64,000 nucleotides of DNA from Sphaerolaimus hirsutus (Eukaryota; Nematoda; Chromadorea; Monhysterida; Sphaerolaimidae): contig OZ038451.1 in NCBI GenBank assembly GCA_964036195.1, positions 5,026,529 to 5,090,528 of the forward strand, given 5' to 3'. Under the pieces are notes generated by a model, which was not told where the DNA came from, did no database searches, and saw nothing but the letters and a program-made list of their open reading frames with translations. Both the position numbers and the translations under genes were made by a program. Each line of letters begins with the position of its first letter. Position 1 is the stretch's first letter. Shown piece by piece: positions 1 through 64,000 of the stretch.

Positions 1-79
1 CCGACATTCGGAACTAGATGCCTCAATTGCTGTTTTTGGTGCATTGTGGCCAACGATGGCAAAAACACACATATCAAAT

Positions 80-232
80 ACGAAAACTCATTGAGTTTCC
101 GTGTTTCTGTTTAACACAGAAACACGGAAACTCAACAATTTTGAAAAACACGGAAACTCAAATGAGTTCTTTTTTGGAGAACACGGAAACACAGAAAATA
201 CGGAAATGTTTTGAGTTTTTTGATCCAAGCAA
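80..232. repeat. Short inverted/direct repeat cluster (ACACGGAAACTCAA)
   Basis: The word ACACGGAAACTCAA and its reverse complement TTGAGTTTCCGTGT recur several times, including a perfect small hairpin around 92-140. This looks like a small foldback or short tandem array. No coding signal is supported. The flanks 1-79 and 233-540 are AT-rich and hold nothing I recognise. Confidence 0.5.
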
Positions 233-540
233 TTTGAGGAACTTGATTTGAACTGAACAATGTGTGTATGTGCATACACAAGGTATGCATGTATGTATTG
301 TGTGTAAATATGTACACAAAGTATCCAAGTTGAATGATGAAATAAGTATCTAAAAATAAAAGATGGTGTGCGCATCTCCTGGTGGTTACACAACAATGAT
401 AGGGACTGTGATTGAAGTGTTGAGGAGTGTCCACCAGAGTCTGCTAGCTCACACAATGGAGTTGAGGGAGGGCTCCTCACCTCCCAAGCTGTCAAAACCC
501 ATCTAGAACTACCACCAGTTAACTAATGAAATTTTTCCAA

Positions 541-1006
541 TATACTCGGGTTACTTTATGCCGTACATTTTTCCCGAGGAAACACTCCTACGTCGTAAAT
601 TTTCGCCGCTGTCCAACTCGTTCCGGTGTGGAATAAAGAAAAGATAATCGGGAATTTTCGATCGATCACATCGATATTGTGTGATCTGTGGTGCGCGGCT
701 TCGATACGTTGTCGGAACGGAATATTCCCTAATCCTAAAGGCCACTTTCTAAACGTTTCGCCGCACGGTGAAAAAAACCTGCGATAAGTTCCGCTGAAGA
801 TAAATAGGAATATTTCTGGCTCCGGAAACGCAACATATTTACTTGAAAATAGCAGGGTCGGCCGGCATACCGGCAAATCTATGCTTTTCTTACTTTTTTT
901 GTGGAAGGTCGGTCTTCAAAGTTTTTTATTTGACTTAGATATTTGATTTTGATAAAAAAGGTACATAAATATTTGCGGTGGTAGAGTATCATGTTGGCCG
1001 AGTATA
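541..1006. mobile_element. Foldback MITE, TACTCGG-ended family (diverged copy)
   Basis: The left end TATACTCGGGTTACTTTA and the right end GAGTATCATGTTGGCCGAGTATA are imperfect inverted repeats. The same ends, with the core words GTGGTTCCCGC and GTGCCAACGATGG, occur at 5240-5491, 28273-28519, 42624-42872 and 44706-44939. This copy is the longest and has a different interior. It is non-autonomous, with no transposase ORF. Confidence 0.6.
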
Positions 1007-1585
1007 CATGAAAAAACGTGTGCAAAACCAATATTTGATAAGAAAACCGCTGTTTCCACAGTAAAATGCCGTAAAATGCAACTTTTTGTTCAAAACTTGA
1101 GTTTTTTCAAAAAACTTGAGTTTTTTTACCAAAAAACTAAAGTTTTAACAAAAAAACACAGAAATAAAACAGAAACTCAGGGTTTTTTTCGTGAAAAAAA
1201 ACAAAACACAGATAGGTATTCATTTTTGAAAAACTCAACATACAGAAAGTGTTTTTATTATGAGAACTCACCCATCGTTGGTTATGGCTCGGACTGACGG
1301 AACCAGGCCCCAGATTTTGGTTAGGCAGGCACGCTTGGCAAATGTAAATGCATCAATAAAATGATCGATTTTCATACAAATTTTTATGAATTTCTATCCA
1401 TCAATTTGAAAATGCGATTAATGGCAATGCTTTACATTGCGACATTGTCTTTTGTAAAAAGCGTTAAAAATTTGCTAAATTGCCATAGGAATTTTGCCAT
1501 GGCGATTTTGAACGCTTTGTTACAAATTTTTTTGGTTCAAAAAATACCTATTAACAACAATAAAACAAAAATATTGTATTTGGAT
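1007..1585. other. AT-rich non-coding stretch with CTTGAGTTTTTT repeats
   Basis: From 1073 to about 1262 the word CTTGAGTTTTTT and derivatives repeat several times. From about 1283 onward the sequence is paralogous to 43588-43830 (shared words CCAGGCCCCAGATTTT and GTATTTGGAT). No gene is supported. Confidence 0.5.
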
Positions 1586-2157
1586 TAGGGTGTCAACTTT
1601 CCGTTTTCCGTTTTCCGTTTCCGCTTTCCGCAGGCAAATTTTTTCCTGTTTCCGTTTCCGTTTTCCGGCTGCTTAATTTTTTTTCCGTTTCCGTTTCCGT
1701 TTTTCCGGCTCATTTTCCGTTTTCCGGCTCAAATTTCAGTTTTTCCGCTTTTTTTCCGTTTTCCGGCTCAATTGTCTGTTTTTCCAACTTTTTTTCATTT
1801 TCTGGCTCAATTCTCTGTTTTCTGTTTCAGCCAAACTGGTAAACATGCATGCAGGTTGTCAATTATGTGGATTGTTTCTATTTCTAGGAAGATTTCTGCA
1901 AATTTTTTGATTTCTGGATAAATTTCTGTAATTTTTTTTCCGTTTCCGGCAAAATTTCAGCAAATTTTTTCCGTTTCCGGCATAATTTCATCAAATTTTT
2001 CCGTTTCCGTTTCCGTTTTCCGGGCTTTCATTTTTCCGTTTTCCGTTTTCCGGCAGGTGGAAATTTTTTTCCGTTTCCGTTTCCGTTTTCCGGCAAGTGC
2101 AAATTTTTTTCCGTTTCCGTTTCCGTTTTCCGCCAAAAAGTTTTTGTTGACACCCTA
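1586..2157. mobile_element. hAT-like MITE with a TTTCCG-repeat interior
   Basis: The element starts TAGGGTGTCAAC and ends GTTGACACCCTA, a perfect 12-bp terminal inverted repeat. It is flanked by the 8-bp duplication ATTTGGAT (1578-1585 and 2158-2165). The paralogous locus near 43680-43700 has a single ATTTGGAT followed directly by the downstream sequence, so it is an empty site. The whole 572-bp interior is built from TTTCCG/TTTTCCG words, partly decayed in the middle. The 8-bp duplication and TAGGG ends are typical of the hAT superfamily. No transposase is present. Confidence 0.85.
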
Positions 2158-2433
2158 ATTTGGATGCAAAGGTGAGTTAGTACAGCTAATTTTTCAGAAG
2201 AAATTTAAGTATACGTATTTTTCGAGTAAATGTAAATATATTTAAACGACTAGATGGTTTACATCGCTAATATATCAACGTACCCTGGACTTTTCCTTTA
2301 TTACCACAGACATGTATTACGCGAGGTTACGACACATTTTCGGAGTCATAGGGAAACAGCGGGAAGCGAACATCAGGCAAAAAAGCTGGAATTTTCCACG
2401 TTGGTTTCTTTTAATTGTATCTCACCACAAATG

Positions 2434-2525
2434 ATAGTGATGGAAAGGCGCCATGGCGCTAGCGCCAAAGCAAAATTATGCTGTGGCGCTTGGCGCCAAA
2501 ATCTTGGCACTTTTTCCATCACTAC
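2434..2525. mobile_element. Short GCGCC-family MITE (TAGTGATGGAAA ends)
   Basis: The ends are TAGTGATGGAAA and TTTTTCCATCACTA, and the interior is made of GCGCCATGGCGC and TTGGCGCC words. The corresponding copy at 55604-55698 sits at the same place in the right duplicate, so this insertion predates the duplication. Confidence 0.7.
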
Positions 2526-3104
2526 TCACAAACCACGATGAATATCCAGAAGAATTTACAGATATTTATTTGCTTTCAACAGGTTGGCGCAGAATGGATG
2601 TATTGGTGTGAAATTTGACTAATCCGACACGTTCCATTGTGCAGTGGTTAGGGTTCTTGCGGGACCGCGGTCTCTAAAGGTCACAACAAAACCGCATAAT
2701 TACTATGGGCCCGAAAAACTGGTCCCGTTTGAACCAATAGAATTTAGTTCCACAATATTCACCAATTAGGCAGTCATTCAAAAAAAAAACGTGTCGGGAT
2801 AGTTAAGCTATGTCCCGCCCCGCGGCCAGAGACAAAAACTTTTGGAGAAATGATAATGGAGCCAGTGATAAATAATGAGTAACCTGATTTCTGTATAGTA
2901 AAACCGCACACGATATTTTTTACTAGAAAAATACATTGACATGGCAGTATATTTGGCACCTTGTATAGTTGCACAGACTGCACACTTTGCACGCAATTAC
3001 ACCTTAACTTCTCTAAAAGATGAAATAAAATACCGTATTTCTTCGAAATACCACCCTCATAATGGACACTATGAATTTATGGGCAAGTCTGCCAGTCAAA
3101 ATGG

Positions 3105-3236
3105 GCACCTCTGCCAGTCCTCAGAAAGGGCACCTGGCACCATGGACACAAGCCAAAAAATGGCACAGCACCGCACCAGCACCGGTGCTGGTGCCCAGAA
3201 CCGGGGCACCAGTGCCCCAGTGCCTTTCCATCACTA
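3105..3236. mobile_element. GGCACC-motif MITE related to the TAGTGATGG family
   Basis: The right end CCTTTCCATCACTAG matches the GCGCC family ends, but the interior is an array of GGCACC, GGTGCC and CCAGTGCCC words instead of GCGCC. The right-hand counterpart is 56457-56591, where both ends (GGTGATGGAAAAGGCACC and GGTGCCTTTCTATCACTA) are visible. Same termini with a different satellite interior is notable. Confidence 0.6.
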
Positions 3237-3463
3237 GTCACCATCTGGAAACAACCAATAATAAACAACTACGTCAATCAAGTGAGTAGATCAAAACTCT
3301 AAAACAGTCTCACACAACTCTACAACAAACGTAAATTTCAATTCCGCACTTCCAAGAAATCGTGAACAAAACACCTCAAAAAAGTGGTCAACGCACACTC
3401 AATCACCGATCTAAAATTCCAGCAAATTCGCTCGAAAACGCAAAAATTCCCCACCCTGAAAAT

Positions 3464-4944
3464 ATGAGTCAGACACATTTGGCGGGAACTAGCAGCCAGG
3501 CGCGAACTGAAACGCGAACTCAAACTCAAACGCAAACTGAAACACAGGAAAACGCAACGGAATCTGAGTTGCCGACGCTGCATTTGAGGCTGGCCGATCC
3601 GACGCAGGAAGGTAAGATGTGCCCGGGCGCTAGTCCCAGACCTAGAGATGTGAAAAGAGCCAGAACTTTGGCGCCAAGCGCCAGGTATTTTGATCCTGGT
3701 GCCGGTCGAAAATAGCGCCAACCGCCAAAAGCGCCATGGCGCTTTCACATCACTACCCAGACCGTGAAGTGTCAAATGTAATGTAAAATGTCATACATAG
3801 TGTCAATTGTCATGACAAATGTAAAGTGTCGATTGTGATGCAAAGTTCAGTAATACAACAGTTTCTTTTTTGTTTTGACTGACATTTGACACTTTACTTT
3901 ACACTTTACAGAGTCCGGGACTGCCCCCAGGAATCAGTCCCAAACCTCCTTTCTACCATAAATTTTGCCTCACTCTAGACTCGATTTAAGCCAGACTCGA
4001 GTCGACTCACTGAATCGACCAAAAAACCGATCCGACTCAAACTCGAGTTTGACAAAAAGGCCACCCCCCTGCAGCACCCCCGGCACCCCGCGTTACCTGG
4101 GCAGCCAACGTCGTCGACAACGAGCATATGAACAGGGCAAAGTCAAACTGCTGCTGCATCTACACCCCCGCCCAGAAATGGGGAGAATGGGTGGATTCGG
4201 TGCATTGTAGCAGACTTGTCATTGGAGGGGGGTTGAGGACCCCCTCCGGATTTTTTTTGGGGGTGGATGTTTTTTTCAACTGGGCTTGGGACCTAATTTA
4301 ATTTGAAGGGGGGGGGATTTCTAGTTGAACTTTTAATGCGACTTGGTTCCTCGCGAATGTTTGACTAAATAGCATAGCAGATTGGTGATGAAATGGCGCT
4401 ACTGGTGTTTGCTGCCCCTTCCCGCTAGCACTCCACCTTGGAATTGCACCTAGAACCCTTTTCTGTGGCAGCACTGTACTCTATCGCAGGGGTCGCCTAG
4501 ATTTTGATCCTCCGGGGGTTGGATAGATAGCTAAGCGGCCTCCAGGATAGATAGATAGCTGGGCGGTTTATTTTTTATTATTTTTTTTTTTTGGGGGGGG
4601 GGACACTGCCCATTGGAGACCCCTGCCCGATCAATCGGCTCAAAAGGGTGCTCAAAACTGCCACCATAAACATTTTAGTATTTACATAATTCCATATTCA
4701 CACCTAAATGGATCCACAATAATTACAAAAACACACATCACCCTTCAAACCAAAATATCTGGGCACACGGCACCAGTAAACAACCCACACGAGATACCCA
4801 ATTTCACCCACCCATAAAAACAGCACACCCCTCAAAATCCAAATGGCAAGTCTGGACGAAGAAAATGATGATGACAAGCCGTTCAGGCAGCCGGGAATGA
4901 CCGAGCACTGCAGGGGACACACGCCCACCTCCAACAGGGTATAA
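3464..4944 (+). CDS. PPP1R11: Protein phosphatase 1 inhibitor-3 (PPP1R11-like), copy 1, three exons
   Basis: Exon 1 is 3464-3611 (ATG, then a Thr/Gln/Glu-rich stretch and LHLRLADP) and ends at the donor GGTAAGA. Exon 2 starts at 4075 after CTGCAG; phase 1 joins exactly. It encodes RVTW, then VVDNEHMNRAKSNCCCIY and runs to about 4190 (GTGGAT donor). RVTW corresponds to the PP1-docking RVxF-type site, and VDNEHM plus the CCC cluster is the hallmark of this family, which binds and inhibits the PP1 catalytic subunit. A likely last exon lies within 4843-4944 (stop TAA 4942-4944): an acidic DEENDDD run and EHCRGH, resembling the family's acidic, Cys/His-bearing C-terminus. The exon-3 acceptor is uncertain; 4878/4879 gives a phase match but drops the acidic run. 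The introns contain MITEs. A second copy at 57232-59080 preserves all exons. Confidence 0.82.
3632..3924. mobile_element. CAGTCCC-ended foldback MITE in PPP1R11 intron 1, with nested insertion
   Basis: The ends AGTCCCAGACC and TTTACAGAGTCCGGGACTG are inverted, and the interior is GTCAAATGTAATGTAAAATGTCAT on one side and TTTGACACTTTACTTTACA on the other. Cleaner copies are at 39494-39682 and 28827-28970. The 113-bp GCGCC element at 3643-3755 is inserted within it. The right-hand counterpart at about 57399 lacks that insertion but has a different one. Confidence 0.65.
3643..3755. mobile_element. GCGCC-family MITE with an exact 8-bp target duplication
   Basis: The element runs from TAGAGATGTGAAA to TTTCACATCACTA and is flanked by CCCAGACC at 3635-3642 and 3756-3763. 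The right duplicate (about 57399-57420) has the uninterrupted site. This shows the GCGCC family is a mobile hAT-type MITE and not a simple satellite. Confidence 0.85.
4487..4625. mobile_element. Internally deleted CAGGGGTCTCC-family MITE
   Basis: It starts CAGGGGTCGCC and ends GGAGACCCCTG, with GGATAGATAGATAGCTGGGCGG inside (two adjacent motifs) and a G-run near the right end. Full copies of the family are 30659-31155 and 34027-34552. The counterpart in the right duplicate is 58643-58761. It lies in the putative second intron of PPP1R11. Confidence 0.7.
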
Positions 4945-4982
4945 AGGGAGGGGGGTATTCGAGTATATTGAGTATTTGAGTA

Positions 4983-5593
4983 CCGTATTTCTGGTAATAG
5001 AAGAGAGCTGTGCTATTTTTCGTCTACTTTTTACCAGCCGTTCTATTGGAAGTGCCGTTTTTTTTCTTCTCATTTTTGAAACATTTCATTAGAACATTTG
5101 TTCAATTTTATATGAAACTTGGGCGAGACTGTATTATCAGAGCGTAAATCTGACATCTGAAATGCTTCGAGTTTTTCGCCTACCGTTTGTTCTTTATTGG
5201 CACTTCTAGAAAGTAATTTCTACTTGTCGTCCTATTAGATATACTCCAGTAACTTTACACCCTGGACGTGTGGTTCCCGCGGGAAGCGTGCCAACGATTT
5301 CTTTACATATGATATTTGCATAAAAAATTGATAAAAGTCACCTATGGTTATAACACTGTACGTTAACTTATTCACAACAATGATTTTTTCCATCTTTTAT
5401 ATATAAATCGCATGCTTTATGATCATTGACACACTTCCAACGTGAGACATAAATGAGTGCGTGGGCAGAGTATCATGTCCGCCGAGTATACTGGTGTTCA
5501 ATTGGAGCGTGCCATTATATTGTTTTTGTGAGCACCACAACGTGCCAAAACCTGTTCTATTGGAGGTATGCCGTCCTATTTCAAGAAATACGG
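4983..5593. mobile_element. CCGTATTT-ended TA-flanked element with a nested TACTCGG foldback
   Basis: The left boundary is TA/CCGTATTTCTGG and the right boundary is AAATACGG/TA, with TATTGGAAGTGCCGTT and TATTGGAGGTATGCCGTCC words inside. A TACTCGG-type foldback is nested at 5240-5491. Related CCGTATTT elements occur at 41145-41586 and 56644-57054. The large retrotransposon is inserted four bases beyond the right TA. Confidence 0.55.
5240..5491. mobile_element. TACTCGG-family foldback MITE
   Basis: It runs from TATACTCCAGTAACTTTACA to GCAGAGTATCATGTCCGCCG, near-identical in ends and core to 42624-42872. The right duplicate has a different insertion at the corresponding place (from about 60054), so this is a private insertion of the left copy. 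Confidence 0.7.
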
Positions 5594-7242
5594 TACTAGT
5601 GTGAGCAAAAGTGGGTGTCCAAAAATTGTAAAATTTCAAAAATTTTAAGCGTAAATGTATATGTAGTACACTTAATGAATTTATGTAGAGGGTTGTTTAC
5701 ACTTCCGAGCTTACAATAATTTAAACATACTTCGACGTTGGTTTTGGGCGATTCGGTGGGCGAACAACGTGGCGTTGACGTTTTCGGCTACGTCGCTGCG
5801 CTACGTCGGCAACGTGGCAACGTGCATTTCCGTTTTTCCGGTGCCCCATTGTGTTATGTGTGTTTTTTTGTGGCCAAGGAAAGGATTGGAGGTATTGAGG
5901 ATCTGACACAAAGTTGACGCTGTGATGTAAATAGTTGTTTTTATTTGTTTAGAATTTTTTTAATTAGGTAGTTTTTTTTAAGAAAGTGAGACAAGTGAAT
6001 TGGCAACAATTTTAATTGTGACAGTTTAATTTGAAAGTATTTTTTCTATTTCTACTAGCGGTTTAGATTGCATAACAAAGTTTCAGTTATTTTTCTCTAA
6101 GTAAAAATAGTGACGCTGCAGTTACGTGTCGTAGTGCGTGAATGGTCAGTGATAACTGAGGGCACATAGGTTGAATTTTGACTAACTTTCGCTGCATTCT
6201 TTTGAAGTGCAGGCCGTGGCTATTGATCTAGTATGTACTGTGCATTACTGCATTTCCGGATTGGGAAACAAAAGTTAATTTACAAGTGATTTTACAAAGG
6301 TACACTGATTATAGAGGTGCGATGATGATTGGTGTTGAAAATGAGAGGTAATTAAAAGAATCGAGTCTAACTCGACAGGCATGATCGCATGTCTAAATGC
6401 CTACTCCCTTGGCTTGTTGTGAGAACAGCCCAGTCCGCCGATCTCATCGAAACAAGCACCCATACAGTGACAAGTGTACTTATTTTTGAGTGAATTGAGC
6501 AGTTCGGTATTTTCGGGGTGTGGTTTTTGCACAGTGTGTATGGGATCAGAAAGCCGTGGCTGACTAATTAACATTCTGGTAGCAGAATGAGTGGTGTAGC
6601 AGCGAGAGTGGTCATTTTCGTGATAAGTGCCTTCGGTAGTTAATGGCTGTTGCGTTTCGGCATGTGGCAGTGGATTCACTTGAGTTTGTTTTTAGTTTTA
6701 AACTTCAAAAAAATCATGCAATCTAAACATGCATTTGAGCTACAAAGATTGAAATTTATAAACTTTCAAGTTGCCAATCATTTGCGTTCGTATTTCTATT
6801 AAGCGTTATACCGACTTCATATTCATTTTAACTTTAGGTTTTATAGGGAATAGGTAAAACTCGAGTATGTTAATTTTTATTTGATTTTACGTTTGCAACT
6901 TCGTTATTTTTTATCTACCTAATCCTAGATTGATTTTTTTTATTTATTTCCCTTTCCCCTAGAAAACTGATAACTTGACATTTGGATATTTAGGAATTTA
7001 TGCAAATTTCGTGGTTGATCTTTATTATACAAAGAGATGAAATAATAAGCCGCTTGTTTTTCCTGTTTTTTCCCCGAATATTTTGATAAGTGTAAAGGTG
7101 ATCTGATTTGAGTGCGTATTTATTTTATCACTCTGGTAGAATTTCCGCTAAGAGTCTTTAAAACGGTACCGTAATTCATTTTTTCCTTGACAGTCAGTGT
7201 GAAAGTTAATTTCGTTCGCCTTACCGGTATCCTAATCTCATC

Positions 7243-7449
7243 ATGGATTATCCCACTTACGACATTTTTTCGTTGTGCATTAATAATACGTGTGCTTCTT
7301 ACGCTTTGGATATCAACGTCATTTTCGTTTATTATACGCTCTTTTTGCTGATGGGATTATTGTTCGCGTGTCTATTTGTTTCGCTAATTGCTGTGTGTTT
7401 CCCCGTTCGTGGAGGTGGTTTTGGGATTTCGGTAGAATTCGCTGAGTAA
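7243..7449 (+). CDS. LTR-encoded small membrane protein ORF (68 aa), 5' LTR copy
   Basis: The ORF has an ATG in good context (CATCATGG) and one strongly hydrophobic segment at about residues 25-53 (INVIFVYYTLFLLMG and following). I do not recognise its family. It lies in U3, upstream of the predicted start site, so only the 3' LTR copy would be inside the genomic RNA. The 3' LTR copy differs by two residue changes and no stop. Short length and very recent LTR divergence mean conservation cannot yet be used as proof of coding. Confidence 0.35.
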   Translation: MDYPTYDIFSLCINNTCASYALDINVIFVYYTLFLLMGLLFACLFVSLIAVCFPVRGGGFGISVEFAE

Positions 7450-7769
7450 AATTTGAATCGCCCGCCATTTTTTTTCGCGCTAAAACAAGTTTTTATAGTA
7501 TCTCGTGTGTTTTTCCTGTTCTTTTTATTCTTGTCGCATTCGTTCATTTTCTCATTTTCTATTTTCGTACTCGCTCTTGTTCCCATCCCGATTTTTGGCG
7601 CGTGAATTCTTTGTGTTTTTGTGTAGTTGATCGACGTATCCTGTAAACTGACGCCGTGAATAATTTTAGGTATGCCCGTTTTAAAATTCCGTGTGTCCGT
7701 AAAATCGTTTGTAAGCATGCTTCTCGTGGTATGTGGAAGTGTTGTCTGGACTTGGCTTATGTTGTTGCG

Positions 7770-7810
7770 TATAAAAGCGTACCGTAATTTAGAGTAGGGG
7801 TCGATTCAGT
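7770..7810 (+). promoter_or_regulatory. LTR core promoter: TATA box and TCAGT initiator
   Basis: TATAAAAG is at 7770-7777, and the animal initiator-like word TCAGT is at 7806-7810. The spacing is slightly longer than the usual 30 bases. The 3' LTR has the same TATAAAAG at 23036-23043. This sets the likely U3/R boundary. Confidence 0.6.
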
Positions 7811-7939
7811 CGAAATTGCTTCGGTTTCATTTTCTTGGAGTTTTTTCAAAGGTTTTGTGCCGCTGGTTAGAAACTCGCTCTCAGTGTGTTCCCTGTGTTC
7901 TATCTGAATGTGTGAATTCTGAGTCTAAAAATCGCCTAA

Positions 7940-7945
7940 AATAAA
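7940..7945 (+). terminator. LTR polyadenylation signal AATAAA
   Basis: AATAAA follows the predicted start by about 130 bases, giving a compact R region. The equivalent used in the 3' LTR is at 23206-23211. Confidence 0.55.
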
Positions 7946-8238
7946 ATCTCTTCTAAAAACTTCGGACCCCTTGGTGTAAATTAGACATTCAACTAATTGC
8001 TGGTGCGTTGATAAAAACGCCATTCGCTAAAAAGCTAACTTAATTGACGTAGCGTACACCTGTGATATTCACTTCGGTGAATTCACCATTGTGCGTTGCG
8101 AATTCAATCGGTAGTCGCTTTTCCGTTGCCTTACTTTGTCGCTCATCCAACGGGTAGGTGTGAGATCGGTAAAACTTGGCAGTTTGCCATAGTGGAATTT
8201 GGTTGAGTAAAAAGTAGCCGGTGAAAATTCATGACAAC

Positions 8239-8257
8239 TGGTAGCAGCGAGTGGTTT
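8239..8257 (+). other. Primer-binding site (TGGTAGCAG...)
   Basis: Two bases after the 5' LTR comes TGGTAGCAGCGAGTGGTTT. The first nine bases are complementary to a tRNA 3' end CTGCTACCA, the end of animal initiator-methionine tRNA. Beyond that the match to the initiator tRNA is imperfect (about 16 of 19 by eye). The tRNA identity is an inference; the position is exactly as expected for minus-strand priming. Confidence 0.75.
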
Positions 8258-8275
8258 GTTTAATATTCCCAGTGA

Positions 8276-8761
8276 GTTCAGGCGACTGATCACCGTTTGA
8301 CAATCGCTGGTGAGAACAAACGAACCACCGCCCGGCTGGAGGAACGGAAGGCTACCCGATCGACGCAACCGATAAGCACAGATATTTTTGTTTTGGGACG
8401 TGAAACTGACAAAATTATTAGTGGGCAAAAAAGGGAAAAGCGGAAAAGTAAGAAAAAATCGAAATCGGTTCAGTTCAGTACGGACGCGCACTGTTCTGAA
8501 CCGGGAACCGCTGAGTTGAGTGACGAACCTAACGACTTTGACGTCAACTGCTGGGTGGACGCGGAAGGACCGGTCCCTGAAAGAGGTGCGGAGGAGTCAT
8601 TCCCGACCTTTGAGCAAGGCAAGCCAAGTGCGGGTGCGGAGGTGCCATTCCCGACCGCAGGGCAAAGTAAGTTAGGGCACCGAAGCGCGAGTGCCGGGTA
8701 CCGAAGCGCGAGTACCCAGTCGTCGAGTGAGTGTGTGCTTTTCCGGTATTCTACTTTGAGT
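8276..8761 (+). other. ATG-less open extension in frame with Gag (162 codons)
   Basis: The Gag frame is open from 8276, just after the primer-binding site, but has no ATG until 8762. The encoded sequence has a lysine/arginine run (KREKRKSKKKSKS) and short repeats around GHRSASAGYRSAS. It may be a leader, a non-AUG-initiated extension, or reached by splicing. It ends at a 22-base motif shared with the leader of the helicase block. Confidence 0.5.
8739..8760 (+). promoter_or_regulatory. Shared 22-base motif before the gag ATG
   Basis: TTTTCCGGT, two variable bases, then TCTACTTTGA and a purine. The same motif occurs at 15989-16010, just before the first ATG of the helicase block, with three differences in 22 bases. 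It is pyrimidine-rich and ends in AG (TTTGAG here, TTTGAAG there), so it resembles a 3' splice site. A start-site or translation signal is also possible. Confidence 0.55.
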
Positions 8762-11700
8762 ATGGCGCATGCGAGCGGTAGTGGTGTGAACACGGGTCCC
8801 GATGTGGTGCAATTGTTGATTCAAGCGAAAAATTTGACTTTGAATCAAATTAATTTGTCGATAGTGGGGAATTCGGTTCAGGGGTCAGAATGGAACCTTA
8901 GTCAGGTTGTGACTCAAACGGTGAGTATTGCCGCTTATTTGTATAATCAGCGACCCATGAGTTCTTTGGAAAATGGGAACATGAGTGATAATGACGAAAA
9001 ATTAGTGTCATTAGTAAAGTTAGGTGTTGACTGCTATAATTTGCGAAATGATGTGAGTCAAATTGCGGACGCGATTAATGCATTTGCCGAGTATATTCAT
9101 TTAGAAAAGCCTGACATGCAAGCGATTAATTCCATAATTAGCGCTGTTTCTAATTCGGGAGGGTGCTCTACCGCTACCACACCACCTATACCTGCTGTGA
9201 GTATGATTGCTACTAGTAGGGAGGGTTATGCTGCTGCCATGACCGCGCTTACTGGACAGGTGATACCATTTAAGGGGCGCGCTGATGATAAATTTGCTGA
9301 TTGGCGTAAAAATTGGGACGCAGTTTGTGAGGCGTTGCAAATTCCGACGGATGAGCGAAAATCGCTGCTTCCGGTTTATTTGCGTGACAGCGCGCGTTCG
9401 ATTTACATGTCGCATAAGAGTGAATTGATCAATTTGGATTATGAGGAGTTCATGGATGCTTTGGAACGTTACTATACCAACCCCATTTCGGAGCATCATG
9501 CGCAAAGGGAAGTAATTAGTAGTGAGCAGGGCGAAGATGAAGATGTGTTAAATTGGTCAGTGCGGCTGGAGAAGATTATAAAACGCGCTTTTCCGAAACT
9601 TTCAAAACTTGAACGCGAAAAGATGGCAGTGGCGAAATTTGTTAGTGGATTGTATCCTGACATTCGTAGGAATGTATCTATTACTGCTGGGGCTAAGTTT
9701 CAAGACGTAGTCAATAATGCGCGCACGCAAGAAAGTTTTCTGGAAATTGATAAGGACAAAGTGGGTGGTAAGAAAAAGTCAAAATCCAACGCTGAATTAG
9801 TTTCAGAAGCCACCAATTCGGTAATCGAGCGAATTTTTGCTTTAGGGGGTGCGGGAGCTTTCGGAAATTCCCCGCCCGTTCCGACGGCGGCGGAAAATCC
9901 AAAGTTTGAGGAACAGCAAGTGAAATTGGAAGAACTTTCTAGGCAATTAGAGGATAAGGATAAGCGTTTAGTTGACTTGGAAAAACAATTGATAGGTAAC
10001 AATGCTGCGAAACCAGTTTCCAAATTTAAGCCGCGTAAATTTGATGAGGGCTGTTATGAATGTGGGGCAGATGATCACTTTCGCTCTGATTGTCCTAAAT
10101 TGACAGAAGAGGAAAGAGCGCGCTTTAGAAATTTTCGGCGCGGGCCGTCGCAGCGACCAATGAATAACTTTAGAGGTCCAGCGAACATGATGCGCTCTGC
10201 ACAGCAACCTGTATATTCCATGCAAGCGGCGCCTTACCTGTATTATCCCCCTCCCGCGCAAGTGTCAACTACTAGTTGGTCTCCAGTGCAACAAGTTCAA
10301 TCATCGCAAATGGCCATTGCGGCCCCTCCGTCAACTGAATTGACTGCGTTAAATCCGACGCGCGTGTCTGCGAACTCAGTGAATCATGCACGCAGCGTGC
10401 AAGAAAGTAAGGAATATGTGCGCATGATTAGGGTTTTACCAGGTCTTGAAAGTTCGGATGAGGAAGCAGAGGATCCATGCAATCCGCCTGAAATAACGCC
10501 GCAAGAACATCAATTCATGCTCGAAAGAGAGGCTTGGATTATGCCTTGGGTTTATGCGCGTTCGTTAGATAGCATGATATTTCGAACTAAGTGGTGGGCT
10601 CAATTGCAACACATGGGTTTGCAGGGGTTAAATATTAGTGGGTTTTGTGAGCATGCTGATGAGCATCCGCATGACGACCCTGAGGACACGTTGACGTATG
10701 TTAAGTTAGCAGCGCTGTTAGAATTGACCATGCATACGTTTAGGTGTGAACCGCCGGACATTAGTTTGTCGCGAACGTCATCTGACTCTGAGTTGTATGT
10801 GTTGTCCGATTATTGTGAAGCGAGCGTGCCAACTTTGTACCGAACGTGGTCGGAACCGAGTATGTTGCCCAGTGTGTTGAACCGAGTGTTTTTCCTGTGC
10901 TGTCTATTTACGTTTTTTGCAAGTGCTGACGCCCTGGGTGTTCCAAGTGGTGGCGTTGTTAAGAAAAAAGGAGTGTCAGATGAGTGGATTTTGACTGTGC
11001 GGAATTTTCTTGAGGGATTTATCGCTGGAATGTGCACTTCCGTGTTTTTGAGATATATTCTGCCCGCTTTGTGTGAACTGGTGTTGTATTTAGTGTGCGC
11101 AGTGTGTGATTGGATAAAATTGAGAGTGTTGCGGTTTCAATTAAATCGCATGCAAGCGATAGAAAATAGGCGCAATCCTGCAAGGGGTGCGACTCCCGTG
11201 ACACCGCCGCAAAAGTTAAATCCAGTTAGCGTTGACAGTTCAGGGTATAGTGCTGATGTTGAAGAAACGCCAGTGAGTAGATTTAAGCGTTTGCCGCCGC
11301 TGCGCGTTCCAAAAGGTTCTGCCGTCATGGAAAAGGTGAATGTAGTCACGCTGACCAGTGAAGAAATTGCGAACATCAAAAGTATTACGGCTAAGCGTAA
11401 AGAACTCGTGCCAATTTACTATAGTCCGTCGATTACGGTAGAAATTGAGGGGAATGAATACAAAAGGTGTCTGTTGGACACAGGTGCGATGAGGTCATTG
11501 TGCAGCCCGCTGGTGTTGGCTAGGCATCGAAATAATTGCATAGCGTTTGATGAAGTCACGCCTGTGGGGGGATTGCAAAGCGCGTCTCAATGCAAATTGC
11601 AAATTGAGGGTCAGTTGGAACTTCAAGTGATGATTACCGGGAAAGCATTTTCTATTGTGTTTCAGGTGATTAGCGGTTTGTCGGACGATATTTTATTGGG

Positions 11701-12688
11701 CGCTGATGTGTTGAGACATATGGTTATTGATATGCCTGCGCGTGAGTTGCGAATTGAGAGTGGTGATGCGCGTAAAAAGTTGATCGTGCCTTTTGACAAC
11801 CCGCCGCCTGTAGTGCAAGAACGGCATGTTTATGCAGTTGTGACTGAACCGACTGAAATTAAGCCGCGGCATGAAACGATAATTAGTGCGAAATTATCTG
11901 AACCAATTGATGAATTGACGTTTGCGATTGAGCCTTTGAACGAATTTCATGTGAAAACGGGTGTGTTTGCAGCTAATGCTGTTTATGAAAGCGCGAGTGA
12001 ATTGTTTCCGGTGAGGTGTGTTAATGTGACTGAGGTGCCAGTAAAGTTGCAGGTGGGCCAGAAAATTGCCATCGTAGAGCCAGTGGAGTGTGTTTTACAA
12101 GTGCGTCGAGGTGATCCGCCTGCTGAGTGGGTGCGAGAGTGCCGCGAGCGTGATATGAGTTTTACCGATACTATACTTGAAACTAGTGAGGAAAAAGTAC
12201 CAACGGAGGGCACTGTACCTTCAAAAGCGGCGAATACAACTATGAAAGTGGTTTGTGCTGATGGGAGGGAAATGGATTTTGAAGTACCGGTTGAATTGGA
12301 CGAAATTAAGCGCCAGCAATTAAAAGAGTTGATTTTGACTCATCAGGATGCTTTCGCCAGGGATAAGTATGATTTGGGATACAGTGAACTGGTTGACTAT
12401 CGACTTCAGTTGACTAGTAAAATTCCGGTCGCGTGTCGAATGTATAGGTTGAGTTTGGATGACCAGCAGTACTTAGAAAAGCATTTAAGTTGCTTGCTCG
12501 AGCATGACGTCATTGAACACAGTACGAGTCCGTACTGCGCGCCGACATTAGTTGTTACTAAGCCGGATGGTGCCAAGCGCATGGTGATAGATTATCGACG
12601 ATTAAATGCAGTAGTTCACGCTCCCCAATTTCCGCTGCCCAGATTAGACGATACGATAGAGTCATTGCACAGTTGCAAATATTTTTAG
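8762..12688 (+). CDS. gag-pol: Gag-protease-RT (N-terminal part) polyprotein, 1308 aa to frame break
   Basis: Start chosen at the first in-frame ATG (AGTATGG). Numbering from that Met: a capsid-like helical region at 178-327, a coiled segment around 390, and a CCHC knuckle with C431, C434, H439, C444 for RNA binding. Then an unusual ~450-residue linker with hydrophobic segments at about 709-725 and 749-785. The aspartic protease has LLDTGA (D906) and a partner ILLGAD near 980. RT follows, including MVIDYRRLN at about 1274. The frame stops at TAG 12686-12688 inside RT, right after a five-T run; homology resumes at once in the +1 frame at 12687. In the family Gag and Pol are cleaved by the encoded protease and assemble into cytoplasmic particles. 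Confidence 0.92.
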   Translation: MAHASGSGVNTGPDVVQLLIQAKNLTLNQINLSIVGNSVQGSEWNLSQVVTQTVSIAAYLYNQRPMSSLENGNMSDNDEKLVSLVKLGVDCYNLRNDVSQIADAINAFAEYIHLEKPDMQAINSIISAVSNSGGCSTATTPPIPAVSMIATSREGYAAAMTALTGQVIPFKGRADDKFADWRKNWDAVCEALQIPTDERKSLLPVYLRDSARSIYMSHKSELINLDYEEFMDALERYYTNPISEHHAQREVISSEQGEDEDVLNWSVRLEKIIKRAFPKLSKLEREKMAVAKFVSGLYPDIRRNVSITAGAKFQDVVNNARTQESFLEIDKDKVGGKKKSKSNAELVSEATNSVIERIFALGGAGAFGNSPPVPTAAENPKFEEQQVKLEELSRQLEDKDKRLVDLEKQLIGNNAAKPVSKFKPRKFDEGCYECGADDHFRSDCPKLTEEERARFRNFRRGPSQRPMNNFRGPANMMRSAQQPVYSMQAAPYLYYPPPAQVSTTSWSPVQQVQSSQMAIAAPPSTELTALNPTRVSANSVNHARSVQESKEYVRMIRVLPGLESSDEEAEDPCNPPEITPQEHQFMLEREAWIMPWVYARSLDSMIFRTKWWAQLQHMGLQGLNISGFCEHADEHPHDDPEDTLTYVKLAALLELTMHTFRCEPPDISLSRTSSDSELYVLSDYCEASVPTLYRTWSEPSMLPSVLNRVFFLCCLFTFFASADALGVPSGGVVKKKGVSDEWILTVRNFLEGFIAGMCTSVFLRYILPALCELVLYLVCAVCDWIKLRVLRFQLNRMQAIENRRNPARGATPVTPPQKLNPVSVDSSGYSADVEETPVSRFKRLPPLRVPKGSAVMEKVNVVTLTSEEIANIKSITAKRKELVPIYYSPSITVEIEGNEYKRCLLDTGAMRSLCSPLVLARHRNNCIAFDEVTPVGGLQSASQCKLQIEGQLELQVMITGKAFSIVFQVISGLSDDILLGADVLRHMVIDMPARELRIESGDARKKLIVPFDNPPPVVQERHVYAVVTEPTEIKPRHETIISAKLSEPIDELTFAIEPLNEFHVKTGVFAANAVYESASELFPVRCVNVTEVPVKLQVGQKIAIVEPVECVLQVRRGDPPAEWVRECRERDMSFTDTILETSEEKVPTEGTVPSKAANTTMKVVCADGREMDFEVPVELDEIKRQQLKELILTHQDAFARDKYDLGYSELVDYRLQLTSKIPVACRMYRLSLDDQQYLEKHLSCLLEHDVIEHSTSPYCAPTLVVTKPDGAKRMVIDYRRLNAVVHAPQFPLPRLDDTIESLHSCKYF

Positions 12689-15491
12689 CAGTGTCGATAT
12701 CAATCAAGCGTTTTACAACATTGCGCTGCATCCGGATGATAGACATATTACGTCGTTTCGTAATTGTTTTGGTCAATTTCAGATGAAACGCTTGCCGATG
12801 GGATTAAAGTGTTCCCCGGCTTTAGCGCAGCGCTGTTTCGAAGTTACAATGGCTGGATTATTGCATCGAAATGTGTTGGTATATATAGATGATTTGCTCA
12901 TTTACAGTAGGTCATGGGAAGATCATTTGAGTGATATAAGTCAGGTTTTGTCGCGTTTGATAAGTAGCAGTTTTAAAATACACCCAAAAAAGTGTTTTTT
13001 CGCGCGCACAACTGCTGTTAAATTCCTGGGTTATATGGTAGGGCGTGAAGGGATTTGTATACCGGATGACAAGCGAAAGTATTTGAGTGATTGGCCGCTA
13101 CCTGTATGTGTGCGTGAAGTTAAAGCGTTTCTAGGCGCTGTTGGGTTTTTCCGGAGATTAATTCATAAATGTGCTGAATATGCCGCTCCCTTGTCTAATT
13201 TAACTCGAACAAAAACTGAATTAAGAACTGAAAAGTATAGCGGAAGTACTCCTGTAGATTTAAATGCGAACCCCGCCGCTTTGGAAGCTTTTAATAAGTT
13301 GAAAGTGATGGTGGCTGAAAGTCCCTGTATACAGTATCCTGATCCCAGTAAACCGTTCATAATTATTACCGATGCTTCTAAAGTTGCATTAGCTGGTATT
13401 TTAGTACAACGCGCTGAACCTGCCGCCGCTTTGCATGCGTGTTCATTTTATAGTCGAAAACTTTCTGAAGCGCAATCCCGATGGCCTGCAATTACGCAAG
13501 AAGCATGTGCTATTTTTGAGAGCATACGCAATTGGCATTGTTATTTAGCGGGCCGGCCGTTTGAAGTTTGGACTGATGCGAAAAGTATTTCATGGGTAAA
13601 AAATCCAAATTTGGAAACCCATCCCCATACGGGTTTGCACCGATTTGCGCTTGCTATTCAATCATATCAAGTTACTTTTAAGCATTTGCGTGGGAAAAGT
13701 AACGAATTGGCCGTTGCCTTGTCGCGCCGGCGTGATGCACCCGTTGAATTTGATGAGCGTGTTAATTTGGACGAAGCGTTTGAAGAATATGCATTTGATA
13801 TACCTGTTGATGATTTGGCGAGAATTTTGACTGAGGAAATGGCGTTGTTAACATCTGAGGAACATTTGGCTTGTCAAGCGGTAGCTAAGGCCATGGCGCG
13901 ATTGGCTGCTGCTCAAAATTGGCTGAAACATGCGAAAATGAAGTCTTTGGAACCGTCAGTTACGGTAGCTGCTGAACCGCCAGTGGCAAGCGTTGCTACT
14001 GTGCGGGCGCCGCATCCAATGACAATGCGTGTGCGAAGTAAAACGAAGGCGGAGTCCAATTCTGAAAATGCTTTGAAATTGCCGCCCAAAAGTGACGATG
14101 CGCCTAAATTAATGGCTGGTGGCCGCCGTTCTGTTCAATTAATTAAGAAACCGGAAAAACTCGGTGCTTTACCTCCTCCCATTACTCCGATTGAAGAGTT
14201 GTCGCGTTTGCAAAAAGAAGAACCGTATATAATTACAATTCGTCGCATGTGCGAGGAATCTACTTTGCGTAGGGCCCCACCGTTTTTCATTGATCAATTT
14301 GATGTGGTCAGGCGTGATGCAGACCCGTCAATATTAGTGGGTGAAAGGAAATACGACCCTGCGTGCATTCCCCAGTCACTAGTTGTCACTGTGTTAGAAT
14401 TGGCTCATAATCATCCCACTGCTGGACATTTAGGTGTGATGAAAACGTTTGAAAGATTGCGCGAATTTGCTTGGTTTACAAATATGCGTCCAGAATGCGC
14501 TAGGTGGGTTTCTACTTGCCCTTCGTGCAACGCGAAGAAAGGATTGCGCCGCTCGATGAAAACTCAAATTCAGAGCCGGAAAATCGCTAAGTTTCCTGGT
14601 GATTTTATTGCGATTGATGCAGTAGGGCCATTGCCAATTACCGAAAAAAGGAATGTGCATGTATTGGTATTTGTAGATCAATGTACGCGTTTTGGTTTAG
14701 CAGTGCCCGTTCCTAATTTGAAGCAAGATTCTGTGGCTATTGCGTTTTTGCAACATGTGTTACCGATTTTTGGTGTGCCCGCTGTAATCTTATCCGACAA
14801 TGCACCAAGCTTCATTGGCGGCATTTTTGCGGAATTGCTGCGTTATCTAAATACAGTGCAGCATAAGTGTTTCAATTATACGCCAAAGGGGAATGGTTTG
14901 GTTGAGCGTAGGAATGGCGTCTTAATGGAAATAATTTCACATTATGTGAATGGCTCGCATTCGGATTGGGACAAACACTTAGGCGCCGCTGTCTATGCGT
15001 ATAATACGTCTATGCACCCCTCTATGAAAGTGACGCCATATGCGTTGCTATTTGGATCAAATTCTCCGTCACTTTGGGAGCGTATGATCGAGCCGACGGG
15101 AAATGGCACCGATAAGACCGATAAGCCGATGGCGTACAGTCCCTTTGTGTCAAATTTAGACGCGCGACTTTCGGACGTCCGCACGGCCGCGCATTCGGCT
15201 TTACAGCGCGCGCAAGAAAAAGAGTGTTTTTATGCAAATCGCAGTGCGCGTCGCTTGAATTTGAAGCCCGGTCAATCAGTTCGTGTTTATTCTCCCCGAA
15301 TTCTTCGAAAGTTAGGCCGCGTTAAGAAATTCACGCATCATTATATTGGCCCGTATGAATGTTTAGATTATGTGCATCCCATAGTGACCGTGTTTAATAG
15401 GTTGTCTAAGAAAACTTATACCGTTCATGCTGATCGTGTTAAACTGACAAATGAGCCAGTTAATCCCACTTATTCGCAGATTTTCGGTTAA
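12687..15491 (+). CDS. pol: RT (C-terminal part)-RNase H-integrase of Ty3/gypsy-type Pol
   Basis: The frame is open from 12660; RT homology continues from 12687, and the first ATG is 12783. Numbering from 12783: the RT active site YIDD is at 34-37. RNase H has D197, E240 and D265. The integrase HHCC zinc finger has H544, H549, C579 and C582, and the catalytic triad is D612, D672, E708, exactly DD35E. The GPY/F module has GPY at 856-858 and the protein ends at TAA 15489-15491. All listed catalytic residues are intact. It makes cDNA from the element RNA and inserts it. It is separated from the upstream part by one apparent extra base, and a 528-base AT-rich spacer follows. Confidence 0.94.
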   Translation, partial: SSVDINQAFYNIALHPDDRHITSFRNCFGQFQMKRLPMGLKCSPALAQRCFEVTMAGLLHRNVLVYIDDLLIYSRSWEDHLSDISQVLSRLISSSFKIHPKKCFFARTTAVKFLGYMVGREGICIPDDKRKYLSDWPLPVCVREVKAFLGAVGFFRRLIHKCAEYAAPLSNLTRTKTELRTEKYSGSTPVDLNANPAALEAFNKLKVMVAESPCIQYPDPSKPFIIITDASKVALAGILVQRAEPAAALHACSFYSRKLSEAQSRWPAITQEACAIFESIRNWHCYLAGRPFEVWTDAKSISWVKNPNLETHPHTGLHRFALAIQSYQVTFKHLRGKSNELAVALSRRRDAPVEFDERVNLDEAFEEYAFDIPVDDLARILTEEMALLTSEEHLACQAVAKAMARLAAAQNWLKHAKMKSLEPSVTVAAEPPVASVATVRAPHPMTMRVRSKTKAESNSENALKLPPKSDDAPKLMAGGRRSVQLIKKPEKLGALPPPITPIEELSRLQKEEPYIITIRRMCEESTLRRAPPFFIDQFDVVRRDADPSILVGERKYDPACIPQSLVVTVLELAHNHPTAGHLGVMKTFERLREFAWFTNMRPECARWVSTCPSCNAKKGLRRSMKTQIQSRKIAKFPGDFIAIDAVGPLPITEKRNVHVLVFVDQCTRFGLAVPVPNLKQDSVAIAFLQHVLPIFGVPAVILSDNAPSFIGGIFAELLRYLNTVQHKCFNYTPKGNGLVERRNGVLMEIISHYVNGSHSDWDKHLGAAVYAYNTSMHPSMKVTPYALLFGSNSPSLWERMIEPTGNGTDKTDKPMAYSPFVSNLDARLSDVRTAAHSALQRAQEKECFYANRSARRLNLKPGQSVRVYSPRILRKLGRVKKFTHHYIGPYECLDYVHPIVTVFNRLSKKTYTVHADRVKLTNEPVNPTYSQIFG

Positions 15492-16019
15492 AAACCCTGA
15501 GATTTTCCGCTCTTCAACCTAAAGTGCTTCAAGTTAATTATTCCGTTCGAAAATTCAATTAAAATTTATTTTTGGATTATTCGCGTTTAATTCTGACCGT
15601 CAATTCGTGGTGAGTTCGGGGTTGCAAATTTGGTATTTTTGATTGTGCGCAAGGTAATTTTGAGGTAAAAAGTTGTTTTTTATGTAAAAGGTAAAGGTAA
15701 AACGCGCAAATTTTATCGGTGTTATTAATTGTTCGTTTCTAATTATCGCCGCAAGTTTAATTCGTTAGTTGTTCATACCATCGCATTTATTTCGTTCTAA
15801 ATTTGTTCTTTAATTTCATTCTCATTTTCGCCCATTTCGCAACAAAATAAAAATTATTTTTGGCGCAATACGTTCAACGTAGTGCGTTGAAAATAATTCG
15901 CAACTTTTCGATTAGGGTGTTGCTCAGACCTTCGTGCATTTCGGTGCCGACATTCTGGGTGGCGCATTTTAAGTAGCAATAAGTTGTGTTTTCCGGTGCT
16001 CTACTTTGAAGTGTGAAAT
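15492..16019 (+). other. AT-rich spacer between pol and the helicase block
   Basis: There is no ORF of note. It holds AACAAAATAAAAATT near 15841 and, at its end, the 22-base motif shared with the gag leader (15989-16010), nine bases before the next ATG. This is where a subgenomic RNA start or splice acceptor would be expected. Confidence 0.5.
15989..16010 (+). promoter_or_regulatory. Shared 22-base motif before the helicase-block ATG
   Basis: TTTTCCGGT, GC, TCTACTTTGA, A. It matches 8739-8760 at 19 of 22 positions and lies at a similar distance from its ATG. The repetition of one motif before the two coding blocks of an element is unlikely by chance and points to coordinated expression. Confidence 0.55.
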
Positions 16020-16754
16020 ATGACTAGTTCGGGTGGCGTACCCATGGGTGGGTATGGAGCGAGTTCCAGTTCGTACCGTGGCGGGCGCATAGCCAAAGCG
16101 CCGCTCAAGTCGTGGACTTCTCATGGAAAACAGGGCGGTGACACTATTCCGCCGCTGCCCTACAATCCTCCTCGAAACACCCGATCGACTTGTCCTGAAT
16201 TTGTCATCAACCAAAAGTTGTCGGGAATAGTGGATCGAGTTCACGTCGGTAACGAGCAGCGTCCTACCAGTTATCAATGCCACATTCGTTTCGACGGCGA
16301 TGCGCAGGCGCTTTTGGAAAGTTATCCGGAGTGGTCGGAAGCGGAAACGGCTTATCCCTTTTTCACCTATTCGGTCAACAAAGCGGAGCGTGCTCGTGAG
16401 CGGTCGGTGCAGAAAATTTTGAGGGAATATCGCGAGGCTAACGAAGCTTACGACATGTTTTTGCCGCTTGTCCGCCACGGCATGCATTTTGTCGCGACTG
16501 GTATCAGTAGGGTTAGCGCCAATCCAAAATATTGGGAATTGCGAGGCGTCACAATTATGAAAAATGACGCTCAAATGCCATTGTTTTTGGGCCGCCCTGT
16601 TGTCATTGTTTCGCAAGGACAGGTTGACCTCTCCGTCGATGAGCCAGCGTCGGAAACAGGGAGGACAGGAAAATCGCGAAGGATATCATCCTTATCCGGC
16701 CAAGTGGAGATATTTGCGTTTGAGGGCAGCGTTCACCCCTTCGCGGTACATTAG
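16020..16754 (+). CDS. N-terminal ORF of the helicase block (244 aa), unknown family
   Basis: The ORF starts with ATG and a Gly/Ser/Tyr-rich head, followed by a charged, folded-looking region (about residues 75-195, e.g. ERSVQKILREYREANEAYDM). I do not recognise a domain. It overlaps the next ORF (16564-20109) by 191 bases in the +1 frame. Protein-like sequence passes from this frame to the next near 16640-16665, so it is probably the N-terminus of the helicase protein split by a +1 shift. Two separate proteins cannot be ruled out. Its GC content is visibly higher than that of pol. Confidence 0.7.
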   Translation: MTSSGGVPMGGYGASSSSYRGGRIAKAPLKSWTSHGKQGGDTIPPLPYNPPRNTRSTCPEFVINQKLSGIVDRVHVGNEQRPTSYQCHIRFDGDAQALLESYPEWSEAETAYPFFTYSVNKAERARERSVQKILREYREANEAYDMFLPLVRHGMHFVATGISRVSANPKYWELRGVTIMKNDAQMPLFLGRPVVIVSQGQVDLSVDEPASETGRTGKSRRISSLSGQVEIFAFEGSVHPFAVH

Positions 16755-19700
16755 TGCACCCCCCTTCAAAGGCGCCGACGAGCGGGATCCGGGCCCTGAA
16801 AAGTTGATTTTTGCGCACAGCGAAAATGTCATGGAAAGTGACATACACCCGCACGCCAGACAATTAGGTGTGGCGCATGTAGAATATCACGCTTTTGATG
16901 ACGCCGGCAAAGTCAACAACTTTTATTGGGGTCATGCGTATGGCGTGCGTATTTTTTCGGCGCGGCAAATTGAGGCTGGTATGGAGTGGAAGGGTGAAAT
17001 GAATAGAAATTACCTCACCTCTCAGCTGCAGCTCCGTTCCATCTTTTTGGCCGCTGCTAACGTGTGTCACGAAGCGCATTTGCGATACACTGCGACTAGG
17101 GCGAAAGCGGTGCGCGCGCAGGTGACTTGGCAAAATGGGCCGCGGGGATTAATTGCGATAATTAGGTGGGAGCGCGTGCATTTGAATCCAGCTGCTGCGA
17201 TGCGCGACACGGCCGAGTGGCACAGGAATAAGGCGCAGGGCTACATGTTGAATTTTACTTCGCCCATGTCGTCCCTACAAATCGTCGAAGCTGATCCCCG
17301 GGGGGAAGAGCGTGCTCTGACTGGCCGCCCGCAAATAAATTTACGCACGGTCAGCGCCGACATCACTGCCGAGGCGGTGCAGCTGGTCGCCAAACCGGAT
17401 GTGTTGGTGCCGCAGGCGCTGTCGCCGCATTTGCTGCCCAATTGCGATTACATGGTGCGCGGTTCCGCTTTGTCGCCTAGCTACAATGGCCGCATGGAAA
17501 TTTTGGAGCGGTTGTGCATAATGGGGCCTAGTGGTTACCGGCCAACCGAGAGCAACACCGGAATGCTCGCTGCGGAAGACCAGGTCAAAATGGCGGTAGT
17601 GCTGCACAAGCAGTTGAACCAAGTTGAGACTGATTGGCAGCGCACGCTCGAAAAAATTGAGTCTGACGGGTTGTATGCCGAGGTGCGCAGAGGCACATGC
17701 GAAGATTTATTGCAAGCGCATCAGGGTGATTTTCGGCCGCAGGAGGGGCAGGGGCGTGTGATCGCATCAGTTATCAAGTCTGTGCGAAAAACTGCGCCGC
17801 TATTGTTGATGTGTGATTCACCGTTCGGTTCCGGTAAAACGACTGTGCAAAGTCAGTGTGCGTACGCGGTTGCGTTCAAATTTACTGAGAAAAATGACCC
17901 GCCGAACCCGCTGAAGAGGGAATTGCCCTCTGATGCAAACAAAAATGCGCTTTACCACTCCACAATGATTACTTGCAGTGTGAATTCGGCCGCTGATGAG
18001 TCTGCTAGACGATCGTTGCAAAGTTTGGCGGATATCGGTCTGCCTACTTTGGAAAGGGTCGTGGAAGTTTTGCTGCGCAGTAGGGAGACGTGGACTGCGA
18101 TGGATAACAAACCGAATTTCGAAACACCTGGCTATGCGCGTTTTTGTCAGGTGCGCGCTGTTTTCGCGATTCGCGTGCTGAGTCCATTGTTGGAAGTTGA
18201 CGATCGCTACGTCGATATGACGCTCCAGCAATTGCCGCTGCTGAATTTGATCGCGCAAAACATGCCCATGCATGTTATTCGATTGAATGACCACTGGCTA
18301 ACTGCTTATGAACGCTTTACCACTCAACGCCATATTTGTGACACTTTGAACGAGATCATCGCGAACAATCAGCACCCCGCCGACATTTTCGAAGCCATTC
18401 GGTCGCAGTTGCCTTTGGTTCGTTTGTCCATCGACGAAGACGACGAGGATGATTTGGTGCCACTGGACGATGGTCAAGAGGAAGGCGTGCAGGCGTGGGG
18501 GGCCGCGGCTGGCTTTGTCGATGACAACCAGGTGTGGGGCAAAATTTACAAGCGCGAAATGCGACGCCTCGTTAGGGTGGCTACTAGGTTGCATAAGGTG
18601 GTGTTGAATGTGCTGCAGCCAGGCCAAGTCCATGTGACCTTGGATTCATCGCGCGATAAGCGACTGCAAGTTTTGAAATATGCCGCGGTATTTGTGGACG
18701 AGGCGTCTCTGGCGGATGAAACTGCCATTTTTGGCGCTGTTTCAAACGCTCGACTCCCCCACAATGGCTTGGTGCTTTTGTTTGGCGATAGCAAGCAGTT
18801 GACCCGAATGGTCAGGCCGCATTCATGGATCGCCCCGATCCTGAAACCTGATCCCTCGTTGATCAACAGGTTGGTGGAAGGTGTGCTGTGCCCAATTCTG
18901 AAGCTCGAGACTGTTTTCCGCGGCCACGACGCGCTGATTCAAGCGAATTCTGTCGCTGCGTACGATGGCCAATTGCGCGCGTTTCACGAATACAGTCAGT
19001 GGCGAGATACTTTGCCGCTCATGGCTTGCGGTGCCGATCAGGTGCCTTTGTCTTCTGTGATCGTGCACATGGGTTTCGAAATGAGCGAGGGCGTGTCTGT
19101 TAAAAATTTGACGGAGGTAGACATTGTGGTGCGCGTTGTGCAGCAATTTGTCATTTTGGCGCTGAACAGCGAGGGCGAGAATGTCGTTCCGTGGAGTGAT
19201 TTAGAAAGCGCCGATTCGCTGCTGGTTGTGTGTTTCTATTCAGCGCAGGAGAGAAGAGTGATTGACGAATTGGTGCGATTGAGCTGGGCGCAGTTGTTAG
19301 GGGGTGAGGGGTTCCCTGGCTATTTAGCGACCCCAGCGTTTTGGCGGAAAAAAGTCATCACTGCTGATCGAGCGCAAGCTCGTGAAGCGCACGTGGTGAT
19401 TGTGTCATGTGTGAGGGGTAGCGCGCCGCGAGTGGACGCTACTGGGCACCCGTCGCAGCGCGAGCGCGATGTGATGGACAGAATTGGCTTTTTGGCGATG
19501 CCGGAGCGGTGCAACGTGGCCACGTCTCGCGCCAAAACGGCCAGAGTCGTGATCATGAACGCCGCTACCGTGCTGCATTCTGAATTTTTCTGGCGCTTTG
19601 TGGCGGTGGAATTAGGAAAGGGACGCGTTTTTGCGTACCACGAGCGACATTTGTGGGAGAGTAACCCGTTGGCTAGGTTTCTGGGCCACTGGAGAAGTGC

Positions 19701-20109
19701 CCCGGTCGATCTGCAAGAACCCGCTCCGCCCGTGCAAGAAGAAGAAAATGAGGTTCCGCCGCCGCCGGAAGAAGTTCAGGAGGTGGATGTGAGCGAACAA
19801 CGAGCGTCCCCTCAGCCAGACACTGACGTCGTCGTTCCCGCTCTCGATTCCCCAGACGTGCAAATGTTGCCGCCAGAAGAGCAGGAGGAGGAGTCAGAGA
19901 AAGTTCAGCCGCGCGCGGATGAAAAAGCGAGTTGTTCTCGGTCTCGGCGTCGGTATCGCGGTCGTCGTCGCTCTCCCTCGTCGAGTTCTTCCTCTTCCTC
20001 TAGTTCTTCGTCGGGTTCGTCAAAATCGGGATCGAGTGAGACCGATTCGGCCTCGGAGTCTGAACGCGCGCCGCCCGTACCGGCACACCAACAGAAAACG
20101 CTCCAGTGA
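16564..20109 (+). CDS. Superfamily-1 Upf1-like helicase, 1181 aa
   Basis: Numbering from the ATG at 16564: motif I PFGSGKT 420-426 (K425 binds phosphate), motif II DEAS 712-715 (Mg-ATP hydrolysis), motif III GDSKQL 741-746, motif IV around FYSAQ 891-895, motif V around ADRAQAREAHVV from 934 with VSCVRG, motif VI ERCNVATSRAK 981-991 with the arginine finger. The order and the RIGFLAMPERCNVATSRAK pattern match Upf1/DNA2/NAM7-like SF1B proteins, which move 5' to 3' on RNA or DNA. The 285 residues between motifs I and II are longer than in typical Upf1. About 420 residues precede motif I without a recognised domain. The C-terminus is Pro/Glu-rich, then Arg-rich with a 12-Ser run near 1139. An internal ATG at 16639 is an alternative start. 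It sits in the position where gypsy relatives carry env. Confidence 0.9.
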   Translation: MTLKCHCFWAALLSLFRKDRLTSPSMSQRRKQGGQENREGYHPYPAKWRYLRLRAAFTPSRYISAPPFKGADERDPGPEKLIFAHSENVMESDIHPHARQLGVAHVEYHAFDDAGKVNNFYWGHAYGVRIFSARQIEAGMEWKGEMNRNYLTSQLQLRSIFLAAANVCHEAHLRYTATRAKAVRAQVTWQNGPRGLIAIIRWERVHLNPAAAMRDTAEWHRNKAQGYMLNFTSPMSSLQIVEADPRGEERALTGRPQINLRTVSADITAEAVQLVAKPDVLVPQALSPHLLPNCDYMVRGSALSPSYNGRMEILERLCIMGPSGYRPTESNTGMLAAEDQVKMAVVLHKQLNQVETDWQRTLEKIESDGLYAEVRRGTCEDLLQAHQGDFRPQEGQGRVIASVIKSVRKTAPLLLMCDSPFGSGKTTVQSQCAYAVAFKFTEKNDPPNPLKRELPSDANKNALYHSTMITCSVNSAADESARRSLQSLADIGLPTLERVVEVLLRSRETWTAMDNKPNFETPGYARFCQVRAVFAIRVLSPLLEVDDRYVDMTLQQLPLLNLIAQNMPMHVIRLNDHWLTAYERFTTQRHICDTLNEIIANNQHPADIFEAIRSQLPLVRLSIDEDDEDDLVPLDDGQEEGVQAWGAAAGFVDDNQVWGKIYKREMRRLVRVATRLHKVVLNVLQPGQVHVTLDSSRDKRLQVLKYAAVFVDEASLADETAIFGAVSNARLPHNGLVLLFGDSKQLTRMVRPHSWIAPILKPDPSLINRLVEGVLCPILKLETVFRGHDALIQANSVAAYDGQLRAFHEYSQWRDTLPLMACGADQVPLSSVIVHMGFEMSEGVSVKNLTEVDIVVRVVQQFVILALNSEGENVVPWSDLESADSLLVVCFYSAQERRVIDELVRLSWAQLLGGEGFPGYLATPAFWRKKVITADRAQAREAHVVIVSCVRGSAPRVDATGHPSQRERDVMDRIGFLAMPERCNVATSRAKTARVVIMNAATVLHSEFFWRFVAVELGKGRVFAYHERHLWESNPLARFLGHWRSAPVDLQEPAPPVQEEENEVPPPPEEVQEVDVSEQRASPQPDTDVVVPALDSPDVQMLPPEEQEEESEKVQPRADEKASCSRSRRRYRGRRRSPSSSSSSSSSSSSGSSKSGSSETDSASESERAPPVPAHQQKTLQ

Positions 20110-20566
20110 GGAGGAAGTGATGGAGGTGGAACAGGAGCAAAGGGAACAAGGTGCTCAACAACAGGAACCGGCAATGGAAGGTCAACGGCAAGAGCAAGAA
20201 CCAGAGCCAGATACTGAAGAGGCCAACAATGCAATTATTGGAGAAAAATTGGATGAGTTAATTCAAATGGCGGGCGAGTTGAACACCGAGCTGGACGCTG
20301 AGCGACAGCAACAGTCCATGAGCCCAGACCGGCAGATGCTAAGACAAATGGACGCCATCCAGGAGGAGGCCAATGAATCTGCTGAGCCCATGCAGGAAGA
20401 TGAGCAGGAGCAGCCTGAGGAAGTGGCCGCACAGCAGCTGCAGCAACCTGTTCAGGTTGTTGTAGTTGGCGCGTCACCACCACCGCAAGAAGAACAGAGT
20501 CCGCCCCCGCCAGTGACTCCAACTTTGGCAGGTTTGGAGCCAGAGGAGGAGATGGAAGCGGAGTAA
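19919..20566 (+). CDS. Gln/Glu-rich acidic C-terminal ORF of the helicase block (215 aa frame)
   Basis: The frame overlaps the helicase ORF by 191 bases, again in the +1 frame. The first 65 codons look like an out-of-frame shadow of the Ser/Arg tail. From NRKRSSEEEVMEVEQEQ (about 20087) onward it is a plausible protein: acidic, Gln/Glu-rich, with coiled-coil-like heptads (ANNAIIGEKLDELIQMAGEL) and a Pro-rich acidic end (stop TAA 20564-20566). Either it is the true C-terminus of the helicase protein behind a +1 shift near 20080, or a small protein from the ATG at 20120. No family is recognised. Confidence 0.6.
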   Translation: MKKRVVLGLGVGIAVVVALPRRVLPLPLVLRRVRQNRDRVRPIRPRSLNARRPYRHTNRKRSSEEEVMEVEQEQREQGAQQQEPAMEGQRQEQEPEPDTEEANNAIIGEKLDELIQMAGELNTELDAERQQQSMSPDRQMLRQMDAIQEEANESAEPMQEDEQEQPEEVAAQQLQQPVQVVVVGASPPPQEEQSPPPPVTPTLAGLEPEEEMEAE

Positions 20567-20864
20567 TGGTAATTTAGGTGTACAGGAATTTTTTTTGTTT
20601 TTGTTTTTAGTCGTTTTTGTTGAGCGAACGTTTTACCAGTAGAATTGAACTTTTGTTGAATTGAAAATTGAATTTTCATTGAGTTTTACCAGTTCAAAAG
20701 TTTTTTTTTGTGTTCTCAACAAAGTGTGGAAAAATGCGTAATGGTTGTCAATAAATTTAAAATAGTTTTAAAAAAAAAATGGGAATTTATTTCAATTCGT
20801 TTCTTTAATAGTTTTGCTGTGTTTCGATTTTAGCCGGGAGGTAAAATGTATGGCTGGTGGAGTT
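20567..20864 (+). other. 3' untranslated part of the internal region, with polypurine tract candidate
   Basis: AT-rich, with a run of nine A near 20770. A purine-rich stretch GGGAGGTAAAA lies at about 20836-20846 and GGTGGAG lies just before the LTR. Neither is a strong polypurine tract, so the plus-strand primer site is uncertain. Confidence 0.4.
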
Positions 20865-23502
20865 TGTGAGCAAAAGTGGGTGTCCAAAAATTGTAAAATT
20901 TCAAAAATTTTAAGCGTAAATGTATATGTAGTACACTTAATGAATTTATGTAGAGGGTTGTTTACACTTCCGAGCTTACAATAATTTAAACATTTCAGTT
21001 CTACTTCGACGTTGGTTTTGGGCGATTCGGTGGGCGAACAACGTGGCGTTGACGTTTTCGGCTACGTCGCTGCGCTACGTCGGCAACGTGCATTTCCGTT
21101 TTTCCGGTGCCCCATTGTGTTATGTGTGTTTTTTTTTGGCCAAGGAAAGGATTGGAGGTATTGAGGATCTGACACAAAGTTGACGCTGTGATGTAAATAG
21201 TTGTTTTTATTTGTTTAGAATTTTTTTAATTAGGTAGTTTTTTTTAAGAAAGTGAGACAAGTGAATTGGCAACAATTTTAATTGTGACAGTTTAATTTGA
21301 AAGTATTTTTTCTATTTCTACTAGCGGTTTAGATTGCATAACAAAGTTTCAGTTATTTTTCTCTAAGTAAAAATAGTGACGCTGCAGTTACGTGTCGTAG
21401 TGCGTGAATGGTCAGTGATAACTGAGGGCACATAGGTTGAATTTTGACTAACTTTCGCTGCATTCTTTTGAAGTGCAGGCCGTGGCTATTGATCTAGTAT
21501 GTACTGTGCATTACTGCATTTCTGGATTGGGAAACAAAAGTTAATTTACAAGTGATTTTACAAAGGTACACTGATTATAGAGGTGCGATGATGATTGGTG
21601 TTGAAAATGAGAGGTAATTAAAAGAATCGAGTCTAACTCGACAGGCATGATCGCATGTCTAAATGCCTACTCCCTTGGCTTGTTGTGAGAACAGCCCAGT
21701 CCGCCGATCTCATCGAAACAAGCACCCATACAGTGACAAGTGTACTTATTTTTGAGTGAATTGAGCAGTTCGGTATTTTCGGGGTGTGGTTTTTGCACAG
21801 TGTGTATGGGATCAGAAAGCCGTGGCTGACTAATTAACATTCTGGTAGCAGAATGAGTGGTGTAGCAGCGAGAGTGGTCATTTTCGTGATAAGTGCCTTC
21901 GGTAGTTAATGGCTGTTGCGTTTCGGCATGTGGCAGTGGATTCACTTGAGTTTGTTTTTAGTTTTAAACTTCAAAAAAATCATGCAATCTAAACATGCAT
22001 TTGAGCTACAAAGATTGAAATTTATAAACTTTCAAGTTGCCAATCATTTGCGTTCGTATTTCTATTAAGCGTTATACCGACTTCATATTCATTTTAACTT
22101 TAGGTTTTATAGGGAATAGGTAAAACTCGAGTATGTTAATTTTTATTTGATTTTACGTTTGCAACTTCGTTATTTTTTATCTACCTAATCCTAGATTGAT
22201 TTTTTTTATTTATTTCCCTTTCCCCTAGAAAACTGATAACTTGACATTTGGATATTTAGGAATTTATGCAAATTTCGTGGTTGATCTTTATTATACAAAG
22301 AGATGAAATAATAAGCCGCTTGTTTTTCCTGTTTTTTCCCCGAATATTTTGATAAGTGTAAAGGTGATCTGATTTGAGTGCGTATTTATTTTATCACTCT
22401 GGTAGAATTTCCGCTAAGAGTCTTTAAAATGGTACCGTAATTCATTTTTTCCTTGACAGTCAGTGTGAAAGTTAATTTCGTTCGCCTTACCGGTATCCTA
22501 ATCTCATCATGGATTATCCCACTTACGACATTTTTTCGTTGTGCATTAATAATACGTGTGCTTCTTACGCTTTGGATATCAACGTCATTTTCGTTTATTA
22601 TACGCTCTTTTTGCTGATGGGATTATTGTTCGCGTGTCTATTTGTTTCGCTAATTGATGTGTGTTTCCCCGTTTGTGGAGGTGGTTTTGGGATTTCGGTA
22701 GAATTCGCTGAGTAAAATTTGAATCGCCCGCCATTTTTTTTCACGCTAAAACAAGTTTTTATAGTATCTCGTGTGTTTTTCCTGTTCTTTTTATTCTTGT
22801 CGCATTCGTTCATTTTCTCATTTTCTATTTTCGTACTCGCTCTTGTTCCCATCCCGATTTTTGGCGCGTGAATTCTTTGTGTTTTTGTGTAGTTGATCGA
22901 CGTATCCTGTAAACTGACGCCGTGAATAATTTTAGGTATGCCCGTTTTAAAATTCCGTGTGTCCGTAAAATCGTTTGTAAGCATGCTTCTCATGGTATGT
23001 GGAAGTGTTGTCTGGACTTGGCTTATGTTGTTGCGTATAAAAGCGTACCGTAATTTAGAGTAGGGGTCGATTCAGTCGAAATTGCTTCGGTTTCATTTTC
23101 TTGGAGTTTTTTCGAAGGTTTTGTGCCGCTGGTTAGAAACTCGCTCTCAGTGTGTTCCCTGTGTTCTATCTGAATGTGTGAATTCTGAGTCTAAAAATCG
23201 CCTAAAATAAAATCTCTTCTAAAAACTTCGGACCCCTTGGTGTAAATTAGACATTCAACTAATTGCTGGTGCGTTGATAAAAACGCCATTCGCTAAAAAG
23301 CTAACTTAATTGACGTAGCGTACACCTGTGATATTCACTTCGGTGAATTCACCATTGTGCGTTGCGAATTCAATCGGTAGTCGCTTTTCCGTTGCCTTAC
23401 TTTGTCGCTCATCCAACGGGTAGGTGTGAGATCGGTAAAACTTGGCAGTTTGCCATAGTGGAATTTGGTTGAGTAAAAAGTAGCCGGTGAAAATTCATGA
23501 CA
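20865..23502 (+). repeat. 3' long terminal repeat (2638 bp)
   Basis: It begins TGTGAGC and ends CATGACA, followed by the CTAG duplication. It is about 99.7% identical to the 5' LTR outside two small indels. It carries the TATA box at 23036 and AATAAA at 23206-23211, which would end the element transcript. Confidence 0.95.
22509..22715 (+). CDS. LTR-encoded small membrane protein ORF (68 aa), 3' LTR copy
   Basis: The same ORF as at 7243-7449, with Ala-to-Asp and Arg-to-Cys changes near the end of the hydrophobic segment. This copy lies in U3 of the 3' LTR, inside the predicted genomic RNA. No family is recognised. Confidence 0.35.
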   Translation: MDYPTYDIFSLCINNTCASYALDINVIFVYYTLFLLMGLLFACLFVSLIDVCFPVCGGGFGISVEFAE

Positions 23503-23526
23503 CTAGACTGCAAAGCGACGCAATGT

Positions 23527-23769
23527 GCCTACACACACTAGTTTTCACCGTGACTTCGTGTGAAAGCTGAAATTTTTATCAAATGCAAATTAATGAATTC
23601 GGTTGAATGATTTAATTTGATTAAATTTGAATTTAAATAAATGAAAGTTTAAGTTTGAAAATTTGAAAACTAAAACACATATAGCATACGATAAGAGTAG
23701 GCTGAATGTCGCCATGTGGCCATTTCAGTTTTCACATCAGTCACGGTGAAAACTAGTGTGTGTAGGGCC
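23527..23769. mobile_element. Foldback MITE, ACACACTAGTTTTCACC family
   Basis: The left end GCCTACACACACTAG and right end CTAGTGTGTGTAGGGC are inverted and extend inward through the TTTTCACCGTGAC / GTCACGGTGAAAA arms. The right duplicate (near 61425) lacks it. Other copies: 57461-57703, 48450-49726 (with a nested array) and 60464-61330 (with a nested element). Confidence 0.75.
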
Positions 23770-24112
23770 AATATTGCACTCGCTTTCGCAAATGTCCCCC
23801 TCGAGCAAATAAATATTGGGAAAGTCGTCTGAAAACGTAACGTCCCACCCAATCTATCCCAAAAAAATACAGCCGCCCGGCTGCGGCGACCCGAAATGCA
23901 AGAAGTGAATGGAAAAAGATGTGAAACGCGGGAAAATGTTCCGGGTTCAAACGGGACCCAGATTTCGATACAGACAGAACATACTGATTTTCTAAATAGT
24001 TCTGACAAATTGAACAGACCCTTTTTCCGATCTAAACAACTATTTTTGACGGAAGCAAGCATAGCAAACCGCGTTACCGGAAAGTTGAAACTTCGGGAAC
24101 CCGGGATCAATG

Positions 24113-24274
24113 GGCCCACACACACTACTTGACATCGACATCAAATGTGAACTGGTTCGGATCCTAATTCAAAGATTGCAGAAGAGCCAACGAACGACGT
24201 CCAAATGCATGCTTTGAATTGCGATCGGAACCAGTTGACATTTGGTGTCGATGTCAACTAGTGTGTGTGAGGCC
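24113..24274. mobile_element. Foldback MITE, ACACACTAGTTGACATC family
   Basis: It runs from GGCCCACACACACTACTTGAC to GTCAACTAGTGTGTGTGAGGCC, with arms matching for about 60 bases (AACTGGTTCGGATCC against GATCGGAACCAGTT). The right duplicate's copy is at 61768-61929, and a related private copy is at about 60055-60212. It shares the outer ACACACTAGT word with the TTTTCACC family but not the arms. Confidence 0.7.
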
Positions 24275-24469
24275 ATTCCCGATCCCGAAAACCGAGTTCC
24301 GATTGAACCCGAAATTCTGTAGCATAGATTCGTGTCCATAAGCCCAAATCGTGAACACTCCACAAGTTGATATGCGATTGCGTATTGGCTTCATGCACAG
24401 TAGTTTACGGTCGAAATTTCTGGCAACTGATAAATCAGCTGTGGGGGTAAATTTTTATCGGAATGGAAC

Positions 24470-24880
24470 AATGTGCCTGCGCGTGCGCACACTAGTTTTC
24501 ACCCGAAATTTGGATAACTCATAAAGCGGCTTTGAACGGAAATAGGCTACAGTAGTTAGGAAATCGAAAATGGTTCATTGGCCCTACACACTAGTTTTCT
24601 CCCGAGATTTTTATTTTTGGAAAACTCATGAATAAGCTTTGAACGCATTCGACTTTACCATAAGATGCCCATTAACTCCTGCAAATAGATGTGTCAACTG
24701 GTCTGTCAATTCAGAGTTCAGGTTCACGTGTCGCAGAGCGAACTTCCAATGCACTTGGCATAATATTTATTTGTCAGCATTGCCGCATGTGCATTTGGGG
24801 ATCGCTCAGCGACACGTGAAGCCGAAATCTGAGTTGACACAGACCAGTTGACACACGTGCGTCAACTAGTGTGCGGGGCG
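24470..24880. repeat. Cluster of related foldbacks (CACACTAGTTTTCACCC; GTCAACTGGTCTGTCAA)
   Basis: 24478-24605 carries two divergent CACACTAGTTTTC ends facing each other. 24690-24880 is a foldback with arms AACTCAGATTTC / GAAATCTGAGTTGACAC and GTGTCGCAGAGCGA words. Both also exist in the right duplicate (about 62115-62530) and, for the second, at about 28231-28660. No coding potential is supported. Confidence 0.5.
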
Positions 24881-24974
24881 TCATTGTGGTAAATTCAATT
24901 GCATACAAAGCTAATGTATGAGTTCTCAATTTTTTTCAAACTTCGATAGAGAAAAATAGTGTGTGGACCCACTC

Positions 24975-25192
24975 AGGTGCCGGTTCCGCAAGTGGAAAAG
25001 TTAAGAGTGAAGGGTTAAGAGTTGAGTAAAATGATAAATGATAAGTTCAGAGTAAAGTTAAAAGTTAAGAGTTGAGTAAAATCATTTGTCGTTTTACTCA
25101 ACTCTTAAATTTTCTCATAACTTGTCATTTGTCGTTTTACTCAACTCTTGAGTTTTAACTCTTAACTTTTCCACTTGCGGAACTGGCCCCTG
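24975..25192. mobile_element. Foldback MITE, CCAGTTCCGCAAGTGG family (GTTAAGAGTTGAG interior)
   Basis: The ends GCCGGTTCCGCAAGTGGAAA and TTTCCACTTGCGGAACTGGC are inverted. The interior is an array of GTTAAGAGTTGAGTAAAATG and its complement. The right duplicate lacks it (near 62625). Other copies with different interiors: 31215-31392, 39095-39486, 39715-39876. Confidence 0.75.
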
Positions 25193-25961
25193 GTCAACTC
25201 AGATATGTAAATGTGTTTAAAACACATAAACAATGTTTGGACGAAATTTTAACCGTAAAATAGTGTGTAGAGCCACATTCGCTTTGATAATGCTTACACT
25301 TGTTATATTGGTTGCATGTGCTTGAAAGCAATTAAAAGGTAGAACATTTCACGTTTTTCTTCACTTCGGCACAATCAATCGTAAATATGATACAGGAATT
25401 TTTCAACGATGTTTAAAATGAATTAAAAAATAAGCTTACAATGTGTGAAATGCGGTGAAATAGAACAGATGAAAACAAAGAGTATTTTTAAGCGTTACAT
25501 GCGCATGGAAAAGCGAAATAGTGCATGGAATGCCTCACGTAAATTTACGTATATAAACGATTATATTCATTTATTGAAAGAAATTAATAGTTATCAAAGA
25601 TGTGAATACAATTTTACATGAAAAACCATATTTTTGAAACTTTGTCAAAACACTACACAAATCTATCGTCACGCCACTTTTCGGTTGCTAAAAACGTCAG
25701 TCGAGAAATTATCGAATGCACTGCAATATGAATAAGCACGTCAAAATTAATTGTAACCTAATTAATGACCCGCCACACAAAACAATCAATAAATCAGTAG
25801 GAAGATGGATTTTGATAAATTTTTCTCTCCAAAAACGTAGTTCCAAATCCCAATAGCGACTGGAAAGGGGTTCTACTATATGCAATAACATGACTTGTGG
25901 CTGGAACGTTTCAGTAGCATTGTGTTAATCGAGTGACATATTCTAATTGAGACGGCAGGGC

Positions 25962-26128
25962 CCAGTTCCAAACTGTAAAATGACCAACAAATTTGATCAA
26001 ATGTCATGAAAAATGTGATGCCCGGTAAAATTTAGCTCAAGCTTTTTACCGAGAATTTGAAATCATCACATAACATGACAAAAATGAACTGACAATGTAC
26101 ATCTTACAGTGTGCGAGACTGCCCCGGG
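25962..26128. mobile_element. Diverged CAGTCCC-family foldback
   Basis: It runs from CAGTTCCAAACTGTAAAATGA to CTTACAGTGTGCGAGACTGCC, with inverted GTCATG words inside. It is present in both duplicates (right copy about 63390-63552). Confidence 0.5.
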
Positions 26129-26274
26129 GTGACGATTCTGGAAAATAACTAAAACAGATAAATATTTACATATTATTTATTGAAACCTTTTCAGTTGCGT
26201 ATTTAAAGGGTACACACCAGCTGCCACAAGTCATGTAGAACAATGTGGCAAATATAACAAAATGTTTTACAATC

Positions 26275-26540
26275 TACCGTAAATTCTCAATTAGCCCCCT
26301 TCGAGTAGTTTCCCCTGCTACCCGAGTGAGAGAATAATTACTTCCCCGGAAAAGTTCTCCCCTGCCAGATGGGTTTGCCAAAATTACCAGCCCCCCCAAA
26401 AAAAACATGGTTCATTCAACAAATTAATACAATTTAGTTGAAAATTCTGACGGTGAATTGATCCCCTTCCTTGAATAATTCCCCCCTCAAAGAAAAAATA
26501 TTCCACGGGGGGGGGGGGGGCTAATCGAGAATATACGGTA
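26275..26540. mobile_element. TACCGTAAATTCTC-ended foldback MITE
   Basis: TACCGTAAATTCTCAATTAG at the left faces CTAATCGAGAATATACGGTA at the right, with C-runs and G-runs just inside. The counterpart is 63703-63957. It resembles the CCGTATTT family in outer bases and C-rich subterminal parts. Confidence 0.7.
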
Positions 26541-27905
26541 ACCACGAAACTTGCATCAAAGACCAGTAAAAATCATGTCTGTGATCACTCCCAAATCACA
26601 CGATAAAGCATTTTTTCGATTAACGGATGTATGTTTTATGTATCTAAATACTGACAGCATACTTTAGTTGACAAATGAGTTGACAAAATGATTTAGTACA
26701 CGGGCGGTCGATTCACGATTTTATGCAACTTTATTGTGATCAATTCCACGGTCACATGAATATTGAAGACAATATGCGATGTAAGGATGGAAAATGCAAA
26801 ACATGAAAACAATACATCGTAAATCCACCTCCCAAAATATGGACACACTAGAAAAGTTGATTCATGCACTTTTTTTGCCAAGTCCGACAGTGTTTGTTTC
26901 CTAGAAAATGAACGTCGATCAATCAAAACTTAAAAAACCCTATCGCTAGAAAAAAATCACTAACACGGAAAATACAGGCGTCCAACATGCAAAAAACACC
27001 TAAATCAATAATATTTTTAATCAAAAACACTATTTATTTATGTCCAAATTTGTCTAATTATATTTACACAAAGTCACCAACCAGAGGGCAATGAATTATC
27101 ACCAAAAAGTCACAAGGGCCGTTCCAAAAGTATCGGGACACTCGATTAAGACATTGCGCTGCTGTGCGACGAAGTTTGGGAACGCTTGATGTACAACTGC
27201 AGTAGTTTTTTCTGCGAGAGAAGTGAGATTTTATGGATTTGGGAATTTTTGAGATATTTTGTTGAGCAAAAATATTGCAAAAAATAGTTTACGCAACGAA
27301 TCGAGAGTGAAAAGGCATAGAATTGAAATTTCGCTAGATATTACTCTATAAATGCCCGCTATGTGAAAGCACTTAATACACAATTTAAATTTAAAGTAAT
27401 TTCACAATAGACCATTTATTTACTATAATTTTTCTCCCTTTAAAAGAAACGAAACACGTAATTGACGTTGCATTTAGTATTCCCATTTTGATGCAAAATT
27501 TGTGGCAAATATCAACTGCCAAATGTTTGTCAGGCGAATATTCAGGTTAAAAGACATCCATAAAAGACACAAAAATATGTACAAGTAGACACTTTTGACA
27601 GCAGACAAAGACAATGCCCATAGAACGTACAGACTAAAGCATGCACCATACATCGATATTTGAAACTTTTCGTACACCTTGCAAACTTTTCCAGCGAAAT
27701 CAGTGAAGGTAAACAAATTTTGGCAAAATTCCAAGAGAAACAGCTAGCCAAAATGCAAAATAGGCAAATATTTTTTAAACAGCTCTCGAAGGCGCTAAAA
27801 ACTAAAAAAGCTTGGAAAAAAACTTCCCATGGATTCGTATGTTTCCTGCAAGCATTGGGTGGGGATCGCAGTAAAAGTGAAATCGATTTAAAAATTGGTT
27901 GTGCG
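26541..27905. other. AT-rich intergenic stretch, no gene recognised
   Basis: No conserved protein motif, RNA gene or clear element ends are seen. A 102-codon frame at 27660-27968 begins with a non-ATG codon and has no recognisable similarity. Confidence 0.4.
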
Positions 27906-27909
27906 TGTT

Positions 27910-28145
27910 CAAATGGGCCACCACACACTGGATGTCAACTGAATTCGTGTCAACTAAATGGCAACTGAATTTAAGTGATACTGTGATTTCAACTTATCTA
28001 TCAGATAGAGCATAGTTAATTTTACATCATGACACTTCATTTTCATTGTTCCTGTTAAGTGTGATGCTTTTTACAAACTTCTTGTTTTATTCAATTGACA
28101 CTGAGTTGACGCGAATTTGCGATGTCAACTAGTGTGTGTGGGCCC
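27910..28145. mobile_element. Foldback MITE, ACACACTAGTTGACATC family (second copy)
   Basis: GGCCACCACACACTGGATGTC at the left faces GATGTCAACTAGTGTGTGTG at the right, with the words AACTGAATT and TTCAATTGACA inside. The arms are less perfect than at 24113-24274. Confidence 0.55.
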
Positions 28146-28230
28146 AATACGACGCGGGGGTGCAGAATATTAAGTTTGTTTTTCCCAGCATAAATACAAA
28201 ATACGAATCTCGACCATTCAAATTGAAATC

Positions 28231-28660
28231 ATCTGTCAACTCAGATTTCAGCTCCACGTGTCGCACAGCGATTATACTCGGCGTACGTGATACTCTGCCC
28301 TCGCACTGATTTATGTCTCGTGTTGGAAGCGTGCCAATGAATTAAATCATGCGATTTCCGTAAAAATATGAAAAAATTCATCGATGTGAATATGTTAATG
28401 AATAACATTATAACAACAATCAATTTTGTCATCTTTTTATGAAACTCGGACGCGTTAACCATCGTTGGCACACTTCCAGCGGGAACCACGCGTGCAGGGT
28501 GTAAAGTAACCGGAGTATATCCAATGCACTTTCTGTAATATTTCTTTTTCAACATTGCCGCCATGTGCATTTGGAGACCGCTCTGGTACAATGAAGCCGA
28601 AATCTGAGTTGACACAGACCAGTTGACACATAATTGTCAACCAGTGAGTGGACCGCCGTT
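28231..28660. mobile_element. GTCAACTCAGATTTC foldback with a nested TACTCGG foldback
   Basis: The outer arms are CAACTCAGATTTCAGC and GCCGAAATCTGAGTTG. Inside, 28273-28519 is a complete TACTCGG-family copy in reverse orientation. Related outer copies without it occur at 24690-24880 and 62345-62530. Confidence 0.6.
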
Positions 28661-28826
28661 ACGGTAGATAATCTCACGCGAGAAATTATGCACCAAATCC
28701 ACTCCACCCATAGTGAGAAGAATGGCATGTGATGAGAAAAAAATATTTGGGTTTAGATCAGATTCAGATCAAAATTCACATGCCATATAGTATAAAAATT
28801 TCATTGCAAAGTTAGCGGTCAGAAGG

Positions 28827-28970
28827 CAGTCCCGAGCTTTGTAAGTGTCAAGTCAAGTGTCAAATGTCATGTCAAGTGTCAATCAAAACAAAGTTTTGCC
28901 ACTTTCCATGAGAATTGACAAATTTGTATGACATTTGACATTTGACTTGACTTGACTTTACAGAGTGCGG
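28827..28970. mobile_element. CAGTCCC-family foldback MITE
   Basis: It begins CAGTCCCGAGC, then GTGTCAAGTCAAGTGTCAAATG, and returns through CATTTGACATTTGACTTGAC to TTTACAGAGTGCGGAACC (spans are given as separate motifs). It has a near-perfect hairpin with a short AT-rich loop. Confidence 0.65.
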
Positions 28971-29261
28971 AACCGGTAGCAGTAGACTTATAGTCATAAA
29001 AATTAATTCTAACTCAAAACTCCCAAGCTTACAACACTGACAACGGACATCGGGGAAAAATGCAAAATTGTGTTCGAAGCGCAGTTGTAAAAAAACGTAA
29101 AATACAAAAAAATTATCTCCCATTATTTTGCAGTTCAAACACAACCAATGACAAAAAAGACAAACAAAAAGAAACGGGACAAAAAAACGTCACGTGTTCC
29201 AACACCCATGGGATACATTGGGAACTGACCATGTGAGCCTGTTAAAAATGTGGTTAATGTA

Positions 29262-30462
29262 TGTACACCCATGTTCACATGAGTTCGGACACTTAGAAAA
29301 TTTTTATAAAAAACTTGATTCCACCGGAACTATATAACTCAGAAAATTTTGACCAGTACCCAAATAAAGCCCGAACATTTGTCTACAAAAGCCATGGGAC
29401 ACCCCCCAGATTAATGCCATGTGGGCCGCGTAATCCGCCAACACATTTTTTTATACAAAATTTTGTTGCTGACATGGGTTCGGACATGTCCTTTATGTAG
29501 CAATAAATCTGTCTTTCAAGGCCAGATTTTGGCTTTTACGACAGAAATAAGCTCTGACTAGTTGCTAGAGTCCAATTCCTTTAAAAAAATCAGATTAGGA
29601 TAGACTTTTATCACCTCATGTTGCTTGATACTTGTTGGGTGAGTTGACAATCATTTTCCTTAGTTCCCCACAAATGTGCGTCACTCAAACACAGTTGGCA
29701 CACGATTTTGGACATTCAGCAGTCTGTAGGGCACTGGAAACAACCAGGACAGTTAGAGGGGGTTGTGAGGTATCATTTATACACATCCCCATTCAAGGAA
29801 ACATCCCCAAACTGGAGGCGTTTAAGTGCAAAGATATTATTGTGTATATCTTACCTTTTTACTACTAAATTTTGCAATTTTTGAATTTTACATTTTTGCT
29901 CGTAAGCGTCTTGAGTTCGGGACGTTTCCTTGAATGGTGGTGAGAATAAAAAATTCCCCACAACCTCCTCTAACTGTCCTGGTTGTTTCCAGTGCCCTAC
30001 ACACTGCTTAATGCCCAAAATCGCGCGGCAACTGTGTTTGAGTGATGCACATTTGTGGGGAACTGAGGAAAATGATTGTCAACTCACCCAACAAGTATCA
30101 AGCAACACGAGGGCATAAAAGTCTATCCTAATCAGATTTTTTAAAGGAATTGGACTCTGACAACTAGCCAGAGCTTATTTCTGTCTTCAAAGCCAAAATC
30201 CGGCCTTGAAAGACAGATTTATTGCTACATAAAAGAAGTGTCCGAACCCATGTCAGCAACGAAATTTTGTATAAAAAAATGTGTTGGCAGATTACGCGGC
30301 CCACATGGCATTATAATCGGGGGTGTCCCATGGCTTTTGTAGACAAATGTTTGGGCTTTATTTGGGTACCGGCCAAAATTTTCTGAGTTATATAGTTCCA
30401 GTGGAACTACGTTTTTTATAAAAAATTTCTAAGTGTCCGAACTCATATGAACATGGGTGTAC
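29262..30462. repeat. 1.2-kb palindrome (about 560-base arms)
   Basis: The left arm words GAGTTCGGACACTTAG, AAAGCCATGGGACACCCCC and AACCAGGACAGTTAGAGG recur in reverse complement and reverse order at 30435, 30328 and 29967. The centre lies at about 29822-29910. No transposase ORF is present. Such length suggests a foldback transposon or an inverted duplication. Confidence 0.75.
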
Positions 30463-30658
30463 TGAAGGACAACGTTAATAAACGACCATTTTAAAAACAG
30501 TTAATACCAGTTTTAATAACAACACACCGACTAAATTGAATTTCTCTGGTACAGAGGTTCAGTTAAACGGGGTGGAGCTAACCACTTAATACCATCCCAC
30601 AAAATGTTCTTTGTTATCGTTTCAGAACTTTTTTTGCTTTTTATCGTTCAAATCGATC

Positions 30659-31155
30659 CAGGGGTCTCCAGGATTTTGGCCCTCGCGGGTGCTGGATAGA
30701 TAGCAAATCGCTCCTCCGGAGGGATAGATAGCTGAAAAATTTTTCTGGGGGGGGCTTGGGGGGGGGGCTGGCGGGGGCACAATATATAGGCTTTTTCAAG
30801 GTTAAGAAGGCAGAAAGGGGAAAAAATCGCTAAGAATCAGTTAAAAGTAGCCAAAAGTAGGTATAAAATGGCTAAAAATAGGTATATAACCATGTATATA
30901 GCCGGAAAGCACGATTTTGAAGGTGAAAAACTATAAAAAGGTGCGAAAATTGGTGATTTTGAGCGAAAATTGGGGCAAAATTTCTCAAAAACCACTCCAG
31001 ATAGATAGATAGCTGAGCGATTTGGGGGGGGGGGGGTCTTTGGGGGTAGTAGCCAAAAATTTTGCCTCGGGATAGATAGATAGCTGAGCGGCCTCCGGGA
31101 TAGATAGATAGCTGGCCGATTTGGGGGGGGGGCAGCCCCCCCTAGGAGACCCCTG
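30659..31155. mobile_element. hAT-like MITE, CAGGGGTCTCC family, full-length
   Basis: It runs from CAGGGGTCTCC to GGAGACCCCTG with the 8-bp duplication AATCGATC at 30651-30658 and 31156-31163. The interior contains repeated GATAGATAGCTGAGCGG words, a block AAAGTAGCCAAAAGTAGGTA, and G-runs. A reverse copy is at 34027-34552 and a shortened one at 32295-32632. Confidence 0.85.
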
Positions 31156-31214
31156 AATCGATCCAACAACCACCCAAGAACTAGCGTTCAAACGAGAGCG
31201 ATACCGAGACCAGG

Positions 31215-31392
31215 GGCCAGTTCCGCAAGTGGAGAACTGAAAGCGCAAACGGCAAATGGCAAATGGCAAGTAAATTGGCAAGCGAAGTGAAATGGCAAGT
31301 CGAGTAAAAAAAACAATGTGCCATTTCACTTCTCATTTCAATTCGCTTTTGCCAATTTACGTGCCATTTCACTTCTCCACTTGCGGAACTGG
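31215..31392. mobile_element. Foldback MITE, CCAGTTCCGCAAGTGG family (GGCAAATGGCAAG interior)
   Basis: The ends GGCCAGTTCCGCAAGTGG and CCACTTGCGGAACTGG are inverted and flanked by GACCAGG (31208-31214 and 31393-31399). The interior is an array of GGCAAATGG/AAATGGCAAG. Confidence 0.75.
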
Positions 31393-31528
31393 GACCAGGC
31401 GTCGCGACCGAGACCGAAACCGTAGCACTCGACATTTTGTCAAGACCCGAAACCGCGGTCTCACTCCACCACTATCCAGAACCCAACCAGAAGCCCACAA
31501 ACCCCCCAAAAAACCCACTGCAACCCAC

Positions 31529-33644
31529 CATATTCTGGCACGCCTCCATATAGGGTTCGATGGGTGCCTCGCCCACGCAATTGTGCATGGCGACCAGTGC
31601 CAAAACTGCCGCCTTCCTGACCGACGACTCGTCGTGCTCGTAGGCGCGCACCAAGTTCGGCACCAAGTCGGGCAGCAAAGGGAGCACGTCCTCTTCTGAT
31701 AGCTGCTCGATTATCTGGGGGGTTGGGGGTGGGGTTTGGGTTTTTACGTGAAATATTGGCCCCAGACTAGTTGACATCGCAAACACGTGTCAACTGAATG
31801 TCAACTAAATAACAAACACAAAAATTTTAAAGCATTACACTTAACAGAAACAATGGAAATCAAGCGTCGGGATAAAAACAGTTACTTAAAAGTCTCACTT
31901 AACATTCGAAGAATTCTGACACTTTACAATCTACTGCGAGACAGGCACACGCCATTCATCATTCAAACACCCCCCCCACCCCACAAAAAACCCCCCACCC
32001 ACCTTAGTCAACATCCTAATAGCAGCCAACAACTGTGCAGCCCCCGTACCCTGGACCGCCTTAACCACTGGATTCAATGTCCTAATACACAGCGCCGGTG
32101 GCAAGTGCGTCGCCAACACGATGGCGCACTGTTCCGCACTTCGTTGGGTGTCCCTCTGCGAGGAGTCGTGCGCGTCGAGCACTTTCAGCACGGTCAGCTC
32201 GCAGTAGTCGCGGAAGCGCGACGCTTGGGATAGGCTGCGATTGGGGGGGGGGGGTTGTTTGAGGGTGAGGGTTGTTTTGAGGTGTGTTACGCCGGAAAAA
32301 TCGCTAATAATCAGTTAAAAGTAGCCAAAAGTAGGTATAAAATGGCTAAAAATAGGTATATAACCATGTATATAGCCGGAAAGCACGATTTTGACGGTGA
32401 AAAACTATAAAAAGGTGCGAAAATTGGTGATTTTGAGCGAAAATTGGGGCAAAATTTCTCAAAAACCAATCCAGATAGATAGATAGCTGAGCGATTTGGG
32501 GGGGGGGGGGGTCTTTGGGGGTAGTAGCCAAAAATTTTTCCTCGGGATAGATAGATAGCTGAGCGGCCTCCGGGATAGATAGATAGCTGGCCGATTTGGG
32601 GGGGGGCAGCCCCCCCCCCTAGGAGACCCCTGTACGCCGCGATTACGCCAACGGCGGCAGGTACTGCACGGAAAAGTGAAAATCCTGGAATTTTGACTTC
32701 ATCGCGATTTTTTTCTTAGTCACAATTTCGCGTAAGTACTCGCTTCCTCAACCAACTCGAATTAGGGATGGCACTTGAAATTTTTTCAACCTGTTTTTGT
32801 TTTAAAAAATAAGATTTTTAAATGACAACATCTAATTTTTTAATTACAAGATAAAAACCTGATTTCTTCAAACGAAAAGGAATAAAATTGATTTTTTCAA
32901 TAAAGTATTCAGCTTTTAAAAATTGTAACCCCACCCCAAACCCACCAAATCTCCTTCAAAAGCGCCAAAACAGCCTGTTTCAATTCATCTGGCCCATCCC
33001 CCGCCAATGTTTCCAACAGCAAAAGCAGAATAGTTTTGAAATGCTCATCCCACAGCGTGAAGGCGCCTTGTTTCGTGAGCTTGTTCAGCAAATTCATCGA
33101 TCGAATGCGCGCTTCCGTGCTGCGTGAGTTTTTTCGTTAAAAATCAAAAAATAAGCATGAAAAAAGTAAAATTTTGGATTTTTTTAGACATTAGAAAAAT
33201 TACGCGATGGATAGTCACTAAAATTTTGGGAAGACAAAATATTAATATTCACAAAGTAAACAGAGAGAAATTTAATGTAACTACGTTGAAGCGCACATTG
33301 TGCCCACACACATTATTTAATTGGTGCAGCATCAATTTCATAGTCAGTCGTCAATTGAATTTTTGAATTATTGGATATATTTTATATAAATTTTACAAAA
33401 TTATATGATTGGCATTATAATCCCAAATTTCAAAAACTCTTCAAAATAAAATCCAACATATTCACAAGCCAAACCAAAAAAAATCACACCCAAAATCGAA
33501 ATCCCACCGAAACCAACTTCTGCGTGTGATTACTGAGCTCGCTCAAAATCTCAGCTATAATCTCTTGTTGTTGATCTTCATCCATGGCCACTTCAACGGG
33601 TCCATGCCCGCCGCCATTTGCAGGATTCCCTGGTGCGACGGTGC
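31529..33644 (-). CDS. CLASP: CLASP (CLIP-associating protein), partial, C-terminal TOG-domain exons
   Basis: Four minus-strand exons are readable. 33644 to about 33514 (acidic, ending EILSELSNHT); 33119-32946 (SMNLLNKLTKQGAF, WDEHFKTILLLLLETL); 32234-32003 (SRFRDYCELTVLKVLDAH, AEQCAIVLATHLPPALCI); 31714-31529 (LVRAYEHDESSVRKAAVLAL). Phases match for the junctions 32946/32234 (Cys codon split) and 32003/31714 (phase 0). The WDEHFKTILLLLLETL and ESSVRKAAV blocks are diagnostic of the CLASP/Orbit C-terminal HEAT/TOG region, which binds microtubule plus ends and CLIP-family partners in the cell cortex and spindle. The first junction does not fit in phase with the nearest GT, so that donor is unsettled. 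The N-terminal exons and last exon are not found. MITEs sit in the intron between 32234 and 32946 and on the 3' side. Confidence 0.88.
32295..32632. mobile_element. 5'-shortened CAGGGGTCTCC-family MITE in a CLASP intron
   Basis: The right end GGAGACCCCTG is intact. The left part begins inside the family at AAAATCGCTAATAATCAG, yet TACGCCG lies on both sides (32288-32294 and 32633-32639), as if a shortened form had itself inserted. The sequence is otherwise nearly identical to 30828-31155. Confidence 0.7.
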
Positions 33645-34018
33645 CTGAGTTAGGCACTTTTGGTTGGGCACTTTTGGTTGGGCACTTTTGACCCGGGGAA
33701 CATTTTTCGGATATTGGAAGTTACATAAAGGCGCACCACACTGAAGATTTTGCCATGGGCGTTCGAACGTTTTTGAGCGCAGAACTATTTACAAAAGCAG
33801 AAATCGAAACGAAAAGAACACAACGCTTTTGAAGGTAAAAAAATTCGGCTCGCATTTGTGCAAATTGCGCTGAGAAATACAAATTCCTTCAATAGTTCCG
33901 TGACGGGTGTCCCTTTATTCCGAAAACACAAAACTGAAAATGCAAATCAGCGCTCGATGAATCAAAAACGTTCGAACGATGAACCAAAATTTCGGTGTAC
34001 GGGAAACAATGGCTAAGG
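33645..34018. other. Intron or upstream sequence of CLASP with GGGCACTTTTGGTT repeats
   Basis: Three repeats of GGGCACTTTTGGTT-like words lie at about 33650-33695. No further CLASP exon can be identified here. Confidence 0.4.
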
Positions 34019-34026
34019 GCACCAGG

Positions 34027-34552
34027 CAGGGGTCTCCTAGGGGGGGGGCTGCCCCACCCCAAATCGGCCAGCTATCTATCTATCCCGGAGGCCGCTCAGC
34101 TATCTATCTATCCCGGGGGCAAATTTTTTGGCTACTACCCATTGAGACCCCCCCCCCCCAATCGCTCAGCTAATCTATCTATCTGGAGCGATTTTTGGGA
34201 AATTTTGCCCCAATTTTCGCTCAAAAACGCTAATTTCTGCCCCGTTTTATAGTTTTTCACCTTCAAAATCGCTATTTCCGACTATATACATGATAATATA
34301 GCGATTTGTGACATTTTTTAACCTGTTTTTTTTCTACTTTGAACCTTTTTAGCGATTTTTCGCCCTTCTGCATCTATACCTTGAAAAAGCCTATATATGC
34401 TGCCCGGCCAGCCCCCACCCAAACCCCCCCCCCCCCGAGAAAATTTTTCAGCTATCTATCCCTCCGGAGGAGCGATTTGCTATCTATCCCTCCGGAGGAG
34501 CGATTTGCTATCTATCCAGCCCCCGCGAAGGCCAAAATCCTGGAGACCCCTG
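34027..34552. mobile_element. hAT-like MITE, CAGGGGTCTCC family, reverse-oriented full copy
   Basis: It runs from CAGGGGTCTCC to GGAGACCCCTG with the 8-bp duplication GCACCAGG at 34019-34026 and 34553-34560. The interior is the reverse complement of 30659-31155, with GCTATCTATC words and C-runs. Confidence 0.85.
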
Positions 34553-34578
34553 GCACCAGGGCCCAGTTATAGCTTGAC

Positions 34579-35243
34579 TAGGGTTGGCCCGATGTTTTTT
34601 TTTAACGTTTTTTTTTTAAAAAAACATGACGTCCGAATGTTTTTTTTTTTTAAAAAAACATCGGCCGAAATTTTTAGTACTAAGCACTAGGTATTTTGCA
34701 AAATTTTTGCGCGCAAGCGCGCAATTTCACACACAAATTGACATTGGTTGGTTGTTTTCATTGGTTTTGTTGCATTTTTAGTATCAAAACATCCATTTCT
34801 ATGTGCTACCATGGTGAATAAGCCAACATATGTTGCTGTAATATATAATATTGAGGTAATGTGCTTCCATGTACCTCCACAGTGTGTAACTTCACTCCCA
34901 AAGTAACAACCTCCTTTTATAACCTTGTTTGATCACCATTCTGTGCCAAACTTTACCTGAAGTCACGAAACATTCGACTATAAGGCGATATACGAACGAA
35001 ATGTCGATGAAAAATGGATATTTTTGACACAAATCACCATTTATAATGCTATCCATGGCTCCACAGCCATTATATGGTCATATTTAACATCACAGAGTAT
35101 TGCCAGTGTCTGATATACCTATATATGTTGACACTAGGTCATATCTGGGAGCTTTTAAAAAAAAAAAACGTTTTTTTTAAAAAAAAACGTTTTTTTTTAA
35201 AAAAAAACATCGAGTTAAAAAAAAACGTTTTTTTTCAACCCTA
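34579..35243. mobile_element. hAT-like MITE with T-run/A-run interior
   Basis: It starts TAGGGTTGG and ends CAACCCTA, with the 8-bp duplication AGCTTGAC at 34571-34578 and 35244-35251. The subterminal parts are long T-runs and A-runs broken by AACG and CATCGG words; the middle is AT-rich unique sequence. Confidence 0.85.
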
Positions 35244-35251
35244 AGCTTGAC

Positions 35252-35641
35252 ATGCTATTATAGAAATATGTACGAGAGTTCAGAAATTTTAAAAAGTTCT
35301 ATGATAAAATAAACTTCAAAGGCATCTTTGAAAAATATTAAGGTAGTAGATGGAGTTTCCTAATTTTCTTTAAATTATGCATCGTTAAAATGCAACTTTG
35401 TATCCCTCCAACTCTAGAACAGGGCCCAGATCCAACCTCTGCAGTGTGTAAGCATGGGCTACAAATTGGGAGAGAAACATCGTGCGTAGGGTTTTGGTCA
35501 CTCACGTCTTTGCATTTACATTATACGCCTCCACAGCATAAGAAGTTACTTTGTGCATTCAAATTGGGATGGCTCAGATAAGTTGCGGTCTCGCACTTCC
35601 AACTAAGGTGGTATTTATATTCATGCAAATACGGTAGTAAA
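35252..35641. other. Unique AT-rich sequence before the gap
   Basis: I see no gene, RNA or element boundary here. Confidence 0.4.
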
Positions 35642-35841
35642 NNNNNNNNNNNNNNNNNNNNNNNNNNNNNNNNNNNNNNNNNNNNNNNNNNNNNNNNNNN
35701 NNNNNNNNNNNNNNNNNNNNNNNNNNNNNNNNNNNNNNNNNNNNNNNNNNNNNNNNNNNNNNNNNNNNNNNNNNNNNNNNNNNNNNNNNNNNNNNNNNNN
35801 NNNNNNNNNNNNNNNNNNNNNNNNNNNNNNNNNNNNNNNNN
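35642..35841. other. Assembly gap (200 N)
   Basis: This is an unresolved stretch of exactly 200 N; the true length may differ. Confidence 0.98.
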
Positions 35842-36283
35842 GAAGTACTCCCGCGGGGGGGGGGGTTATTTTTTCAGAGTGAGAATTTTGAGGGGGGGTT
35901 AAACGAGGGGGGTATTTTGAGCCATTATTTATTATTTTGCCAGAAATTTTTGAAATCCCAGTACTAAAATGTCGTCTGAAACGTACGCAGACGTCGAAAA
36001 ATGCAACAAAAATCGCCATTTATAAGACTCTAACTATATTTATAAGTGTGTAGACGTACAAACACTGTTCTCACATACCAGAGTCATCGCTTTTAACGTG
36101 TGTTCTGCATAGCCCGGATGACAAACCGCAGCCTTTGTCATTTACGTTTTCTATACACTCAATTTGGGGGGGGGGGTATTTCGAGGGGGGGTTGATAAGT
36201 TCATAGTGTCTATTTTGAGGAGGGGGGGTATTTTGAGGGGGGGTATTTCGAGGGGGGGGGGGGTATTTCGAGGAAATACGGTA
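35842..36283. repeat. G-rich CCGTATTT-family element end (cut by the gap)
   Basis: Words GGGGGGTATTTCGAGG and ATTTTGAGGGGGG recur, and the right end is GAGGAAATACGGTA. This is the right half of an element like 41145-41586. Confidence 0.55.
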
Positions 36284-36287
36284 GGTG

Positions 36288-37020
36288 AATTATCACCAAA
36301 TTAGCATGCACAAAATTTTTGCGAGACGTTTACATGCGCTGATGGAAATTTTTTTTGGGGGGTGTATACATTTTTTTCTATTTGTCTCAAATTTGACATG
36401 TGTGTACTCCTTCGTTTAGTGAGTACGCATGCCAAATTTCAGCTCAGCGCGGTTACCGGTTGCTTTTTTTACTTCAATTTTTTCAATTACTTATTTTTGT
36501 ATAGTGATAGAAATCCTGCCGGGGACCGGTCCCTGGCAATATCGTAATGCCCCGACCGGGGTCAAACATCCCCGGTGAGAATTTTTTTTTCAGTAAACAA
36601 AGAATTTTGGTCCCCAACCGGGGACGTTCATCCCCGGCAGGGGACTAAAAATTCGTCCCCTGTCAGGGACAAATATCCCCGGTCAGGGACCAAAATTTGT
36701 TGTTTACTGAAAAAAAAAATTCTCACCAGGGAGGTTTGACCCCGGTCGGGGCCATTTCGACGTTGCCGGGGACCGGTCCCCGGCAGGATTTCGATCACTA
36801 TACAAAAATACAGTGATCAAAAAAATTGACGTATGAATAAAATAACAACCAGTAACCGCGCTGAGCTGAAATTTGGCATGCGCACTCACTAAACGAAGGA
36901 GTACTCACATGCCAAAATTCAGACAAATCCAAAAAAAATTATACACTCCCCCAAAGAAAATGCATCAGCGCGTGTAACCGTCTCAAAACAATTTTGTGCA
37001 TGCTAATTGGGTGATAATTT
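36288..37020. repeat. Long palindrome with CCCCGG-rich centre
   Basis: Left arm words ATTATCACCAAATTAGCATG, ACTCCTTCGTTTAGTGAGTA and CAGCTCAGCGCGGTTAC recur in reverse complement at 36990-37020, 36884 and 36853. The centre (about 36510-36790) is full of CCGGGGAC and TCCCCGG words. The arms are about 230 bases plus a structured centre. No ORF. Confidence 0.7.
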
Positions 37021-37039
37021 ACCTAATTAACATGCAAAC

Positions 37040-38347
37040 AACCCATACATGCCAATTATTCACTTTTGAAATAAATTATTTTTTGCCGGGTCCCGGTACC
37101 TGTGTACCCGGTACCCGGTACCGGGCCGGGGCCTGTGTAAATAGCCGATTTTCTCCCCATTTTCTTCATTCCAAACGTTGAAAAAAAACTATGTATTGAA
37201 CCCCTCAAGCCCCCTGCCCCCCCCCCCAAAAAAAAACAAACAAACAATTTTTAGCTACCTATTTTTCGGGAGGAGCAATTAGATACATAAATATGTATCC
37301 GGCCCCTGTATGTAAGAGTCAAAATTCAAGATATTATACCTGTCGCAACCCTGTGACACAAGTCTACATTGAATTTTTTGTATTCATCTGCATGCTTCTA
37401 GTGTGCACGTTGGTTTATGGCCTTGCATCCAAGATTCCGGGGTTTTTTGTAAAAATTTTGTAAAATTTTTGTAAAATGGTTTCATTTTATTTTATTAATG
37501 ACATTTCAGAATAAAAAAAATAAAATGAAACATGAAAAAATTAAAATAAAATACAATTTTAGTAAAAAGAATTTTACTAAAACCAACCATGTTTACAAGT
37601 AATTTTAGATTACAAGCCGAGTCAAAGTGCCTAATAGGACGGGTAAAAACAAGTTTAAGTGATAATTATTGAAGCAAATTTGCCTTTAGCAATTGGCACC
37701 ATTCACCTGCTTGAGTTTTCTTCGCGTGTCAGTATCCAATAGTGGAGTAAAATGTTAAAGAACACTTACGCATCGTTGGTGACAAGACTAAAAACGTTTG
37801 AAAATTATCAAAATTAAAATACTTTGTCGCAGATGGACGGAAATTTCGCTTCACTTCATTTTTGTCGAGAAATGGTAAATATGCACTTTTATTCGTTTTT
37901 ATCTATTTGACTTTTTCGTTGTCATTTCACTTCTCACCAGAAAATCTACTTTCTTTTGGGGTTTTACCTTTGACTGATAAATTGTTTGTTTTTTTATTCC
38001 TCCGCTTGCAGAATTGACCCAAGCAGGGTGCCTTTATATCATCAATATGCTCGGCTGACCGCATAGTATGCGTCCAAAATCACTTATGTCTTAGTCGATA
38101 ACACACGGAGCAGGATACTTATGCATGCACTTTCGTAAATAAGAAAATAACCTTTAAAAAAGAGGAAGGCGGAGTCGCGCACAATCAATGAATGTTTATT
38201 TCCTGAAACGTTTTTTTTAACTATTTTGATTTCATTAACGATGACGTCATGATGGAGCGTTTCATTTCAAAGCACATGTTGCTCATCAAACACGAATAAA
38301 ATTATGCTCCAGTGAATTCTGGCGGAAACGCCTACACCACATCACGT
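37040..38347. other. AT-rich intergenic stretch with a CCCGGTACC cluster
   Basis: 37085-37135 has overlapping GGTACC and CCCGGTACC words. The remainder is AT-rich, with no gene recognised. Confidence 0.4.
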
Positions 38348-38970
38348 AAAGTCGGCAGACGTATCGCCCTACAAACATTTGCGTCAATCTCTCCAGTGGA
38401 GAGTGCATGACGGCATTAGGTATTGTGACGCAATATTTTAACCATTGGAATAGATTGGGTCACGTATGAAAACTTGGCCCTTATCCCAGTTACCAGTTGC
38501 GTATTATACAAATGAGAGTGAAAACTGAAAGATAGCTAAATATTGTTAAAATTTGCTTCGCTTTGCCAATTTCCACCTTCATAATCGCTATTTTTGTTTA
38601 TATACATGGTTATATAGCTATTGTGAGCCTATTTTATTCATATTAATAGCGGATTTCGAAATTTTGGTCGGCTGCCAAGTTCTCGTCTGTTGGAACGGAG
38701 CCAATGAATGAAAAATAAAATAAAAACAAAAACGGTGGTTTGAATGGTAAAACGGTAGTTTGAACGGTCAAATTCTTTACGAGGAACGTTGAAAATGTAG
38801 ATAACTAGGGCGTGGCACGCACGGACGCAGCGAAACGTCCATTTTTCTTTTAATATGATTTTCTTTTTCAATTTCTAGCGTCCGCGTGGGACACAAGTTT
38901 CGTCGTTCGCTCTATTCACGAGCGAATTCTAACTCTCCGATTTTGTAGGGTGAAATGTCCGCCGACTTTA
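38348..38970. mobile_element. AAGTCGGC-ended element (two inverted copies in the window)
   Basis: The ends AAAGTCGGCAGACGTATCGC and ATGTCCGCCGACTTTA are inverted. A reverse-oriented copy lies at about 60629-61248 inside an ACACACTAG foldback, with matching words such as CTCTCCAGTGGAGAG and AACTTGTGTCCCAC. No transposase is recognised. Confidence 0.65.
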
Positions 38971-39094
38971 GGTAACTAATTAAGAGCATGGTGTTGCAGC
39001 TGCCTCAAACTTGCAAAGATACAAAATAAGTGTCCACAGTGGAAATATTCCTCACGTTTGAACAAAATATTTTTTTCTCGAGACCGCGACCTGT

Positions 39095-39486
39095 GGCCAG
39101 TTCAGCAAGTGGAGAAGTGAAATGAGAAGTGAGCAGAAAAGTGAAATGAAAAGTGAAAAGCGAAGTGAAATGATAAGTGAATGAGAAGTGAAAAAAATAA
39201 AAAAATAAAAACGTAAAGGATGAATTCTGACTTGGGCAACATCATTTCTGATAACGGTTATGATGATTTAGTGATAAACTCACCGATTTTCGCTTGCGTT
39301 GGAACTTTGGAATTGAAAGTTTAACCCTATTCAAAAAACTTCACGTCTCATTTCACTTCGCTTTTCACTTCTCATTTCACTTCTCAATTCACTCCTAATT
39401 TCACGTCGCTTTCCACTTCTCACTTCCCGTTTCACTTCTCATTTCACTTCTCACTTCCCACCTCACTTCTCCACTCGCGGAACTGG
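39095..39486. mobile_element. Foldback MITE, CCAGTTCCGC family (GAAGTGAAATGAGAAGTG interior)
   Basis: GGCCAGTTCAGCAAGTGGAG at the left faces CTCCACTCGCGGAACTGGC at the right. Both sides are arrays of GAAGTGAAATGA or TCATTTCACTTC, separated by a unique core. Confidence 0.7.
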
Positions 39487-39493
39487 CACCAGG

Positions 39494-39682
39494 GGGCAGT
39501 CCCAAGCCCTGTAAAGTGTAAAGTAAAGTGTCAAATGTAAAGTCAAATGCAAAGTAAAGTGTCAATCAAAACAAAAAAGAAAAGATTTTATTACTGAACT
39601 TTGCATGACAATTGACAGCTTACTTTGCATTTGACTTTACATTTGACACTTTACTTTACACTTTACAGGGCTTGGGACTGCC
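39494..39682. mobile_element. CAGTCCC-family foldback MITE, best-preserved copy
   Basis: GGCAGTCCCAAGCCCTGTAA faces TTACAGGGCTTGGGACTGCC, an almost perfect hairpin of about 75 bases per arm made of AAGTGTAAAGTAAAGTGTC words. ACCAGG lies on both sides. Confidence 0.8.
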
Positions 39683-39714
39683 ACCAGGACTGGGGCGTCG
39701 GGAGCGAGACCTGG

Positions 39715-39876
39715 TGCCAGTTCCGCAAAATGAGACGTGAGAAGTGAAATGGCAAGTGAAATTGCAAAAGCGGAGAGAAATTACGATTTATTTTTCGCTG
39801 CGTTATTGCCAATTCACTTGCTGTTTCACTTCGCCTTTGCCATTTCACTTCTCACTTCTCTTTTGCGGAACTGGCC
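39715..39876. mobile_element. Foldback MITE, CCAGTTCCGC family (short copy)
   Basis: GTGCCAGTTCCGCAAAATGAG faces CTTTTGCGGAACTGGC; GAAGTGAAATGGCAAGTG words lie on one side and their complement on the other. Confidence 0.7.
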
Positions 39877-41144
39877 GCGGGAAATTCCTCGAAATCCCAG
39901 TCCTCGAAATTTACCGTACCAACTTTACCGGGACCGTGATTCCGGTTGAAACCTGGGCAAAACCTGGAGTCTTGAGTCAGGGCATAAATATTTTTTTCAG
40001 TCAAGTCAAGTCTTTTGTCACCCATTTTTGGCCTCAACAGTTGGCTAGTTGAATCGAGCCCTATCTGAGGGCGAAATTTCTCATAGAATTTGTTTTCAAA
40101 ACCGATTTTCTGACAATTAGAAGTCTATTTGACCGGCCTGCAGAAAATGAATACTTCTAGAAGATACGATACCGTCTCAAGGATGCACTTTCACTTAGTC
40201 TAATTAAATGGAGGCATGTTATAGAAATAGAACAAATTAACCGCCCGAAAGGCGGAAATTACTCGACAGAGGTGGAATTAAATTAAACGCCGGTACTTCA
40301 AATACCGTGTAAATAGGCCACACTTAAGCCAGTCTTGAATTAAGAGCAAATTGATTTTTAATTAACACCGCAGTTTGATACTAGCACCAAGGAGCAGAGC
40401 CCCAGAACCTGTAAACTGTAAAATACCCTGTAAAATGACATGCGTCATGTAAGGGACCTGAAGCGTCAAATGCCACACATATTTAACGTTAAAAATCGCA
40501 ACAAAAAAATTGAAAATAATTTTTAAATTGAAAAAAATTACTACTAAAAAAAGTTTTTACTTTGTCAATAGAAAAAATGTAGTTTTTTCAAACTTTTCAT
40601 TTGTTCGTAATTCATTTTTAGTCATTTCGGAAAAAATTATGTATTTATTATACCTAGGTATATGCAATGAATTTTTACCTATGTATACCTGCATGCGACG
40701 TGACATTTTACAGAGGCTTTTACATTGACACATGACATTTTACAAGGACTTTTACATTTAACAGGGCGTTTTACAAGGTCTGGGTGGTACTAGAGTCTAA
40801 ATTGGTTTTTCATTTTCCCTTCCTTTTCACCTGGCAATCAGAGTTGTTAAAAGTACTGCACTTTTTTCAAAGAAAGGTAAACATAAAGTATTTTATTTTA
40901 ACTCACCCCTGAGTACAGAAAACGTAAAGAAATTTTGTTACCTTTACGCTGCGTTAAAGGTGAGTAAACGTAAATATCAATATTTTTACTCACGGAAAGC
41001 GTAAAAGCAAGAATTTTTTTCGATTTTGTATCCAGGAAGACGCGTATTTTGTACTCGCGTACTTTCAGTAGACGAGTACCGGTATTTTTCCGGGAGGAAA
41101 CGTAAACGTATTTACACAGTACCAGAGTATCGAATAAATGTAAA
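39877..41144. other. AT-rich intergenic stretch with a decayed TGTAAAATG foldback
   Basis: 40391-40795 contains AACCTGTAAACTGTAAAATA and, inverted, TTTTACAAGGACTTTTACA, so it is probably an old foldback related to the CAGTCCC family. No gene is recognised. Confidence 0.4.
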
Positions 41145-41586
41145 TACCGTTTTTCCTCCATATACACCCCTCGAAATAACCCCCCCCCCTCAAAATGGAC
41201 ACTATGAGTTTATAAACCCCCCCTCGAAATACCCCCACCCCAAATAAAGTGTATAGAGAACGTAAATGACAAAAGCTAGGTTTGTGATCCGGGAAACCTA
41301 GAACCCATGTTAAAAACAATGACTGTGTTATGTTAGAACAGGGTTTATACTGTCTGCGTACATACGTCTATAGAGTTTTTTTGTTTTTGTTTTTGTTTAT
41401 GGTGGTTTTTGTAGCATTTTTCGACGTCTGTGTACGTTACAGACAACAATTTAGTACTGTGATTTCATTTAATTCTAGCGAAATGATAACCCCCCTCCTC
41501 GAAATACCCACCTCGTTTAACCCCCCCCCTCAAAAATCTCACTCTGAAAAAATAAACCCCCTGGGGGTATTTCGAGGAAATACGGT
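41145..41586. mobile_element. CCGTATTT-family element with C-rich subterminal repeats
   Basis: TACCGTTTTTCCTCC at the left faces GAGGAAATACGGTA at the right. CCCCTCGAAATACCCCC words line both sides. Confidence 0.65.
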
Positions 41587-41720
41587 AAGTTGAAACAACT
41601 ATGCGACAATAATGTCTAATTGACAACCACTCAGCGCTTCGAAGCAATAATGAAGTGAAGTGAAGCAATTATGAACTGAAGCAATTGTCTATGAAGTGAC
41701 ACGCAAACTTCCACACGTAG

Positions 41721-42234
41721 TACGGTTCAAACGAGACTGACTTTTCGGGATCGGGATTCACTTTTTGAGATTTCGGGATCGGGATAGAGATAGGGATCGG
41801 GATCGCAATTGTTTTTTTTGAAATTTCGGGATCGGGATTGGCCGGGATTGGGGTCACCGGATTGGGATTGGCATTTTTCCGGGATCGGGATTGGGTTCTA
41901 GGGATAGAGATTTTGGCCATTTTTCTGGCATTCACAGTTGTTCATAAAGGTCTCAAAACACTGTTGGATGCCAGAAAAGTAGCATAAAATTGACACTGGG
42001 GGTTTGCATCCACTTTTTTTGCATGCAAAAACGTCATTATTTCACTTTTTATAATTTCCACTAATTTTTCCGGGATCGGGATCCCGGACTTGGGAGTTTC
42101 TCGGGATCGGGATTTGAAAATTTTCGGCATCGGGATTGGTATCGGGATCGGGATTGGGGTTTCAGGATCGGGATCGGGACTGGTAAATCCCGGAATTTCA
42201 CGGGATCCGGGATCGGGATCCCGTTTGAACCCTA
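41721..42234. mobile_element. hAT-like MITE with a CGGGAT-repeat interior
   Basis: The ends TACGGTTCAAACG and CGTTTGAACCCTA are flanked by the 8-bp duplication ACACGTAG at 41713-41720 and 42235-42242. The interior is dominated by CGGGATCGGGAT words around a short unique core. Confidence 0.85.
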
Positions 42235-42623
42235 ACACGTAGCCAGTTCATAACCACTGGCCCAGAAAAAATTGCAGGACATATACATACAAAAATTGTT
42301 TTTCTCATCTCATTTCGTTTAGCATTGAAAAAATCTCTGGGTTAAAGGAAGGATATGTTTTTTAAATATTTGTATTTTTGCCTGAATTTCTCAATTGAGT
42401 GATTCAATCATATTGTCTTTTTGACAGATTTTCCGAGATATTCAAAAATATCAGAGAATAGTTAAAATATCTCATTTATATTTTTTCTGACTAATCTCAG
42501 GGAGATTTTGATATTTTTCGATTTAAGAGATTTTCTAGGACTGTATTTTCGCAAAATCAAACCATTTTTAATGCTAACTGCATTGCGTTCACAGTGAAGC
42601 GGGTTCACAAACTTTCATTTTGG

Positions 42624-42872
42624 TATACTCCGGTTACTTTACACCCTGCACGCGTGGTTCCCGCTGGAAGTGTGCCAACGATGGTTAACGCGTGCGAGTT
42701 TCATAAAAACATGACAAAGTTGATTGTTGTAATAAGGTTTCTCATTAACATATTCACATCGATAATTTTTTTCATCTTTTTATGGAAATCGCATGATTTA
42801 ACAATCATTGGCACGCTTCCAACGTGAGACATAAATCAGTGCGAGGGCAGAGTATCATGTACGCCGAGTATA
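42624..42872. mobile_element. TACTCGG-family foldback MITE
   Basis: TATACTCCGGTTACTTTACA faces GAGTATCATGTACGCCGAGT, with the words GTGGTTCCCGCTGG and GTGCCAACGATGG inside. Confidence 0.7.
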
Positions 42873-43587
42873 CGCAATTTATCGTCTGGTTTTATTCATC
42901 ACGATATGGTAGCACTCTCCAAATTTTGTGGCTTAAACAGCAGAGTTGTTAAAAGTACCGAACTTTTTTCAAAGTATACGTAAAAGTTAAGTATTTATTT
43001 TTTACTCACCTTACTCACGACTAGTTTCATGTATTTTTAGCTAATTTTTTCCCGTTTTTCCCTACTATGCCTTTAAAAACCTATATAAAAGGCTATCTAA
43101 AATACGTTTTCTGTACTCGGGTACTTTCAAAAAGTATACGTAAAAGCGAGTACCAGGACTTTTTTTCGGAGGAATGGTAAACGTATTTACTCTGTACTCG
43201 AGTATACGTATTTATCGAGTAAAAGTAAATACGTTTTAACAACTATGTTAAACAGTTTCCGTCTAGGTCATGTAACTTTTCAGCGAACGAAAACTATACA
43301 CCTAAAATATCAAAAAATGCAACTATAACATCTAAAAAAATTTTAGTTGACTATATTTAATCAGTTAACGTCTAAATGGCTTGGCCAAAATTCATATCAG
43401 TTCTAACGATTTTTATGCTCTGCTTCAAGGCGACATTGACCTACCGTATACCAATGAATGCAATGATGCAAATAATGAATTCAGAAACCAATGAAGACAG
43501 AATTCACCACAGTTAGTACAGTTTTTTTCTCCTTTTTTATACCTTTTCAGCTATGGCGGTCTATAGAAAATTGCTGTTTTTGATGCG
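42873..43587. other. AT-rich stretch with CGTAAAAG/TTTACT repeats
   Basis: 42950-43240 has inverted words such as AGTATACGTAAAAG and CTTTTACTCG, probably a decayed foldback similar to 40850-41130. No gene. Confidence 0.4.
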
Positions 43588-43830
43588 TTATGGTTCGGAT
43601 TGATATTAAACCAGGCCCCAGATTTTATTAGGAAGTCAGGTATGTTTTATTGGCAGATTCCCGATGCGTATCTACAAAAAAATTTGTATTTGGATGAAAA
43701 GGTGAGTGAGTACAGCTACTTTTTCGGTAGAAATTTCAGAATAACTTAAGTATACGTATTTTTCGAGTGAATGTAAATATATTTAAATGACTACCTAGAT
43801 GGTTTACATCACTAATACAGTACCACATAG
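43588..43830. repeat. Paralogue of 1283-2265 lacking the TTTCCG element
   Basis: It shares CCAGGCCCCAGATTTT, TTGTATTTGGAT, GGTGAGTGAGTACAGC and ATGGTTTACATC with the left end of the window. It supplies the empty site for the MITE at 1586-2157. It is followed by CGGACATCATATCTTC words that recur at 55345-55430. Confidence 0.7.
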
Positions 43831-44089
43831 GACCCCGGAAACTTTCCCTTCTTGGACATCTTACCTTCTGAAGGTATGATGTCCAGGCGGACATCATATC
43901 TTCAGGCGGTCATCTTACCTTCTCGGGAGACGGTCATCATCACTTCGAAATATAAAATAAATACACGTTTGGGCGATAATATGCATTTAGAAGCACGGAG
44001 GCGCCTGTTCCGCCTGCCTGCCGCGTTGCGCGTGCCTATTTACGCGTGCCTCCACTGGTCAGTTGCAAGCATTGTTGTTGTTTTCACTC

Positions 44090-44390
44090 CTGTTAATGGA
44101 AAAAGCTGACTTTGGGTCCAAGCGCCATGGCGCTTTTCCGAACCCCGGCGCCAAGCGCCAATCGTGCCGGCGCAAAATGGCGCCAAGCGTCATGGCGCTT
44201 CTTGCTTTGGCGCTGGCTGCAAGCGCCAATGCCAAGTATCTTATTCCTGGCGCCAAAATGGCGCCTAGCGCCACGGCGTTTTTGTCGGTGTGGCGGCAAG
44301 CGCCAATGGCGCCACAGCAAAATAGCGTTGTGTCATGGCGCTTTTTCCTTTGGCGCTGGCGCTGGTGCTTTTCCATCGCTACTCCTGGTT
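44090..44390. mobile_element. GCGCC-family array element
   Basis: GCGCCATGGCGC, TTGGCGCC and TGGCGCTGG words fill about 300 bases, and the right part ends GGTGCTTTTCCATCGCTACT. Frames encoding APWRF and GAWR peptides on both strands are artefacts of the array. Confidence 0.6.
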
Positions 44391-44584
44391 TCGTTTTTAG
44401 AAATTATGATTAGGTTGGTTGCTCCTTTGCAGTTATCGCGTGGAGGTGAGGTTCAGTGTCGCGTTATGATGCTGTGCTGCATTGATCCTGCGCCTGGTCT
44501 GCCAAAGTAAAAGCGCGCGTCCCAAACACTGCTTTTTGGTGAAATTTGCATTCATGGGCCTTTATTATTTATTTATTTGGCAAT

Positions 44585-45110
44585 TTATACATGGGTGCGT
44601 TTTGTACTTTATACATGGGTGCGTTCTGCACATAGGTGCGTTCTGTACATAGGTGCCTTAAATATGTCCAAGAAACATGGCAAATATGCATAGAGTTGTT
44701 AAAAGTACCTATACTCGGCGTACGTGATACTCTGCTCTCGCACTGATTTATGTCTCCTGTTGGAAACGTGCCAATGATTATTAAATCATGCGATTTCCAT
44801 AAAAATATGAAAAAATTGATCGATGTGAATATGTTAATGAATAACATTATAACAACAATCAATTTTGTTATCTTTTTATGAAACTCGGATGCGTTAACCA
44901 TCGTTGGCACACTTCCAGCGGGAACCACGCATGCAGGGGAGGATACTGTTGGGCATCCCCGCAATGGGCATCCTCATCTATGTACCTATGGGCATCCCAA
45001 AGTTCAGTAATAAAATATTTTCTTTTTTGTTTTGCTTGACAGTTTACTTTGCATTTGACTTTACATTTGACACTTGACTTTACACTTTACAGGGCTTGGG
45101 ACTGCCTTTG
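44585..45110. repeat. Nested repeat remnants (GTACATGGGTGCG, TACTCGG, CAGTCCC)
   Basis: 44585-44650 holds four TACATGGGTGCG-like words (compare 52-54 kb). 44706-44939 is a reverse TACTCGG foldback lacking its last bases. 45001-45107 is the right half of a CAGTCCC foldback. Confidence 0.55.
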
Positions 45111-45149
45111 TCACATTGTGCATGCAAAACCCATTGTGTGTCAGGTCTA

Positions 45150-45360
45150 GTGATGGAAAAGCGCCATGGCGCTAGCGCCAAACCAAAAAGCGCCATGGCG
45201 CTTCTGGCGCTTGGCGCCTTTTTGCCGTGGCGCCATTGGCGCTTGGCACCGTGCCCTCCAGAAGCGCCATGGCGCTTTTGGCGCTTGGCGCTATGATGCT
45301 GTGGCGCTATTGGCACTTGGCGCTCGCACTTCAAAAAGCGCCAAAAAAGTGCCATACGAT
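45150..45360. mobile_element. GCGCC-family array element
   Basis: It begins TAGTGATGGAAAAGCGCC and continues as GCGCCATGGCGC / TTGGCGC words. The right terminus is unclear near 45350. Confidence 0.6.
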
Positions 45361-45814
45361 CTGTGTAAGTTTGCGGCAGATTTACCTATCAAATATTTAC
45401 ATCATAAATATGAGAGATAATAGTTTTGGCACATTTCCAGCAGTTTTCACCCTTCTTTCTTTTAGAGGCCCCGTTCTTTTTATTTTGTGGCCCAAACAAA
45501 CTCCAAAAAGTGTACCTTCTATTGGAGGCAGCCCTCCTATTTATTTCGTGGCAAAAATTAACTTGAAAATGTGTACCTTCTATTTGAGACGCCCATCTAT
45601 TAGACGCCTATGCCCATCTATTAGAAGAAATACGGTATTATCTTTCACTATGGGTGAATAGGGTGCTGAACATTTCACGTTATACTGTTAAAAAGAAAAA
45701 TTCTTCAAACATAAGAAACTCATTTTTCCAGTACTAAAATAGCTCAGTATTTATGTAGTTCTCGGTAAAATATTCAACTGTGTATACGGCGGCTGTAGAA
45801 ACATGTTCGAATTT

Positions 45815-46867
45815 TGTTGGCGCTGGCGCTATTGGCGCTTGGCGCTATTGGCGCTTGGCGCTATTGTCCTCTGGCGCCATTGGCGCTTGGCGCGGGGGTA
45901 TCCCATTAGGACAAAAGTGCATTCATACAACAGTAGCTATTGTACAACAAAAGTGCTCATTAGTGCAAAACGTGCTTTCGTACAACATTCATCCCGATTG
46001 TACAACACCTGTTGCATTCGTACAACACATGTTGCATTTGTACAACAAATGTTGCTTTTGTACAACATGGGTAAGAATGCATCCATCATAAATATAATGC
46101 CATCATAAATGTTATGTTAGAAAAAGAACAAATTTAAGGTGGAACATCATAGCTTTGATCAAGATCAAAAAATTTGAAGCGGCCAGATCCTGTAAAAGCA
46201 CAGACTATATTGCCAAAGCAGCATGGGATCACCCATGAACTTTGATGCCTTTATGAGTGCCAATAGCAGCACCAGAGGTCACTTTCACACCGTGTTTGTG
46301 TGGAGTACTTCTATATTACCATTTAAATGGTGCTACTGTAAATTTTAATTTTTTCACCATTTATTAACATCACATGGTTAGTATCGCTGATTTCAGCACA
46401 ATTGAAATTGACTTCAACGCTGGCACTTCTAAATGCCAGAAGCATCCAGTACTATTCTACCACAGTTGCATCCATACTGGAAATCAAGAACTTTCACTCA
46501 AAATAATTTCATCTTCATGATCTGCTAAGCCATATCTATTACCTGTAAGATCTATAACCTGTACCATCAATTATTTGTACAAAAGTGACATTTGTTGTAT
46601 GAATGCAACATGTGTTGTACGAATGCAACAGGTGTTGTACAATCGGGATGGGTATTGTACAAAAGCACGTTTTGTACTAATGAGCACTTTTGTTGTACAA
46701 TAGCTACTGTTGTACGAATGCACTTTTGTCCTAATGACGCACACTCCTTGGCGCTACGGTTCGGAAAAGCGCCATGGCGCTTTTGGCGCTTGGCGCTAAA
46801 TTCGTGTGGCGCCATTGGCGCTTGGCGCCGCACATAGGAAAAGCGCCATGGCGCTTTTTCCATCACT
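45815..46867. repeat. GCGCC arrays flanking a TACAAC palindrome
   Basis: 45815-45897 and 46741-46867 are GCGCC arrays; the latter ends GCGCTTTTTCCATCACTAG. Between them, 45904-46736 is a palindrome: ATTAGGACAAAAGTGCATTC faces GAATGCACTTTTGTCCTAAT. TACAAC (or GTTGTA) recurs about every 15-20 bases in each ~160-base arm. The core 46080-46560 is unique. Confidence 0.7.
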
Positions 46868-48445
46868 AGTCAGGTCATGTAAAATTGCCTGAAAGTGTCA
46901 ATTTTCATGCAAAGTGTCAACAGTCACATAAAATTAGCTGTATAATGTCAAATGTCATGCAAAGTGTCAAAAGTCATGTAAAATGTCATGCAAAGAGTGA
47001 GAAGCAGGCTTGCAGCTCCCGTTTTCACCTTCACAGCCGAAAAAAATACACATAAAAACGTGTGAATTTCAAGCACTGTGTTACCTGCTTTGCTCTAGTT
47101 ATACTGCTTGTGTCAATGCATCTGTTATGTCTCATGTTACATAGCAGTCAGGACAAATGGGTCAAAGGAAGGGTGGCCCATGTTGAAAATGCAAACTCAA
47201 ATTGCAGTTTCATTGAAATGCATTTCATACATTTATTTATTTATGTAGACATAACTGACCTTAGAATGGGATTTTTTAAATTGTGTTTTGAGTTTCATTT
47301 CTAGTTCTATGTATAGATGTAATTGTACAGCTCTTTACATATACAACAAAATTGTCTTTGCATTTAGAATTTTAATTCTCGCCCCACCCACTGCAGACTT
47401 TACAGTGAAATCTACCATATCCCATCCAAATAAGACCAATTTGTTTTAAACTCTCATTACATTACATTGCTTTCACAATGTAACACATGCTCTCACATTG
47501 CTATTTGACCCACACTGTAATGTGATGGGCACTATAGTTTTCAGCGTGCAGAGGTCACCTAAATAATGACCTTCTGTTGTGTGTGAATCTGCACAATTTA
47601 ACACATTGCAGCACACTGTTACATAGTGTTTTAAAAGCTGTTCCATCGTAAAACTGCATAATATGGGAGTGTGTGAATTTTTTGTGTGTGATTTTTATTA
47701 TGTTGACTTTAAGTATTATGTGCGAATGTGTGAATGTAAAAAATGTGTGAACTCTGCTGCAACCCTGGTTAGAAGTCATTGTTAAAATCGTTTTTTCCTG
47801 GCAACACAGGAGGAGTACACTATGTATACCAATACCACTGTGTAATTAGTAATGATGTAGCCTGAACAAAATGGCAAAAATCATAACATGTAGTTACATT
47901 AGATTGAACATAACATAAATATATGCATAGGGGTGATTGCCATTCTTACAGGGTAACCCAATGATGGTATGTATGGGCTTTTCTACCCTACTTTCATGTA
48001 TATCAAACAGGAAAACATAGAGAAAAAATAAATATTTTTTTGAAATTTTTATGAACTTTTCAAAAATCTATATCTCCCAAGATTTTTTTCCAATGCTAAT
48101 TGGGAAAAATCCAGTTTTAATTGTTTTTTGAAGAGTGCATTTCTGGGTCACACTGTACACAAAACTTCCAAAGCTTAGTGATTTATCGACTTTTGCCAAT
48201 ACACACCCAAATTGTGGATACGATAAGGTCCTAGCAGGCCATATCTTACAGGGTAACCCAATATCCTACAGGCCATTATCTTTGAGGCGTAAACTTCTAA
48301 AGAAAAGGAAAGGCCACTGCTGGCATATATTTTGAGAACAGAGACAGAAAATTTGCCACTTTATAATGAATATTTGAAACTTTACAATGATTAGCGAGCG
48401 CACCACTGGACACACATCATTTGCATATAAAGGTAAATGGATAGA
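46868..48445. other. AT-rich intergenic stretch, no gene recognised
   Basis: TGTCAAATGTCATGCAAAG words at 46880-46990 are a CAGTCCC-family remnant. The rest shows no conserved coding motif. 48340-48450 is paralogous to 54592-54700. Confidence 0.4.
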
Positions 48446-48449
48446 ATGT

Positions 48450-49726
48450 GCCTACACACACTAGTTTTCACCGTGACTTCGTGTGAAAACTGAAATTTTT
48501 TCAAATGCAAATAAGTGAACACGGTTGAATGATTTCAAGTAATTTTTATTGGAATTCAAATTAATGAAAGTTAAAATTAAAAAATTTGAAACTAAAACAC
48601 ATATAGCATACAAAAAGAGTAGGCTGGATGTGGTCATGTGTAGTGATGTGAAAGCGCCATGGCGCTTTTTGCTTTGGCGCTATTTTGCTGTGGCGCCATT
48701 GGCGCTTGGCGCTATACCTATGAAAAGCGCCATGGTGCTTTTGGTGCATGGCGCTATTTTTGGCCGGCGCCAGGAACAAAATGCCTGGCGCTGGCGCTTG
48801 GCGCTAGCGCCAAGCAAAAAACGCCATGGCGCTTCTGGCGCTTGGCGCCAGTTTGCTCTGGCGCCATTGGCGCTTGGCGCTATGGGTCGGAAAAGCGCTT
48901 TTGGCGCTCGGCGCCAAAGTTCTGGCGCTATTTATATCACTAGCCATGTGGCCATTTCAGTTTTCACATCGGTCACGGTGAAGGCTGGATGTGGTCATGT
49001 GTAGTGATGTGAAAGCGCCATGGCGCTTTTTGCTTTGGCGCTATTTTGCTGTGGCGCCATTGGCGCTTGGCGCTATACCTATGAAAAGCGCCATGGTGCT
49101 TTTGGTGCATGGCGCTATTTTTGGCCGGCGCCAGGAACAAAATGCCTGGCGCTGGCGCTTGGCGCTAGCGCCAAGCAAAAAACGCCATGGCGCTTCTGGC
49201 GCTTGGCGCCAGTTTGCTCTGGCGCCATTGGCGCTTGGCGCTATGGGTCGGAAAAGCGCTTTTGGCGCTCGGCGCCAAAGTTCTGGCGCTATTTATATCA
49301 CTAGCCATGTGGCCATTTCAGTTTTCACATCGGTCACGGTGAAGGCTGGATGTGGTCATGTGTAGTGATGTGAAAGCGCCATGGCGCTTTTTGCTTTGGC
49401 GCTATTTTGCTGTGGCGCCATTGGCGCTTGGCGCTATACCTATGAAAAGCGCCATGGTGCTTTTGGTGCATGGCGCTATTTTTGGCCGGCGCCAGGAACA
49501 AAATGCCTGGCGCTGGCGCTTGGCGCTAGCGCCAAGCAAAAAACGCCATGGCGCTTCTGGCGCTTGGCGCCAGTTTGCTCTGGCGCCATTGGCGCTTGGC
49601 GCTATGGGTCGGAAAAGCGCTTTTGGCGCTCGGCGCCAAAGTTCTGGCGCTATTTATATCACTAGCCATGTGGCCATTTCAGTTTTCACATCGGTCACGG
49701 TGAAAACTAGTGTGTGTAGGGCCAAT
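48450..49726. mobile_element. ACACACTAGTTTTCACC foldback containing a triplicated GCGCC insert
   Basis: The outer ends are GCCTACACACACTAG and CTAGTGTGTGTAGGG. A GCGCC MITE (48641-48942, TAGTGATGTGAAA to ATATCACTA) sits in the right arm with an 8-bp duplication differing at one base (GTCATGTG and GCCATGTG). A 361-bp unit containing it is repeated three times (48622-48982, 48983-49343, 49344-49704). Confidence 0.85.
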
Positions 49727-49740
49727 GCCGCACAACTAAT

Positions 49741-50001
49741 ATTCACAGAGCTATGCGACAACCTGGCGGCAAACACAAAGGTGTCACCGCATTGTCGCAC
49801 GGCTCTGTGAACGTGCCGCAGCTACTGCAGGCAGCGCAATGGCGGAGCACATGCAGATCTGTGGCCGCTGCATTTTATGACTCTGTATGAGTTTGATCAC
49901 TGCCGCGCTGGTTGCAGTAGCTGCGGCACGTTCACAGACCAGCGCGACAACTCGGCGGTACCTTTGTGTTTGCCGCCAGGTTGTCGCATCGCTCTGTGAA
50001 T
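49741..50001. repeat. GC-rich foldback (GCTCTGTGAA / CGACAACC)
   Basis: ATTCACAGAGCTATGCGACA faces TGTCGCATCGCTCTGTGAAT; AACCTGGCGGCAAACACAAAG faces TTTGTGTTTGCCGCCAGGTT. Arms are about 110 bases with inner GTGCCGCAGCTACTGCAG symmetry. Confidence 0.7.
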
Positions 50002-50909
50002 TAACTGCAGCCGGATACTGTTTCTTGAAAAAATGTTAAAAATGCCCCTTCAGAAAAGATTATAAATATTACAAGAAAAATAACATTATTGTCTCTATTT
50101 CAATTTGATATTTATGTGTTGCAATTATTTAATACAACGCCGTACCTGCAAAGTACGTTCAATGTTAATACGTGTAATCATTGTTTAGTACTCGGCGGAC
50201 CGCAAAGTATGCACAGAATCCTACCATAATTTAATGGATAAAATCTTGTGATATATTTTATACCTAATTTATTATTCCATAGTCAAAACAAATATTAAGA
50301 TGAAAAAACTGTATAATTTTTAGTTCATTATTCAGATGGGTCATGGTGTGTGATGTCCGCTGAGTATAGCACCATGCACGCCCGGCCCTAAAAACACGTG
50401 CCCAGCTCTAAAAAGCGGCCTGCCATTTAATGGGCAGTTACCGTAAATTATCTAATAATGTGACTGTACTATTGTTTTCAGCACATTTGGTGATGTCGCA
50501 TTATTGGAGAGTGTCGCATTTTAGTTTTCCTCAAATCATAAACGTCACTGGTCACATAACTCAAATGTGAGCATGACATTGTAAAGCGATCGGTGTGTCC
50601 AGTTATGAGAACGTGGCCATATTTGATTTGTGCGGGGTCAATGGCGTGTGCGGAATAATACGCCCCCCCCCCCCGCGTGAATGACGCAACTGCTCTGCGC
50701 GCATTGTGAAACTAATCGGAAATGCCTGCGCAACATATGATTTTGTCTGTGCACTTAATGCGGTTTGGAGATTAGAATGAAAAAACGATCAAGATGGTAA
50801 TGTAAATAAGTGCTAAACCATAAAGTAAATAGATATTGAGATCAAGTTGGGACATTATAACAATGATAAAATCAACAATGCAGTTAAAATCAACGTATTA
50901 TGCAACAAA
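50002..50909. other. Intergenic stretch, no gene recognised
   Basis: AT-rich, with a C-run at 50662-50673. I see no coding or RNA signal. Confidence 0.4.
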
Positions 50910-51598
50910 TGAAGGGTGTGCTTCTAAATGTACCGATCTACAAAGAATCGATTTTGAGATAATCACAATTGAAAGTTTGGAGTATGCAACACCCATACAT
51001 GGGTATTGGGTATGGGAATTTTGGGTATGGGTATTTCGGCCATATTGTTGGGTATCCACATGCATGGGTATAATCGTTCCTTATACACATAACACTAGCT
51101 AGGTATATAACATTTAGTAAATTGTATTTTTTGTAGTACATTACATTTTAAAGGAACAAATTGGTAATAGCATGTAGATAAGTACCTTTTAAAGCACAAA
51201 ATCAGATAGATGTAGATCGGTACTTTTACCCATAGTAAAACAGCACAAATTGAGTTTTTGCTGCTGATGATGCCGAGCTGACATCGGTACTTTTAGAAGC
51301 ACAAAAAATAAAGTGCAGATCGGTACATTTAGAAGTACAATTTTGAAAAATGTGTGTAGATCGGCACTTTAAAAAATACAAAAGCTGTAAAAGCTTGTAG
51401 ATCGGTAATTTTAAAATTTCAAAAACTGTATTTTGCGAATTTTTTGCTTTTTTCGACCCCCCATATCTCAAAAGTGAATTTCACACCCCCCACATATTAT
51501 GTATATTTTTGAAGCGCATTTTTATGGGGACCCCAAAAATGGTCCTAACTCAAATGTGAAAAATTTGTAGATCGGTACTTTTAGAAGCACACACTTCA
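50910..51598. mobile_element. TA-inserting MITE, TGAAGGGTGTGC ends, GATCGGTACTTTT repeats
   Basis: TGAAGGGTGTGCTTCTAAAT faces TTAGAAGCACACACTTCA. GTAGATCGGTACTTTTA recurs about eight times within. The copy at 59267-59950 has an empty site in the left duplicate at about 5130, showing insertion at TA. Confidence 0.8.
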
Positions 51599-51630
51599 AA
51601 TGTTTGATATCATGAAAATTGGTAGTATAA

Positions 51631-51960
51631 ATGGGACCATGGAGTGCTGCCAGCTGCAACGATTTGTTGAAAATGGCTGGTCGGCAACAGCTTTTTCACA
51701 ATGCTATCGGCGAGCCTATTACCGCCGATTTTCAGCCGAGCAAATTCAAGGTTAATATAGCTTATTCCATACTTTTCTGCTCGCTTTTGCTCAACCACTT
51801 GTACCCATTTTATGCCACCTTCAAAGGCAAATCGCGCAAATTCCACACCATTTGGCGCTGAATACATTGTGGTTGTGCCGACAGCCAACTCTCACAATGT
51901 GCGCACATTTCAAGTAACCAGCCGCGTCTCTGCCGCCGGACGTCCATATTTTGAGGGTAA
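51631..51960 (+). CDS. Candidate host exons, unidentified protein
   Basis: An open frame from the ATG at 51631 (MGPWSAASCNDLLKMAGRQQ) reaches AAG/GTTAAT near 51752. A possible 79-base intron ends TTCAAAG, and the next frame reads to ...GRPYFEG/GTAAAT near 51958 (AEYIVVVPTANSHNVRTF). Codon use looks less repeat-like than the surroundings and base composition is balanced. The minus strand is also open for 92 codons over the first part, so strand is not settled. I do not recognise the family. The tandem array that follows starts with the same CATATTTTGAGGGTAAATAA words. Confidence 0.3.
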
Positions 51961-54330
51961 ATAACTACTTAAAACTGATCATAAAAATGCTTCAGTAAAT
52001 ATTTACAACTTTACCTGGACAAACAAAATAGCTTTTGTACAAATACCGTCAAAATGGGGGGCTGCGAAGACAAATGTAAATACCAAAATGATATGCTAAT
52101 CACATGGCTAGCGAAATGACATTTTGAGGCATGCGTTCTGTACATGGGTGCGTTCTGTACATGGGTGCATTTTGCACAAGGGAATTCATGATGTATGGAT
52201 TCATGATGGATTCAAATTGTAAATTTTGGCCCACATACTACACTGGCCATTGAACTTGAATTCCCTTGTACAAAACGCACCCATGTACAGAACACACCCA
52301 TATTTTGAGGGTAAATAACTACTTAAAACTGATCATAAAAATGCTTCAGTAAATATTTACAACTTTACCTGGACAAACAAAATAGCTTTTGTACAAATAC
52401 CGTCAAAATGGGGGGCTGCGAAGACAAATGTAAATACCAAAATGATATGCTAATCACATGGCTAGCGAAATGACATTTTGAGGCATGCGTTCTGTACATG
52501 GGTGCGTTCTGTACATGGGTGCATTTTGCACAAGGGAATTCATGATGTATGGATTCATGATGGATTCAAATTGTAAATTTTGGCCCACATACTACACTGG
52601 CCATTGAACTTATATTCCCTTGTACAAAACGCACCCATATTTCGAGGGTGAATAACTACTTGAGACATATTTGGTAATGTAGAGTCAAAATGGAGTGCAT
52701 ATTTGAAATCAGTGCAATCAGAAACCCAAAAATGCATTATTTCACAAATTCAAAGTTTTTGGCCCCAGGGATTCAATTTCAGGGTTATGGTAATGTACTG
52801 TCAGAATCTAGTGCATATTTCAAATCATTGTAATCAGAAACCCAAAAATGCATTATTTCACAAATTCAAAGTTTTTGGCCCCAGGGGTTCATTTATAGGG
52901 TCATGGTAATGTAGTGTCAATGGAGTGCATATATCAAATCAGTGCAATTAGAAACCCACGATGCTTCATTTCACAATTTTACATTTTGAGGTGTGCGTTC
53001 TGTACATGGGTGCGTTTTGCACAAGGGAATTCGTGATGTATAGATTCACGATGGATTCAAATTGTAAATTATGGCCCACATACTACACTGGCCATTGAAC
53101 TTGAGTTCCCTTGTACAAAACGCACCCATGTACAGAACGCACCCATATTTCGAGGGTGAATAACTACTTAAAACATATTTGGTAATGTAGAGTCAAAATG
53201 GAGTGCATATTTGAAATCAGTGCAATCAGAAACCCAAAAATGCATTATTTCACAAATTCAAAGTTTTTGGCCCCAGGGATTCAATTTCAGGGTTATGGTA
53301 ATGTACTGTCAGAATTTAGTGCATATTTCAAATCATTGTAATCAGAAACCCAAAAATGCATTATTTCACAAATTCAAAGTTTTTGGCCCCAGGGGTTCAT
53401 TTATAGGGTCATGGTAATGTAGTGTCAATGGAGTGCATATATCAAATCAGTGCAATTAGAAACCCACGATGCTTCATTTCACAATTTTACATTTTGAGGT
53501 GTGCGTTCTGTACATGGGTGCGTTTTGCACAAGGGAATTCGTGATGTATAGATTCACGATGGATTCAAATTGTAAATTATGGCCCACATACTACACTGGC
53601 CATTGAACTTGAGTTCCCTTGTACAAAACGCACCCATGTACAGAACGCACCCATATTTCGAGGGTGAATAACTACTTAAAACATATTTGGTAATGTAGAG
53701 TCAAAATGGAGTGCATATTTGAAATCATTGTAATCAGAAACCCAAAAATGCATTATTTCACAAATTCAAAGTTTTTGGCCCCAGGGGTTCATTTATAGGG
53801 TCATGGTAATGTAGTGTCAAAATGGAGTGCATATATCAAATCAGTGCAATTAGAAACCCACAATGCTTCATTTCACAATTTTACATTTTGAGGCGTGCAT
53901 TCTATACATGGGTGCGTTCTGTACATGGGTGCGTTCTGTACATGGGTGCATTTTGCACAAAGGAATTCATGATGTATGGATTCACGATGGATTCAAATTG
54001 TAAATTTTGGCCCACATACTACACTGGCCATTGAACTTCAATTCCCTTGTACAAAACGCACCCATGTACAGAACACACCCATATTTTGAGGGTAAATAAC
54101 TACTTAAAACTGATCATAAAAATGCTTCAGTAAATATTTACAACTTTACCTGGACAAACAAAATAGCTTTTGTACAAATACCGTCAAAATGGGGGGCTGC
54201 GAAGACAAATGTAAATACCAAAATGATATGCTAATCACATGGCTAGCGAAATGACATTTTGGCCATTGAACTTGAGTTCCCTTGTACAAAACGCACCCAT
54301 GTACAGAACGCACCCCAGTATTTTGAGGGT
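51960..54330. repeat. Complex tandem array with GTACATGGGTGCG foldbacks
   Basis: Units starting CATATTTTGAGGGTAAATAA or CATATTTCGAGGGTGAATAA recur at about 51950, 52300, 52635, 53145, 53655 and 54080. One unit is exactly 508 bases (same sequence at 52703 and 53211). Each is separated by a foldback whose arms are TGTACATGGGTGCGTTTTG and CAAAACGCACCCATGTACA around GAATTCATGATG. Small ORFs in the array repeat with it and are not genes. Confidence 0.8.
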
Positions 54331-55471
54331 AAAAGTTGCACACCCCTTTTTTATTTTAAACTGAACTTCGAAGGTTTCGATGCTTCTGTTTTTAAAAAAG
54401 CGTTTTTTTATTTAAACATGTGCCATCCCTAGTCTGAACACCTAAAGCTTAGCATAAAATCAAACATCGGAAATTTTTGCCACCCAAAAATGTAGCTGTC
54501 AAATTCAAAAAGCATTTAGGGTTGGGTCCAGCCAATTTTTCACAGTTTTACCAATATTTCTCGATGTCTCTTCTCCCTTTAGTAAGTTTCCCGACAGAAA
54601 ATTTGCCACTTTATAATTAATATTTGAAACTTTACAATGATTAGCGACCGCACCACTGGAACACATCATTCGCATATAAAGGTAAATGGATACAATGTGC
54701 CTACACACACTATCACACGCCTACACCTACGCCAATGGCGTGTACAGAAAAATACATCCGCGGCGTGAATTATGTAATACGCGTGCAGACTTATCCAAAA
54801 GTAATAGTATAGTCTATAAGTAAATCACAGTGAAAGTAAATACGAAAATTGTCTTTAGAATATTTATTTTGGTATAGAACATTCAAAATGTCAGGGTTCA
54901 AACATTCAAAATGTCAGGTTAGATTACTTTCCCGGATTTATACATATGCTAAAAAGCTGGAATGTTATGTGGTTAAATGCGATTTTGAAAAACACCCAGA
55001 AAATTTACTCATGTGGAGAAGAGAATTCGTGGTGAAGTTTATATATTTACGTTTTTGTATTTATATGTCTGCACGCGAATTCGATAATTCACGCGGCGGA
55101 CGTATTTTTTCGCACATGCCATTGACCCCTTCAAAAATCCAAGATGGCCAGTTCTCATAACTGGACTCATTCTTTGCAAAAGCATAGACAGGCGCACATA
55201 TGCGCGCTCCAATCAATCGATAGACCTATGCAGTGTAACAGACGCCTCTATTACGCTACTAAATGCGGGTCATTTATCGGCGGAGCTATAATGTCCCACA
55301 TATATGCATTTTACTAGTGTTTATACCGCGGACATTATACCTTCTTAAGTCAAAAATGTTGAAGGTATAATGACCGCGAAGGTATGATGTCCGCGCGGAC
55401 ATCATATCTTCCGAAGGTAAGATGTCCATGGAGGGAAGAATACCTGGAATCTACCACATAGTATTACCTAG
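54331..55471. other. Intergenic stretch with a truncated foldback and a CGGACATCAT palindrome
   Basis: 54592-54712 duplicates 48340-48460 up to the start of an ACACACTA end, which is truncated here. 55340-55430 has inverted GACATTATACCTTC / GAAGGTATAATG and CGCGGACATCATATCTTC words, also seen at 43840-43935. No gene is supported. Confidence 0.45.
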
Positions 55472-55603
55472 TATTACCACAGACATGTATTACGCGAGGT
55501 TACGACACATTTTCGGAGTCGTAGGGAAACAGCGGGAAGCGAACATCAGGCAAAAAAGCTGGAATTTTTCACGTTGGTTTCTTTTAATTGTAGCTCACAA
55601 ATG

Positions 55604-55698
55604 ATAGTGATGAAAAAGCGCCATGGCGCTAGCGCCAATACAAAATTATGCTGTGGCGCTTGGCGCCATCATCCTTGGCGCTTTTTCCATCCACTACT
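55604..55698. mobile_element. GCGCC-family MITE (right-duplicate copy of 2434-2525)
   Basis: TAGTGATGAAAAAGCGCCATG at the left faces GGCGCTTTTTCCATC at the right. It lies at the same relative place as in the left copy. Confidence 0.7.
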
Positions 55699-56456
55699 CG
55701 CAAATCACGATGAATATCCAGAAGAATTTACAGATATTTATTTGCTTTCAACAGGTTGGCGCAGAATGGATGTATTGGTGTGAAATTTGACTAATCCGAC
55801 ACGTTCCATTGTGTAGCGGTTAGGGTTCTTGCGGGACCGCGGTCCCTAAAGGTCCCAACAAAATTGCATAATTACTATGGGCCCGAAAAAGTGGTCCCGT
55901 TTGAAGCAATTGAATTTAGTTCCACAAGATTCACCAATTAGGCAGTCATTCAAAAAAAACGTGTCGGGATAGTTTTAAGCTATGTCCCGCCCCGCGGCCA
56001 GAGACAAAAACTTTTGGAGAAATGATAATGGAGCCAGTGATAAATAATGAGTAACCTGATTTCTGTATAGTAAAACCGCACACGATATTTTTTACTAGAT
56101 AAATACATTGACATGGCAGTATATTTGGCACCTTGTATAGTTGCACCGACTGCACACTTTGCACGTAATTACACCTTAACTTCTCTAAAAAATGAACTAA
56201 AATACAATAATTTTGACCATGTTGAAATCGAAAGTTTTGATCCAAAATCGAAAAAGTATACCGTTAAGAGAATAATCGAGATGAACATAAATGAAAAAGA
56301 GTGAAGAGTGCGCAATTCGTAAACAATTCGTAAAGAAGCATAAAAATTTGAACACTTTTTTGGAAGATAATGCCATCGTTATTCGTCAGCATATCAAATC
56401 TTCCTAAGCAAAACTGGGTCAGACACGCTATGACATGTTCACAAATGGAAGTCACC

Positions 56457-56591
56457 ACTGGTGATGGAAAAGGCACCGGGGAAAATGGCACCGCACCGCA
56501 ACGGCACCTCTGCCAGTCATCAGAAAGGGCACCTGGCACCATGGGCACCGCACCGGCACCGGGCACCCGCCCCGGTGCCTTTCTATCACTA
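56457..56591. mobile_element. GGCACC-motif MITE (right-duplicate copy)
   Basis: GGTGATGGAAAAGGCACC faces GGTGCCTTTCTATCACTA, and the interior is GGCACC/GCACCGCACC words. Confidence 0.65.
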
Positions 56592-56643
56592 TTCACGATC
56601 TGGAAACAACCAATAATAAACAACTGCGTAAATCAAATGAATA

Positions 56644-57054
56644 CCGTATTTACTCGAATAATTCCCCCCACTTGAATAATTCCCCCACTCGAATAATTCC
56701 CCCCTGTTAGGCGAGTGAGGAAAAAATAATTCCCCCACTTGAATAATCCCCCCAATGATGGAAGGTAGTTTATGCACATTTTTTTCAAAAACAATCGATG
56801 AAGTCAACCCAAGCAAAAGAACTGTGTGTGGTTTGATTCACTGAATGCAAATGCAGTACATCGGGTGTTCAAAGATGCAAGTGTGCACTACCAATGGAAA
56901 CAGGATGTGTATTTAGTGTGATAGAAACATGGCTAAAAATTTTGACGAAATAATAATCCCCCCACTTGAATAATTCCCCCCCTTGAATAGTTCCCCCCTC
57001 AAAAATGTCTGACGAAAAAATAATTCCCCGGGGGAATTATTTGAGTAAATACGG
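56644..57054. mobile_element. TA-inserting CCGTATTTACTC element
   Basis: CCGTATTTACTCGAATAATT faces AATTATTTGAGTAAATACGG, flanked by TA on each side. The left duplicate (about 3284-3292) has a single TA at the same place, an exact empty site. C-rich AATAATTCCCCC words line both ends. Confidence 0.85.
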
Positions 57055-57231
57055 TAGATCAAAACTCTAAAACAGTCTCACACAACTCTACAACAAACGT
57101 AAATTTCAATTCCGCACTTCCAAAAAATAGTCAACAAAACACCTCAAAAAAGTGGTTAACGCACACTCAATCACCGATCTAAAATTCTAGCAATTTCGCT
57201 CGAAAACGGAGAAATTCCCCGCCCTGAAAAA

Positions 57232-59080
57232 ATGAGTCAGACACATTTGGCGGGAACTAGCAGCCAGGCGCGAACTGAAACGCGAACTCAAACTCAAACG
57301 CAAACTGAAACACAGGAAAACGCCACGGAATCTGAGTTGCCGACGCTGCATTTGAGGCTGGCGGATCCAACGCAGGAAGGTAAGATGTGCCCGGGCGATA
57401 GTCCCAGACGCCGTAAAGTGTATTGAAGTGTCAAATGTAATGTAAAATGTCATGCATTGTGCCTACACACACTAGTTTTCACCGTGACTTCGTGTCAAAA
57501 CTGAAATTTTTTCAAATGCAAATTAATGAACACGGTTGAATGATTTGATTTGATTTAAACTTGAATTTTAATTAATGAAACTTAAAATTTGAAAATTTGA
57601 TAACTAAAACACATAGAGCATTCAAAAAGAGTAGGCTGGATGTGGCCATGTGGCCATTTCAGTTTTCACATCGGTCACGGTGAAAACTAGTGTGTGTAGG
57701 GCCATTGTGTCAATTGTCATGACAAATGTAAAGTGTTGATTGTGATGCAAAGTTCAGTAATACAATATTTTCTTTTTTTGTTGTGACTAGGGTTGGAAAA
57801 AAACTCGATGGGTTTTTAACCCACAGGAGTCAGTCCCAGACCCTGTCACGCAGAGGTATCAAAAGTGATGTAAAATGTCCTGCAAAATGGCAAATGTCCA
57901 ATTGGATAACTTTTGACACTTTGAATGAAGTTTTACATTTTACAGGGACCTAAATTTAATTCGATAGTAAGGCGGGGTCAATCGGCATCAAAATCGGCCA
58001 ACGTACCTAGTATTTTACAACAAAATGGAATGACTTGACCGTCTGGTGGATCCCGAACCCCCGCTTAAAATTTCACTCCAATCATTTCTCCGCTCGAGAC
58101 TCCTTTCTACCATAGATTTGTCCCACTCTAGACTCGATTTACGCCAGACTCGAGTCGACTCACTGAATCGACCAAAAAACCGATCCGACTCAAACTCGAG
58201 TTTGACAAAAAGGCCACCCCCCTGCAGCACCCCCGACACCCCGCGTTTCCTGGGCAGCCAACGTAGTCGACAACGAGCACATGAACAGGGCAAAGTCAAA
58301 CTGCTGCTGTATCTACACCCCCGCCCAGAAATGGGGAGAATGGGTGGATTCGGTGCATTGTAGCAGACTTGTCATTGGAGGGGGGTTGAGGACCCCCTCC
58401 GGATTTTTTTGGGGGTGGATGTTTTTTTTCAACTGGGCTTGGGACCTAATTTAATTTGAAGGGGGGGGGGTGATTTTTAGTTGAACTTTTAATGCGACTT
58501 GGTTCCTCGCGAACGTTTGACTAAATAGCATAGCAGATTAGTGATGAAATGGCGCTACTGGTGTTTGCTGCCCCTTCCCGATAGCACTCCACCTTGGAAT
58601 TGCACCTAGAACCCTTTTCTGTGGGGGCACTGTACTCAATAGCAGGGGTTTCCTAGATTTTGACTATCTGGGGGTTGGATAGATAGTTGAGCGGCCTCCA
58701 GGATAGATAGATAGCTGGGCGATTTATTTGGGGGGGGGTAACCGCCCATTGGAGACCCCTCCCCGATCAACCGGCTCAAAAGGGTGCTCAAAACTGCCAC
58801 CATCAACATTTTAGTATTTACATAATTCCATATTCACACCTAAATGGATCCACGATGATTACAAAGACACACATCACCCTTCAAACCAAAATATCTGGGC
58901 ACACCGCACCAGTAAACAACCCACACGAGATACCCAATTTCACCCACCCATAAAAACAGCACACCCCTCAAAATCCAAATGACAAGTCTGGACGAAGAAA
59001 ATGACGATGACAAACCGTTCAGGCAGCCGGGAATGACCGAGCACTGCAGGGGACACACGCCTACCTCCAACAGGGTATAA
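57232..59080 (+). CDS. PPP1R11: Protein phosphatase 1 inhibitor-3 (PPP1R11-like), copy 2
   Basis: Exon 1 is 57232-57379 and exon 2 is 58228-58343, with the same phase-1 junction as copy 1. The likely last exon lies within 58979-59080 (stop 59078-59080). The docking motif is RVSW here (RVTW in copy 1), and VVDNEHM and the CCC cluster are unchanged. Intron 1 contains an ACACACTAG foldback (57461-57703) absent from copy 1. No frame-disrupting change is seen in the exons, so both copies may be functional. Most differences between the copies that I see are conservative or silent, which hints at retained constraint. Confidence 0.82.
57461..57703. mobile_element. ACACACTAGTTTTCACC foldback in PPP1R11 copy 2, intron 1
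   Basis: GCCTACACACACTAG faces CTAGTGTGTGTAGGGC. ATTGTG follows the left flank and the right end, and copy 1 has the uninterrupted ATAGTGTCAATTGTC at 3797. Confidence 0.8.
58643..58761. mobile_element. Internally deleted CAGGGGTCTCC-family MITE (right-duplicate copy)
   Basis: CAGGGGTTTCC at the left and GGAGACCCCT at the right, with GGATAGATAGATAGCTGGGC inside. It is orthologous in position to 4487-4625. Confidence 0.65.
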
Positions 59081-59266
59081 AGGGAAGGGGGAATTCGAGT
59101 ATATTGAGTATTTGAGTACCTTATTTCTGGTAATAGAAGAGAGCTGTGCTATTTTTGTCAACTTTTTACCTGCCATTCTATTGGAAGTGCCGTTATATTT
59201 TTTCTCATTTTTGAAACATCATTTGAACATTTGTTCAATTTTATATGAAACTTGGGCGAGACTATA

Positions 59267-59950
59267 TGAAGGGTGTGCTTCTAAAAGTACCGATCTACAA
59301 AAAATCGATTTTGAGATAATCGCGATTGAAAGTTTAAAGCATGCAATACCCATACATGGGTATTGGGTATCGGAATTTTGGGTAAGGGTATTTCGGCCAT
59401 ATTGTTGGGTATCCACATGCATGGGTATAATCATTGATTATACACATAACACTAGCTATATAAAATTTAGGGAATTGTATTTTTGTAGTACAGTACATTT
59501 TAAAGGAACAAATTGGTAATAGCGTGTAGATCGGTATTTTTTAAAGCACAAAATCAGAAAGCTGTAGATCGGTACTTTTACCCATAATAAAAAAGCACAA
59601 AATAAGTTTTTGCGCAACCGGACACCAATATGACATCGGTACTTTTAGAAGCACAAAAAATAATGTGCAGATCGGTACATCTAAAAGAACAACTTTGAAA
59701 AAAGTGTGTAGATCGGTACTTTTAAAGACACAAAAGCTGAAAAAGCTTGTAGATCGGTACTTTTAAAATTTCAAAAACTGTATTTTGCGATTTTTTTGCT
59801 TTTTTCGACCCCCCATATCTCAAAATTGAATTTCGCACCCCTGACATATTATATATATTTTTGAAGCGCATTTTTATGGGGACCCCAAAAATGGTCCTAA
59901 CTCAAATTTGAAAAATTTGTAGATCGGTACTTTTAGAAGCACACCCTTCA
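59267..59950. mobile_element. TGAAGGGTGTGC MITE, private to the right duplicate
   Basis: TGAAGGGTGTGCTTC faces GAAGCACACCCTTCA with TA on both sides. The left copy reads straight through as GACTGTATTATCAG at about 5129. Confidence 0.85.
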
Positions 59951-60054
59951 TATTATCAGAGCGTAAACCTGACATATGAAATGCTTAGAGTATTTTCGCC
60001 TACCGTTTGTTCTTTTTTGGCACTTCTAGAAAGTAATTTCTACTTGTTGTCCTA

Positions 60055-60212
60055 TGGCCCCACACGCTAGTTGACATCGACACAGAATGTCAACTGGTTC
60101 CCAGCCAAAATCAATGGTTGTATTTGAACGTCGTTCGTGGGCTCGTCAGCAAGCTTTGTATTGGGATGGGAACCAGTTAACATTTGGCGTCGATGTCAAC
60201 TAGCGTGTGTGC
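60055..60212. mobile_element. ACACACTAGTTGACATC foldback, private to the right duplicate
   Basis: GGCCCCACACGCTAGTTGAC faces GTCAACTAGCGTGTGTG, with arms containing ACTGGTTCC / GGAACCAGT. Confidence 0.65.
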
Positions 60213-60463
60213 AATAGTCAATAGTGCTTGCTGATAAAAATTGAATTTTTCAATTCGCTCTAGTTGTGGCTGATAACACTCAGTATTGGACACGATTAAG
60301 GTATTGATTCATATATTATCCTTAGAAAATTGTAGACCCGTAGCATGATCCACACTCGTGTAATTAATTTCACGACGACATTTCACGTCATCATTTCACG
60401 TCGAATCGACGCTGAGCTCTAATTCCCGCTTTAGAGACTGCTGTTCAATTGGAGGGTGCCATT

Positions 60464-61330
60464 ATATTGTGCCTACACACACTAGTTTTCACCGTGACTT
60501 CGTGTGAAAACTGAAATTTTTTAAAGTGCAAATTAATCAACACGGTTGAAGTACTTAATTAATTTGAAATTTGAATTGAAGTTAATGAAAGTTAAACTTT
60601 GAAAATTTCAAAACTAAAACACGTAAATAGTCGGCGGACATCCTACAAAATCGGAGAGTTAGAATTAGCTCGCGAATCGAGCGAACACGAAACTTGTGTC
60701 CCACCCGGATGCTCGGAATTGAAAAAGAAAATACCATATAAAAAGAAAAACGGACATTTCGCCGCGTCTGGCCGCGTCTGTGCGTGCCACACCTTATTTA
60801 TCTACATTTTCAACATTGCTGGCTGCACGCGAACGAATTTTACCGTTTAAACTGTTTTGTTTTTATTTTATTTTTCAGTTTCGTGGGCTCCGTTCCAATG
60901 GAAGAGTCCCCGTATGAGAACTTGGCAGCTGGCCGAAATTTCGAATTCCGCTATAAATGTGAATAAAATAGGCTAACACTAGCTATATAACCATGTATAT
61001 AAATGGAAATAGCGATTATAAAGGTGGAAATTGGCAAAGTAGAGGAAATTTTAACGAATTTTAGCTAAATTTGAGTTTTCACTCTAATTCGTATAATACG
61101 CAACTGGTAAGTGGGATGAGGGCCAAGTTCTGATAAGTGTCCCGATCCGTTCCAATCCTTAAAATATTGCGACGCAAAAATGACGTCATGCATTCTCCAC
61201 TGGAGAGATTGACGCAAATGTTTGTAGGGCGATACGTCTGCCGACTTTTTTAGCATACAATAAGAGTAGGTTGAATGTCGCCATGTCAGTTTTCACATCG
61301 GTCACGGTGAAAACTAGTGTGTAGGGCCAT
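60464..61330. mobile_element. ACACACTAGTTTTCACC foldback with nested AAGTCGGC element
   Basis: The outer ends are GCCTACACACACTAG and CTAGTGTGTAGGGCC. The nested element at about 60629-61248 is the reverse-oriented relative of 38348-38970. The left duplicate reads ATTATATTGTTTTTGTGAGC at about 5515 without this insertion. Confidence 0.75.
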
Positions 61331-61767
61331 TGTTTTCGTGAGCACCACAACGTGCCAAAACCTGTCGTTCTGGAGGTATGCCGTCCTATTTCAAGCAATA
61401 CGGTACTTGAGTGCAAGGCCACGTAATATTGCACGCGTTTTCGCAAATGTCCCCCTCGAGCAAATAAATATTGGGAAAGCCGTCTGAAAACGTAACGTTC
61501 CAAAAATCCATCCCAAAAAATACAGCCGCCCGGCTGCGGCGACCCGAAATGCAAGAAGTGAATGGAAAAAGATGTGAAAAGCGGGAAAAATGTTCCGGGT
61601 TCAAACGGGACACCGATTTCGATACAGACAAAACATACTGATTTTCTAAATAGTTCTGACAAATTGAACAGACCCTTTATCCGATCTCAACAACTATTTT
61701 TGACGGAAGCAAGCATAGCAAACCGCGTTACCGGAATGTTGAAACTTCGGGAACCCGGGATCAATGG

Positions 61768-62530
61768 GCCCACACACACTACTTGACATCGACATCAAAT
61801 GTGAACTGGTTCCGATCCTAATTCAAAGATTGCAGAAGAGCCAACGAACGACGTCCAAATGCATGCTTTGAATTGGGATCGGAACCAGTTGACATTTGGT
61901 GTCGATGTCAACTAGTGTGTGTGAGGCCATCCCGATCCCGAAAACCGAGTTACGATTGAACCCGAAATTCTGTAGCATAGATTCGTGTCCATAAGCCCAA
62001 ATCGTGAACACTCCACACGTTGATATGCGATTGCGTATTGGCTTCATGCACAGTAGTTTACGGTCGAAATTTCTGGCAACTGATAAATCGACTTTGGGGG
62101 TAAATTTTTATCGGAATGGAACAATGTGCCTGCGCGTGCGCACACCAGTTTTCACCCGAAATTTGGATAACTCATAAAGCGGCTTTGAACGGAAATACGG
62201 CTACAGTAGTTAGGAAATCGAAAATGGTTCATTGGCCCTACACACTAGTTTTCTCCCGAGATTTTTATGTTTGGAATACTCATGAATAAGCTTTGAACGC
62301 ATTCGACTTTACCATAAGGTGCCCATTAACTCCTGCTAATAGATGTGTCAACTGGTTTATGTCAACTCAGAATTCAGCTTCACGTGTCGCAGAGCGATCT
62401 TCCAATGCACTTGCCATAATATTCATTTTTCAGGATTGCCGCATGTGCATTTGCAGACCGCTCTGCGACACGTGAAGCCGAAATCTCAGTTGACACAGAC
62501 CAGTTGACACACCGTGTCAACAAGTGTGCA
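61768..62530. repeat. Foldback cluster matching 24113-24880
   Basis: 61768-61929 is the ACACACTAGTTGACATC foldback. 62120-62260 and 62345-62530 correspond to the CACACTAGTTTTC and CAACTCAGAATTC foldbacks of the left copy. No gene. Confidence 0.6.
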
Positions 62531-63702
62531 GGCCGCCATTGTGGTAAAGTCAATTACGTTCAAAGCTGATGTATGAGTTCTCAAAAAAATTGCAAACATC
62601 GGTAGAAAAAATAGTGAAGAAACTCTGGTCAACTTAAATATGTAAATGTGTTTAAGACACATTTAAAATGTTTGGATGAAATTTCAGCCGTAAAGCCACA
62701 TTCGCTTTGATAATGATTACACTTGTAATATTGGTTGCATGTGCTTGAAAAAGCAATTAAAAGGTAGAACATTTCACGTTTTTCTTCACTTCGGCACAAT
62801 CAATCGTAAATATGATACAGGAATTTTGCAACGATGTTTAAAATGAATTAAAAAATAAGCTTACAATGTGTGAAATGCGGTGAAATAGAACAGATGAAAA
62901 CAAAGAGTATTTATTAAGCGTTACATGCGCATGGAAAAGCGAAATGGTGCATGGAATGCCTCACGTAAATTTACGTATATAAACGATTATATTCATTTAT
63001 TGAAAGAAATTAATAGTTATCAAAGATGTGAATACAATTTAACATGAAAAACCATATTTTTGAAACTTTGTCAAAACACTACACAAATCTATCGTCACGC
63101 CACTTTTCGGTTGCTCAAAACATTAGTCGAGAAATTATCGAATGCACTGCAATATGAATAAGCACGTCAAAATTAATTGTAACCTAATTAATGACCCGCC
63201 ACACAAAAACAATCAATAAATCAGTAGGAAGATGGATTTTGATAAATTTTTCTCTCCAAAAACGTAGTTCCAAATCCCAATAGCGACTGGAAAAGGCTTC
63301 TACTATATGCAATAACATGACTTGTGGCTGGAACGTTTCAGTAGCATTGTGTTAATCGAGTGACATATTTTAATTGAGACGGCAGGGCCTAGTTCAAAAC
63401 TGTAAAATGACCCACAAATTTGATCAAATGTCATGAAAAGTGTGATGCCCGGTAAAATTTAGTTCAAGCTTTTTACCGAGAATTTGAAATCATCACATTA
63501 CATGACAAAGATTAACTGACAATGTACATCTTACAGTGTGCGAGACTTTCCCGGGGTGACGATTCTGGAAAATAACTAAAACAGATAAATATTTACATAT
63601 TTATTTATTGAAAACTTTTCAGTTACGTATTTAAAGGGTACACACCAGCTGCCACAAGTCATGTAGAACAATGTGGCGAATATAACAAAAAATTTTACAA
63701 TC

Positions 63703-63957
63703 TACCGTAAATTCTCAATTAGCCCCCCTCGAGTAGTTTCCCCTGCTACCCGAGTGAGAGAATAATTACTTCCCCGGAAAAGTTCTCCCCTGCCAGATGG
63801 GTTTGCCAAAATTACCAGCCCTCCCAAAAAACATGGTTCATTCAACAAATTAATAAATTTAGTTGAAAATTCTGACGGTGAATAAATCCCCTTCCTTGAA
63901 TAATTCCCCCCTCAAAGAAAAAATATTCCACGGGGGGCTAATCGAGAATATACGGTA
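63703..63957. mobile_element. TACCGTAAATTCTC foldback MITE (right-duplicate copy)
   Basis: TACCGTAAATTCTCAATTAG faces CTAATCGAGAATATACGGTA. It is the counterpart of 26275-26540 with a shorter G-run. Confidence 0.7.
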
Positions 63958-64000
63958 ACCACGAAACTGTTGCATCATAGACCAGTAAAAATCATGTCTG

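What the first reader, a model, noticed from the sequence alone, without database searches (positions are those of the whole stretch)
16020..20566. Ty3/gypsy-type retrotransposon that encodes a Upf1-like SF1 helicase in the env position
Seen: between intact LTRs, after a complete pol, lies a 4.5-kb coding block with SF1 motifs I (PFGSGKT), II (DEAS), III (GDSKQL), IV, V and VI (CNVATSRAK). Known: gypsy relatives may carry env there; helicases are typical of Helitrons and RNA viruses, and I know of no described Ty3/gypsy-type element with a Upf1-like one. Inference: the element captured or evolved a helicase used in its own RNP, reverse transcription or RNA stability. If it recurs in other copies it defines a new retroelement lineage.
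Basis: partly seen in the sequence, partly recalled or inferred. Interest (0 to 1): 0.93.

Follow-up and report, generated by a model that had tools for sequence, protein, structure and literature searches.

The report
Giant LTR retrotransposon with own helicase
A 17.9-kb retrovirus-like jumping element carries, after its reverse-transcriptase gene, a large extra gene whose protein bears the sequence motifs of a UPF1/MOV10-type helicase and likely handles the element's own RNA; MOV10 itself is known to hold retroelements down, so an element that brings such an enzyme along would be a new twist if other copies have it too.

Summary
The element is one unit of 17,903 bp (5600-23502): 2.64-kb LTRs (8 substitutions, 2 short indels between them), TG...CA ends, a 4-bp target duplication (CTAG) and a diverged empty site elsewhere in the window. 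[quoted passage not shown] its 1181-aa ORF carries SF1 motifs I-VI. Pol is not complete in this copy (the frame breaks inside RT), and the block is spread over three overlapping frames.

The helicase belongs to the UPF1/MOV10 (SF1B) group. Its best-scoring relatives are MOV10/SDE3-like (profile comparison E 7.9e-17), but subfamily is unresolved and it is extremely diverged. It keeps 38 of 48 positions invariant in 16 relatives but only 41 of 214 others, which fits a long-constrained enzyme better than a recently transduced host gene. UPF1- and MOV10-specific N-terminal domains and env families were not found.

Recurrence could not be tested: the genome search did not complete (16 tries), and the viral, plasmid and prokaryote scans found no relative. 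No paper seen describes a UPF1/MOV10-group helicase in a Ty3/gypsy-type element; virus-like SF1 helicases in LINEs and Ty1/copia fusions are in print. Likely role, inferred: remodelling and protecting the element's own RNA.

The parts
5596..5599 (.). target-site duplication, left copy (CTAG)
   Evidence: the same 4 bp follow the 3' LTR at 23503-23506
5600..8236 (+). 5' LTR, 2637 bp, TGTGAG...ATGACA
   Evidence: 99.06% identical to the 3' LTR over 2646 columns
8239..8254 (+). likely primer-binding site TGGTAGCAGCGAGTGG; first 9 bases fit the 3' end of eukaryotic initiator tRNA-Met (tRNA recalled, not tested)
   Evidence: sequence
8276..12688 (+). ORF: gag (PNMA-like capsid 9281-9598, zinc knuckle 10049-10099), protease (11432-11719, with a DTGA motif), N-terminal part of RT; two hydrophobic segments at 10862-10918 and 11018-11074
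   Evidence: capsid (E 1.9e-5), zinc knuckle (E 0.0027) and protease (E 0.044) hits are below Pfam's curated cut-offs
12660..15491 (+). ORF: rest of RT, RNase H, integrase (zinc domain and core); the frame break to the previous ORF lies inside RT
15492..16019 (+). AT-rich spacer (35% GC) between pol and the 3' block
16020..16754 (+). ORF, first part of the 3' block, 244 aa; no Pfam or NCBIfam match at E up to 1, one PHROG match at E 0.51
16561..20109 (+). ORF with SF1B helicase (1181 aa from ATG 16564): motif I 17827-17841, Ia 17974-17997, II 18697-18708, III 18784-18801, V 19375-19386, VI 19513-19533
19930..20058 (+). Arg/Ser-rich tail of the helicase ORF (SCSRSRRRYRGRRRSPSSSS...), predicted to target nucleus or RNA-protein particles
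   Evidence: function inferred
19793..20566 (+). ORF, acidic Glu/Gln/Pro-rich end of the 3' block in a third frame
20865..23502 (+). 3' LTR, 2638 bp
23503..23506 (.). target-site duplication, right copy (CTAG)
61329..61427 (.). empty site: diverged repeat copy without the element; joined flanks align without gap (74 of 81 bases left of the junction, 14 of 18 right), and colinearity resumes at 61425 (96.2% over 530 columns) after a 0.25-kb segment present only beside the element

Best explanation
The block is a gene of a 17.9-kb Ty3/gypsy-type LTR element (5600-23502) for a UPF1/MOV10-group SF1B helicase that likely travels with the element's own full-length RNA and remodels that RNA-protein particle, which would protect it from host decay and silencing. 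Shown: the element with the block sits between matching LTRs with a 4-bp target duplication and an empty site, so all of it entered as one unit; the ORF has motifs I-VI; it keeps most of the positions that are invariant in its relatives. Inferred: (1) the protein is made separately from gag-pol, since a stop and a 528-bp spacer part them; (2) the Arg/Ser-rich tail takes it to the nucleus or to RNA-protein particles; (3) it is an active ATPase that clears proteins and structure from an unusually long element RNA. The nearest tested precedent in this position is the CERV protein of the C. elegans Ty3/gypsy-type element Cer1, required for export of genomic RNA; CERV is not described as a helicase.
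For: LTRs, ends, TSD; empty site; gag-pol domains; motifs I-VI; AAA_12 E 2.1e-19; hhalign against 14 MOV10-like sequences E 7.9e-17 over 260 columns for motifs II-VI and, run apart on residues 380-700, E 2.8e-4 with probability 41% for motifs I-Ia; 38 of 48 invariant positions kept against 41 of 214 others in residues 705-1012; Arg/Ser-rich tail; Cer1 CERV precedent (PMC10309623, passages).
Against: One copy only; recurrence untested because the genome search did not complete. Motif V has lost two residues invariant in the relatives (F937A, G939A), so activity is not certain. The relatives in that count were chosen by similarity to the query. This copy has frame changes in RT and in the 3' block, so it may be dead. 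No expression, splicing or localisation data. The N-terminal part before motif I matches no family. GC3 is 0.60 in the helicase against 0.45 and 0.39 in the two gag-pol ORFs, which could also mean a separate, later origin. With the whole ORF as query the PDB match is weak (NAM7 E 0.006), and the structure model failed (mean pLDDT 40).
Confidence: 0.42

Rival explanations
1. Counter-defence: the element's helicase competes with or blocks the host's own MOV10-class silencing helicase (MOV10 in animals; in worms the MOV10-like ERI-6/7, recalled), so that the element escapes RNA silencing.
For: Best-scoring relatives are MOV10/SDE3-like: 16 of 17 hits carry PF21634, the MOV-10 beta-barrel; core scores 26-42 bits against 28 for a Sen1-like protein, 20 for NAM7/UPF1 and 12-13 for SEN1-type chains. 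MOV10 inhibits retroviruses and human LINE1, Alu and SVA (PMC3475670, start of abstract in a search listing). Virus-like SF1 helicases of LINEs weakly suppress RNA silencing in a plant assay (PMC6338049, passages).
Against: The MOV10 N-terminal domains are not found in this ORF, although the same library finds two of them in P0034 and four in P0040. Motifs I-VI are kept, which a pure decoy would not need. The relatives were picked by similarity to the query, so their lead over UPF1 is biased.
Confidence: 0.25
2. Replication aid: the helicase unwinds the long, structured RNA template (or RNA-DNA hybrid) during reverse transcription inside the particle, as large RNA viruses encode their own helicases (recalled).
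For: Element of 17.9 kb with 2.64-kb LTRs; motifs I-VI; the same idea was put forward for LINE helicases (PMC4686597 and PMC6338049, passages).
Against: The gene is parted from gag-pol by a stop and 528 bp, so nothing shown brings the protein into the particle. Other giant elements (Ogre, Burro; PMC6431247, passages) are not described there as having a helicase.
Confidence: 0.2
3. Passenger: a host helicase gene was picked up by this copy alone and is not part of a lineage.
For: Different codon-position composition from gag-pol; no second copy seen; no relative in the scans made.
Against: A recent host-gene capture should match known animal helicases closely, but the first protein search gave none at E 1e-3 among 7993 scored candidates, and the core is at most 30% identical to its best relative over 270 columns, with a branch of about 8 changes per column. 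Helicase-invariant positions are kept. The host is unknown, so its own helicases could not be compared.
Confidence: 0.08

Closest known systems
Cer1 of C. elegans (Ty3/gypsy-type; CERV in the env position)
   Same: [quoted passage not shown] CERV is nuclear and required for export of genomic RNA (PMC10309623, passages)
   Different: CERV is not described as a helicase (0 occurrences of the word in that main text)
Bdelloid LTR retrotransposons (Vesta, Juno) with enzymatic ORF3
   Same: Enzyme gene instead of env after pol (PMC5408684, passages)
   Different: Enzymes are GDSL esterase/lipase and DEDDy exonuclease; the word helicase occurs only in its reference list
SF1 helicases in insect LINEs (TRAS, Jockey) and in Ty1/copia fusions of Aedes aegypti and Leptopilina boulardi
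   Same: Retroelements with an added SF1 helicase; those of LINEs keep motifs I-VI (PMC5563155, PMC4686597, PMC6338049, passages)
   Different: Those are of RNA-virus (virga-like) type, in non-LTR elements or fused in frame to copia RNase H or integrase; here a separate 3' gene of the UPF1/MOV10 group in a Ty3/gypsy-type element, with no Viral_helicase1 hit
Ogre and Burro giant gypsy-like elements
   Same: Very long LTRs or great size, extra coding regions (PMC6431247, passages)
   Different: No helicase described for them in the passages read
MOV10/SDE3 and UPF1 helicases
   Same: SF1B core, motifs I-VI
   Different: Their specific N-terminal domains not found here (MOV10 control); host genes, not element genes

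Membership tests
Ty3/gypsy-type LTR retrotransposon | LTRs with TG...CA and target-site duplication | tested here: met
Ty3/gypsy-type LTR retrotransposon | domain order PR-RT-RH-IN after gag | tested here: met
   RT, RH and IN above curated cut-offs; capsid, zinc knuckle and protease below them
Ty3/gypsy-type LTR retrotransposon | RT groups with Ty3/gypsy clades in a tree | not tested
   only names of some of 32 pol relatives seen: 17.6- and 297-type Pol of Araneus, 17.6-type of Trichinella, others from plants, a diatom and a tick
Ty3/gypsy-type LTR retrotransposon | tRNA primer-binding site | tested here: inconclusive
   TGGTAGCAGCG at 8239 read; tRNA comparison recalled
env-bearing element (errantivirus-like) | 3' gene for a fusion glycoprotein with transmembrane anchor | tested here: not met
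   no such Pfam hit at E up to 1 in any of the three 3' ORFs; by hydropathy no segment in the first ORF, one (1.63, residue 849) inside the helicase core, and one in the third frame only where it overlaps the helicase ORF. Signal peptides were not tested
SF1B UPF1-like helicase group | motifs I-VI and AAA_11/AAA_12 domains | tested here: met
   but AAA_11 at 22.8 bits is below its cut-off of 27
UPF1 proper | N-terminal Cys/His zinc domain | tested here: not met
   no such family at E up to 1; no UPF1 control was run
MOV10/SDE3 | MOV10-specific N-terminal domains (PF21632-PF21635) | tested here: not met
   none at E up to 1, although 16 of 17 core relatives carry PF21634 and the same library finds MOV-10 domains in P0034 and P0040
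MOV10/SDE3 | branches within the MOV10 clade | tested here: inconclusive
   in a 22-row tree the query lies outside both the MOV10 rows (94/94) and the UPF1/SEN1 rows (97/90), on a branch too long to place
virus-like SF1H of LINEs/copia fusions | Viral_helicase1 (PF01443) type helicase | tested here: not met
   no hit at E up to 1
a new retroelement lineage | block present in other full-length copies | not testable with these tools
   The genome search unanswered in 16 tries

The most novel reading that the evidence does not exclude
A lineage of giant Ty3/gypsy-type retroelements has an obligate third gene for its own UPF1/MOV10-group RNA helicase: it has taken the class of enzyme with which hosts police retroelement RNA and put it to work for its own genome.
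Probability: 0.4. Interest if true: 0.87.

Novelty: new variant of a known kind. Interest (0 to 1): 0.7.

Why it matters
LTR elements live or die by what happens to their RNA in the cell, and host helicases such as MOV10 (PMC3475670, search listing) and UPF1 (recalled) act on that RNA. An element with its own helicase of that group would be a natural test of which step (export, decay, silencing, reverse transcription) limits retrotransposition. It would also add a helicase to the short list of enzymes known in the env position, and give a case of a highly diverged yet constrained SF1B helicase outside cellular genes.

Tried and rejected
Recurrence: asked genome search (own genome, PF13086) 16 times, never answered; the search for related loci in viral contigs with helicase, pol, gag-pol and a core alignment and in genome contigs with the helicase, exact patterns and tblastn on plasmids: nothing confirmed. 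These collections are viral, plasmid or prokaryotic, and their answers say that records of the window's own genome may be left out, so absence says little.

Host: no tRNA and no Rfam family at gathering score in the window, so the host is unknown; pol relatives named by sources (spider, Trichinella and others) are too distant to tell. A worm host, which some of my literature searches assumed, is not shown.

Structure: one AlphaFold2 job on an alignment in which motif I was misplaced gave mean pLDDT 40 and was not used; no fold search was made. Tree: helicase placement unresolved because of its long branch. PADLOC gave two MkoA hits (E 6.4e-14 and 1e-12), read as the shared helicase core only. 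NCBIfam gave IGHMBP2 family at E 3e-9, 35.9 bits against a cut-off of 348.9. A PDB search with 18577-19170 found nothing at E up to 10. One search translated a third frame near the RT break and told nothing.

Considered and rejected: Helitron (no Rep or PIF1 hit); env gene (no glycoprotein family or clear anchor); chance ORF.
Full report
What is there. Self-comparison of the window finds two direct repeats, 5600-8236 and 20865-23502, 99.06% identical; they differ by 8 substitutions, one 9-bp and one 8-bp indel. Each begins TGTGAG and ends ATGACA. CTAG stands before the left and after the right repeat. The joined flanks, with one CTAG, align without a gap across the junction to 61329-61427 at 88.9%: 74 of 81 bases match left of the junction and 14 of 18 right of it; after a 0.25-kb segment found only beside the element, colinearity resumes at 61425 with 96.2% over 530 columns. 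This is a diverged copy of the same host repeat without the element. So 5600-23502, block included, entered as one unit of 17,903 bp.

Coding. ORF 8276-12688 has a PNMA-like capsid (E 1.9e-5, 24.6 bits against a cut-off of 25), a zinc knuckle (E 0.0027) and an aspartyl protease (E 0.044), all below cut-off; ORF 12660-15491 has the rest of RT (E 6.8e-18, from profile position 117 on), RNase H (E 4.7e-26 and 4e-25) and integrase (E 1.2e-15 and 3.1e-9). The frame changes inside RT, so this copy's pol is not complete. After a 528-bp spacer of 35% GC come three overlapping ORFs: 16020-16754, 16561-20109 and 19793-20566. All three frame changes go the same way. Whether they are mutations, assembly errors or programmed shifts cannot be told from one copy; the one inside RT is unlikely to be programmed.

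The helicase. The 1182-codon open stretch compares with a mean of 194 and a maximum of 361 in 200 first-order Markov simulations of the region. Motifs I, Ia, II, III, V and VI are at residues 422, 471, 712, 741, 938 and 984; a motif-IV-like RGH is at 786. Pfam: AAA_12 E 2.1e-19; AAA_11 E 9.2e-5, below cut-off. A protein search with residues 1-1060 found 0 of 7993 scored candidates at E 1e-3; with the core, residues 640-1020, 17 of 7991 at E up to 10, the best at E 4.0e-6 and 1.0e-3. Of the 17, 16 carry PF21634 (the MOV-10 beta-barrel) and 5 are named mov-10-B. In the PDB the whole ORF matches NAM7 at E 0.006; the core alone matches NAM7 at E 1.7e-4 and UPF1 at E 4e-4, summed over stretches of which none passes alone. 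With all fragments cut to one core, MOV10-like rows score 26-42 bits, a Sen1-like row 28, NAM7 20, SEN1-type 12-13, and the best of 100 shuffled fragments 2.9. Profile comparison with 14 MOV10-like sequences gives E 7.9e-17 over 260 columns, motifs II-VI; motifs I-Ia align only when that part is run apart, E 2.8e-4, probability 41%. The MOV10 lead is biased, since the rows were found by similarity, and the tree puts the query outside both MOV10 and UPF1/SEN1 rows on a branch of 8 changes per column, too long to place.

Constraint. In residues 705-1012, leaving out columns with more than 3 gaps, the helicase keeps 38 of 48 positions invariant in the 16 other rows and the commonest residue at 41 of 214 of the rest. 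Residues of motifs II, III and VI are among those kept; lost are, among others, two in motif V (F937A, G939A). This pattern is expected of an enzyme that diverged far under selection, and it argues against a recent transduction of a host gene. It is one copy against chosen relatives, not a dN/dS test.

What was not found. No UPF1 zinc domain, MOV10 N-terminal domain, viral helicase family or env glycoprotein family at E up to 1; the MOV10 models do fire on P0034 and P0040. The helicase ORF ends in an Arg/Ser-rich tail and the block in an acidic stretch. GC3 is 0.60 in the helicase and 0.45 and 0.39 in the two gag-pol ORFs, so the gene may have a different origin from gag-pol.

Mechanism. Shown: position within the inserted unit, motifs, retention of invariant positions. 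Inferred: separate expression; nuclear or RNP location by the tail; action on the element's own RNA. I prefer remodelling and protection of the element's RNA (0.42), because the motifs needed for activity are kept, and because CERV of Cer1, an env-position protein that has been tested, serves genomic RNA export (PMC10309623, passages). Counter-defence against MOV10-class silencing (0.25) and help in reverse transcription (0.2) remain open.

Literature. Searches of a held open-access library: (listings only, except the papers named with passages). Virus-like SF1 helicases in LINEs and in Ty1/copia fusions are in print (PMC4686597, PMC5563155, PMC6338049; passages), and so are enzymatic ORF3s in bdelloid LTR elements (PMC5408684, passages). 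I saw no report of a UPF1/MOV10-group helicase in a Ty3/gypsy-type element; most subscription journals and Repbase are not in the library, so one may exist.

Limits. One copy, unknown host, no second locus. The own-genome search was asked 16 times and never answered. The collections scanned for further loci are viral, plasmid or prokaryotic.

Verdict. Real, not chance, and unusual: a new variant of a known kind (LTR element with a non-env gene in the env position). Interest 0.70; if it recurs in other copies, higher.

Noticed in passing
10862-10918 and 11018-11074: Two hydrophobic segments in the gag-protease ORF between zinc knuckle and protease. An env-like region between gag and protease is described for planarian Burro elements (PMC6431247, passages).
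   Followed up: no
12660-12688, 16561-16754, 19793-20109: All three frame changes of the element go in the same direction; mutation, assembly error or programmed shift not told apart.
   Followed up: partly
7332-7805 (-) and 22598-23071 (-): Antisense 157-aa open frame in both LTRs; only a weak Pfam match of the second copy (CaM-KIIN, E 0.013), probably chance.
   Followed up: partly
2299-5134, 23770-26581 and 55472-64000: Regions flanking the insertion are largely colinear with 55472-64000 at about 93-96% identity in the longer pieces: a diverged segmental repeat that holds the empty site.
   Followed up: partly
48621-49704: Perfect tandem repeat, three copies of a 361-bp unit.
   Followed up: no
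51944-54261: Nested direct repeats of about 150-890 bp, 86-100% identical.
   Followed up: no
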